From a virus: DNA of 40,327 nucleotides. Below are positions 1 to 40,327 of the stretch, in pieces. The stretch lies in IMG/VR virus record IMGVR_UViG_3300021093_000159, positions 1-40,327 of that record; one strand, 5' to 3'. A model generated the notes under the pieces. The model saw nothing but the letters and a program-made list of their open reading frames with translations, was not told the DNA's origin and ran no database searches. Numbering within the stretch: the stretch's first letter is position 1; each line of letters starts with the position of its first letter. The translations under genes were made by a program, and so were the position numbers.

Positions 1-134
1 CCTATGCTAACAAAGGATACATCATCATACACAATGGACAACAACTTGAGAAACTGTGTAGAACTGAAGGTTCTGCACGGAAATACATTCAAGCACACAA
101 AAAAGGAAAGTCAATCGGTAAACTTCCAATTTGA
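1..134 (+). CDS. 3' end of a hypothetical gene cut by the left edge
   Basis: The third forward frame is open from the left edge to a TGA at 132-134 and encodes a 43-residue tail beginning YANKGYIIIHNGQQ and ending GKSIGKLPI. It is lysine-rich and hydrophilic. This frame is preferred over the other open frame (which runs to 183) because its stop falls a few bases before the 31-nt intergenic element at 140, as the upstream genes do at the other copies of that element, and because its composition looks like protein. The start lies outside the window. I do not recognise the family and assign no function. Confidence 0.55.
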   Translation, partial: YANKGYIIIHNGQQLEKLCRTEGSARKYIQAHKKGKSIGKLPI

Positions 135-139
135 TGCAA

Positions 140-170
140 ACTGGGGGCGAGCAAAGTGTCCCTATAGTAT
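140..170 (+). promoter_or_regulatory. 31-nt intergenic element, copy 1 of 6
   Basis: Begins ACTGGGGGCGAGC, continues AAAGTGTCCC and ends TATAGTAT. It lies between the stop at 134 and the ATG at 183. TATAGT resembles a sigma70 -10 hexamer, and the same hexamer forms the -10 of the canonical promoter at 4870, but no TTGACA-like -35 lies 16-18 nt upstream. A weak stem (ACT with AGT, GGG with CCC, three-base bulge) can be drawn. Promoter or RNA element; which one is unresolved. Confidence 0.75.
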
Positions 171-182
171 AGAGACAACGTG

Positions 183-1058
183 ATGAAAAAACCACTTAAC
201 AAGCATCAAGAACATTTTGAGGATATGATTCTCACTGGAGATCTATCTGTTCTGGATTTCTTCAACTCTGATTGTGAGATTTCACTGAAGATTGATGGTT
301 CTCCTGCAATCGTTTTTGGTACTAATCCTGCCAACAATCAGTTCTTTGTTTCTACCAAATCTGCCTTCAACAAAGTTAAAATCAAACTCTGCCATTCTCA
401 TGAAGAAATTGACACGCATTTTCAAGGCAAAGTTGCAAACATTCTGCATTGTTGTTTTAATTGGTTGCCTCATACAGATTCTATCATTCAAGGCGATTTT
501 CTTGGGTTTGGTAATACTGATGTTGTTCAACCTAATACCATTTCGTATCGGTTTTCAGAAGTAGTTTCTCAAAACATTATCTTTGCTCCTCACACAGTTT
601 GGCATACTGATGGTGAATTGAAGGATGCTTATGTGATTGGATCTGCTCCTTTCTTTGCTGATACTGAAAACGTTAAGTTTGTCCAACCTTGTGTAGATTA
701 TCTCAAGATTCAACTTCCTGATGTCGATGTTAGCAACATTCAGTTTCTGACTGACAAGCAGGCACAGGTTGCCAAACAACAAATCAATGCCATTATTCGT
801 GATGGTCATGAACTCGAATGGTGGAATGTTGCTGAGATTTTTGAGTGTCGCAATCTTGCTCATTTGTATCTCACAATGATCGAACTCAAAGATGATATTA
901 TGCAGTCGATGATTGTTCATGACAGTCCTCGTGCATTTATCGGTGATGATGAGATCATTGGTGAAGGATTTGTCTGCAAGAATGATAGCATCATCTTCAA
1001 GTTGGTGAATCGTTATCAGTTTTCTCATGCAAACTTTAATTCAGTGAAATCATGGTAA
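183..1058 (+). CDS. Ligase-like nucleotidyltransferase-superfamily protein
   Basis: A 291-residue protein. Near the N-terminus it has K36-I-D-G-S-P-A-I-V-F-G, which matches nucleotidyltransferase motif I (KxDG, the lysine that is adenylylated) of DNA and RNA ligases. Near the C-terminus it has E261-G-F-V-C-K266 followed by F-K273-L, like motifs IV and V. The family is, from memory, close to the DUF6267-type phage proteins that carry KWDGAPAIFAG and QGDFL; here IIQGDFLGFG is present. The role is probably ATP-dependent polynucleotide joining or nick sealing, but activity and substrate are inferred. A GTG lies three bases before the ATG; I chose the ATG at 183 because the Shine-Dalgarno signal is weak for either. 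It sits directly downstream of the repeated element, which may control it. The last bases overlap the start of a small membrane-protein gene. Confidence 0.65.
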   Translation: MKKPLNKHQEHFEDMILTGDLSVLDFFNSDCEISLKIDGSPAIVFGTNPANNQFFVSTKSAFNKVKIKLCHSHEEIDTHFQGKVANILHCCFNWLPHTDSIIQGDFLGFGNTDVVQPNTISYRFSEVVSQNIIFAPHTVWHTDGELKDAYVIGSAPFFADTENVKFVQPCVDYLKIQLPDVDVSNIQFLTDKQAQVAKQQINAIIRDGHELEWWNVAEIFECRNLAHLYLTMIELKDDIMQSMIVHDSPRAFIGDDEIIGEGFVCKNDSIIFKLVNRYQFSHANFNSVKSW

Positions 1059-1168
1059 TCCTCTATTTCTTGATTATTCTCTCTGTTTTTTTATGGGGTG
1101 GAATTGTTCTATTCTCTCCGATATTCAATTACTTGGATGACATTCCAAAAGATCCAAAGAATCAATAA
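1052..1168 (+). CDS. Small single-span membrane protein (38 aa)
   Basis: The ATG at 1052 overlaps the end of the upstream gene by seven bases (ATGGTAA junction), which suggests translational coupling. The product starts MVILYFLIILSVFLWGG and has one strongly hydrophobic segment at residues 2-25, followed by a short polar tail ending DIPKDPKNQ, so a membrane peptide with a charged C-terminal tail is likely. Its TAA stop shares its last base with the next copy of the 31-nt element. I do not recognise a family. Small membrane proteins are common among early phage genes that alter the host envelope, but that role is only an inference here. The tight packing at both ends supports a real gene. Confidence 0.55.
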   Translation: MVILYFLIILSVFLWGGIVLFSPIFNYLDDIPKDPKNQ

Positions 1169-1198
1169 CTGGGGGCTAGCAAAGTGTCCCTATAGTAT
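1168..1198 (+). promoter_or_regulatory. 31-nt intergenic element, copy 2 of 6
   Basis: Same element as at 140 with one internal change (GGGGGCTAGC instead of GGGGGCGAGC). Its first base is the last base of the preceding TAA stop. TATAGTAT at 1191-1198 is followed 17 bases later by the ATG at 1216. If TATAGT works as a -10, transcription would begin near 1205 with a leader of about 11 nt. Confidence 0.75.
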
Positions 1199-1215
1199 AC
1201 GACTCAACCACTGAA

Positions 1216-1674
1216 ATGATTTCTCTTCCTAATCCCACATCTTTTGCTAATTTTGTTGCTGAGCAGGATGCTCGCAATACACTACAACTGAATGTAACTA
1301 AGTGGTGTTATATGTTGATTGATGCTCTCAAGCAGAACTATATTGATTATTCGATTCGTGGACATTATCGTTCTCTTCAAAAAGGTGAGAGCACTGATTA
1401 TCATGAGTCTTGTATTGTTAAACTGAAAGCAGGTGAATGTCCGATTGATTATGTCATCGAGTCTGGCAAAAAGTATCACAAAGTTGTCTTTGTTGATGGT
1501 GGTGGACAACGCTCCGCACATGCATTTGTTGATAAAAAGACTGGTGAAGTGTACATGTCCGCATCATGGAAGCAACCTGCAAAGGGTGTACGTTATGATC
1601 TGCGATTGATGAAAGATCGGGAGTATTTGTTGGCAAATGCAGATTGGTCTGGTGGATATTTGTATGCTCGTTGA
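1216..1674 (+). CDS. Conserved cyanophage hypothetical protein (152 aa)
   Basis: Soluble protein without a signal peptide or membrane segment. Recognisable stretches are KYHKVVFVDGGGQRSAHAFV, then DKKTGEVYMSASWKQPAKGVRYDL, and the C-terminal NADWSGGYLYAR. I recall closely related proteins of similar length in many marine T4-like cyanophages, always annotated as hypothetical, so family membership is confident and function unknown. It is the only gene between two control signals: the 31-nt element upstream and a canonical sigma70 promoter whose -35 overlaps its stop codon. That suggests an early gene expressed independently of the gene that follows. Codons are CGT- and CTC-rich, unlike the AGA/TTA-rich late genes. 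Confidence 0.75.
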   Translation: MISLPNPTSFANFVAEQDARNTLQLNVTKWCYMLIDALKQNYIDYSIRGHYRSLQKGESTDYHESCIVKLKAGECPIDYVIESGKKYHKVVFVDGGGQRSAHAFVDKKTGEVYMSASWKQPAKGVRYDLRLMKDREYLLANADWSGGYLYAR

Positions 1675-1699
1675 CAACCACTGGCAACACTGATAGAAT
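1671..1699 (+). promoter_or_regulatory. Sigma70-type promoter
   Basis: TTGACA at 1671-1676, a 17-nt spacer, and TAGAAT at 1694-1699: a consensus -35, ideal spacing and a five-of-six -10. The -35 overlaps the stop of the upstream gene. The expected start is near 1706, just before the leader element at 1707. It would drive the nuclease-like gene at 1774, using host RNA polymerase early in infection. Confidence 0.8.
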
Positions 1700-1706
1700 A
1701 AGACTA

Positions 1707-1738
1707 TGGGAATGAGTTTGCCCTATAAAGTTACTCAC
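1707..1738 (+). promoter_or_regulatory. 5' leader element, copy 1 of 2
   Basis: Immediately after the predicted start site the leader reads GGG (1708-1710), a loop starting AATGAG, CCC (1721-1723), TATAAAG and TTACTCAC. The same layout recurs at 5404-5438 with four paired G and C instead of three, so the short stem appears to be kept while its length differs. It may protect the mRNA 5' end or bind a protein. A GGAG at 1759-1762 precedes the ATG at 1774. Confidence 0.5.
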
Positions 1739-1773
1739 TATTCACACTCGATACTAACGGAGTTAGTTCAATT

Positions 1774-2331
1774 ATGACAATTGCAAATCTCATCGATCAC
1801 TTGGAAACGGGTGTCAACTGGAATAAAGTTTTTGGAGTTGTTCGTTCTACCTATGGTGATTCTGGATTCACCTCTAGGGCAGACAACTTTACAAAATCAA
1901 CTACAATCGAAAAAGCACTTGCTAAGTTTTCTGATCTTAACCGCGTGGATCAGATTGGTTACGATTTCATGTATGATGGTCTTAAAGTAGAACTGAAGAT
2001 GCGTCAAAATCTGTTCTACAAGAGAACACCAAATCAGACGCAAGTGATTAAGATGAAGAACTTTCAAGGTAACAAAAAGACTCTGGAAGATTTCAAGAAC
2101 GATCAAACTTTCGATGTTGCAATCATTCTGTGTCTGACTACTTTTCAAGCAATAGTTGTGGAGGATGAAGTAGCACGGAGTCGTTATTTTGCAGATGGTG
2201 ATGGTGTCTTTGCAAAGTTTGGTCTGGGAGACTACTATAAGTGCGATATTGGTGAAGTTACTCCCATTCTTCCTCCGACTTCACTTTCTGAGGAGTTTCA
2301 GACAGCAGTAGACAATTACCTTGATTTCTAA
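1774..2331 (+). CDS. Possible PD-(D/E)xK-type nuclease
   Basis: A 185-residue soluble protein. Residues 58-76 read VDQIGYDFMYDGLKVELKM, giving an aspartate (D64 or D68) followed by E73-L-K75 on what looks like adjacent beta strands, the layout of the PD-(D/E)xK nuclease core. I recall related cyanophage proteins described as restriction-endonuclease-like, but the active-site assignment is my reading of one sequence. If it is a nuclease, host DNA degradation or DNA repair are possible roles; the target is unknown. It has its own sigma70 promoter at 1671, a distinct leader element and a CGGAG Shine-Dalgarno about 11 nt before the ATG, so it appears independently and strongly expressed. Its stop is five bases before copy 3 of the 31-nt element. 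Confidence 0.5.
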   Translation: MTIANLIDHLETGVNWNKVFGVVRSTYGDSGFTSRADNFTKSTTIEKALAKFSDLNRVDQIGYDFMYDGLKVELKMRQNLFYKRTPNQTQVIKMKNFQGNKKTLEDFKNDQTFDVAIILCLTTFQAIVVEDEVARSRYFADGDGVFAKFGLGDYYKCDIGEVTPILPPTSLSEEFQTAVDNYLDF

Positions 2332-2336
2332 CTGAA

Positions 2337-2367
2337 ACTGGGGGCGAGCAAAGTGTCCCTATAGTAT
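2337..2367 (+). promoter_or_regulatory. 31-nt intergenic element, copy 3 of 6
   Basis: Identical to copy 1 over the whole element. The downstream ATG (2366-2368) starts inside the terminal TATAGTAT, and identity with copy 4 continues through the first four codons (Met-Ser-Thr-Thr). If TATAGT were a -10 with a start about seven bases on, this ATG could not be in the transcript. Confidence 0.75.
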
Positions 2368-2614
2368 GAGCACCACCCAACCGATGATTGTTTCTGAAGT
2401 CTACTCCTACCACACAAATTGGAAGGAGGGTAAAGTCAATCAAATGTGGATTGAGCAAATCACTGATAAAGAGTGTGACAATCTTTATGTTGCTGTTGCA
2501 CACAATCCCAGCAATGGTTCTACGATGAAGATGAGCAATCCCCGCACATCTTACTCCGAAACTCTCAACTGGGTTCGTGGATTCTGCGGCACCTTCTGTA
2601 TTCTTTCTGCCTGA
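2366..2614 (+). CDS. Hypothetical protein (82 aa)
   Basis: The product starts MSTTQPMIVSEVYSYHTNW and contains ITDKECDNLYVAVAHNPSNG and, near the end, YSETLNWVRGFCGTFCIL. It is soluble with no clear motif; I recall similar cyanophage hypotheticals only vaguely. The first four codons lie within the extended identity shared with the gene at 3204, so the annotated N-terminus is partly contributed by the repeated element. An alternative start is the in-frame ATG at 2384 (MIVSEVY), which would leave a short leader if the element is a promoter. There is no Shine-Dalgarno before the first ATG. The gene ends in the junction TGATTATG, which is reused at the next two boundaries. Confidence 0.6.
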   Translation: MSTTQPMIVSEVYSYHTNWKEGKVNQMWIEQITDKECDNLYVAVAHNPSNGSTMKMSNPRTSYSETLNWVRGFCGTFCILSA

Positions 2615-2616
2615 TT

Positions 2617-2652
2617 ATGCTTTACAACATTCTCAATCAACTTTCTAACTGA
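2617..2652 (+). CDS. Possible 11-codon micro-ORF between two TGATTATG junctions
   Basis: An ATG two bases after the upstream TGA opens a frame encoding MLYNILNQLSN, which ends in a TGA two bases before the next ATG. It exactly fills the space between two genes, and both of its borders have the same TGATTATG sequence. Whether the peptide matters or the frame merely carries ribosomes from one gene to the next cannot be decided from sequence. Confidence 0.2.
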   Translation: MLYNILNQLSN

Positions 2653-2654
2653 TT

Positions 2655-3059
2655 ATGGCAACTCGTTCTCGTATTGGTATTGAACTCTCCGACAATTCCA
2701 TTCTTTCTGTGTATTGTCACTGGGACGGATATCCCGAGTTTAATGGTAAGAAACTTCAAGAACATTTCGATTCTTATGAATCTGCTGCTGCACTGATTGA
2801 CGGTGGTGATATTAGTGCTCTGTGGACAAATGTAGGTTGGGATAATGAAACTCTATCAGAAGTTGGTCCTCTTTATTATTCCTCCCGTGGTGAGAATTGC
2901 CCGCCTCGGCATGATAAAGATCTGGCAGAGTATCTTCTGAATGGTGAAGAGTTTGCATACCTCTATACTCAATCTGAAGAATGGGTATGTTATGATACAT
3001 GTCAATGGCACGATTCCTATATGGAAGGTGTCGAAATCCCCTCTGCTGTTACTGTTTAA
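2655..3059 (+). CDS. Conserved phage hypothetical protein, MATRSRIGIE family (134 aa)
   Basis: Starts MATRSRIGIELSDNSILSVY followed by CHWDGYPEFNGKKLQEHF. I recognise this start (ATRSRIGI ... YCHWDGYPE) as a widespread phage protein found in many T4-like and other phages, usually annotated as hypothetical; its biochemical role is unknown to me. The protein is acidic, rich in aromatic residues and cysteine/histidine (CHWD, ENCPPRHD, YDTCQWHD), which might bind a metal, though no defined metal-site pattern is visible. There are no membrane segments. It begins two bases after a TGA in the TGATTATG junction, without a strong Shine-Dalgarno, so reinitiation from the frame upstream is plausible. 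A 29-codon membrane-peptide gene follows 12 bases after its stop. Confidence 0.75.
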   Translation: MATRSRIGIELSDNSILSVYCHWDGYPEFNGKKLQEHFDSYESAAALIDGGDISALWTNVGWDNETLSEVGPLYYSSRGENCPPRHDKDLAEYLLNGEEFAYLYTQSEEWVCYDTCQWHDSYMEGVEIPSAVTV

Positions 3060-3071
3060 TTCTGAAGATTT

Positions 3072-3161
3072 ATGGTGATTACTTCACTTATGGCAGGATT
3101 TGCCTTTGGTTATTGTATCATTGATCTTGCACTTGCATTGTACTTTAAGATTCAAAAATGA
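3072..3161 (+). CDS. Small single-span membrane peptide (29 aa)
   Basis: The product starts MVITSLMAGFAFGYCIIDLA and ends LYFKIQK. Residues 3-24 form one hydrophobic helix with a short basic C-terminal tail. It is 12 bases downstream of the previous gene and is followed by copy 4 of the 31-nt element 13 bases after its stop. It parallels the 38-aa membrane peptide at 1052, which is likewise the last gene before an element copy. No family is recognised. The short length makes the call moderate; hydrophobic composition and gene packing support it. Confidence 0.45.
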   Translation: MVITSLMAGFAFGYCIIDLALALYFKIQK

Positions 3162-3174
3162 TTCGATAACACAA

Positions 3175-3205
3175 ACTGGGGGCGAGCAAAGTGTCCCTAT
3201 AGTAT
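3175..3205 (+). promoter_or_regulatory. 31-nt intergenic element, copy 4 of 6
   Basis: Identical to copies 1 and 3. As with copy 3, the ATG of the next gene (3204-3206) overlaps the end of TATAGTAT, and identity extends through ATGAGCACCACC. Here there is no later in-frame ATG, so a simple promoter reading would leave the downstream gene without its start codon. Confidence 0.75.
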
Positions 3206-3374
3206 GAGCACCACCTTCACCGTCCGATTCGATTCCAATGCTCTGGATTCTCCCGAGTATATTGGACCTTTCTATTCTGAAGAATCTGCACAAGATTATT
3301 GCGATGCCCGCAATGATTCTTTATCACTCTCTGGGATTCCTTCCTGGGTTGCTTGTTACTCTATCGTTGACTGA
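3204..3374 (+). CDS. Hypothetical protein (56 aa)
   Basis: The product starts MSTTFTVRFDSNALDSPEYI, continues through GPFYSEESAQDYCDARND and ends WVACYSIVD. The middle (FYSEESAQDYCDARN) resembles the SPOR/DUF-like layout of short phage proteins in which a strand is followed by an amphipathic helix, but I cannot name a family. The first four residues are shared with the gene at 2366 because the repeated element runs into both coding regions. The only possible ATG start lies inside the element and no Shine-Dalgarno precedes it. The stop forms a TGATTATG junction with the next gene, suggesting coupled translation. Confidence 0.6.
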   Translation: MSTTFTVRFDSNALDSPEYIGPFYSEESAQDYCDARNDSLSLSGIPSWVACYSIVD

Positions 3375-3376
3375 TT

Positions 3377-3604
3377 ATGCAATTCCAAGTTACAGAAGTT
3401 TCGTTTGACTTTGATGACGAAGACTTCACTCTTGAAGAACAACAATCTGTCGTAGATTCTGTTCTTGGTAACACCTTTGAGGTGGAGGTTGATGATAACG
3501 ACACCGAGGAAGATGTTGCAAATGCTCTAGTCGAACACGTCACAGATTTCACTGGTTGGTGTGTCTTCTCTCTGAATTATCGTCACGTTTCTAACACTCA
3601 CTGA
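3377..3604 (+). CDS. Acidic conserved cyanophage hypothetical protein (75 aa)
   Basis: Starts MQFQVTEVSFDFDDEDFTLE and ends GWCVFSLNYRHVSNTH. It is extremely acidic in the first two thirds (DFDDEDF, EVDDNDTEED), with a predicted strand-helix-strand-helix layout and no membrane segment. I recall near-identical layouts among cyanophage hypothetical proteins. A small acidic protein of this kind could mimic DNA or bind a basic partner, but nothing specific supports that. It follows the previous gene by two bases (TGATTATG) and precedes the next by nine bases, so it is most likely cotranscribed with both. Confidence 0.65.
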   Translation: MQFQVTEVSFDFDDEDFTLEEQQSVVDSVLGNTFEVEVDDNDTEEDVANALVEHVTDFTGWCVFSLNYRHVSNTH

Positions 3605-3613
3605 ATAAACAAA

Positions 3614-3826
3614 ATGACTCTGAACAAAGCACAATTCGACCAACTCGTTGAAAACTATGTTTGTCACATTATCGATGGGTTGGATTCAGAAACTATGGAA
3701 ACTATGATCTTTGATCTACTCACTCGTGAGTATGAAGATATATCTGAAGAAGACATTCTGAATGAGATTGAAGAACTTTATGGAGAGGAAGTTGCAAATG
3801 ATCTTCTGGAAAGTGCAGCACAATGA
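3614..3826 (+). CDS. Acidic helical hypothetical protein (70 aa)
   Basis: Starts MTLNKAQFDQLVENYVCHII and is largely alpha-helical by inspection, with repeated acidic patches (LTREYEDISEEDILNEIEEL). No membrane segment or catalytic motif is visible. It lies nine bases after the preceding acidic gene and is followed by a 59-aa gene, forming a run of three small coupled genes. I do not recognise a named family, although small acidic helical proteins at this position are usual among cyanophage early genes. Confidence 0.6.
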   Translation: MTLNKAQFDQLVENYVCHIIDGLDSETMETMIFDLLTREYEDISEEDILNEIEELYGEEVANDLLESAAQ

Positions 3827-3850
3827 TTGAAACTCAGTACTGAAACTACA

Positions 3851-4030
3851 ATGACAAATCCCAATCCTTACGTCCAAAATCTTGTTGAAATGGGTTATGA
3901 TGAAGCAGATTGCCGAATGATAGCATCTGCTGGACTTAAAAAGACTTTTCCTCTTAACATTCATGGTCGAGTTTATAGCACTCAACAAGAGTATGATGAT
4001 GCTATTGCTGACTTTCTGAATGGTTTTTAA
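3851..4030 (+). CDS. Hypothetical protein (59 aa)
   Basis: The product starts MTNPNPYVQNLVEMGYDEAD and ends YDDAIADFLNGF. The frame is open back to a TTG at 3827, directly after the preceding stop, but the ATG at 3851 gives a natural N-terminus and a normal 24-base gap, so it is preferred. The first half (NPYVQNLVEMGYDEADCRMI) looks like a UBA-like three-helix segment of the type 'LVEMGYDEAxxxxA'; this is suggestive only. The second half contains NIHGRVYSTQQEYDDAIADF, typical of short phage hypotheticals. Function unknown. Confidence 0.6.
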   Translation: MTNPNPYVQNLVEMGYDEADCRMIASAGLKKTFPLNIHGRVYSTQQEYDDAIADFLNGF

Positions 4031-4114
4031 ATGGTAAAGTTTTATCTCTCTTGTGGTTCATTGCTTAAAATCAATGATTACTCTTACTTCAATCAATCTA
4101 CTGGGGGCGAGTAA
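4031..4114 (+). CDS. Doubtful 27-codon ORF ending inside element copy 5
   Basis: An ATG directly after the preceding TAA opens a frame (MVKFYLSCGSLLKINDYSYF and seven more residues) that stops within the 31-nt element at 4112-4114. The other genes upstream of the element end at or before its first bases, so this frame is either a chance ORF or the remnant of a small gene. Little supports it beyond the start-stop contact. Confidence 0.2.
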   Translation: MVKFYLSCGSLLKINDYSYFNQSTGGE

Positions 4115-4130
4115 AGTGTCCCTATAGTGT
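4100..4130 (+). promoter_or_regulatory. 31-nt intergenic element, copy 5 of 6
   Basis: Two changes from the consensus: GAGTAAAG instead of GAGCAAAG (shared with copy 6) and TATAGTGT instead of TATAGTAT (unique). The ATG of the downstream gene is 18 bases further on at 4149, compatible with a very short leader. Confidence 0.72.
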
Positions 4131-4148
4131 AACCACAACCCTTCTACT

Positions 4149-4469
4149 ATGCGAGTCATCGAAAAGCAAATGAATGATGCAATCCTGAATCAAAAGGATT
4201 GGAAAAAAGACAATACTGAGGTTGTTTATTATAGTGGAAATGATTCCTCTGATGTGTTTCTCTATGGCAATCTGATTGCTCGTATTCATTCTTTCTCGAT
4301 TGAATTGTTTGATGGTGGGTATCAATCAGCAACCACAAAGTCCCGTCTCAATGCTATTCTCTCCGAGCATGGTTTGCCTGGTGAGAAAGTCTTCCAGAAG
4401 AACTTTCAGTGGTTTGTGCAACAAGAAGGTGGTGCAATTCCTTTCTTTGATGGTATGCGTCTCAACTGA
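4149..4469 (+). CDS. Conserved cyanophage hypothetical protein (106 aa)
   Basis: Starts MRVIEKQMNDAILNQKDWKK and contains NTEVVYYSGNDSSDVFLYGN, LIARIHSFSIELFDGGYQS and the C-terminal TTKSRLNAILSEHGLPGEKV followed by FQKNFQWFV and DGMRLN. I recognise this family from cyanophages, where the order of conserved blocks (MRVIExQM, TxVxY, VYLxGxxIA, TTKSRLNAIL, GMRLN) is the same; all are annotated as hypothetical. It is soluble. The function is unknown, but its wide conservation points to a core early role. It is placed after copy 5 of the repeated element and is the last sizeable gene before a non-coding region. Confidence 0.78.
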   Translation: MRVIEKQMNDAILNQKDWKKDNTEVVYYSGNDSSDVFLYGNLIARIHSFSIELFDGGYQSATTKSRLNAILSEHGLPGEKVFQKNFQWFVQQEGGAIPFFDGMRLN

Positions 4470-4481
4470 TTCTTGATTCTG

Positions 4482-4541
4482 ATGTCTTTCTTCATTAAGG
4501 ATGCAAGAGAGTATGCAAAGTACCGATTATCGATTGATTGA
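4482..4541 (+). CDS. Possible 19-aa micro-ORF
   Basis: The frame encodes MSFFIKDAREYAKYRLSID, a basic amphipathic peptide, 12 bases after the previous stop. The sequence looks protein-like and its codons match its neighbours, but the length gives no statistical support and no Shine-Dalgarno is evident. It could be the remnant of a longer gene that lost its 5' part. Confidence 0.25.
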   Translation: MSFFIKDAREYAKYRLSID

Positions 4542-4650
4542 GTATAATGTAGAGTCCTCATCTTTGGGGTCTTTTTTATGCTTTTTATTCAAAATAAGGT
4601 TAAAAATGTATTAAAATCAATTATAAATGTGTTTTTTAATGTATATTCGT

Positions 4651-4682
4651 TTTCAACATGCTTGTGGAAAAGTATGTTGAAA
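4651..4682. repeat. 11-bp inverted repeat with 10-nt loop
   Basis: TTTCAACATGC at 4651-4661 pairs with GTATGTTGAAA at 4672-4682 across the loop TTGTGGAAAA, with one G-T wobble. The loop holds one of two TGTGGAAAA boxes; the other begins two bases after the right arm. There is no T-tract after it, so it is not a terminator. Confidence 0.75.
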
Positions 4683-4692
4683 CTGTGGAAAA
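4663..4692 (-). promoter_or_regulatory. Two DnaA-box-like sequences, possible replication origin
   Basis: TGTGGAAAA occurs at 4663-4671 and 4684-4692, exactly 21 bp apart (two helical turns). Its reverse complement TTTTCCACA is the DnaA-box form I recall from cyanobacterial chromosome origins and differs by one base from the E. coli box TTATCCACA. The boxes sit beside an inverted repeat and an AT-rich stretch. Two boxes alone are weak evidence for DnaA binding. Confidence 0.4.
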
Positions 4693-4849
4693 CTTATGTT
4701 TAATGTCTCTGAGACCTTGTGATTAGACTCTTATGAATGTCAGATCTTATGGTGATCTAAGCCTGCACTCTATCACAACCGCAGAGAAATGTCAAGACCC
4801 CCGAGTATCATAAAACCCCCACACAACTCCCAGAATTATAAGGACATCG

Positions 4850-4857
4850 AATAAATA
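4850..4857 (+). promoter_or_regulatory. Possible late-promoter octamer AATAAATA
   Basis: Matches the T4-type late octamer TATAAATA at seven of eight positions and is the same variant seen before gp25 at 8064. It lies 68 bases before the ATG at 4926 and just upstream of a canonical sigma70 promoter, so this gene could be expressed early and late. The octamer is short and the DNA AT-rich, so chance occurrence is possible. Confidence 0.35.
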
Positions 4858-4869
4858 CTCTGAAACCCA

Positions 4870-4898
4870 TTGACAAACACCTCAGAGAGTCTTATAGT
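4870..4898 (+). promoter_or_regulatory. Sigma70-type promoter
   Basis: TTGACA at 4870-4875, a 17-nt spacer and TATAGT at 4893-4898. The sequence after the -10 (ATGAT, then CATCAA) resembles that after copy 6 of the 31-nt element, which supports reading TATAGT as a -10 in both. The expected start near 4905 excludes the in-frame ATG at 4899 as a start codon and fixes the gene start at 4926. Confidence 0.82.
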
Positions 4899-4925
4899 AT
4901 GATTATACATCAACGGAGATCACTT

Positions 4926-5099
4926 ATGTCGGTTGCGTATTCACAAGGGCACAAGACACATTATAGGGTTACTCTGGATTTTGAGGTATTTGATGACTTC
5001 GATCCTCATCAATTGGACTGGGAAAAGACATTCAACCTGGAACCTGCTGAGAAAGTGTCAGCATACGTGGAGGACCTGGATTGTCCTTCGAGGTGGTAG
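4926..5099 (+). CDS. Hypothetical protein (57 aa)
   Basis: The product starts MSVAYSQGHKTHYRVTLDFE and is acidic, with VFDDFDPHQLDWEKTFNLEP in the middle and ending VEDLDCPSRW. The frame is open from an ATG at 4899, but that codon overlaps the -10 of the promoter at 4870. The ATG at 4926 has an ACGGAG Shine-Dalgarno eight bases upstream and was chosen for both reasons. I recall short cyanophage proteins with LDFEV..DFxPxxLDW and EPxExVxAYVEDL, all without known function. It is likely an abundant early product given the strong promoter and ribosome site. An inverted repeat follows its stop immediately. Confidence 0.68.
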   Translation: MSVAYSQGHKTHYRVTLDFEVFDDFDPHQLDWEKTFNLEPAEKVSAYVEDLDCPSRW

Positions 5100-5100
5100 T

Positions 5101-5122
5101 TTTGGTATTTAATTATACCAAA
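5101..5122. terminator. AT-rich hairpin directly after the stop codon
   Basis: TTTGGTAT (5101-5108) and ATACCAAA (5115-5122) form a perfect 8-bp stem with a TTAATT loop, one base after the TAG stop at 5099. GGGG and TTTTTATTTTG follow at a distance of several bases, so it is not a textbook terminator. It may protect the mRNA 3' end or be an operator. Confidence 0.45.
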
Positions 5123-5134
5123 TCAGGGGTTTTT

Positions 5135-5183
5135 ATTTTGTTAACATAAAGCATATATATTTGGGTCTTTATGTTAACAAAAT
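5135..5183. repeat. Perfect 17-bp inverted repeat covering a start codon
   Basis: The left arm ATTTTGTTAACATAAAG (5135-5151) and the right arm CTTTATGTTAACAAAAT (5167-5183) are exact reverse complements around a 15-nt loop (CATATATATTTGGGT). Each arm contains the palindrome GTTAAC. The ATG of the next gene is at 5182-5184, so its first two bases are in the stem. It could hide the start codon in mRNA or serve as a two-site operator. No T-tract follows, so a terminator is unlikely. Confidence 0.85.
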
Positions 5184-5358
5184 GAGAACACTAAAATATA
5201 GTCATCTGGGAGAGATGAGAATTCTCAGAGTTGCAAACAAAGTCACCACTATTCTACCACAACTGCAAGACGTAATGCAACAGTTAGAGGAGAACGGTGA
5301 GGATAGTTGTGAGGTGATTCTGCAGGTCTTAAGTGACATTCAAGAAAAGGTGAGTTAA
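5182..5358 (+). CDS. Hypothetical protein with start codon in a hairpin (58 aa)
   Basis: The product starts MRTLKYSHLGEMRILRVANK and is predicted to be mainly helical, with an acidic second half (MQQLEENGEDSCEVILQVLS) and the end DIQEKVS. The frame is open upstream to a TTG at 5161, but that would put the start in the loop of the inverted repeat; the ATG at 5182 is preferred. No Shine-Dalgarno is accessible, because the preceding bases are all part of the right arm. The arrangement suggests translation depends on melting of the stem, or that the repeat binds a regulator, possibly this protein itself (inference). No family recognised. Copy 6 of the repeated element follows four bases after its stop. 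Confidence 0.6.
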   Translation: MRTLKYSHLGEMRILRVANKVTTILPQLQDVMQQLEENGEDSCEVILQVLSDIQEKVS

Positions 5359-5362
5359 TGAC

Positions 5363-5393
5363 ACTGGGGGCGAGTAAAGTGTCCCTATAGTAT
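5363..5393 (+). promoter_or_regulatory. 31-nt intergenic element, copy 6 of 6
   Basis: Carries the GAGTAAAG variant shared with copy 5, with TATAGTAT at 5386-5393. The ATG overlapping its end opens only six codons (MIIKGE). The next gene starts 77 bases further on at 5470, after the leader element at 5404. This copy has the layout best compatible with a promoter: a -10-like hexamer, a start near 5398, then a leader. Confidence 0.75.
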
Positions 5394-5403
5394 GATCATC
5401 AAA

Positions 5404-5438
5404 GGGGAATGAGATGCGCCCCCTACAAAGACACTCAC
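5404..5438 (+). promoter_or_regulatory. 5' leader element, copy 2 of 2
   Basis: GGGG (5404-5407), a loop starting AATGAG, CCCC(C) (5419-5423), TACAAAG and ACACTCAC. It matches the leader at 1707-1738 in order and spacing while the stem is one pair longer. In both places it begins a few bases after the predicted transcription start, though the promoters differ (canonical at 1671, 31-nt element here). Confidence 0.5.
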
Positions 5439-5469
5439 ACACACAGTTCATTACACTTTTCTTTTCATT

Positions 5470-5601
5470 ATGTCCAAGTCCGTTCTTCTTTCGATGCTCG
5501 ATCAAGGTAACACTGGCGCCGAGATTCTTTCGATTCTTGATGCTATCATTGACGACAGTCAGAGTGATAATGTTCCGACTCTTGATGTAATCGAATTCTG
5601 A
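5470..5601 (+). CDS. Conserved small cyanophage protein (43 aa)
   Basis: The product starts MSKSVLLSMLDQGNTGAEIL and ends NVPTLDVIEF. I recognise the pattern 'LLxxLxQGNTGxEILxILDxI' from many cyanophage genomes, where it is an unannotated small protein of about 45 residues, so the gene is probably real despite its length. It should form two helices around a GNTG turn. Function unknown. A leader of about 70 nt with a conserved hairpin element precedes it; the start context is CATTATG without a clear Shine-Dalgarno. A G/C-rich inverted repeat and a new promoter follow ten bases after its stop. Confidence 0.7.
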   Translation: MSKSVLLSMLDQGNTGAEILSILDAIIDDSQSDNVPTLDVIEF

Positions 5602-5610
5602 CAATCTTAT

Positions 5611-5650
5611 GGGTGCTGAGTTGACACTTGGCACCCTTATCTGCTAAGAT
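5611..5650 (+). promoter_or_regulatory. Sigma70-type promoter within an inverted repeat
   Basis: TTGACA at 5621-5626, an 18-nt spacer and TAAGAT at 5645-5650 (four of six). GGGTGCT at 5611-5617 pairs with GGCACCC at 5630-5636, placing the -35 in the 12-nt loop. The repeat could be the end of the previous transcript or an operator. No good gene follows closely; the transcript would have a long leader into 5820 or 5921. Confidence 0.55.
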
Positions 5651-5779
5651 ATTCATATGCGTATTCGGCAGTTATATGTCGAGGTTTGTGATGCGGTTGT
5701 GCCCGCGTTGCCCCGTCCATAAGGGGGGGGTTATATAATTTTTGGGTCCTTCCTAACCTACAGAGGTGACAAATCGACC

Positions 5780-5787
5780 TCTAAATA
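5780..5787 (+). promoter_or_regulatory. Possible late promoter TCTAAATA
   Basis: The same octamer variant as at 6118 and 36284. It overlaps the right arm of the hairpin ending at 5782 and lies 33 bases before the tiny ORF at 5820 and 134 before the gene at 5921. Confidence 0.4.
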
Positions 5788-5802
5788 TCATTCAAATAAA
5801 AA

Positions 5803-5911
5803 ATTTCCGGAGAAATAAAATGGGCGTAAATGAATTCATAAAGGTGGATTTTTTTTGTACTCATATATAATTCAGTAACTCGTTAAGAATTACAAAAAAA
5901 AATCCGGAAAT
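5803..5911 (+). promoter_or_regulatory. Structured leader with nested inverted repeats
   Basis: ATTTCCGGA (5803-5811) pairs with TCCGGAAAT (5903-5911). Inside, GGA-T8-GTA (5846-5859) faces TAC-A9-TCC (5891-5905), and TAATTC, TAAC and GTTA, GAATTA form further nested pairs near 5868-5891. The outer arm includes most of the CCGGAG ribosome site of the tiny ORF at 5820. Alternative pairings compete at 5903-5905, so it may switch between folds. Confidence 0.5.
5820..5870 (+). CDS. Possible 16-aa leader peptide
   Basis: MGVNEFIKVDFFCTHI, preceded by a strong Shine-Dalgarno (CCGGAGAA, six bases before the ATG), one of the best ribosome sites in the window. The frame runs through the T8 tract and stops in the loop of the structured leader. 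The strong site before a tiny frame within structured RNA is what a translated leader looks like, but the role is unproven. Confidence 0.35.
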   Translation: MGVNEFIKVDFFCTHI

Positions 5912-5920
5912 ATTTTGAGT

Positions 5921-6112
5921 ATGGAAAAGGTATATCACATCTATGCAAAGAACAAGTGTATCTTACATTCAATTAAAGAAGAAGACTTTGAAGTTGCTTG
6001 GAATACTTTGAAGAAGATGATTGATATTGTGAAGACAGAGTATCATATTGAAGATCTTTCCTTTGAAGAACTTTATATTAATAAGGATATTACTTTAAGT
6101 TCTTCTCATTGA
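5921..6112 (+). CDS. Conserved cyanophage hypothetical protein, YHIYAKNKC family (63 aa)
   Basis: The product starts MEKVYHIYAKNKCILHSIKE and contains EEDFEVAWNTLKKMIDIVKT then EYHIEDLSFEELYINKDI, ending LSSSH. I recognise this family from T4-like cyanophages: the YHIYAKNxC start, a helix with EEF..xW..L and the terminal NSS(H/Y). It is always annotated as hypothetical. The frame opens at a TTG at 5915, but the ATG at 5921 is preferred. The ribosome site is poor (GGAAATATT well upstream), and the right arm of the structured leader ends nine bases before the ATG. Its TGA stop lies within the -35 of the next promoter. Confidence 0.75.
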   Translation: MEKVYHIYAKNKCILHSIKEEDFEVAWNTLKKMIDIVKTEYHIEDLSFEELYINKDITLSSSH

Positions 6113-6137
6113 CATACTCTAAATAAACTGATAAAAT
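6109..6137 (+). promoter_or_regulatory. Sigma70-type promoter overlapping a late octamer
   Basis: TTGACA at 6109-6114, a 17-nt spacer and TAAAAT at 6132-6137. The spacer contains TCTAAATA (6118-6125), the late-type octamer found also at 5780 and 36284. Both would drive the glycosyltransferase gene at 6161, early from the sigma70 sites and late from the octamer. Confidence 0.75.
6118..6125 (+). promoter_or_regulatory. Possible late promoter TCTAAATA
   Basis: Located inside the sigma70 spacer, 35 bases before the ATG at 6161, a distance in line with the other late octamers of this window. Confidence 0.45.
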
Positions 6138-6160
6138 GAGTTTGAAACTTTAATTCACTT

Positions 6161-6928
6161 ATGGCAAAAGGATTTACTGTAAAAGCTGCTGCTCCAAAAA
6201 CATCAGCATCTGAATGGAATTATGATTCAATTAAGGAAAGAATGAAAGGAAAAAGTATTGTCTTCTGTCTTCCAGGCAGAGGATGCTCTTTTACTTTTCT
6301 GAAAGCATTTGTACAACTTTGTTTTGATCTTGTGCAAAATGGAATGAGTATTCAGATTTCTCAAGATTACTCATCAATGGTGAACTTTGCACGTTGTAAG
6401 GTTCTTGGAGCAAATGTTCTTCGTGGACCAAAGCAGGTTCCTTGGGACGGAAAACTAAATTATGACTATCAATTATGGATTGATAGTGACATCGTATTCA
6501 ACTCAGAAAAGTTCTGGCAACTCTGTGATCTTGCTCTGTCGGAAGATGAGGAAGGAAAGGAGATTGTTGCTGGATGGTATGCCACAGAAGATGGGCACAC
6601 GACTTCAGTTGCTCACTGGTTAGAAGAAGATGATTTCCGTAAGAATGGTGGTGTAATGAATCACGAGACTGTGGAGAGCATCTCAAAACGTCGTAAACCT
6701 TTCACAGTTGATTACACTGGTTTTGGTTGGGTTCTGATTAAAAAAGGAGTTTTTGAAAATCTTGAATATCCTTGGTTTGCTCCTAAGATGCAAGTCTTTG
6801 AATCTGGTGCAGTTCAGGATATGTGTGGAGAAGACGTTTCTTTCTGCTTGGATGCTATTGAAAAGGGATATGAAATTTGGTGTGATCCAAGAGTTCGTGT
6901 GGGACATGAGAAAACTCGTGTAATTTGA
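6161..6928 (+). CDS. GT-A type glycosyltransferase-like protein
   Basis: A 255-residue soluble protein. After a short basic N-terminus, SIVFCLPGRGCSFTFLKAFV forms the first strand and nucleotide-binding turn; YQLWID108-S-D110-IVF is the DxD signature that binds a divalent metal and nucleotide-sugar in GT-A enzymes; VDYTGFGWVLIKKGVF is the usual acceptor-side loop; and GEDVSFCLDAIEKGYEIWCD followed by VRVGH249 provides the E-D pair and the metal-site histidine. The transferred sugar and acceptor are unknown; modification of phage DNA, virion proteins or host surface glycans are options. It is widely present in T4-like cyanophages as far as I recall. Dual promoters precede it. It starts in TTATGGC without a strong Shine-Dalgarno, and a 47-aa basic gene follows 13 bases after its stop. 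Confidence 0.75.
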   Translation: MAKGFTVKAAAPKTSASEWNYDSIKERMKGKSIVFCLPGRGCSFTFLKAFVQLCFDLVQNGMSIQISQDYSSMVNFARCKVLGANVLRGPKQVPWDGKLNYDYQLWIDSDIVFNSEKFWQLCDLALSEDEEGKEIVAGWYATEDGHTTSVAHWLEEDDFRKNGGVMNHETVESISKRRKPFTVDYTGFGWVLIKKGVFENLEYPWFAPKMQVFESGAVQDMCGEDVSFCLDAIEKGYEIWCDPRVRVGHEKTRVI

Positions 6929-6941
6929 TGGAGATTAACTA

Positions 6942-7085
6942 ATGGCAACTCGTAAAAGTTCTAGTGGGTCGAATTTTGTACCCGGAACACCGAAGAAAAC
7001 TCGTCAAGGTTGCTCGCAACATACCAAATTGAGTGCTTCTTCTCGCAACGGAGCTCGCAAAAGGTACAAGGGACAAGGACGATAA
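6942..7085 (+). CDS. Small, highly basic conserved cyanophage protein (47 aa)
   Basis: The product starts MATRKSSSGSNFVPGTPKKT and ends SRNGARKRYKGQGR. It has 12 lysine or arginine residues and no acidic residue at all, so it should bind nucleic acid or another polyanion. I recall very similar proteins (the NFVPGTPKKT start, then SATSRNGxKKRYRGQG) throughout cyanophages, unannotated. Candidate roles are DNA condensation in the head, a small capsid or tail component, or RNA binding; none is shown. It lies 13 bases after the glycosyltransferase gene, probably in the same transcript, and is followed within 13 bases by the strongest terminator of the window. Confidence 0.75.
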   Translation: MATRKSSSGSNFVPGTPKKTRQGCSQHTKLSASSRNGARKRYKGQGR

Positions 7086-7097
7086 TAACATAGATAG

Positions 7098-7123
7098 AGC
7101 AGGAAGAAATTCCTGCTTTTTTT
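7098..7123 (+). terminator. Rho-independent terminator
   Basis: AGCAGGAA (7098-7105), a GAAA loop, TTCCTGCT (7110-7117) and six further T. A perfect 8-bp GC-containing stem with a stable GNRA-type tetraloop and U-tract. It ends the glycosyltransferase and 47-aa gene transcript. Confidence 0.92.
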
Positions 7124-7134
7124 ATTAACAACTT

Positions 7135-7818
7135 ATGGCATACTTAAATCATAATCTTCCAACGATTACTTGCTACATTCGTAATGAATTTCTCTACAAT
7201 CATAAAAAGGGACATGGTGAGGTAACTTTATGTGATGTACACTCTGTATCGTCCTTAGAGAAGCACGTACCGCTGTTTGAGGCATTTCTTGAGAATGGTG
7301 TAAACTGGACTCGTAGGCCAATTCATGCCTTTTGTTGGAAACCAGATGCACCAGTCCCTCAATTGGAAGAGTGTATGTGGTGGGATTGTTTTTCTCCTTA
7401 TATTGATGTTCAAGTTCGTTCAAGACTCTCTGGATTACGAGCTCAATTAATCAATTATCGAGGTGAAAAGAACGAAGGTGTTTATATGTTCACTCTCGAT
7501 TGGTCATGGGAGTCAAAATCCACCTTGAATACGAACTTTAGTGAGACTCCAGAACATAAATGTGCTCATTTTTTCAAGATGGACAATGGAAATTACTATG
7601 CATACCCAAATAATAAGATTTTATGGTACGATGATGCATGGACAAAGAACAGAATTACTCAAAATCCAGGTTATGAGATTGATTTGACCGAATATTCAGT
7701 TGAAAATCGTAGAAAAATTGAGACTTCAGACGATTTTATGTACGAAATCAAAGAAATTCGGGATAGCAACCCCGTAAAAAGTTCCAATTTACCAAAATCG
7801 GGAGAAAAAAATGACTAA
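7135..7818 (+). CDS. Conserved cyanophage hypothetical protein (227 aa)
   Basis: Starts MAYLNHNLPTITCYIRNEFL and is rich in tryptophan and tyrosine: PIHAFCWKPDAPVPQLEECM, WWDCFSPYIDVQVRSRLSGL, FTLDWSWES and NYYAYPNNKILWYDDAWT. The aromatic-rich strands suggest a mostly beta structure. I recall this protein as conserved in T4-like cyanophages, next to the baseplate genes, and labelled hypothetical, so a virion or assembly role is possible but not shown. The C-terminal 40 residues are charged and look disordered. No octamer or sigma70 promoter lies between the terminator at 7123 and its start, so its promoter is unclear. The next gene overlaps its end by eight bases. Confidence 0.72.
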   Translation: MAYLNHNLPTITCYIRNEFLYNHKKGHGEVTLCDVHSVSSLEKHVPLFEAFLENGVNWTRRPIHAFCWKPDAPVPQLEECMWWDCFSPYIDVQVRSRLSGLRAQLINYRGEKNEGVYMFTLDWSWESKSTLNTNFSETPEHKCAHFFKMDNGNYYAYPNNKILWYDDAWTKNRITQNPGYEIDLTEYSVENRRKIETSDDFMYEIKEIRDSNPVKSSNLPKSGEKND

Positions 7819-8065
7819 AAAAGTTGACAAGAACATGAATTTTATGAAAAACGAGTGGGGAACAGAGTTTTTATCGTCAGAATATGGTTGGGAAGAAAAA
7901 ATAGAACAAAAAAAGATGCTTCGTGAGATTTCAAACGATGATTTGACTCCGAAAAAACATGATTTTTTCCTTCAAAATGAACTTCATTCACAAATTCGTA
8001 ATGATGAAGATTATGATGATTGGCAATATGGCACAGAACCCATTTATGAAGTAAAAAAACCATAA
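7811..8065 (+). CDS. Hypothetical protein (84 aa)
   Basis: Starts MTKKVDKNMNFMKNEWGTEF and contains SEYGWEEKIEQKKMLREISN, HDFFLQNELHSQIRNDEDYD and the end DDWQYGTEPIYEVKKP. Highly charged and probably largely disordered or helical. It overlaps the upstream gene by eight bases (ATGAC(TAA)), so translation is coupled. The tandem stop TAATAA at its end provides the first bases of the late octamer before gp25. No family is recognised; its position directly ahead of the wedge operon makes a baseplate assembly accessory conceivable. Confidence 0.6.
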   Translation: MTKKVDKNMNFMKNEWGTEFLSSEYGWEEKIEQKKMLREISNDDLTPKKHDFFLQNELHSQIRNDEDYDDWQYGTEPIYEVKKP

Positions 8066-8071
8066 TAAATA
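8064..8071 (+). promoter_or_regulatory. Late-type promoter AATAAATA before gp25
   Basis: Seven of eight matches to TATAAATA, overlapping the stop codons of the preceding gene, 21 bases before the gp25 ATG. It likely starts the baseplate wedge operon (gp25, gp6, giant wedge protein). Confidence 0.6.
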
Positions 8072-8092
8072 AGATAGATTTATTATATTCTT

Positions 8093-8494
8093 ATGCCTTT
8101 AGAGAGGATAAGCAAAAGTTTTAAAGATTTGAGCATGTCCTTTCAGGTAAATCCCCTGAATTATGATCTTATTGCGATTAAAAATGAAACTGCAATCGCA
8201 AGATCCGTTCAAAATTTGGTTTTGACATATCCGGGAGAAAGATTTTTCAATCAAAATCTCGGATCTGGAATTTCAAGATCACTTTTTGAAAATATTGATG
8301 AAATTTCTGCATCTACAATTCAATCTGAAATTGAAAATACAATTAATTTATATGAACCAAGAGTGAGTTTAATATCTGTAGATGTAAATCCCAATTTTGA
8401 CAATAATGAATTTAACGTAACTGTTAGATATTTTATTATTGGAATTGATGTTCCAGCACAAGAATTAACATTTGCTTTACAGCCAACTCGATAA
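8093..8494 (+). CDS. gp25: Baseplate wedge protein gp25
   Basis: 133 residues against 132 in T4 gp25. Hallmarks are SVQNLVLTYPGERFFNQNLG (residues 38-57; the 'T.PGER.F.P..G' block of the gp25/lysozyme-like wedge family) and NLYEPR at 85-90, the conserved EPR motif, followed by alternating strands ending in the family's C-terminal sheet. gp25 forms the core bundle of the wedge with gp6 and initiates sheath polymerisation at the baseplate. It is the first gene of the late wedge block and gp6 starts one base after its stop codon. There is no Shine-Dalgarno; the start context is TCTTATG. Function is firm by family membership. Confidence 0.93.
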   Translation: MPLERISKSFKDLSMSFQVNPLNYDLIAIKNETAIARSVQNLVLTYPGERFFNQNLGSGISRSLFENIDEISASTIQSEIENTINLYEPRVSLISVDVNPNFDNNEFNVTVRYFIIGIDVPAQELTFALQPTR

Positions 8495-10405
8495 ATGGCA
8501 TTAGTCAACTTTACAAATTTAGATTTCGATCAGATTAAAAGTTCAATTGTCGATTATTTAAAATCGAACTCGGATTTTACTGACTATAATTTTGAAGGAT
8601 CTAACCTATCTGCAATCATTGACGTACTCGCATATAACACATATATTTCCTCATACAATGCTAATATGCTTAGCAATGAGGTTTTTATTGACAGTGCCAC
8701 TCTTAGAGAGAATGTAGTTTCTTTAGCTCGCAATATTGGTTATGTACCTCGTTCCAGAACGGCAGCAAGGGCAAACGTTTCCTTCTTTGTAGACACGAGT
8801 TCACTTACCAATAACCCAGTCACTATAACCCTTAGAAAGGGCATTGTCTGCACCACCAGTTCCAGTTTTGGTTCAGAAAATTATACCTTTAGCATTCCTC
8901 AAGATATTACAGTTCCTGTAGTAAATAATATTGCATCGTTTGATAATGTAAAAGTTTATGAAGGAACTTATTTAACTCAGAACTTTACGGTAAATGTAAG
9001 TGATGTAAATCAAAAATTTATTCTTGATAATGCAAATATCGACACATCATTAATTACGGTGACTGTCAGAGATACTGAAGCAAGTACTGCAACGAAAACA
9101 TTTACACTTTCAAATAGTATTTTAAACGTAACATCAACCTCGAAAATTTTCTTTATTCAAGAAATTGATGATCAAAGATATGAATTAATTTTCGGTGATG
9201 AATATTTTGGACAAAAATTAGAAAATTTAAATTATATCACTGCTAATTATGTTGTAACAAATGGTCCTGCGGCCAATGGAGCATCATCATTTACATTTAA
9301 TGGAAGATTGGTTGATAATAATGGAAACGTAGTTACATCAGATATTTCGTTAATTACTACAAATATTTCTTCTCAGGGTGGAAAGGAAATTGAATCTGTG
9401 AATTCAATCAAAAACTATGCTCCTAAAGTTTATTCTACTCAAAACAGAGCAGTTACTTCTGCAGATTATCAGGCAATTATCCCTCAAATTTATCCTGAGG
9501 CCGAATCCGTATCTGTATTTGGAGGTGAGGAATTAAATCCACCAAAATATGGTAAAGTTTTTATTACAATTAAACCATACAATGGATCGTTTATACCAAA
9601 CTTTGTTAAAGATAATATTAAAAGGTCATTGAGAACTTATAGTGTTGCTGGTATTGTTACAGAAATTCTCGATCTCAAATATCTTTATATCGAATTCAAT
9701 TCGAGTGTTTACTATAATAGTAACTTGTCCTCTTCTTCAGATGCACTTAGATCTAGAATCTTAAATAATACTAGCATTTTTGCAAGTTCTCCTGACATGA
9801 ATAAATATGGTGCTAAGTTTAAGTATAGTAAATTTTTAAAGTTAATTGATGATGCAAGTGATGCAATAACATCAAATATTACCACAATTACAATTAGAAG
9901 AGATGTTTCTCCAGAAATTAATAAATTTGTTGAATATTCAATTAAGTTCGGAAACCAAATTCATATAGAAAATAATAATGGATTTAATATTAAGTCCTCC
10001 GGATTTTCAATTGCTGGTGTGACAAATACAGTTTACATTTCTGACATACCAAATACCGACTTAAAGACAGGAAAAATAATTTTCTTCACTTTACAGTCAG
10101 AAACCCAATTTAACATTGTAAGAACAAGTGCAGGTACGATTAATTATGAAACTGGTGATATTAAATTGAGTGCTGTAAACATTATTTCAACATCAAAATT
10201 ATCTTTAGGGAATCCAATTATTCAAGTTTCTGCAACTCCAAAATCAAATGATGTTGTTGGATTGCAGGATCTTTATTTGAGTCTAGATATTAATAACAGC
10301 ACGGTAAATATGATATCAGATACCATATCATCTGGTGCTGACGTATCAGGATCAACCTATACATCTACATCAAGCTATAGCAACGGAAATCTTGTAAGAC
10401 TATAA
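8495..10405 (+). CDS. gp6: Baseplate wedge protein gp6
   Basis: 636 residues against 660 in T4 gp6. The N-terminal part has the gpJ/gp6 pattern: NFTNLDFDQIKSSIVDYLKS, then FEGSNLSAIIDVLAYNTYIS and LRENVVSLARNIGYVPRSRT. The middle (residues about 290-345) carries GGKEIESVNSIKNYAPKVYS and TQNRAVTSADYQAIIP, the conserved 'APK.y.tq.RAVT..DY' block. Two gp6 subunits per wedge embrace gp25 and the gp7 C-terminus and form the iris ring of the baseplate. The C-terminal residues (SSSYSNGNLVRL) are serine-rich. The start abuts the gp25 stop, and the next gene follows after three bases, so one transcript with gp25 is expected. Arg codons are mostly AGA. Confidence 0.93.
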   Translation: MALVNFTNLDFDQIKSSIVDYLKSNSDFTDYNFEGSNLSAIIDVLAYNTYISSYNANMLSNEVFIDSATLRENVVSLARNIGYVPRSRTAARANVSFFVDTSSLTNNPVTITLRKGIVCTTSSSFGSENYTFSIPQDITVPVVNNIASFDNVKVYEGTYLTQNFTVNVSDVNQKFILDNANIDTSLITVTVRDTEASTATKTFTLSNSILNVTSTSKIFFIQEIDDQRYELIFGDEYFGQKLENLNYITANYVVTNGPAANGASSFTFNGRLVDNNGNVVTSDISLITTNISSQGGKEIESVNSIKNYAPKVYSTQNRAVTSADYQAIIPQIYPEAESVSVFGGEELNPPKYGKVFITIKPYNGSFIPNFVKDNIKRSLRTYSVAGIVTEILDLKYLYIEFNSSVYYNSNLSSSSDALRSRILNNTSIFASSPDMNKYGAKFKYSKFLKLIDDASDAITSNITTITIRRDVSPEINKFVEYSIKFGNQIHIENNNGFNIKSSGFSIAGVTNTVYISDIPNTDLKTGKIIFFTLQSETQFNIVRTSAGTINYETGDIKLSAVNIISTSKLSLGNPIIQVSATPKSNDVVGLQDLYLSLDINNSTVNMISDTISSGADVSGSTYTSTSSYSNGNLVRL

Positions 10406-10408
10406 CAA

Positions 10409-13400
10409 ATGACCGAAAAAAGAGTTAAAATTAGTTCAATCGTACAAAATCAACTTCCTGAATTTGTGCAAGCAAGTTTTCCTCTTGCAGAAAACTTTTT
10501 AAATCAATATTATAAATCTACAGAATATCAAAGTGCTTCGGTAGATATTCTTAATAATATTGATCAATATATAAAAATTGATAATATTATTAACACTGTA
10601 AAATTTACAACTCTTTCTTCTGACGTTTCATTTTTTGATGCAACAATTTCTGTAGATTCTACTGCAGGATTTCCACCAGAATATGGTTTAATTCAAATTG
10701 ATTCTGAAATTATTACTTACACAGGGATTACTTCAACTAGCTTTACTGGATGTGTAAGAGGGTTTAGTGGAGTTACAACATATACTCAAGCAACAAAAAC
10801 TGACGAATTAGTATTTGTTCAATCAGAATCATCTGATCACGAATCTGGATCTTCAGTAGTAAACCTGAGTATTCTACTGTTTCAAGAGTTCTATACAAAA
10901 GTTAAAAAGCAAATTGCTCCAGGATTTGAGGGTAGGTCTTTTTACGATGGAATTAATGATAGATTGCTGATCAAACAACTTAAAGATTTTTATACATCCA
11001 AAGGAACTGACTCTTCTTTTAAAGTTCTTTTCAACGCTTTGTATGGAAAACCAGTTGAAATAATAAAACCAAGAGATTATTTAATACAACCATCAGATGC
11101 TCAGTATAGAATTACTCAAAATCTGGTTGTAGAAGCATTAGAAGGAAATCCTTTAGACTTAGTAAATACAACATTATATCAGGATGAGGTTTACTCATTT
11201 CCACAAGCTCAAGGAACAATTGCTCTTGTAGAAAAATTTACAAGAGGTAGTAAAGATTATTATACTATTGGACTTGATTTTGACTATAATAAAGATTTAA
11301 CCGTTAGAGGAACAGTTTTAGGAAAATTTAGCATTCATCCAACCACAAAAACTACAAGACTTGTTTCTATTGGTGCAACAGTATTGGATGTAGACTCTAC
11401 AGTAGGATTTCCAAATTCTGGGTCATTGATTGCAGAACTTGATAATGGAACATCTTTAACTATTAACTACGGATCAAAAACTTTAACTCAATTTTTTGAA
11501 TGTTCTGGAATTACTCAAGAGGTCACTAAAAATCAAAATCTTAGATTAGATGTTCATGCTTATGGATATGTTGGCGTAAGTACTTCAGAAAAAGTAAAAG
11601 TTAGAGTTACTGGAGTTTTATCAGATTTTAAAATTTTAGATGATGAGTATTATTATCAAAAAAATGATTCGATTCAAATCAAAACTTTAGGAAATAATTT
11701 TACTGATTATAGAGCAAATAATTGGTTTTTTAACGTTCCTGTAGTTTATGATGTAAGGTCTATTGATTTAATTGATAACTCAGACTTTACATATAGATTC
11801 AATACCTACGATGAACATAATTTTGTAATAGGTGATATTGTAACTATTGTAGCATCTAATGGTTCAATTAAAAATTCATTTACAGTTTCTATTGAAAGTA
11901 AAAATTCAATAACTCTTAGAGGTCAAGGACAGTTAACTCAGTCATTATCATACACTGTCGAAAAAAATGTTTCTAAAGTAAATTCATCAAATTACTCAAA
12001 TTTAAACATTTATTCTTCTAATGTTCAAAATACTTATGAAGACTCAGATGGGTCTGTGTATGTAACTTCTTCTTCATTGCCAACGTATTTAAATCAACCT
12101 CTTAGAATTAATGATAGATCAGTAGTTTTTTCTGGTGAGTTTACAGGAACTGAATTACAGATTGGTAAACATGGATTTTATACTGGAGATGAAGTTGTAT
12201 ATTCTTATAATGGCAATAGTGAATTATATTTTGTAGAAAAAGTAAATGATACTACTATAAAGTTAGCAAAAAGTAGAGCTAACATATTTACTCAAAATTA
12301 TGTTGGATTTAATACTTCCGCAACAAATGCCAAGATAGAATTTTCTCAGTTTACTTTTTCAGATTTAACTACTCAATTATTAGAACCACAAAAGTTAATT
12401 AGAAAAATATCTGATCCTCAGGATAATTACGAAGAGGTTACAACATCTCCAGGATTAACGGGTATTTTTATAAATGGAGTAGAACTCTCAAACTATAAAA
12501 CAAACGATTTCGTATATTACGGAGAAATACAAAATATTATTTCAATTTCTCCCGGAAAAGGATATGATGTAATTAATCCTCCAGTTCTTACCGTAACAGA
12601 TGATGTTGGTTTTGGTGCAGGGGGTCATTGTTCAGTTGTAGGTAATCTGAAGAGAATAGAAATTATTGATCCTGGATTTGATTACTTAGAAATTCCAACA
12701 GTAACTATTACTGGAGGAAATGGGTCTGGTGCTATAGCAAGAGCAAACTTAATAGACTCTCAACATATAGTATCTTTTAATTCAAATTCTGGTGCTGGTG
12801 CCGTAGATATAGTAAGCAACACAATTGGATTTTCAACATATCATAAGTTCAGAGATTATGAAGAAGTAATTTATGATACTAATGGATCTCAAGCTATTTC
12901 CGGAATAACTACTGGATCGGTGTATTATGTTTCTGTAATTGATGCCTTTACAGTTAAGTTGCATGAAAATATTTCAGATTCAATTGCAGGAATTAATACA
13001 ATTTCATTAAATGATTATGGAATTGGTAATCATACTCTAAGATCTACTTCTCTTAAGAAGAAAATATCTTCAATTGTTATTTCAAATAGTGGTCAAAATT
13101 ATGAAAACAAAAAGATCACTTGCAGTCCTGTTGGAATTAATACTGCAAAGGATACAATCAATATCAAAAATCATGGATATGAAACTGGAGAACTAATTAA
13201 ATATTCTTCAGGTTTAACTTCTGTAGGTGGATTAACCGATGGTTTAGAATATTATGTAACTAAAGTTAGTGAAGATGAATTTTCATTATCGCAAATTGGA
13301 GTAGGAACCGACCTTAATAATTTTTATTTAAATACTAAACAATATGTCAATTTAACTTCAACTGGTTCTGGAGTTCACACATTTAATTGTCCAGAAATTT

Positions 13401-16400
13401 TAGTTTCGGTTGCAGGGAAAATTGGAATATCAACTCTTGCAGGACAAGATTTTAATGCAATAGTTCAACCAATTTTTAGAGGAATCATTGAGTCTGTACA
13501 CGTTTCTGCTGGAGGAACAGATTATGGATCAGAAAATATCATAAACTACAACAGACAACCAGATTTTACTCTTAATTCCGGTTCGTTAGCTCAAGTAACT
13601 CCAATTATATCAAATGGTAAAATTGTAGAAATTGTTGTGAACAATTTTGGTTCTGGATATAACTCTCCACCAGATCTAATTGTTACTGGAAGTGGTGTTG
13701 GTGCAGTTTTAACTCCAATTATATCAAATGGTCAATTAGTTGAAGTTAAAGTAATATTTGGTGGATCTGGTTATTCATCAAGTACCTTCATAGAAGTTAG
13801 ATCTGCTGGTCAGGGAGCAAAGTTCGAATCTTCAATTAAATCTTGGAACATTAACCTCGTTGATAGACTAATATCAACATCAAATATTGTTTCTGATGAT
13901 GGCGTAATTAATAGTGGGTTGAATGATAATTTCGGACTTGAATATACTCATTGCTATTCTCCAAGAAAACTTAGGTCTTCTGTTTTATCGACAGTTATTC
14001 AAAATGGAATTAGAAGATACGTTCCAGATCTTCAATTGCAAAATGGTAGAGAATTAAATTCAAATTCTCACTCTCCAATTATAGGATGGGCATATGATGG
14101 AAATCCAATTTATGGTCCGTATGGATATTCCAATCCTTTTGGTGGAACTATAAAACCTCTTTCATCTGGATATGTTCTTAATATTAAATCCAATAGACCA
14201 AGCATATCATTATATCCTGAAGGATTTTTTGTTGAGGATTATACTTATGCTGGGCAAGGAGATCTTGATCAGAGTAACGGAAGATTTTGCTTAACTCCAG
14301 AGTATCCAAATGGAACCTACGCATATTTTTGTACAGTTGATCCAAATCTTATAGAATCTGATGGACCATTTGAAAATTATAAAAAACCAATTTTCCCCTA
14401 TGTAATTGGAGATAAATTTAAATCCAAACCGATTGAATTTAACTTTAAAAAATCATCAAACCAAGATGAGTTTGACTTAAATCAAACTGGTTGGATTAGA
14501 AATACAACACCATATAACTTAACTAAAGAAAGAAGTTATTATCAATATTTGTTACAACCAAATAAAATTTTAAATCAAGAATCTTTTGTTCAATTTACCG
14601 AACCAGGAAAAATTGAAGGTATTAATGTTATTTTTGGAGGAAGTGGATATAAAGTAGGTGAAAAAGTTTTATTTGATTTGGAAAATACTGAAGGTAGAGC
14701 AGTATCAGCAAAAGTATCATCAATTAAAGGAAAAGTAGTTAATAATATAAGTGTTGCTTCCTCAACGGTATCAAACATTGAATTTTATCCAATTGATGGA
14801 GCAGGGAATCACATTGGATTTGCAACTTCTCCTCATGAATTTTCAAATAATGACTTAGTAACTATAACAACTTTATATGAGTTTAAAAAATTAGATAATA
14901 TTTCAACATCAGAAAATGTTTTGTCGTTATCAACGGCAGTTGAACCAACTGTAACAACTGGTTTAACAACTTACTTTAACGTAAACGGTTCATTAAATTT
15001 CCCAAATATTAGAGAAAATGATGTTTACTTAATTGGAGATGAACAAGTTAAAATTCTCAAAGTAGACAATTCTTCTTCTAGAATTTGGGTTCTTAGAAAT
15101 CAAAATGGAACCTCCGGAATTTCGACACAATCTGTTGGAGTTGCTATTACTGAAAAAACAAGAAAATTTGTATGCAACTTTGGTATTTCTTCTACCTCAT
15201 ATAATTACAATTATAATAAAGAAATATATTTTACTCCAGCAGAATCTCTTGGAATTGGAACAACTGCAGGTGTTGGTATTGGATCAACTCTATCATTCTC
15301 AAATCCTGGAGTTGGAATTAGTCACATTAATATTCCAACCAGAAGCATATATTTACCAAATCATAAATTGCAAACTGGTTTAGAACTAGTTTATTCATCT
15401 AATGGACTTACTCCTATATCAATTTCAACCAATGGTGTAAGTTCTTTTACACTGGAAGATAACTCTATCGTTTATACTGCAAAAATTTCAGAAGACTTAA
15501 TTGGCATTTCTACTGTTAGAGTCGGTCTTGGAACAACTGGAGTTTTTGTTGGTATTGGAACTTCAGTCTCTGGTGAATTATTATATTTTACTGGAATTGG
15601 GACAGGAACATATCACAGTTTTACTACAGTATATCCAAATATTGTTACGGGACAAATTAGTAAAAATGTTGTTACAGTTTCTACAGCATCTACAAGTAAT
15701 TTGATTGTTGACGATAAAGTTTCAATTAATGTAAAATCTGGTCTTTCTACTACAGTTGTGGTTAAGTATGATGACTATAATAGAAGAATGGTCATTAATC
15801 CAAAATCCTTTATTTCTTCAGATGTAAATCTTTCAGATAATACTATAACAATCAATAATCATGGATATTTTAATGGACAAAAAATAATCTATACTGCTTC
15901 ATCAGTAATTGGTGGATTGCAAAATGAAGGAATTTATTTTGTAGTATATGTGGATGATAATAAATTCAAACTTGCAGAAACCTATTATGCCTCAACAAAG
16001 AAAATACCAGATGTTGTAAACTTTACTTCATCAAACTCAGGAACAATATCAGAAATCAATCCTCCATTGAGTCTTATTAGAAATGAATCTGTGATTTTTG
16101 ATGTATCAGATTCTTCATTGTCATTTACTAAAGGTTCCATACAATATCCTGCGTTTATATTAAATTTTTATAAACAATCCGAATTTATTGACATTTTTGA
16201 TTCATCACAAACATCTTCTTCATTTGAGGTTATAAGAACTGGAGTTCCGGGAATTGATTCCAATGCTTCAGTAGCTTTATTCTTGAATGATAACGTTCCT
16301 CAGACTTTATTCTATAAGTTAGATCCAATAGATCCTCAAAATAATGTAGATATTAAAACAAGTATAATCGTTGATGTTGAACAAAAAAACAACAATCAAC

Positions 16401-19400
16401 TGATTATTAGATCGAGTCTTTACAATGGAACATATTCAATAGTTTCATCTTCTTCAACATCGTTCAAATACATTCTTTCAGATATTCCTGAACGTTTTGA
16501 ATATTTCAACGATCTTTCAACGTTAGAGTATTCAACAACATCAACTAATACTACAGGTGAAATCAAAAGTATTACACTCAATTCTAAAGGATATGGATTT
16601 AACAGACTTCCTTTAATTAATGGTGTTGATACTGTTTCTGGTTCTGGAGCACTTTTAGAACCATTCAGCAAGTCTGTAGGATCCGTCAAAAAGGTTAACA
16701 TACAGGATATTGGATTCGACTATTCTTCAGATTTAACTTTAAAACCATCAGTTCAACTGCCAACTATTCTAAAAATTGAAGCATTATCTTCCTTTGAGTC
16801 TATTGGAGTTTCATCTGTTGGAAAAAATTACTCAATTGCCCCAGATCTTGTTGTAATAGACTCTATTACCAATAAGAGAATATTTGATATTGACCTTAAA
16901 TACACTTTAGGAAATTATCAAGTAACAATTTTTAAAAATACTTATGGAATAAGTGACTCAACACCATCAATAGTTCCAATTAATAATTCAAATGGAATTG
17001 ATATTGGTTCTATTGTATTTGACCCCGGAAATAGTAACGTAATTGTAACTCTTGGTGCAAGTTTTAGTGATGCGTCTTCCTTCCCATTCAATGTTGGTGA
17101 TGAGGTATTAATTGAAAATGTAAGTGTTGGTGTCGGAACAACTGCATTAGGTTATAACTCTGAAAACTATGATTACTCTTTATTTACAATTACTAATGTT
17201 ACCTCAAACATTGGTGGAATTGGTGCTACAGTAACTTATAATTTAAGCAATTATTTAGAAAATGGGGAAGTCCCCGGAAACTTTAATCCAACACTATCTG
17301 CAGGAAAAATAACTCCCAAAAAATATTTTCCAATCTTTAATGTTACACTTAAGAAAAATGATTTCTTAATTGGAGAACCAGTTCATAGTGGCAGTACACT
17401 TGGTAAAGTAGTTTCTTGGCAGTCTGAGACAAACTACCTCAAAGTCTCTTCTTTTGGTGAATATAAGGTCAATTCTTTGATTCGAGGTGAAACGTCAAAT
17501 TCACAAGGAATAATTTCCGAAGTTTTAACTTTCGATTCAGTTTATAATATTGATGCATTTTCTACTGTCATTAATGGGTGGGAAAGAGAAACTGGATTTT
17601 TAAATAATGATCTGCAAAGAATACATGATAACAATTATTACCAATACTTCTCATATTCATTGAAATCTCAAGTCCCTATTGAAGATTGGGACGAAACTGT
17701 AAGTAGTTTAAATCATACTTCAGGATTTAAAAAGTTTTCAGATCTTGTAATAGAATCAATAGACTTAACTAATGTTGGAATAGCAACAAGTCAAAATTCC
17801 GGAACAGTCGATCCAATAGCAGATTTATCTTCTGTAATTGATACAAACTGCGTCTTTGATTTTGATCTTGTTAGTGAAGGAACTATAAACATTGATAGTA
17901 CTATAAAATCAAATGAAATAATATTCAATTCAAAAATTCTTCAAGATTACATCGAATCAGTTGGAAACAGAGTTCTCGTTATTGATGATATTAGTGGTCA
18001 ATTTAGTAGTGATCCAAGACCAGATAATTTTTCAATAGTAGATACTTTTAGTCTAGGAAAAACCTCGAAAAAATATATTATCTTTGTTCAAGACAAACGT
18101 TTCATAACACAAAGACAAATAAACTTAGTATCTTTAGTTCAAGATGGAACATTTGGTTTCATCAATCAATATGGTGGAACAAATACTTTCTATGATATGG
18201 GATATTTTGATTTCCTTATCATTGGAACAGAGGCTAATTTACTATTCTATCCAACAAAAAATCAAATTAATAACTTTGATATTAGCACTTTATCATATAG
18301 TTTGGAGGACACTTTCTCCGGAATTGGAACATTATCTGTAGGTGATATTGCCTTAATTCAATCAAATACGGCAACTATTCCTATTGGAGTATCTACTGCC
18401 ACACCAATAGTTTCTATTGCATCAACTTATAGTTCTTCTAAGATCGTACTTCAAATTTCCTCTGCTAATAACATTTATTATGAATTTAATGAAATTACAG
18501 TTCTTTATGATGGAACAAATGTAAGTTTCATTGATTATGGATCAATGACTACAGATTTGCTAAATCCAGAGTCATCTACAGGAATTGGAACTTATAATGC
18601 TTATATCTCTGGTTCCAATATTATTGTTGATATAACTCCAAATGTTGCAACTGCAACTTCATACAGAGTAAATACTGTTCAAATTTCTATTGCAGATACT
18701 GCTACAGGGATTTCAACTTCAATATTGAACAATTCCAGAATAACATCATCATACGCATCAATTTCATCTTCACCTACTCCAACTTCACAACTTATTGCAG
18801 AATATCCAGGTGATTATGAGAGTGGATATTTCATCGTAAACGTTCATGATACTACTAATAATACCTATCAAGTTTCGGAAGTTTTAGTTGTAGATGATGA
18901 TACCAATGCATATATTACAGAATTTGCATCTATAGAAAGTGTAGATTCTCTTGGAATAATTACTGCAGGTGTATCTGGACAAAACACGAATTTATATTTT
19001 ACACCAATTGAAAATATTGATGTTCAAGTTAGAGTTTTCCAAAACTCTCTTGGATTAGTTGATCAAGATATTATTTCAAATAATACTATAGATTTAGATA
19101 ATGCATCAATTGATAGTGGATTTGGTGAATATTTTGGTGCTCAAATTGATGTTGTTAGAGAGTTTCAATTATATCATAAGCAATTACCAATTTTCCAAAG
19201 ACCATTCGTTGGAAATGATTCAACAATTGTTGACGTTAATAATGATACTGTTAAAATTCCCGGACATTATTTTGTAACTGGTGAGGAGGTATCATATTCT
19301 TTTGCTGGTGCAGGAACAACCCAATCTATTGGTATTGCCACAACCTCCGTCACAGGTTTTGGTGTAACAGATAAACTTCCATCAACAGTCTATATTATTA

Positions 19401-22378
19401 AAGAAGATGACTTGTATGTTAAGTTTGCAGGATCTTTACAAGATGCGCTTAAAACTGATCCAGTCACACTTAACATTACACATGTTGGAATTGGAACTTC
19501 ACATACTTTGACATCAAAAAATCCAAATTCAAAAGTATTAATCAGTATTGATAATAATATCCAAACACCAATAGTATCAACAGCAGTAACAACAACTGTT
19601 TCTCAAAATATCAGATTAATTGATACTGAAATAGTATTTTCTGGAATTACATCATTCTTTAGTGGAGATCTATTTAAAATAGGTAATGAGATCATGTTAA
19701 TTGATATTGTTGGATATGGTGCAACAAATATTATTCTGGTTAATAGAGCTTGGATGGGATCTCCTATCGAAACTCATGCTGTAGGATCTTTAGTTACCAA
19801 AATAAGTGGGGATTACAACATTGTTAATAATACAATCAATTTCGTTGATGCTCCAAGAGGTCCCTCCCCAATTAGCACAACATCCGCAATTCCTTCAGAA
19901 AGAGATTACGTTGGACTGGAAACACATTCAACATTTGGTGGAAGAGTATTCTTAAAATCTGGAATACCAGATAGTGAGCAGGGACCATATACAAATAATT
20001 ACATTTTTGATGATATATCTTCCGGATTTAATGGAATCAATACTTCGTTTGTATTGAAATCAAATACTAATAATGTTACTGGAGTTTCTACTGGAAACGT
20101 AATTCTTTTAGTCAATAATATTTTCCAAGGTCCATCAAGACCATCAGGTGCTTTTAGTATTGTTGGAGACTATTCTCTTGAAGAAGTATCTGGTGTTACT
20201 ACTGTAACCTTTACTGGAAATAGTGAGTCTACAATACCAACTGGAGGAGTAATAGTTTCTGTTGCTTCCACAGAGGGATTTGGATATCAACCACTTGTTT
20301 CTGCTGGAGGCACTGCTACGGTTTCTATTGCAGGAACTATTTCCACAATTAGTATTGGAAATAGTGGATCTGGATACAGAACTGGAATTCAAACTGAAGG
20401 AGGATACCGTGAAGTAATTGTTAACGTTGGTGTTGCAACTTCAAGTACAGGAATTCCAAATATTGAAATCATAGGAAAAGCAACTATTTCTAATGGAAAT
20501 GTAGTTGGAGTTTCAATTACAAATCCAGGTATTGGATATACATCTTCAAATCCACCAATTGTTATTTTTGACGATCCACTTTCTTATTCCAACGTTCCTC
20601 TAATTTATAGTTCCTCTTCAAGACCAGGACTTGGAACTGGAGCAACTGTTGACATTGTAGTTGGTCAAGGATCCAGTGTTATTAACTTTGAGTTAGTTAA
20701 TATTGGATCTGGGTATGGACAGGGTGAAATTTTAACAGTTGCTATTGGGGGAACAACTGGAATTCAAACAAATACTTCACTTTCGTATAAAGAGTTTCAG
20801 ATTACGGTTGATAGAACATTTACCGATGAGTTTTGTGCTTGGAGCATTGGAGATCTTGAAGTATTTGATGTAATAGATGATTTGTTTGATGGTTTTAGTG
20901 TTTCTTTTCCACTTTCTATTAATGGTCAAGTAAGATCAATTAAATCCAAAATTGGTTCAAATATTGATATTCAATCAACTCTGTTAGTATTTTTAAATGA
21001 TATTTTACAAGTTCCGGGTCAAGGATATATTTTTGAGGGTGGAAGTGTAATTACATTTACTAAACCCCCAATTCCCGGTGATACTTGTAAAATAATTTTT
21101 TATCAAGGTAATGGTGATTTGGATACCAGACTCGTAGATGTTTTAGAAACTGTAAAAGTGGGTGATGATTTAACAATCAATTCTGATAATTTCTACTTGC
21201 AGCAAACTGAAAGATTAGTAAATGATGTAACTTCTACAAATACAGTTATTACAAATGTGTATGGTGGTCAAGGAATTTCCTTAGATGAAACTTTATTAAG
21301 ATCAGTAACTTGGTGTAGACAAACTGAAGATAAAATTATTAATGGACAAGAAGTTTCAAAAGATAGAGCATTATACGAACCAAAAGTTCAACCAACTACA
21401 AATATTATTCAAAATGTAAGTGTTGCATCTACACAAATATTTGTGGAAAGCGTCAAAACTTTCTTTGATAGTGATTATGAATATATTCAAGATGGAACTA
21501 ATGAAAAACCACAAAATAAGATTACTCTGATTTCTCAAGATAATCTTGTTTCTGCTGCTGCCACTGCTATAGTTTCTACTGCTGGAACTATTTCTTCAGT
21601 TGTAATCTCTAATGGTGGAATTGGTTATGAAACTGCACCACAAGTTTCTATTGAACTTTCTGTTGGAATAGGTACAAGTCAAAGAGCAACGGCAACTTCA
21701 ACAATTTCTGTTGGAGGAACTGTTACTTCAATTTCTGTTGTTTCTTCTGGAACTGGATATACTTCATCATCTGCACCTTTGGTTCTTATCGAATCACCAT
21801 CTACAAAAATTGAAGTTATAGATTCTGTAGTTTATGGAGGTGATTTTGGTGTAATTACTGGAGTAAAGACAACTACTGTTGGTGTTGCTTCTACAGGAAT
21901 TGTATTTGATTTATTCATTCCTCTTGATTCATACTTAAGAGACTTGCAAATTAATTCTGTAGGAATTGCTACTACAGGAGTAAGTGGAATTCAAACTGGT
22001 TATTACTTTGTAGTTTCAAACTCAAATATTGGAAATGGATTGACTTCGATTGATCAAAATGGATCTACAGTTGGAGTTGGAAGTACTTTTATTGACAACA
22101 TTTATCAAGCAGTTGCAGTTTCTATTGCACAAACTTCTGTTACAGGAGTTGGAATTACCTATGTATCTCAAGTAACAGTAAGTGTTGCAGATTATAATGG
22201 ATTGAGTGGTGTTGGATTTAGTAATTTTTATGGTGAATATAGTTGGGGAAGAATTGAAACTCCTATTAGAAAAGAACCACAATCGTTTAACTATTATAAT
22301 AATGCTCTAATTGGAATTACAACTTCACCTGTTGTTCAGAGATTTAATTCTCTGAGATCTCGCAATTATAATACATAA
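10409..22378 (+). CDS. Giant baseplate wedge-position structural protein (gp7-like position, YHYH domain)
   Basis: 3,989 residues in one uninterrupted frame; T4 gp7 at this place between gp6 and gp8 has 1,032. The N-terminus (residues 1-60, LPEFVQASFPLAENFLNQYY) and a block near 190-235 (FYTSKGTDSSFKVLFNALYG) match the large cyanophage proteins of this locus as I recall them. A YHYH-type domain with GWAYDGNPIYGPYGY begins near 1222. The rest is repeats: about a dozen GSGY-type beta modules (near 711, 751, 890, 1076, 1116, 1407, 2055, 3316, 3369, 3430, 3733, 3776), six 'HGYxTGExVxY' modules (near 585, 807, 918, 1649, 1815, 2948) and three 'ExxxxxxxxxxRGxxGT' modules (near 68-128, 1514-1587, 3069-3131). 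The wedge role rests on position and partner genes; the repeats suggest long surface projections. The start is three bases after the gp6 stop. Confidence 0.75.
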   Translation: MTEKRVKISSIVQNQLPEFVQASFPLAENFLNQYYKSTEYQSASVDILNNIDQYIKIDNIINTVKFTTLSSDVSFFDATISVDSTAGFPPEYGLIQIDSEIITYTGITSTSFTGCVRGFSGVTTYTQATKTDELVFVQSESSDHESGSSVVNLSILLFQEFYTKVKKQIAPGFEGRSFYDGINDRLLIKQLKDFYTSKGTDSSFKVLFNALYGKPVEIIKPRDYLIQPSDAQYRITQNLVVEALEGNPLDLVNTTLYQDEVYSFPQAQGTIALVEKFTRGSKDYYTIGLDFDYNKDLTVRGTVLGKFSIHPTTKTTRLVSIGATVLDVDSTVGFPNSGSLIAELDNGTSLTINYGSKTLTQFFECSGITQEVTKNQNLRLDVHAYGYVGVSTSEKVKVRVTGVLSDFKILDDEYYYQKNDSIQIKTLGNNFTDYRANNWFFNVPVVYDVRSIDLIDNSDFTYRFNTYDEHNFVIGDIVTIVASNGSIKNSFTVSIESKNSITLRGQGQLTQSLSYTVEKNVSKVNSSNYSNLNIYSSNVQNTYEDSDGSVYVTSSSLPTYLNQPLRINDRSVVFSGEFTGTELQIGKHGFYTGDEVVYSYNGNSELYFVEKVNDTTIKLAKSRANIFTQNYVGFNTSATNAKIEFSQFTFSDLTTQLLEPQKLIRKISDPQDNYEEVTTSPGLTGIFINGVELSNYKTNDFVYYGEIQNIISISPGKGYDVINPPVLTVTDDVGFGAGGHCSVVGNLKRIEIIDPGFDYLEIPTVTITGGNGSGAIARANLIDSQHIVSFNSNSGAGAVDIVSNTIGFSTYHKFRDYEEVIYDTNGSQAISGITTGSVYYVSVIDAFTVKLHENISDSIAGINTISLNDYGIGNHTLRSTSLKKKISSIVISNSGQNYENKKITCSPVGINTAKDTINIKNHGYETGELIKYSSGLTSVGGLTDGLEYYVTKVSEDEFSLSQIGVGTDLNNFYLNTKQYVNLTSTGSGVHTFNCPEILVSVAGKIGISTLAGQDFNAIVQPIFRGIIESVHVSAGGTDYGSENIINYNRQPDFTLNSGSLAQVTPIISNGKIVEIVVNNFGSGYNSPPDLIVTGSGVGAVLTPIISNGQLVEVKVIFGGSGYSSSTFIEVRSAGQGAKFESSIKSWNINLVDRLISTSNIVSDDGVINSGLNDNFGLEYTHCYSPRKLRSSVLSTVIQNGIRRYVPDLQLQNGRELNSNSHSPIIGWAYDGNPIYGPYGYSNPFGGTIKPLSSGYVLNIKSNRPSISLYPEGFFVEDYTYAGQGDLDQSNGRFCLTPEYPNGTYAYFCTVDPNLIESDGPFENYKKPIFPYVIGDKFKSKPIEFNFKKSSNQDEFDLNQTGWIRNTTPYNLTKERSYYQYLLQPNKILNQESFVQFTEPGKIEGINVIFGGSGYKVGEKVLFDLENTEGRAVSAKVSSIKGKVVNNISVASSTVSNIEFYPIDGAGNHIGFATSPHEFSNNDLVTITTLYEFKKLDNISTSENVLSLSTAVEPTVTTGLTTYFNVNGSLNFPNIRENDVYLIGDEQVKILKVDNSSSRIWVLRNQNGTSGISTQSVGVAITEKTRKFVCNFGISSTSYNYNYNKEIYFTPAESLGIGTTAGVGIGSTLSFSNPGVGISHINIPTRSIYLPNHKLQTGLELVYSSNGLTPISISTNGVSSFTLEDNSIVYTAKISEDLIGISTVRVGLGTTGVFVGIGTSVSGELLYFTGIGTGTYHSFTTVYPNIVTGQISKNVVTVSTASTSNLIVDDKVSINVKSGLSTTVVVKYDDYNRRMVINPKSFISSDVNLSDNTITINNHGYFNGQKIIYTASSVIGGLQNEGIYFVVYVDDNKFKLAETYYASTKKIPDVVNFTSSNSGTISEINPPLSLIRNESVIFDVSDSSLSFTKGSIQYPAFILNFYKQSEFIDIFDSSQTSSSFEVIRTGVPGIDSNASVALFLNDNVPQTLFYKLDPIDPQNNVDIKTSIIVDVEQKNNNQLIIRSSLYNGTYSIVSSSSTSFKYILSDIPERFEYFNDLSTLEYSTTSTNTTGEIKSITLNSKGYGFNRLPLINGVDTVSGSGALLEPFSKSVGSVKKVNIQDIGFDYSSDLTLKPSVQLPTILKIEALSSFESIGVSSVGKNYSIAPDLVVIDSITNKRIFDIDLKYTLGNYQVTIFKNTYGISDSTPSIVPINNSNGIDIGSIVFDPGNSNVIVTLGASFSDASSFPFNVGDEVLIENVSVGVGTTALGYNSENYDYSLFTITNVTSNIGGIGATVTYNLSNYLENGEVPGNFNPTLSAGKITPKKYFPIFNVTLKKNDFLIGEPVHSGSTLGKVVSWQSETNYLKVSSFGEYKVNSLIRGETSNSQGIISEVLTFDSVYNIDAFSTVINGWERETGFLNNDLQRIHDNNYYQYFSYSLKSQVPIEDWDETVSSLNHTSGFKKFSDLVIESIDLTNVGIATSQNSGTVDPIADLSSVIDTNCVFDFDLVSEGTINIDSTIKSNEIIFNSKILQDYIESVGNRVLVIDDISGQFSSDPRPDNFSIVDTFSLGKTSKKYIIFVQDKRFITQRQINLVSLVQDGTFGFINQYGGTNTFYDMGYFDFLIIGTEANLLFYPTKNQINNFDISTLSYSLEDTFSGIGTLSVGDIALIQSNTATIPIGVSTATPIVSIASTYSSSKIVLQISSANNIYYEFNEITVLYDGTNVSFIDYGSMTTDLLNPESSTGIGTYNAYISGSNIIVDITPNVATATSYRVNTVQISIADTATGISTSILNNSRITSSYASISSSPTPTSQLIAEYPGDYESGYFIVNVHDTTNNTYQVSEVLVVDDDTNAYITEFASIESVDSLGIITAGVSGQNTNLYFTPIENIDVQVRVFQNSLGLVDQDIISNNTIDLDNASIDSGFGEYFGAQIDVVREFQLYHKQLPIFQRPFVGNDSTIVDVNNDTVKIPGHYFVTGEEVSYSFAGAGTTQSIGIATTSVTGFGVTDKLPSTVYIIKEDDLYVKFAGSLQDALKTDPVTLNITHVGIGTSHTLTSKNPNSKVLISIDNNIQTPIVSTAVTTTVSQNIRLIDTEIVFSGITSFFSGDLFKIGNEIMLIDIVGYGATNIILVNRAWMGSPIETHAVGSLVTKISGDYNIVNNTINFVDAPRGPSPISTTSAIPSERDYVGLETHSTFGGRVFLKSGIPDSEQGPYTNNYIFDDISSGFNGINTSFVLKSNTNNVTGVSTGNVILLVNNIFQGPSRPSGAFSIVGDYSLEEVSGVTTVTFTGNSESTIPTGGVIVSVASTEGFGYQPLVSAGGTATVSIAGTISTISIGNSGSGYRTGIQTEGGYREVIVNVGVATSSTGIPNIEIIGKATISNGNVVGVSITNPGIGYTSSNPPIVIFDDPLSYSNVPLIYSSSSRPGLGTGATVDIVVGQGSSVINFELVNIGSGYGQGEILTVAIGGTTGIQTNTSLSYKEFQITVDRTFTDEFCAWSIGDLEVFDVIDDLFDGFSVSFPLSINGQVRSIKSKIGSNIDIQSTLLVFLNDILQVPGQGYIFEGGSVITFTKPPIPGDTCKIIFYQGNGDLDTRLVDVLETVKVGDDLTINSDNFYLQQTERLVNDVTSTNTVITNVYGGQGISLDETLLRSVTWCRQTEDKIINGQEVSKDRALYEPKVQPTTNIIQNVSVASTQIFVESVKTFFDSDYEYIQDGTNEKPQNKITLISQDNLVSAAATAIVSTAGTISSVVISNGGIGYETAPQVSIELSVGIGTSQRATATSTISVGGTVTSISVVSSGTGYTSSSAPLVLIESPSTKIEVIDSVVYGGDFGVITGVKTTTVGVASTGIVFDLFIPLDSYLRDLQINSVGIATTGVSGIQTGYYFVVSNSNIGNGLTSIDQNGSTVGVGSTFIDNIYQAVAVSIAQTSVTGVGITYVSQVTVSVADYNGLSGVGFSNFYGEYSWGRIETPIRKEPQSFNYYNNALIGITTSPVVQRFNSLRSRNYNT

Positions 22379-22381
22379 ATA
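22374..22381 (+). promoter_or_regulatory. Late-type promoter CATAAATA before gp8
   Basis: Seven of eight matches to TATAAATA, overlapping the stop of the giant gene and 18 bases before the gp8 ATG. The same CATAAATA variant occurs before gp15 at 34121. Confidence 0.6.
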
Positions 22382-22399
22382 TATAAAAAAACTGGCAAA

Positions 22400-23953
22400 A
22401 TGTCCGCAATTATAACTGACCAATTAAGAATTTTAAACGCTAGAAGATTTGTATCTGTAGCAACTTCTTCAGCAAATTCTTATTATTCTTTTATTGGTCT
22501 TCCAAATCCAACAGATTATAATGCAGGTTGGGATTCCAATCCACCAGCACCAAAAGATTCTTTTGACCAAGAAAATGATTATTGGGACACAATGATTGCT
22601 CTTAAAAAAATAAAAGAATCTGATGTCAAATTAGTTGTAAAGAAAAATACTTGGGAATCTGGTATTACTTATGACATGTATCGTCATGATATTACAAGAA
22701 CTAACACTTCAAAACCATCTGATGCAACAAATTTATACTCTGCAAATTATTTTGTAGTCAATAGTGATTATAGGGTTTATATTTGTCTTCAGAATGGAAC
22801 TGATCCAGAAAATCCAGAAGGAAGACCATCTCTTGACGAACCAACATTTACAGATTTAGAACCAAGACTAGCTGGAACAAGTGGTGATGGATATATTTGG
22901 AAATATCTTTACACTATTAAACCAAGTGATATTATAAAGTTTGATACTATTGACTTTATTCCCGTTATATCGGATTGGTTTACAAATTTAACAGATACTC
23001 CAGTAAGAAACAATGCTGCAACAAGTGGACAATTAAAAATTGTTACGATTACAAATCGTGGAGTTGGATTAGGTACTGCAAATAGAACTTACTCCAGAGT
23101 TCCTATTAGAGGTGATGGAAATGGAGCTGAGGCTACGATTGTTATTAATAATGATTCTAAGGTTGAATCAATTACTATATCAAATGGTGGATCTGGATAT
23201 ACTTATGGTAGTGTTGATTTAGCATCTGGTGGAGTTCCTACGGGAACGACAAGACCAACTTTTGATGTTATCATTCCTCCTCCTGGTGGACATGGTGCGG
23301 ATATTTACAGAGAACTTGGTTCTTTTAATGTTTTAGTTTATTCGAGAATTGAAAATGATACAGAAAATCCAGACTTTATTACTGGAAACCAAATTGCAAG
23401 AATCGGTATTGTAGAGAATCCTCAAGCATATTCAAGCACTTCTATATTGACTTTAGATAAAGTAAGTGCAGTTTATGCTTTAAAACTTACCGGAGTTGGA
23501 TATAGTAGTGCTGTATTTACAGCAGATTCGAGAATTACGCAAACTGTTGGATTAGGATCAACTGCAGTTGGAAGAGTTGTTTCTTACGATCAAAATACTG
23601 GTGTCTTAAAATATTGGCAAGATAGAAGTTTAGTTGGTTTTAACACTGATGGAACTCAAAACAATACACCAACTTACGGATTTAATCTGAATAGATTTAA
23701 TTCTTCCGTTGGTACTGGGGGAACGACTTCAATTGTAGGTGGAACTGTTACACTCAATATTGATACAAATTACACAGGCATTTCTACTGTAATAAATAGT
23801 AGGACATATTATCTTGGACAAACTTTTACTAATGGTGTGTCCAATCCAGAGGTAAAAAAATATTCTGGAAATATCGTTTATGTTGATAATAGACCCTCTA
23901 TTACAAGATCAATCAATCAAAAAGAAGATATTAAGGTAATTTTGCAATTCTAA
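22400..23953 (+). CDS. gp8: Baseplate wedge protein gp8
   Basis: 517 residues against 334 in T4 gp8. The gp8 fold is indicated by ITDQLRILNARRFVSVATSS, FIGLPNPTDYNAGWDSNPPA with PKDSFDQENDYWDTMIALKK, NTWESGITYDMYRHDITR, VNSDYRVYICLQNGTDPENP and GTSGDGYIWKYLYTIKPSDI. In T4 a gp8 dimer binds gp7 and gp10 on the wedge. The extra length is C-terminal, beginning near residue 205, and includes a GSGY module (ITISNGGSGYTYGSVDL near 255-275) of the kind found in the giant protein and gp14. The late octamer sits 18 bases upstream. The next gene follows after six bases. Confidence 0.93.
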   Translation: MSAIITDQLRILNARRFVSVATSSANSYYSFIGLPNPTDYNAGWDSNPPAPKDSFDQENDYWDTMIALKKIKESDVKLVVKKNTWESGITYDMYRHDITRTNTSKPSDATNLYSANYFVVNSDYRVYICLQNGTDPENPEGRPSLDEPTFTDLEPRLAGTSGDGYIWKYLYTIKPSDIIKFDTIDFIPVISDWFTNLTDTPVRNNAATSGQLKIVTITNRGVGLGTANRTYSRVPIRGDGNGAEATIVINNDSKVESITISNGGSGYTYGSVDLASGGVPTGTTRPTFDVIIPPPGGHGADIYRELGSFNVLVYSRIENDTENPDFITGNQIARIGIVENPQAYSSTSILTLDKVSAVYALKLTGVGYSSAVFTADSRITQTVGLGSTAVGRVVSYDQNTGVLKYWQDRSLVGFNTDGTQNNTPTYGFNLNRFNSSVGTGGTTSIVGGTVTLNIDTNYTGISTVINSRTYYLGQTFTNGVSNPEVKKYSGNIVYVDNRPSITRSINQKEDIKVILQF

Positions 23954-23959
23954 AGAATT

Positions 23960-26900
23960 ATGCCACAGGAAACTAATCTCAACGTTGCACCATATTTTGA
24001 TGATTTTGAAGCAAATAAAAATTACTATAAGGTCTTGTTTAAACCTGGATATCCAATTCAGGCAAGAGAATTAACTACTCTTCAATCAATTTTACAAAAT
24101 CAGATCGAAAAGTTTGGTGATCATATCTTTAAAGAGGGTGCAAAAGTAATTCCAGGAAACACCAGTTATAATAGATATTATTCAGCTGTAGAGTTGAATA
24201 ATAGTTTTGCTGGATTAAACGTTGAAGATTATTTGCCTTTATTGGTTGGCAAAAAAATAAAAGGTGAAATTACGGGAATTACAGCTCTTGTTGATAAAGT
24301 TTTACTTCCCAATGAATCTGAAAGAGATAATGCGACGATTTATGTCAGTTATCTTACTGCAAGTACAACTGACAGTGATTCTAAAGTTTTTGTTGATGAT
24401 GAAAATTTATTGATTCAAGAAACTATCATTTCAGGAAGCATTGCTTTTTTTGAAGGAGAAGCACTTGCTACAACAATTGCTAATAATGCAACATCGGTAG
24501 CATCTTCTTTCACTGTTTCTGATGGTGTCTATTATTTGCGTGGATATTTTGTAAATGTAGAAACACAAACAATTATTTTAGACCAATATAGTAACAACCC
24601 AGACTATAAAATTGGTTTTACTATAGTAGAAGAAATTATAAATTCGGATATTGATGATACACTAACTGATAATGCACAAGGATTTAATAACTATGCTGCC
24701 CCTGGAGCAGATAGATTAAAAATTACGGCAATTTTAGATAAAAAACTTCTTGATGATACAAGTGCAGAGAATTTTGTAGAAATTGCTCAAATACAAGGTG
24801 GCATTGTTAGAAACGTTCCTAATGATACTCTCTACAATTTAATTAATGATAAATTTGCCAAGAGAACTTACGAAGAGTCTGGAGACTACTATGTAAACAG
24901 ATTTGAAACGTCTTGTGTAGAATCTTTAGATAATGGTCTCGGAAACAATGGTATTTTTTCTGAAGGAGAGACGACATATCAAGGAAATCCTGCATCAGAA
25001 AATTTAGCAATTTATAAAGTATCTCCAGGAAAAGCTTATATTCGTGGTTATGATGTAGAGATTAATTCCCCAACGTTTTTGGATATTGAAAAACCAAGAA
25101 CAACAACTAATTCAGGAAATCAATCTATAGTTTATTACACAGGTCCTTCTTTTGCCTTAAATAGAGTTCAAGGAATTCCTACAATTGGAATTGGAAATAC
25201 TTATACAATAAGTCTTAGAGACCAAAGAATTGGAATTGTTTCGTCAACTGCTGCTGGAGACGAAATTGGACTAGCAAGAGTTTTTGACTTTGCCCTTGAA
25301 GAAGGTTCATATCAAACAGTTTTAGATACAAACAGGTGGGATATTTCTTTATATGATATACAAACTTATACTAAAATAACTTTAAATGAAAATGTAACTC
25401 TTGATGTTCCAACTTATGTTGTTGGAAATTCAAGTGGTGCTACAGGATTCCTTAAAGATTCAGTTACAAATTCAAAATCACTGGTTCTTTATAATGTAAC
25501 TGGAAAATTTGTTGAAGGTGAATCGTTCACTTTTGATGGAATAAAAAATAGTAGAGTTTCAGTAGCAACAACTTCTTATGAAGTTTCTGATGTTAAATCA
25601 ATGTATGGTATTGATTCTACATATGTATTCAATGCTGATACAGTCCAAAGTAATTCTTTATTCGTTGGAGTTTCATCAATAACAGAACATTCTTCCAATC
25701 AAAGTACAATTATAATTCCAAATTTAAACTTTACCACAGCATTTAAAGTTGGAAATTTGGTTAGATTTACAAACCCATCTGTAAGTGCAAATGGTCCAAC
25801 AATTGCAAGAGTTTTATCATTTACAAATAGCAGTACATCAACTTCTGTCGCAGTTGCTGGAGTAACCACAGTAACTGGAGTTTGTGATGGAAAACTTCCA
25901 TCAACTCTTACATCATTAACAGATTTAACTATTCTTAAAACTGATTTATTACCATCAACAGACAATACGTTATTTACAGCTCTTTCTAATCAAAACGTAG
26001 AGTCGGTAGATCTTACTGATGCATTTCTAACAATCAGAAAACAATTTACAGTAAATATAACATCAAATTCCACTAATGTAGTAACCGCAGGAACTAATGA
26101 AACTTTTCTCCCATATGATGAAGAAAGATATTCTTTAATTAGATCTGATGGATTAATAGAACCTCTATCTACTGATAAAGTTCAAATTTCTGCAGACGGA
26201 ACAACTCTTCAAATAAGGGGACTTGGTACAAACAATACTGGAGCAAGTTTAGTTGCAACTTTAAGAAAAATTAAAGTTAAATCAAAAGTAAAAAGAAAAA
26301 ATAGAGTTAACAGTATTATAGTCAATAAATCTACTTTAAGTTCTTCCGGAACTGGAACTACAACCAGAGATGATGGACTTACTTTTGGAAATTATCCATA
26401 CGGAACAAGAGTTCAAGATGATGTCATTAGTTTAAATGTTCCTGATGTTTTAAGAGTTCATGGAGTATTTGAATCTTTAGGCAATTCAAATGCCTCATCT
26501 CCAACAATGACTATTACTATTAGTAGTGCAAGTGGGACGACTGATGACTTAATTATTGGAGAAAAAATAGTTGGTAGAACAAGTGGATCTATTGCAATTT
26601 GTGCAGAAAAACTAACATCTAATAAAATTTCATTTATTAATAATAATGCTTCTTCTTTTAACATTGGTGAAACTTTAGATTTTAAAGAATCTGGAGCAAC
26701 TGCAATTATTTCAACAATTGAAACTACCAGTAAAAATATTACAAATTCATTTACATATGATAATGGTCAAAGAGATACTTTCTATGATTATGGAAGAATT
26801 ATTAGAAAATTAAATTCAGTATCTCCACAAAGAAATATAAAAATTTATTTTGAAAATGCTTATTATGAAACCCAAGATGATGGTGATGTAACAACGGCAA

Positions 26901-29900
26901 GTTCATATCAATTGTTTAATTATAAAGATGATGTTGCATATCATAATGGCGTAAGAAACACTGACATTATTGATATTAGACCCAGAGTTTCTTCTTATAC
27001 TGTGTCAGAAAGTGCAAGATCTCCATTTGAATTTGAAGGAAGATCATTTAGTCAATCTGGAAATAGTTCTGCAAATATTCTTGCTTCTGATGAATCTATT
27101 TTCTTAAATTATAACTTCTATTTACCAAGAATTGATAGAATTTTTGTAAATAAAGATGGAAAATTTATTGTTCAAAAAGGAACTCCTGCCGAACAACCTT
27201 CTTTACCATCTGCAGTTGACGATTCTATCGAAATTGCAACGGTTTCTTTATCACCATACCTTTATTCAACTTCACAAGCATCAATTACAACTTTTGATTA
27301 TAAGAGATATCAGATGTCTGATATCGCAAAGTTAGAAACGAGAATTAAAAATCTCGAATACTATACCACTCTATCTTTACTTGAAACCGATACTGCCAAT
27401 TTATTTGTACCAGATTCGAATGGATTAAATAGATTTAAATCAGGATTTTTTGTAGATAATTTTGCTGATTTAACCAAACAAGATCCAAAAATTGGCATTA
27501 AAGGTTCTATTGATCCTCTTAAGGGTGAATTTAGACCATCACATTATACAAACTCTGTTGACCTTGTAGTAGGAACAAAAGGATTAATTGGAGCAGGAGC
27601 TACTACTAATGAAGATATTCAAAATTTAGATACTAAAGATATTCTTGGAACAAATATTGCAAAAACTGGAGACATCGTTACTTTAAGTTATACAAATCGA
27701 GAATGGTTGAGTCAACCATATGCTACAATAAGTGAAAATGTTCAACCATATGTTTTATCTTTCTGGGAAGGTTCGATTCAATTAAATCCATCTTCAGACA
27801 TTTGGGTTGATACTGTTCGTTTGGCAGCAAAAACTGTTCAACTTGAAGGTAATTATCTTTCAACTCTTAATAGTTTAGCATTAACAAATGGAGTAAATCC
27901 ACAAACGGGAATTGGACCTGTAATATGGGGTTCCTGGGCACTTACTGGATTTTCTAAAAGTTGGGTTGATGCTAGAACTCCTAGTGGAGGTGGAAATAAT
28001 GCAACACAATCCGTCAGAAACAATTTCTTTGCTTGGAGACAAGCACGAGGTCTTGGAGCAATGGGGCAAGGAGATCCGAATTGGCAAGGTGGTTCACCTG
28101 ATGCATTCAGAACAGGAGTTATTCCTACAACAGGATTGTATGTGGAAACATTGACAAAAGATTATGTTAGAACTGGAACAAAAACAATAGTAACTCCAGT
28201 TTTTGATACTAAATCTCTTGGAGACAGTGTAGTATCTGTCGATGTTATTCCTTTTATGAGATCGAGGAATATTGAATTTAGAGCAAATAATTTTAAACCA
28301 TTTGCACGGATTTATGCATTCTTTGATGGAAAAGCAGTATCTCAATTCTGTTTTCCAAAACTTTTACAAATTCAAATGAGTAGTGGAACTTTCCAAGTTG
28401 GAGAGACAGTAGAAATTCAGACTTTGACAAATTCACAATCTATTGTTGATGGTGCTTTTAGAGTTGCTGTAGCAAATCATAGATCGGGTAAGTACAATGA
28501 ACCTACAGATGTTTTTATAATTAATCCATATAATAATCAAACTTTACCAACAAATTATTCTTCAACCTCCACAATTTTAAATGTTGATACTTCATCATTA
28601 TCATTGAAATCTGAGACTAATTACTATGGATTGATTAGAACTGGATATAGATTGGTTGGAAAATCTAGTGGTGCTATTGCAACCGTAACGAACATCATTC
28701 TTAAGGCGGATGATGTTGGCACAATTATTGGTTCATTCTTTATTCCAGATCCTAATAAACCAGAAAATCCAAAATTTGAAGCTGGTATTAGAACTTTTAA
28801 ACTTACCAGTGTCGCAAACAACAATCCAACTGATCTTGGTGAAGCAAGAACTGAAGGTGAAGAAAAATTCTTTGCTGAGGGTAAAAAGCAAACAATTCAA
28901 GAAACAATTCTTTCAATTAGAAATGCCAGAGTTGAAACACAATCATTTACAGATACAAAGCAAGAAACAGAATTTACCGGACTATACATTGACCCATTAG
29001 CCCAATCATTTGCTTGTGATGATCCAACTGGAGTTTTCTTAACCAAAGTTGATGTATTCTTCAAAAACAAAGATCCAGGGCTCCCAGTAAGGTGTCAAAT
29101 TCGCACAATGGATCTTGGAACACCAACTAAAGATATTTTACCATTTAGTGAAGTATCATTAAATCCAGATCAAGTAAATGTGTCTGAAGATGGAACAGTT
29201 GCAACTACATTTACGTTTGAATCACCTGTTTATATTGAAGGACAGCAAGAATATGCGATAGTTTTATTGAGTAATTCAACATCATATAGAGTTTGGATTT
29301 CACGATTGGGTCAAGTTGACATCACTACAGCAAATAGACCAACATCTCAACAAAAGAGAGTTGAAACTCAACCAACATTAGGTTCTCTCTTTAAATCACA
29401 AAATGCCTCTACTTGGTCTCCAAGTCAATTTGAGGATCTTAAATTTACTCTGTATAGAGCAAACTTTAGCACAACTTTAGGAAATATTAATTTCTTCAAC
29501 CCACCATTAACAGAATCAAATTCTCAAATTCCAACTTTAACTTCAGATCCTCTTACACTAATTTCAAGAAGAGCAAGAATTTCTCTTGGTTCTACTATTG
29601 ATGATTCAGGACTGCAAGTTGGAAATACCGTTCTTCAAACAAGTTCAAATGCAACTGGTGTGTATGTTGGCGCAGTTGGATTGGCTACTGGAAATCTCAC
29701 TATTGTCAATGCCGGTGTAGGATATACACCATCTGCTGGAGATTACAATTTCACTGGGGTTGCATTAACTTCATTGACTGGGACCGGCAGAAATGCTACT
29801 GCAAATATTTCTATCGAAAATGGAGTAGCAATTGCTGCAACTATTTTAAGTGGTGGATTTGGATATCAGGTTGGTGATGTTCTTACAGTTCAACAAATTG

Positions 29901-31510
29901 GAAACGAAGAACTTGGAAGAAATCTTCAATTATCTGTTGGTATTGTAAGTGCTTTTAATGAAATTATTCTTGATAATATTCAAGGTGAGTTTAGGGAGGG
30001 AACTGGAATCGGAAATAGTATTTCATATACAAATAGTTCTGGAGTTACTACTGCATTAAATGCAGCAACTGGAGGAAATGTAACAATTCCTTTAGGTGGT
30101 GTTCAAATTGAACAAGATGGTCAACATTTTGTTGTTGTTCACTTGAACCATGGAATGCATTCCGATTTAAATTATGTTACCATTTCAAATGCTGGATCCG
30201 ATATTGAACCTGGTGTTACCAATTCTACAATAACTGCAACTTATACTGGAGCATTGAGTATTACTAATTCATCTAATTTCTCAACTTTTGAAAGAGTATC
30301 AGTATCTTCAACAAATCCAGGATATGCTTTAATTGAGAATGAAATAGTTAAGTATACTTCAGTTGGTGGAGGATCAATTAACATCGTAGCAAGAGGTGTG
30401 GATGGAACAAGTGCTACAGATCATGCTATTAATTCTCAAATTTATAAGTATGAATTAAATGGAGTTTCATTGCTTAGAATCAATAAAACTCATACTTTAC
30501 AAGATTCTGATATCACAACTCTTCCACCACCATTCCCACCAAATGATGATATTGGATTGGATTATTACACAGTTAAGATTGATCAATCTGGTTCTACCGT
30601 AGGAACAAAACAAATTGTTAATAGAAGCATTTCTCAAACATCATTCCCACTTCTTTATTTTGCAGACACTAAGACAGATGGTGGAAACAAAGTAAAAGCA
30701 ACACAAAATATGCCTTATGAAGTTCTTACACCATTAATTGAAACATTTATTCCAAATTCAACTGATATTACTGCACAAGTTCGAACTGTAAGTGGAAAGA
30801 GCATCTCTGGAACAGAAACACCTTTCGTTGATCAAGGATATGAGTCTGTGACACTTGGAGCATTTAATTACTTCAATACTCCAAGAATTATAACTTCCAA
30901 CATTAACTCAAGTACATATTTAACTGATCTTCCAGCTCAAAAATCATTAAATATTCTTCTTACTTTATCAACATTAGATCCAAGACTTTCTCCTGTAGTT
31001 GATTTGGCAAGAACAAGTATAATTACAACAACAAACAGAGTAAATAAAATTATTGCAAACGTTGACTATTCAACTGATAATTCAGTTAATTCATTGTATA
31101 CAGATCCAAATGCTTTCATCTATGTAAGTAAGCAAATTGGAATTACTAATCCAGCAACTTCAATTAAACTGTATGTATCAGCTGATATTAACACTTACTG
31201 TGATATTAGAGCTTTATATGCAATTAATAATAATGAACAAGAAGAACCAGTCTTTGAATTGTTCCCAGGATTTAATAATTTAAACAATCTTGGGGAAACT
31301 ATTGATGTTGCAAGTAGTGATGGAACTCCAGATCAACCTGTTCCACAAAATACTGCTTTAACTTTTGACAATTCAACATTTACTGAGTATGAATTTACTG
31401 CTAATGAACTTCCATCATTTAAGTATTACAGAATTAAATTAATTATGACATCAACTAACCAATCATACGTTCCAAAAGTTAAAGACCTTAGAGCTATTGT
31501 CCTTGCTTGA
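23960..31510 (+). CDS. Large virion structural protein with DUF4815-type N-terminus
   Basis: 2,516 residues. The N-terminus (LNVAPYFDDFEANKNYYKVL, FKPGYPIQARELTTLQSILQ, QIEKFGDHIFKEGAKVIPG) is the start of the DUF4815 phage structural family as I know it. Around residues 1115-1140, MSDIAKLETRIKNLEYYTTL should form a short coiled coil, often the trimerisation point of baseplate or fibre proteins. Residues about 1675-1840 contain YIDPLAQSFACDDPTGVFLT and VDVFFKNKDPGLPVRCQIRT, a block common to this cyanophage family. A GSGY pair lies near 1910-1975 and an RG..GT module near 2103-2168. It occupies the place of T4 gp9/gp10, so it may be a baseplate pin or fibre-socket protein (inference). The C-terminus ends in SYVPKVKDLRAIVLA. 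Confidence 0.8.
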   Translation: MPQETNLNVAPYFDDFEANKNYYKVLFKPGYPIQARELTTLQSILQNQIEKFGDHIFKEGAKVIPGNTSYNRYYSAVELNNSFAGLNVEDYLPLLVGKKIKGEITGITALVDKVLLPNESERDNATIYVSYLTASTTDSDSKVFVDDENLLIQETIISGSIAFFEGEALATTIANNATSVASSFTVSDGVYYLRGYFVNVETQTIILDQYSNNPDYKIGFTIVEEIINSDIDDTLTDNAQGFNNYAAPGADRLKITAILDKKLLDDTSAENFVEIAQIQGGIVRNVPNDTLYNLINDKFAKRTYEESGDYYVNRFETSCVESLDNGLGNNGIFSEGETTYQGNPASENLAIYKVSPGKAYIRGYDVEINSPTFLDIEKPRTTTNSGNQSIVYYTGPSFALNRVQGIPTIGIGNTYTISLRDQRIGIVSSTAAGDEIGLARVFDFALEEGSYQTVLDTNRWDISLYDIQTYTKITLNENVTLDVPTYVVGNSSGATGFLKDSVTNSKSLVLYNVTGKFVEGESFTFDGIKNSRVSVATTSYEVSDVKSMYGIDSTYVFNADTVQSNSLFVGVSSITEHSSNQSTIIIPNLNFTTAFKVGNLVRFTNPSVSANGPTIARVLSFTNSSTSTSVAVAGVTTVTGVCDGKLPSTLTSLTDLTILKTDLLPSTDNTLFTALSNQNVESVDLTDAFLTIRKQFTVNITSNSTNVVTAGTNETFLPYDEERYSLIRSDGLIEPLSTDKVQISADGTTLQIRGLGTNNTGASLVATLRKIKVKSKVKRKNRVNSIIVNKSTLSSSGTGTTTRDDGLTFGNYPYGTRVQDDVISLNVPDVLRVHGVFESLGNSNASSPTMTITISSASGTTDDLIIGEKIVGRTSGSIAICAEKLTSNKISFINNNASSFNIGETLDFKESGATAIISTIETTSKNITNSFTYDNGQRDTFYDYGRIIRKLNSVSPQRNIKIYFENAYYETQDDGDVTTASSYQLFNYKDDVAYHNGVRNTDIIDIRPRVSSYTVSESARSPFEFEGRSFSQSGNSSANILASDESIFLNYNFYLPRIDRIFVNKDGKFIVQKGTPAEQPSLPSAVDDSIEIATVSLSPYLYSTSQASITTFDYKRYQMSDIAKLETRIKNLEYYTTLSLLETDTANLFVPDSNGLNRFKSGFFVDNFADLTKQDPKIGIKGSIDPLKGEFRPSHYTNSVDLVVGTKGLIGAGATTNEDIQNLDTKDILGTNIAKTGDIVTLSYTNREWLSQPYATISENVQPYVLSFWEGSIQLNPSSDIWVDTVRLAAKTVQLEGNYLSTLNSLALTNGVNPQTGIGPVIWGSWALTGFSKSWVDARTPSGGGNNATQSVRNNFFAWRQARGLGAMGQGDPNWQGGSPDAFRTGVIPTTGLYVETLTKDYVRTGTKTIVTPVFDTKSLGDSVVSVDVIPFMRSRNIEFRANNFKPFARIYAFFDGKAVSQFCFPKLLQIQMSSGTFQVGETVEIQTLTNSQSIVDGAFRVAVANHRSGKYNEPTDVFIINPYNNQTLPTNYSSTSTILNVDTSSLSLKSETNYYGLIRTGYRLVGKSSGAIATVTNIILKADDVGTIIGSFFIPDPNKPENPKFEAGIRTFKLTSVANNNPTDLGEARTEGEEKFFAEGKKQTIQETILSIRNARVETQSFTDTKQETEFTGLYIDPLAQSFACDDPTGVFLTKVDVFFKNKDPGLPVRCQIRTMDLGTPTKDILPFSEVSLNPDQVNVSEDGTVATTFTFESPVYIEGQQEYAIVLLSNSTSYRVWISRLGQVDITTANRPTSQQKRVETQPTLGSLFKSQNASTWSPSQFEDLKFTLYRANFSTTLGNINFFNPPLTESNSQIPTLTSDPLTLISRRARISLGSTIDDSGLQVGNTVLQTSSNATGVYVGAVGLATGNLTIVNAGVGYTPSAGDYNFTGVALTSLTGTGRNATANISIENGVAIAATILSGGFGYQVGDVLTVQQIGNEELGRNLQLSVGIVSAFNEIILDNIQGEFREGTGIGNSISYTNSSGVTTALNAATGGNVTIPLGGVQIEQDGQHFVVVHLNHGMHSDLNYVTISNAGSDIEPGVTNSTITATYTGALSITNSSNFSTFERVSVSSTNPGYALIENEIVKYTSVGGGSINIVARGVDGTSATDHAINSQIYKYELNGVSLLRINKTHTLQDSDITTLPPPFPPNDDIGLDYYTVKIDQSGSTVGTKQIVNRSISQTSFPLLYFADTKTDGGNKVKATQNMPYEVLTPLIETFIPNSTDITAQVRTVSGKSISGTETPFVDQGYESVTLGAFNYFNTPRIITSNINSSTYLTDLPAQKSLNILLTLSTLDPRLSPVVDLARTSIITTTNRVNKIIANVDYSTDNSVNSLYTDPNAFIYVSKQIGITNPATSIKLYVSADINTYCDIRALYAINNNEQEEPVFELFPGFNNLNNLGETIDVASSDGTPDQPVPQNTALTFDNSTFTEYEFTANELPSFKYYRIKLIMTSTNQSYVPKVKDLRAIVLA

Positions 31511-31511
31511 T

Positions 31512-31748
31512 ATGGATACGAACGACCTAATACCAATTAAAGATAATTTGGGTCTCATGAGAGACCCAAATACTTTCGCAATAATCAACAACAGCTCATC
31601 ACAATATCAAAACTATTTGAGATTGAAAAAACAAAAGGAAATGGAAGGAGGGAAAATTAGAAATATTGAAGAAGAGATGGATTCTATAAAAGATGAGTTG
31701 AGTGAAATTAAAAGTTTATTGAGGACTTTGATAAATGGATCTAAGTAG
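31512..31748 (+). CDS. Conserved cyanophage coiled-coil protein, RDPNT family (78 aa)
   Basis: The product starts MDTNDLIPIKDNLGLMRDPN followed by TFAIINNSSSQYQNYLRLK, then a charged coiled coil (RNIEEEMDSIKDELSEIKSL) and LRTLINGSK. I recognise this family in T4-like cyanophages by the 'RDPxTxAIIN.....YxxYxxxK' start followed by a coiled coil; it has no assigned function. The frame is open from a TTG at 31497 within the previous gene, but the ATG at 31512 just after that gene's stop is preferred. Its end overlaps the next start by 14 bases. Location between baseplate and neck genes suggests a virion assembly or chaperone role. Confidence 0.75.
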   Translation: MDTNDLIPIKDNLGLMRDPNTFAIINNSSSQYQNYLRLKKQKEMEGGKIRNIEEEMDSIKDELSEIKSLLRTLINGSK

Positions 31749-31899
31749 TATTAAGTTGGATAATTTAAACAAACTATTTGAGTATGAAAAAATAGTAAGA
31801 GATATAGATAGTATAGAAGACATTGAAGTTGTGAAAAATTTTGCAAAAGCATATATCAAACTTTATTTAAAACAACAAGAAGTTGTATCTAAAATCTAA
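31735..31899 (+). CDS. Small conserved cyanophage protein coupled to gp13 (54 aa)
   Basis: The product starts MDLSSIKLDNLNKLFEYEKI and contains VRDIDSIEDIEVVKNFAKAY, ending LYLKQQEVVSKI. It is helical and I recall a similar 'FEYEKIVRxIDSxEDIExLKxxAKxxxKLYxKQQE' protein ahead of gp13 in other cyanophages. The ATG lies 14 bases inside the preceding gene and its TAA overlaps the gp13 start (TAATG), so the three genes are translationally coupled. Such tight coupling suggests a stoichiometric partner of the neck or baseplate proteins, without proof. Confidence 0.7.
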   Translation: MDLSSIKLDNLNKLFEYEKIVRDIDSIEDIEVVKNFAKAYIKLYLKQQEVVSKI

Positions 31900-32741
31900 T
31901 GGCACAACCATCCACAAGACAAGAACTTATAGATTATTGCAAAAGAAAACTGGGATATCCAGTTTTAGAAATTAATGTTGCAGATGAGCAAATTGAAGAT
32001 TTAGTAGATGATGCTATTCAATATTTTCAAGAAAGGCATTTTGATGGTGTAGCACAAACATACTTAAAATATCAAATTACTCAAGATGATATTAATCGTG
32101 GAAGAGCAAGAGGTGGAAGTTCTTCGGTAGGAATTGTAACAACGACCGTAAATCAAACTGTAGGACTTACAACTCAGTTCAATTTTGAAGAAAATTCAAA
32201 CTATCTCCCCGTACCTTCATCAGTAATTGGTGTTCAAAAAGTATTTCACTTTGAAGGTTCAAATAGTATTTCAAGTGGAATGTTTAGCATTAAATATCAG
32301 TTATTTTTGAATGATATTTACTATTGGGGTTCTACGGAACTTTTGACTTATGCGATGGTAAAAACTTATCTCGAAGATATTGATTTTCTACTTACGACCC
32401 AAAAGCAAATAAGATTTAATCAAAGACAAGATAGATTATATTTGGATGTTGATTGGTCAAGTATGAAGGTAGGAAGTTGGTTAATCATTGATTGCTACAG
32501 AGCAATGGATCCCAATGACTATACGAGGGTTTGGAATGACTCATTCTTAAAACCTTACTTAACTGCACTTATCAAAAGACAGTGGGGAATGAATTTGATT
32601 AAGTTTCAGGGAGTAAAACTTCCTGGAGGAGTTGAATTGAATGGAAGACAAATTTATGACGACGCTCAAAAGGAACTTGACTTAATTATGGAAAGAATGT
32701 CCAACACTTACGAACTTCCACCTTTAGATATGATAGGATGA
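31899..32741 (+). CDS. gp13: Neck protein gp13
   Basis: 280 residues against 309 in T4 gp13. The start (STRQELIDYCKRKLGYPVLE followed by INVADEQIEDLVDDAIQYFQ) is characteristic of the cyanophage gp13 family, and the second half contains LYLDVDWSSMKVGSWLIIDC, YRAMDPNDYTRVWNDSFLKP and LIKRQWGMNLIKFQGVKLPG. With gp14, gp13 forms the head-neck complex that completes the packaged head for tail attachment. It is directly followed by gp14, the order found in T4. The start codon shares one base with the stop of the upstream small gene. No unusual composition is seen relative to its neighbours. Confidence 0.87.
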   Translation: MAQPSTRQELIDYCKRKLGYPVLEINVADEQIEDLVDDAIQYFQERHFDGVAQTYLKYQITQDDINRGRARGGSSSVGIVTTTVNQTVGLTTQFNFEENSNYLPVPSSVIGVQKVFHFEGSNSISSGMFSIKYQLFLNDIYYWGSTELLTYAMVKTYLEDIDFLLTTQKQIRFNQRQDRLYLDVDWSSMKVGSWLIIDCYRAMDPNDYTRVWNDSFLKPYLTALIKRQWGMNLIKFQGVKLPGGVELNGRQIYDDAQKELDLIMERMSNTYELPPLDMIG

Positions 32742-32742
32742 T

Positions 32743-34125
32743 ATGTTAAATCCATTTTTTCTTCAAGGTTCAAAAACTGAACAATCATTAGTCCAAGATT
32801 TGATTAATGAGCAACTTCGCATGTATGGAGTTGAAGTTTACTACCTACCAAGAAAATATGTTACAGAAAAAACTATCATAAAGGAAGTAATCGAATCAAA
32901 ATTTGATAATGCTTTTCCAATAGAAGCTTATGTCAACACCTATGATGGATATGAGGGGCAGGGAACAATATTATCAAAATTTGGTGTTCAACCATTAACT
33001 GACCTCACAATTACAATTTCAAGAGAAAGATTTGAATCATATATCTCACCACTAATCAAAAATATTCCAGACATTAAGTTATCTACAAGACCAAAGGAAG
33101 GAGATCTAATTTATTTTCCTCTTGGAGACAGACTTTTCGAAATTAAGTTTGTTGAGCATGAAAAACCATTTTACCAATTGCAAAAAACTTACGTCTATGA
33201 GTTAAGATGTGAACTCTTTAGATATCAAGATGAGATTATTGATACTGATGTTGAATTTATTGATGACGATATTCGTGATGAGGGATATATTACAACTTTA
33301 ACTCTTGTTGGTTCTGGAGTAACTGCATCTGCAATTACTGGAATTGTAAATGGTGGGGTAAGATTTGTTACTGTAACAAATCGAGGAAATGGATATGATT
33401 TTCCACCACAAGTAACAATTTCAAGTCCTCAATCTGGTGGATTAAGAGCAACTGGAATTGCTACTATGATTGGAGGATTAATTGATTGTTATGGAAGTAA
33501 AGAATCCTTAAAAGTTCAAGGAGTTGAGGTTATTAATCCAGGATATGGATATACTACACCACCAGCTGTTGCATTCATTGGGGGTGGTGGAGCAGGAGCA
33601 GCTGCTACAGCAACTATTGGAAATGGTATAATTGGTATTGTTACCATCACTAATGGAGGTTCTGGATACTCAACTGCCCCAACAGTTACTTTTAGTTCTC
33701 CAACCGGAGCAGGTGTAACAGCAACTGCTAGAGTCTTCATTAATAATATTGGTATTGTAACTCAAATCTCAATTACTAATGCGGGACTTGGATATACGAT
33801 TTCCCCGTCAATTACAATTTCAAACCCCTATATGGTTGGATTTGGAACCTACACTTCAGGTGAAACTGTGGTTGGAAGTGGAAGTAGTGCAACAGGAGTT
33901 GTAAAATCTTGGCATGTAACTACAGGAAAACTTGAAATATCAAATATTACCGGAACTTTTGTTGCCGGAGATTTAGTAACTGGATCAACGTCGGGAGCAG
34001 TATATCAACTTAGAGAGGAAAGTTCTTATAACTTAAATGATTCATATCAAGAAAATGATAAGATTGAAATAGAAGCAGATGAGTTGATTGATTTTTCCGA
34101 AAAAAATCCTTTCGGAATGCCATAA
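32743..34125 (+). CDS. gp14: Neck protein gp14 with inserted GSGY beta-repeats
   Basis: 460 residues against 256 in T4 gp14. The first 175 residues match gp14 closely: MYGVEVYYLPRKYV (T4 has MRGVECYYVPREYV), YVNTYDGYEGQGTILSKFGV, and PKEGDLIYFPLGDRLFEIKF followed by FYQLQKTYVYELR. From about 185 to 370 there are four to five GSGY-type beta modules (NRGNGYDFPPQVTIS, NPGYGYTTPPAVAFI, NGGSGYSTAPTVTFS, NAGLGYTISPSITIS) and a glycine/serine-rich stretch that T4 lacks. The gp14-like C-terminal tail (IEADELIDFSEKNPFG) resumes near 445. The insertion sits between conserved halves, so it is an added exposed domain on the neck rather than a different protein. The start lies one base after the gp13 stop codon. 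Confidence 0.9.
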   Translation: MLNPFFLQGSKTEQSLVQDLINEQLRMYGVEVYYLPRKYVTEKTIIKEVIESKFDNAFPIEAYVNTYDGYEGQGTILSKFGVQPLTDLTITISRERFESYISPLIKNIPDIKLSTRPKEGDLIYFPLGDRLFEIKFVEHEKPFYQLQKTYVYELRCELFRYQDEIIDTDVEFIDDDIRDEGYITTLTLVGSGVTASAITGIVNGGVRFVTVTNRGNGYDFPPQVTISSPQSGGLRATGIATMIGGLIDCYGSKESLKVQGVEVINPGYGYTTPPAVAFIGGGGAGAAATATIGNGIIGIVTITNGGSGYSTAPTVTFSSPTGAGVTATARVFINNIGIVTQISITNAGLGYTISPSITISNPYMVGFGTYTSGETVVGSGSSATGVVKSWHVTTGKLEISNITGTFVAGDLVTGSTSGAVYQLREESSYNLNDSYQENDKIEIEADELIDFSEKNPFGMP

Positions 34126-34128
34126 ATA
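34121..34128 (+). promoter_or_regulatory. Late-type promoter CATAAATA before gp15
   Basis: Overlaps the gp14 stop, 46 bases before the gp15 ATG. A GAGG at 34162-34165 gives a Shine-Dalgarno for gp15. Confidence 0.6.
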
Positions 34129-34174
34129 GGATATTGTAATTATCAAATATTTTTAAATAATTGAGGATTCATAT

Positions 34175-35176
34175 ATGTTTGAATATTTTTATCACGAAAT
34201 TTTAAGAAAAACTATTATTGGATTTGGTTCATTATTCAATAATATTGATATTAAACATAAAAATGATTCAGGTGAAATTACAGGTGTTACAAAAGTTCCC
34301 TTAGCATATGCCCCAACGCAAAAATTCTTGGCAAGATTAGAGCAAGTTCCTGATCTGAATAAACCTGTCCAAATTGTTTTGCCAAGAATGTCTTTCGAAT
34401 TTGTGAGTTTGAATTATGATGCATCAAGAAAGGTAACAACAACTCAAACTTTTTTGAGTGGACTAACAAGCGATAAAAAGCAAATAAGAAAAACGTATAT
34501 GCCAGTTCCATATAATATGGGATTTGAGTTGAATATTTACACAAAGTTGAATGATGATATGCTTCAAATTATTGAGCAAATTTTACCTTATTTTCAACCC
34601 AATTATACTTTTACATTAGATTTAATTTCTTCAATTGGTGAAAAAAGAGACATCCCTGTTGTTATTGAAGGAATTACTATGAATGATACTTATGAGGGAA
34701 ATTATGATACAAGAAGAGCACTGATTTATACTATACGATTTATAGCAAAAACGTATCTTTTTGGTCCTGTTTCTGGATCCGATATTTCCAAAGATATTAT
34801 CAGAAAAGTTTCTATTGGATACGTTGCTGGAGAGAAATCATCTCTTGCAACAAGAGAATATACATATTCTGTCGAACCAAGAGCAACAAAAAATTACACA
34901 GGAAACGTCACGACTTATTTGGATCAAAATATAGATAGCAATGATACTATTTTTTCGGTTCAAGATTCTTCAAACATACCTACAGGAAGTTACATATATG
35001 TTGATGATGAAGAAATGTTTGTTGATAAAAAGGATGGTAATAAATTAATTGTAAAGAGAGGGCGGGATTCTACTATTGCAGTATCTCACGTTCTTGGATC
35101 AGAAATCAAATCTATTACAGATTCGGACAATAATTTAATAGAACTTGGTGATGATTTTGGATTTACTACAATTTAA
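34175..35176 (+). CDS. gp15: Tail completion and sheath stabiliser protein gp15
   Basis: 333 residues against 272 in T4 gp15. The N-terminus MFEYFYHEILRKTIIGFGSL followed by FNNIDIKHK aligns with T4 MFGYFYNSSFRRYATLMGDL; further matches are VPLAYAPTQKFLARL, LPRMSFEFVSLNYD and MLQIIEQILPYFQPNYTF. gp15 caps the tail tube and sheath and connects to the neck. Beyond residue 245 there is an extension absent from T4: IDSNDTIFSVQDSSNIPTGS, then YIYVDDEEMFVDKKDGNKLI and VKRGRDSTIAVSHVLGSEIK, a module that also occurs in the giant protein and the 2,516-aa protein. The stop and the gp16 start overlap as TAATG. Confidence 0.93.
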   Translation: MFEYFYHEILRKTIIGFGSLFNNIDIKHKNDSGEITGVTKVPLAYAPTQKFLARLEQVPDLNKPVQIVLPRMSFEFVSLNYDASRKVTTTQTFLSGLTSDKKQIRKTYMPVPYNMGFELNIYTKLNDDMLQIIEQILPYFQPNYTFTLDLISSIGEKRDIPVVIEGITMNDTYEGNYDTRRALIYTIRFIAKTYLFGPVSGSDISKDIIRKVSIGYVAGEKSSLATREYTYSVEPRATKNYTGNVTTYLDQNIDSNDTIFSVQDSSNIPTGSYIYVDDEEMFVDKKDGNKLIVKRGRDSTIAVSHVLGSEIKSITDSDNNLIELGDDFGFTTI

Positions 35177-35607
35177 TGAAAATGACAAAAAAATTTGATA
35201 ATTTGAATGATACGTTTAATGTAACTGGAGAAATTGTTTCTACTCATATTGAACCCAATGAAAAAGAAATTGAAAAAATTTCTTCTTCTGTAGATGATAT
35301 TAAAAAAGATTATGAATATACAAGAGGGAATTTATATTCAATTATAGAAAAAGGTCAAGAAGCAATCAATGGAATTCTTGAATTAGCGCAAGAAAGTGAA
35401 ATGCCAAGAGCATATGAAGTTGCCGGACAATTAATTAAAAATGTGGCTGAGGCAACAGAAAAATTAATGGATTTGCAAAAAAAATTAAAGGATATAGACC
35501 AATCAAATCAAATCAAAGGACCTACAAATGTTACAAATGCATTATTTATTGGGTCCACAGCTGAATTATCTAAACTCCTAAAGCAACACAATACATTAGA
35601 TAAATAA
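35176..35607 (+). CDS. gp16: Small terminase subunit gp16
   Basis: 143 residues from the first ATG (141 from the second, two codons later), against 164 in T4 gp16. Conserved points are DYEYTRGNLYSIIEKGQEAI followed by NGILELAQESEMPRAYEVA (T4: DYGVVRRN ... AKNADSPRHMEVFA), the paired helices ending MDLQKKLKDI, and the C-terminal NVTNALFIGSTAELSKLL, similar to T4 NATVFMGSPTELMDEI. The protein forms a ring that recognises or regulates the packaging substrate for gp17. The start overlaps the gp15 stop by one base. gp17 does not follow within the window; instead a late octamer overlaps this gene's end and fibre-like genes follow. Confidence 0.88.
   Translation: MKMTKKFDNLNDTFNVTGEIVSTHIEPNEKEIEKISSSVDDIKKDYEYTRGNLYSIIEKGQEAINGILELAQESEMPRAYEVAGQLIKNVAEATEKLMDLQKKLKDIDQSNQIKGPTNVTNALFIGSTAELSKLLKQHNTLDK
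35599..35606 (+). promoter_or_regulatory. Late-type promoter GATAAATA
   Basis: Lies over the gp16 stop, 18 bases before the ATG at 35625, matching the spacing seen before gp8. Confidence 0.55.
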
Positions 35608-35624
35608 TTAAAAAATCTGCAATT

Positions 35625-35957
35625 ATGGCAGTTCCAGCAATTAACTTAACAATACCTCAAGGTACTGATTTTGAATCTACTTTTACAGTGACAAACCCAG
35701 ATGGTTCTGTTACTTCTCTTGCCGGTTATTCTGCTATGGCTAAGATTAAAAAATTTCCAGATTCAACCGAATCATATCCTTTTTCAATATCAATAACAAC
35801 AGCGACTGGAAGTGTGGTAGTTTCTATGGCAAATACCATAACCTCTGACATAGAACCGGGTAGATACTATTATGATGTTGTTATTACAAACTCATTAAAC
35901 AATAAAAAAACAAGAATTGTTGAAGGGATGGCATTAGTAACTCCAGCAATTACCTAA
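35625..35957 (+). CDS. Small virion protein, Ig-like fold (110 aa)
   Basis: Starts MAVPAINLTIPQGTDFESTF and continues TVTNPDGSVTSLAGYSAMAK, then TTATGSVVVSMANTITSDIE and PGRYYYDVVITNSLNNKKTR. Alternating short strands, the 'qGtdfe.tft...' start and the 'l..G.Y.YDvvi' end are typical of the Ig-like N-terminal domain of phage baseplate-upper or fibre-adaptor proteins (BppU-like). I recall it as a conserved cyanophage structural protein. It may link fibres to the baseplate or decorate the particle (inference). It is followed by the next gene after one base, and both share the octamer at 35599. Confidence 0.65.
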   Translation: MAVPAINLTIPQGTDFESTFTVTNPDGSVTSLAGYSAMAKIKKFPDSTESYPFSISITTATGSVVVSMANTITSDIEPGRYYYDVVITNSLNNKKTRIVEGMALVTPAIT

Positions 35958-35958
35958 A

Positions 35959-36279
35959 ATGAATGTAATACTTACAAACTCAAATAGTTATATTGTAAAA
36001 GTCAATCCAAATAATCCCTCAAATTTTAAAGCAAGTCAAGGAGAAACAACAGTGGCCAACCAATTTGCAGATTTAGCAGACGTTGATGTGAGTGGGGTTT
36101 CGGATAAGTATGTTTTAATGTATGATTCAACAACTCAAAAATACAAAATGGTAAATCCAGATGATGTTCTTTCTGCTTCAGTTACTGAACCAGTTTCACC
36201 AGGAATACCTGAAGATTTTATTGATGAATTAGATGAAGATCTTAATGATCGTATCAATCTTGATGCTGGTAACTTTTAA
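35959..36279 (+). CDS. Conserved cyanophage fibre-associated protein (106 aa)
   Basis: Starts MNVILTNSNSYIVKVNPNNP and has the block QFADLADVDVSGVSDKYVLM followed by YDSTTQKYKMVNPDDVLSA, which I know from cyanophage fibre loci, where it is also found as a domain inside larger fibre proteins. The C-terminal third is acidic (DFIDELDEDLNDRINLDAGNF). Its last residues, DAGNF, resemble the DAGTF end of the fibre protein encoded next, which may mark a shared assembly or attachment contact. Function as a virion part is inferred from context. Confidence 0.65.
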   Translation: MNVILTNSNSYIVKVNPNNPSNFKASQGETTVANQFADLADVDVSGVSDKYVLMYDSTTQKYKMVNPDDVLSASVTEPVSPGIPEDFIDELDEDLNDRINLDAGNF

Positions 36280-36283
36280 TATA

Positions 36284-36291
36284 TCTAAATA
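36284..36291 (+). promoter_or_regulatory. Late-type promoter TCTAAATA
   Basis: 30 bases before the fibre gene at 36322; a GATCGAGG Shine-Dalgarno-like sequence follows at about 36308-36315. Confidence 0.5.
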
Positions 36292-36321
36292 ATAAAAAGG
36301 ATATTCTGATCGAGGTATAAA

Positions 36322-37956
36322 ATGCCTGCACCAGTATTACAATTTAAAAGAGGTAATGCATCAGCACTCTCATTTGGTCTAAGAGCTGGTGAACCTGCAG
36401 TAACTTTAGATACTAATGATTTTTATGTTGGTATTGACAGCACATTAGTAAATAATAAATTTTATGGAAGTTCTCGTTATTGGACCAAAGAAAAAACTTC
36501 AACCGGAAGTGGAGTAAACCTGGTTGAAGGAACTTCTAATGGTTCTGATTTTATCACTCTTGCCGCGCCTGGAACTGTTGGAGCAGCGGTTACATATTAT
36601 TTTCCAGGAACTCAAGGTGCAGTTAGTTCTGTTCTTACTAATGATGGTAGTGGAAATTTAACTTGGGCAAGTGGTTCAGCAAATCCAGTTTTTTCAGGTA
36701 TCGCAACATTTAATACTACATTAGTTGATATCAATAGTGGTGTAGACATTTCTGGTATTACCACAGTTTCTAATAGCACTAATAATACTCTTGGGAATGA
36801 AAACACTGGTGCAGTTCAAATTGATGGTGGTGCAGGTATTGCAAAGAACCTTACCGTCAAGGAAAACCTTCATGTTGGTGGTTATGCTGAGTTTGTTGGA
36901 GTTGTAACCGTTGCCGATCTCTACGTTGATTCTACAAAAGTTCTTTATAATGATGGTTCCGGTATTACACTTGCAGGAATTCAAACAATTGATGCGACTA
37001 CTAAACAAACTCTTGAAGAAGTTCTTTCTATTGAACCAAATAACTTTTCATCATTAAATGTTACAGGTATATCAACTTTTGGTGATCTCGTAGATGCCAA
37101 TGGAGGACTTGACGTATCTGGTCAAGTTACTTTTAATAATAATTTTGCAGTAACTGGAGTTTCTACTTTTACTGGACTTATAAATTCCAATGGTGGAATT
37201 AATGTAACCGGAAATACAACTCTTGGAGATGCTTCTAATGATACTCTAACGGTTAATGCTACCGCAACATTTGGTCCTTCAATTACAGGTACTATTTCAA
37301 CTGCGACTCGTGCTACAACAGTTGACACCACAGCATCATCAACAAACTCAGCACATTATCTAACATTTGTAGATGGTTCTTCTTCGACGTTAGGGGAAAC
37401 AATCAATATTGATAGTGATATTTCTTATAATCCTTCAACAAATGTTCTTTCAGTTCCTGCAGTTAATACTGGTTCAGTCAGAGCTTCTGATGGAACATCA
37501 TCTTTAACCATCAATGATTCTACTGGAAATGTTGTAACAAGTAGCAACTTAACAGTATCTGGCAATCTTTATGTAAATGGTTCAACAACTCAAATTAACA
37601 CAACCGAATTAACAGTTAACGATAGAACTATTACACTCGGCATTCAAACTGGTGCCACTCCAACAACCACTACTTGGGATCTTGGAGTTATGATGAATTA
37701 TGGTGATGCTGGTATCGCAAAGACTGCCGGTGTTATTTGGGATTATTCCGTAGAAAGATTTGTATTTTCTGCTGATTCTGATAATCCAATTTCTCAAGGA
37801 AATACTTCTACACCAGTTATTACCATATCACAATATTCACCTATTGAAATTGGAGCACTTTGGGTTAATGATTGTGCTGGACAATCTCAAGTTATTTCTT
37901 GTACAGGAAATGAAAGATTCTTAGAGAACATTACGGTTGATGCTGGAACATTCTAG
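36322..37956 (+). CDS. Tail fibre-like protein (544 aa)
   Basis: Starts MPAPVLQFKRGNASALSFGL, then RAGEPAVTLDTNDFYVGIDS, the short N-terminal domain seen in many phage fibre and tropism proteins (FKRG....L..GEPA...D...yvG.d), which attaches the fibre to the virion. The rest is low-complexity beta: repeated VTG(I/V)STF units such as LNVTGISTFGDLVDANGGLD and FAVTGVSTFTGLINSNGGIN, then TLGDASNDTLTVNATATFG. A C-terminal domain near 420-544 has NTTELTVNDRTITLGIQTGA and TAGVIWDYSVERFVFSADSD and ends ENITVDAGTF. It probably binds host surface; the receptor is unknown. A late octamer lies upstream, and a terminator follows ten bases after the stop. Confidence 0.75.
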   Translation: MPAPVLQFKRGNASALSFGLRAGEPAVTLDTNDFYVGIDSTLVNNKFYGSSRYWTKEKTSTGSGVNLVEGTSNGSDFITLAAPGTVGAAVTYYFPGTQGAVSSVLTNDGSGNLTWASGSANPVFSGIATFNTTLVDINSGVDISGITTVSNSTNNTLGNENTGAVQIDGGAGIAKNLTVKENLHVGGYAEFVGVVTVADLYVDSTKVLYNDGSGITLAGIQTIDATTKQTLEEVLSIEPNNFSSLNVTGISTFGDLVDANGGLDVSGQVTFNNNFAVTGVSTFTGLINSNGGINVTGNTTLGDASNDTLTVNATATFGPSITGTISTATRATTVDTTASSTNSAHYLTFVDGSSSTLGETINIDSDISYNPSTNVLSVPAVNTGSVRASDGTSSLTINDSTGNVVTSSNLTVSGNLYVNGSTTQINTTELTVNDRTITLGIQTGATPTTTTWDLGVMMNYGDAGIAKTAGVIWDYSVERFVFSADSDNPISQGNTSTPVITISQYSPIEIGALWVNDCAGQSQVISCTGNERFLENITVDAGTF

Positions 37957-37963
37957 GTTAATG

Positions 37964-37971
37964 AATAAATA
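37964..37971 (+). promoter_or_regulatory. Late-type promoter AATAAATA inside a terminator arm
   Basis: Overlaps the left arm of the hairpin at 37967. A transcript begun from it would start near the loop or right arm and could not form the hairpin. It is 23 bases before the ATG at 37995. Confidence 0.5.
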
Positions 37972-37994
37972 GGGTCAGCAATGACCCTATTTTT
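37967..37994 (+). terminator. Rho-independent terminator after the fibre gene
   Basis: AAATAGGGTCA (37967-37977), a GCAA loop and TGACCCTATTT (37982-37992), a perfect 11-bp stem whose T-rich end continues to 37994. The next start codon begins at 37995, touching the hairpin foot. Confidence 0.88.
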
Positions 37995-38186
37995 ATGTCT
38001 GAAGAAGATTTGAAATCTATTATTACAATGTATCAGCAAAAAGCATTTGAACTTTTTAATCAAAATATTATTTTTGAAACTCAAATTAATACTATGAAAA
38101 AAACTATTGATACCTTAAGTAAAGAACTTGATAGGTTAAAAAATTCAAAACAAAAAAGAATTGTTAAAGAAAGTGATACATTTTAA
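37995..38186 (+). CDS. Short coiled-coil protein between fibre genes (63 aa)
   Basis: The product starts MSEEDLKSIITMYQQKAFEL and continues FNQNIIFETQINTMKKTIDT, then LSKELDRLKNSKQKRIVKES, ending DTF. Heptad-like spacing of I, L, F and M from residue 5 to 50 indicates an alpha-helical coiled coil with a basic tail. I recall similar 'yqqkafelfnq.i..e.qi..l' proteins near cyanophage fibre genes. It may be a fibre chaperone or oligomerisation partner, as small helical proteins assist T4 fibre assembly, but that is an analogy only. There is no Shine-Dalgarno: the start codon follows the right arm of the upstream hairpin directly. A late octamer overlaps its stop. Confidence 0.65.
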   Translation: MSEEDLKSIITMYQQKAFELFNQNIIFETQINTMKKTIDTLSKELDRLKNSKQKRIVKESDTF

Positions 38187-38192
38187 TAAATA
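38185..38192 (+). promoter_or_regulatory. Late-type promoter AATAAATA
   Basis: Overlaps the preceding stop and lies 57 bases before the fibre gene at 38250, the longest late leader of the window; the leader contains a hairpin and a palindrome. Confidence 0.55.
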
Positions 38193-38201
38193 AGTAAAAT
38201 G

Positions 38202-38236
38202 TCTCAATTTCTATTGAGATTTAACGGTATATACCG
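38202..38236 (+). promoter_or_regulatory. Leader hairpin and 12-bp palindrome before the fibre gene
   Basis: TCTCAAT (38202-38208), loop TTCT, ATTGAGA (38213-38219), then the perfect palindrome CGGTATATACCG (38225-38236). GGAG at 38242-38245 is the Shine-Dalgarno for the ATG at 38250. The hairpin has no T-tract of terminator length; leader stabilisation or a protein site is possible. Confidence 0.5.
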
Positions 38237-38249
38237 AATATGGAGTTGA

Positions 38250-40052
38250 ATGACAAATCCCAAAGTTAAATTTAAACGTTCTTCTATTGAAGGAAAGGTT
38301 CCCACAGTTAGCGATTTACCTCTTGGTGAAATAGCTATTAACACATTTGATGGAAAAGTATATACGGCACGATCAACAGATAGTGGTGTAACAACGAGTA
38401 TTGTAAATTTATCTGGCATTAATGTTCAGAATAGTTCAACTCCTGTAGGTTTTGCCAATACTCTAAATTTTACCGGTAATGCAATAACTGGAATTGCATT
38501 TACTGTTGGAATTGCAACAATAACAATCTCTACAAGTGGAACTCCAAGTTTAAAAACAATATCATCTTTTATATGCACAGAGGGTCAAACAGGATTTTCC
38601 ACAACATATACGGCTGGATATATTGATGTTTTTTTAAATGGTGTCAGATTAAGTGAATCAGAATTTTTAGCATCTGACGGAAATAACATTACTTTAGATG
38701 TTGGAGCATCTCTAAATGATGTTGTAGATATTATAAAATATGAACCAGATTTAAGTGGTTCCAATTGGACTTTGACTGGAACAGATATTTACAGATATTC
38801 GAAAGTTGGTATTAATACTATACCAACTGTAGATTTGGATGTAGTTGGTGATGTTCTTGTATCTGGAGTAACAACATCAGCAACTGTAAATGCAAACACC
38901 ACACTTCAAATAGGTGGTGTATCAGTTACCTCTACAGCAGCAGAACTTAACATTCTTGATGGAGTTACAGCAACAACAGCAGAACTTAACATTCTTGATG
39001 GAGTTACAGCAACAACAGCAGAACTTAACATTCTTGATGGAGTTACAGCAACAACAGCAGAACTTAACATTCTTGATGGAGTTACAGCAACAACAGCAGA
39101 ACTTAACATTCTTGATGGAGTTACAGCAACAACAGCAGAACTTAACATTCTTGATGGAGTTACAGCAACAACAGCAGAACTTAATCTTGTTAATGGATCT
39201 GCTGCTGGTACGATAGTTAACTCTAAGGCAGTCATTTATGGTGCTGCAGGACAAGTTAATGCTACTACACTTCAAATAGGTGGTGTATCAGTTACCTCTA
39301 CAGCAGCAGAACTTAACATTCTTGATGGAGTTACAGCAACAACAGCAGAACTTAACATTCTTGATGGAGTTACCTCTACAGCAGCAGAACTTAATCTTCT
39401 TGATACTGCTGTTGCTGGTACTGTAGTTAACTCTAAGGCAGTCATTTATGGTGCTGCAGGACAAGTTAGTGCAACTCAGTTCATCAGAAGTGGTGGAACT
39501 GCTTCTCAAATTTTAATGGCTGATGGTAGTGTAGATTCATTCCCAGTCTCAGGTGATTGGTGGGGTGATAAGATACCACAAATTGGAAGTAATGGTGTAA
39601 TGGAAATTGGAAGATATATTGACTTCCATTCAACTGATGCAACTACTTCAGATTTTACATTTAGATTTGATAATAGTTCAGATGGAAATATGAGTTTCCA
39701 AGGAAACTTAAGTGTAAATGGAAACATCACTGCTTCAGGAACAGTCACTGCAACTTCTGATGAAAGACTCAAAGAAAACATTGAAGTTATTCCCAATGCG
39801 TTAGAAAAAGTATCTAAAATTCGTGGTGTTACATTTACAAGAAATGATCAAGAAGATAAAGAAAAGAAACATGTTGGTGTGATAGCACAAGAGGTAGAAA
39901 AAGCACTTCCTGAAGTTGTTATGGAAGGTTCTGATGGAATCAAATCAGTTGCTTATGGCAATCTTGTTGGATTATTGATTGAAGCAATTAAAGAGCAGCA
40001 AAAACAGATAAATGAATTGAAGGAAGAAATAAATATTTTGAAGGGGAACTAA
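38250..40052 (+). CDS. Tail fibre protein with self-cleaving S74 chaperone domain (600 aa)
   Basis: The N-terminus KVKFKRSSIEGKVPTVSDLP, then LGEIAINTFDGKVYTA, is the same attachment domain type as in the preceding fibre. Residues about 105-170 contain FLNGVRLSESEFLASDGNNI, a small beta domain frequent in cyanophage fibres. Residues about 228-410 are tandem 'AELNILDGVTATT' repeats in two arrays within a larger duplication. The C-terminus is a peptidase S74 intramolecular chaperone: T-S503-DERLKENIEVIPNALEK, then KHVGVIAQEVEKALPEVV and a final coiled coil (EQQKQINELKEEINILKGN). In this family the serine of the SDxRxK motif is the self-cleavage point, so about 98 residues would be released after trimer folding. 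It is probably the major host-binding fibre. Confidence 0.85.
   Translation: MTNPKVKFKRSSIEGKVPTVSDLPLGEIAINTFDGKVYTARSTDSGVTTSIVNLSGINVQNSSTPVGFANTLNFTGNAITGIAFTVGIATITISTSGTPSLKTISSFICTEGQTGFSTTYTAGYIDVFLNGVRLSESEFLASDGNNITLDVGASLNDVVDIIKYEPDLSGSNWTLTGTDIYRYSKVGINTIPTVDLDVVGDVLVSGVTTSATVNANTTLQIGGVSVTSTAAELNILDGVTATTAELNILDGVTATTAELNILDGVTATTAELNILDGVTATTAELNILDGVTATTAELNILDGVTATTAELNLVNGSAAGTIVNSKAVIYGAAGQVNATTLQIGGVSVTSTAAELNILDGVTATTAELNILDGVTSTAAELNLLDTAVAGTVVNSKAVIYGAAGQVSATQFIRSGGTASQILMADGSVDSFPVSGDWWGDKIPQIGSNGVMEIGRYIDFHSTDATTSDFTFRFDNSSDGNMSFQGNLSVNGNITASGTVTATSDERLKENIEVIPNALEKVSKIRGVTFTRNDQEDKEKKHVGVIAQEVEKALPEVVMEGSDGIKSVAYGNLVGLLIEAIKEQQKQINELKEEINILKGN
38940..39173 (+). repeat. 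Six tandem 39-bp repeats in the fibre gene
   Basis: Six units of 39 bp (beginning GCAGAACTTAACATTCTTGA) that appear identical at DNA level, coding for AELNILDGVTATT; a diverged seventh unit (AELNLVNG) follows. Identity including third positions indicates recent expansion or strong homogenisation. Confidence 0.92.
39306..39383 (+). repeat. Second, two-unit array of the same 39-bp repeat
   Basis: Two copies of the same unit, the second ending in ACCTCTACA instead of ACAGCAACA, followed by a diverged AELNLLDT unit. The array is the second half of a larger duplication: the flanks beginning ACACTTCAAATAGGTGG (38901 and 39267) and GTTAACTCTAAGGCAGTC (about 39216 and 39425) are repeated exactly. 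Confidence 0.9.
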
Positions 40053-40055
40053 AAA

Positions 40056-40327
40056 ATGTCAAACAAATCAAGACAAACTGCAAATTTAGTCGGTGACAAT
40101 AATATTTTTGTAGATATTGTCACTGATAGGGTTGGCATTGGAACCACAAATCCAACATCAAAACTTCATGTTGTTGGTGATGGGTATTTCACTGGAATTA
40201 TAACGGCACTGAGTTTTAGTGGTAATGCATCAACTGCAACTTATGCCACATCAGCAGGTATAGCAACTTATTCTGATGTAGCAGGTATTGCTACTTATGC
40301 AACTAATGCTGGTATTGCTACTTATGC
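40056..40327 (+). CDS. 5' part of a further tail fibre-like gene, cut by the right edge
   Basis: An ATG four bases after the preceding TAA opens a frame that remains open to the end (about 90 codons). The product starts MSNKSRQTANLVGDNNIFVD and continues with VGIGTTNPTSKLHVVGDGYF, a typical fibre motif (VGIGTxxPxxxLHVxG), followed by a nine-residue repeat (AGIATYSDV, AGIATYATN, AGIATY) at the edge. It is the third fibre-like protein of the module and probably cotranscribed with the S74 fibre, since no octamer separates them. The total length and the C-terminal domain are unknown. Confidence 0.75.
   Translation, partial: MSNKSRQTANLVGDNNIFVDIVTDRVGIGTTNPTSKLHVVGDGYFTGIITALSFSGNASTATYATSAGIATYSDVAGIATYATNAGIATY

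Follow-up and report, generated by a model that had tools for sequence, protein, structure and literature searches.

A repeated early-region element with a lineage-specific box and a covarying phage protein suggest activator-dependent promoters in T4-like cyanophages

The window, that is, the whole stretch of 40,327 bases analysed, opens with the 3' end of a uvsW-type helicase gene (1..130, + strand), after which six copies of a 31-nt element are found between small co-directional genes. All six lie on the + strand, exactly at the positions reported by the first-pass annotation, and, as it had also described, they differ at only three positions (10, within the box, G/T; 13, C/T; and 30, A/G). 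They sit upstream of gp25-gp6, with none in the structural region. No further match with up to three mismatches was present in the 40,327 bases, and 100 shuffles gave an expectation of 0.

Copy 1 (140..170, +) consists of the box ACTGGGGGCGAGC (140-152), AAAGTGTCCC (153-162) and TATAGT (163-168, +), and precedes a DUF6267 gene with its ATG at 183. Copy 2 (1168..1198, +), with the box ACTGGGGGCTAGC, lies upstream of the ORF at 1216-1674 (DUF7717, phrog_818), and copy 3 (2337..2367, +) lies upstream of the ORF at 2366/2384-2614, whose first in-frame ATG (2366) falls within the −10. Copy 4 (3175..3205, +) precedes the ORF at 3204-3374 (phrog_28075). The sole near in-frame ATG of this ORF (3204) falls within the −10 and no later one is near, so its start would not be carried on RNA made from a promoter at copy 4. 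Copy 5 (4100..4130, +), whose box ends in GAGT (TATAGTGT), lies upstream of the ORF at 4149-4469 (Kyano_Gp96), and copy 6 (5363..5393, +) upstream of that at 5414-5590.

Ordinary promoters occur in the same region and form a contrast class to these elements. The canonical sigma70-type promoter noted earlier at 4870 was confirmed (TTGACA-17-TATAGT, 4870..4898, +), and a TTGACA scan of the window yielded further sites with 17- to 18-nt spacing at 1671 (TTGACA-17-TAGAAT, 1671..1699, +), 5621 and 6109 (TTGACA-17-TAAAAT, 6109..6137, +). These TTGACA promoters have no box, while in the same scan TTGACA was found 16 to 18 nt before the −10 at none of the six element copies.

Conservation in related phages, a check that the first-pass annotation had proposed, was observed: at least 120 IMG/VR stretches, along with several cultured Kyanoviridae, carry the downstream part of the element. 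Across these phages the element is built of two modules, an upstream box and a downstream core, AAAGTGTCCC-TATAGTRT. Boxes differed at 1.26 of 12 positions within a genome and at 6.24 of 12 between genomes (permuted, 6.15; upstream flank, 7.40), and were genome-specific, with 52 distinct 11-nt boxes among the loci; three mosaic contigs (L045, L072 and L113) carry two box types. Spacing was fixed, AAA being found exactly 13 nt after the box start in 740 of 764 box-anchored sites, and the consensus of those 740 sites conserves TAnTRT and places 12 bp, AAAGTGTCCCTA, between the box end and TAGTRT. The hexamer TATAGT, to which a −10 role had been assigned, is present, but the better conserved −10-like hexamer in this multi-site register is TAGTRT, 2 nt downstream (TAGTAT, 165-170, in copy 1); in P-TIM68, where as in S-SM2 there are 12 to 13 copies, it reads TAATGT. 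The claim that the box replaces a −35 was borne out: the six copies lack a −35 hexamer and have instead a box at the spacing of the T4 MotA box, which lies 12 ± 1 bp upstream of the −10 (PMC2988021). The elements were in sense orientation: an ORF starting with ATG begins within 120 nt downstream of 702 of the 740 sites, against 242 when the same sites are read in reverse. The repeated elements of S-SSM7, Bellamy, DSL-LC02 and S-SRM01 are of other kinds, and in Syn9 no repeated elements were found in the part scanned.

The candidate activator is an uncharacterised gene family of ∼190 amino acids (the SSM2_065 family), which among cultured phages is confined to those that bear the box (8 distinct phages). 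It is present in S-SM2, SynMITS9220M01 (at 40815-41420), P-TIM68 and S-B05 and absent from Syn9, Bellamy, S-SSM7, DSL-LC02, S-SRM01 and S-SCSM1. A tblastn search over 50,697 records matched box phages only, including AG-345-E15, whose elements were discovered after its protein match. S-B43, with seven box copies, had no detectable family gene, which counts against the mechanism proposed below; its deposit is rearranged there and lacks the 3 kb, equivalent to 153.8-156.9 kb of S-B05, that carries the gene in the latter phage. The window-type protein (187 aa) is encoded at 11220-11780 of contig L002, which closes with the 5' end of the uvsW-type gene. The first 127 nt of the window and the last 127 nt of L002 both match one uvsW gene in contig L335 at 100%, placing L002 just upstream of the window. 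The candidate gene is preceded by a sigma70-type promoter in P-TIM68 and S-B05 and by a box promoter, typically 430 to 490 nt upstream, in many other phages, and an element copy follows its stop codon by ∼20 nt or less.

Among 18 early-region gene families, this family showed the highest covariation with the box (z = 11.5), the remaining seventeen being rejected as the regulator with z values of at most 5.1. The covariation was confined to one domain. The C-terminal ∼60 amino acids gave a Mantel r of 0.611 (z = 18.6) and the N-terminal part an r of 0.024 (z = 0.7), the latter serving as a safeguard because the label permutations ignore phylogeny. Hitchhiking of the C terminus with the element that immediately follows the gene was rejected, as the correlation persisted when only copies lying over 1 kb from that gene were used (r = 0.590). 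A blind set of 63 contigs, retrieved by the candidate protein alone, confirmed these results: 61 of the 63 carried the element, and L314 raised this to 62 of 63, with an exact P-TIM68-type element, as its C terminus had suggested. In this set the C terminus gave an r of 0.682 and the N terminus an r of 0.094. Another candidate regulator, SynMITS9220M01 36003-36287, is common to S-B05 and P-TIM68; it was rejected, being part of a tail-fibre cluster (phrog_6228, function not assigned) and absent from the box phage S-SM2.

The C-terminal domain has a predicted fold with a pLDDT of about 90. Fold searches of PDB and BFVD with both models gave no credible match. The C-terminal domain therefore has no structural relative there, so the fold itself lends no support to DNA binding, and for the family as a whole there was no PDB sequence match, no consistent Pfam or PHROGs family and no relative in bacterial genomes. 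At the other end, the sequence MKTFQEFxxE(A) matches MKTYQEFIAEA of T4 ipII/ipIII. The family alignment shows M1, F4 and F7 as invariant and K2, T3 and E10 as nearly so, in agreement with the ten-residue capsid targeting sequence of the T4 internal proteins, and only 0 to 3 ORFs per cyanophage genome scanned have such an N terminus. This suggests that the candidate protein may be injected.

The earlier proposal, that of a middle-type promoter equipped with a dedicated activator box, is supported by the sense orientation, the −10-like hexamer at fixed spacing, the lack of a −35, the MotA-box spacing and the covarying phage protein. Judging from sequence, a phage DNA-binding activator probably turns on accessory early/middle promoters, with a specificity swapped by lineage; binding, activation rather than repression, and timing are the parts of this reading that we infer. 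Each copy would be an activator-dependent promoter for the host RNA polymerase, in which a host sigma factor would recognise the −10-like TAGTRT (overlapping TATAGT) and the box, 13 nt long and spanning roughly −37 to −25, would stand in for the −35 hexamer. The SSM2_065-family protein would bind the box via its folded C-terminal domain and recruit polymerase to small accessory early/middle operons. Within this domain, helix 1 (K139, R142, K143 and Y146) may recognise the box in its downstream half, and the tail module that follows, L158-R181, in its upstream half. Box and C-terminal domain would be swapped together, so that every lineage would combine the shared core with a promoter specificity of its own, and the sigma70-type or box promoter before the candidate gene would set up an early-to-middle cascade, often with feedback. 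More tentatively, the activator might be sequence-specific, packaged and injected, its modular two-part DNA-recognition domain being swapped with the boxes to yield mutually exclusive, orthogonal promoter sets in co-infecting T4-like cyanophages from the first minutes of infection.

The same box could be an operator through which the covarying protein represses or autoregulates these promoters. Repressors also bind at boxes that overlap the −35 region, and the copy shortly past the protein's stop codon together with the one commonly ∼430 to 490 nt upstream recalls autoregulated loci. A repressed promoter, however, still needs a −35, the place of which is taken at the six copies by a box at MotA-box spacing, and ordinary TTGACA promoters of the same region have no box; we regard this reading as unlikely. 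Less probable still is that the element marks a border, of recombination or of gene cassettes, and a hot spot at which small accessory genes are shuffled, its promoter-like features being incidental. T4-type phages reportedly shuffle genes with early-promoter stem-loop cassettes; copies flanking small accessory genes at junctions and the three mosaic contigs would also fit. Against such a border, all copies are co-oriented with the genes at a fixed box to −10-like spacing, and the covariation between protein domain and box extends across the genome, to copies at distances above 1 kb from the gene; nor would shuffling by itself call for a box specific to each lineage.

In T7-type promoters, a recognition part that varies is joined to an invariable CTATAG-like core, and the constant CCCTATAGTR core with its lineage-specific upstream part resembles this T7/T3/SP6 pattern. 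A promoter for a phage single-subunit RNA polymerase is nonetheless very improbable: the constant part spans 18 nt and degenerates like a −10 (TAnTRT). The polymerase profile PF00940, in a search run without a positive control, gave no match in five cultured box phages. No more credible is a signal acting in the RNA (a hairpin, or control of processing or translation) on transcripts from upstream promoters. As RNA, GGGGGC of the window copy can pair with GUGUCCC (−9.7 kcal/mol) and in some copies an ATG overlaps the element, but folding was no better than in shuffles in four lineages (z from −0.59 to 0.04), this hairpin is not shared by box types such as GTTACTCACCTC and there was no Rfam match.

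If activator-dependent promoters are indeed what these elements represent, they would supply a candidate for a gene switch that had been missing for these viruses. In cyanomyoviruses, which lack MotA and AsiA, the switching on of early and middle genes has been described as unclear (PMC2984593, PMC5780444). The analysis brings a concrete promoter, a protein family with no Pfam, PHROG or PDB relative, a predicted code linking residues to bases and natural box/protein pairs by the dozen. If the reading holds, such pairs would constitute a natural set of orthogonal promoters and activators in abundant marine phages, and promoter specificity would be diverging inside one phage family via a small activator, a situation to be compared with that of the T7-like polymerases.

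Among known systems, the sigma70-like early promoters of cyanomyoviruses (TTGACA-17-TATAAT-like) share the early region with the box elements, which, unlike them, have a dedicated box and no −35 hexamer. Nor do the box elements correspond to gp55-dependent late promoters, as they are not TATAAATA. PMC2984593 cites a report of a putative middle promoter in Syn9 and P-SSM4, likewise proposed as a motif of the middle class in cyanomyoviruses; in Syn9, neither the element core nor the candidate protein is present. As in T4 middle promoters, which work by sigma appropriation with MotA and AsiA, a phage box replaces the −35 and ends 12 bp before a −10-like hexamer, and, as with MotA, a dedicated phage activator is proposed, with its gene behind a sigma70-type promoter in P-TIM68 and S-B05. 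There are also differences. None of the 52 distinct 11-nt boxes resembles, by inspection, the MotA box (a/t)(a/t)(a/t)TGCTTtA; at 13 nt the box is the longer of the two, and it varies by lineage along with the C-terminal domain of the candidate; and the elements have an extra conserved spacer, AAAGTGTCCC. Profile searches found neither MotA (PF09114; T4 control, 3e-63) nor AsiA (PF09010; T4 control, 2e-43) in S-SM2, SynMITS9220M01, S-B05, S-B43 or P-TIM68. Finally, the candidate resembles the T4 internal proteins and Alt, which are packaged and injected, in its capsid-targeting N terminus and its richness in Lys and Arg, and differs from them in that its C-terminal domain is folded and varies in concert with a promoter box.

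The 31-nt element was verified at 140, 1168, 2337, 3175, 4100 and 5363 on the + strand of the window, and the placement described in the first-pass annotation was borne out: the copies lie between small codirectional genes, upstream of gp25-gp6, and none occurs among the structural genes. No seventh copy was found in the 40-kb window with up to 3 mismatches allowed, none being expected by chance. The canonical promoter proposed at 4870 was also confirmed, and ordinary promoters of this TTGACA type coexist with the elements (1671, 4870, 5621 and 6109). At 3204 and 2366 the -10 hexamer is overlapped by an in-frame ATG; in many relatives another in-frame ATG follows 5 to 6 codons downstream, but copy 4 (3204) lacks one. 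By its sequence, the source is a T4-like cyanophage; it carries DUF6267, DUF7717 and Kyano_Gp96 genes, and the nearest annotated records are cyanophages only, mostly Kyanoviridae. Two giant open reading frames (ORFs) were seen, of 3,989 amino acids (10409-22378, at a gp7-like baseplate position) and, nearby, 2,516 amino acids (23960-31510).

When relatives were searched, related elements were found in cultured phages, with 12 copies each in S-SM2 and SynMITS9220M01. Their downstream core is that of the window, whereas the upstream box is AGGGGGGTCG or TTACTCACCTC versus ACTGGGGGCGAG. A core scan located AAAGYGTCCCTATAGTRT in at least 120 IMG/VR stretches. The box stays constant inside a locus and varies from one locus to the next, with 1.26 differences per 12 nt within loci versus 6.24 between them; random reassignment of copies gave 6.15, and the flank immediately upstream of the box showed 7.40 differences in 12 nt. 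In all, 52 distinct 11-nt boxes were seen. Box and core are separable, because in P-TIM68 (13 copies) a box also known before the standard core (GTTAGTTACCTC) precedes another core, AAATTGACATATTAATGT. The mosaic contigs L045, L113 and L072 each hold two box types, for which either orphan promoters left by gene exchange or two activators would account. In the corresponding region, other Kyanoviridae have repeated upstream elements of their own, CTGCCCTATAATRAGTACATAACAAACA in S-SSM7 and TGTATTATTAAAGAGTCAAAGG in Bellamy and DSL-LC02.

When the box of the locus itself, not the core, was used as the anchor, AAA lay exactly 13 nt past the box start in 740 of 764 sites. TATAGT, previously read as the -10, is present in the window's copies, but TAGTRT, 2 nt further downstream, is probably the -10-like hexamer, because T13, A14, T16, R17 and T18 are the conserved core bases in the 373 sites lacking TATAGT. 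Downstream of 702 of the 740 sites, an ORF that opens with ATG and spans 30 or more codons starts within 120 nt (242 in the opposite direction). In the full genomes of S-SM2, SynMITS9220M01, S-B05 and P-TIM68, box plus AAA points the same way as the genes and is nearly confined to the accessory early region.

The candidate activator is the SSM2_065 ORF family. In the complete-genome comparison it was present in all four box phages and was found in none of Syn9, Bellamy (otherwise close to S-SM2, yet without it), S-SSM7 and DSL-LC02; a profile search found none in S-SRM01 or S-SCSM1. In 50,697 phage records, tblastn matched S-SM2, SynMITS9220M01, P-TIM68, S-B05, RN05-S and RB11-B, and also the single-cell viruses AG-345-O18 and AG-345-E15. 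Two elements with box ACTGAAGCGTCT were located in AG-345-E15 only after its protein match, and the C terminus of that protein resembles those of ACTGAAGCC phages. S-B43 has boxes, and the gene was not found in it; its deposit lacks the equivalent of 153.8 to 156.85 kb of S-B05, where the S-B05 gene lies, and is rearranged at that place. Throughout the early region, the S-B43 deposit (MN018232; records L247 and L325-L334) shows heavy rearrangement compared with S-B05, and a misassembly is possible.

Protein distance in this family correlated with box distance across metagenomic contigs (z = 11.5), while 17 other gene families of the region reached at most 5.1, all z values being from label permutation that ignores phylogeny. 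The N terminus served as the control for linkage and shared ancestry: the correlation resided in the C-terminal part (r = 0.611, z = 18.6), compared with 0.150 for the middle and 0.024 (z = 0.7) for the N-terminal part. When copies within 1 kb of the gene were disregarded in reading the boxes, r was 0.590 and 0.040 for the C- and N-terminal parts, respectively. In a blind set of 63 new contigs, retrieved by protein profile alone, 61 contained box elements, and this set by itself gave 0.682 (C-terminal part) and 0.094 (N-terminal part). Of the two remaining contigs, L314 carried the exact GTTAGTTACCTCTAAATTGACA element of P-TIM68, its protein relative; in L318 no element was found within the part covered. 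The nearest C-terminal neighbor in the first set predicted the box within about 2 of 13 bases in 29 of 45 cases, versus 18 of 45 for the N-terminal neighbor.

Mutual information linked K139, R142, K143 and Y146 to box positions 6 to 10, and L158, K163, L169, K170 and R181 mainly to positions 2 to 4 (numbering of the L002 protein, 11220-11780, 187 amino acids). The half-sites assort: L073 has ACTT+GGATCGTC and L076 GTTA+GGATCGTC, and their proteins have first-helix features in common and different tails, the GTTA-type tail module recurring in GTTAGTAACC phages. In the AlphaFold model the N-terminal part is disordered, and the C-terminal domain, with helices 139-161 and 175-186, is predicted confidently (pLDDT of about 90). 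Since fold and sequence searches returned no relative, it is from the covariation only that we infer contact with DNA.

The gene lies outside the window and is present in L002, a contig with the same box as the window, which terminates in the 5' end of uvsW; the window opens with the 3' end of that gene. L338, L337, L336 and L335 have the same uvsW 3' end (127 to 130 nt, 99 to 100%) without the window's box or protein, and uvsW is common to box and non-box phages; it is an assembly break point, at 127 nt. A box element lies upstream of the candidate activator gene, typically 430 to 490 nt away, in 33 of the 36 metagenomic contigs that extend far enough upstream, and in P-TIM68 and S-B05 sigma70-type promoters with a perfect TTGACA precede it.

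The N terminus of the candidate activator fits the capsid targeting pattern of T4 ipII/ipIII, and this match suggests that the protein may be packaged and injected, as Alt is in T4 (PMC2988021). Taking TAGTRT as the hexamer would give a box-to-hexamer distance of 12 bp, equal to the MotA-box spacing in T4 (PMC2988021). According to reviews, motA and asiA are missing from cyanomyoviruses, and their early and middle control is unclear (PMC2984593; PMC5780444). The box phages differ from T4 in lacking MotA, AsiA and the MotA box. By analogy, the element would work like a MotA-type middle promoter while lying outside that class.
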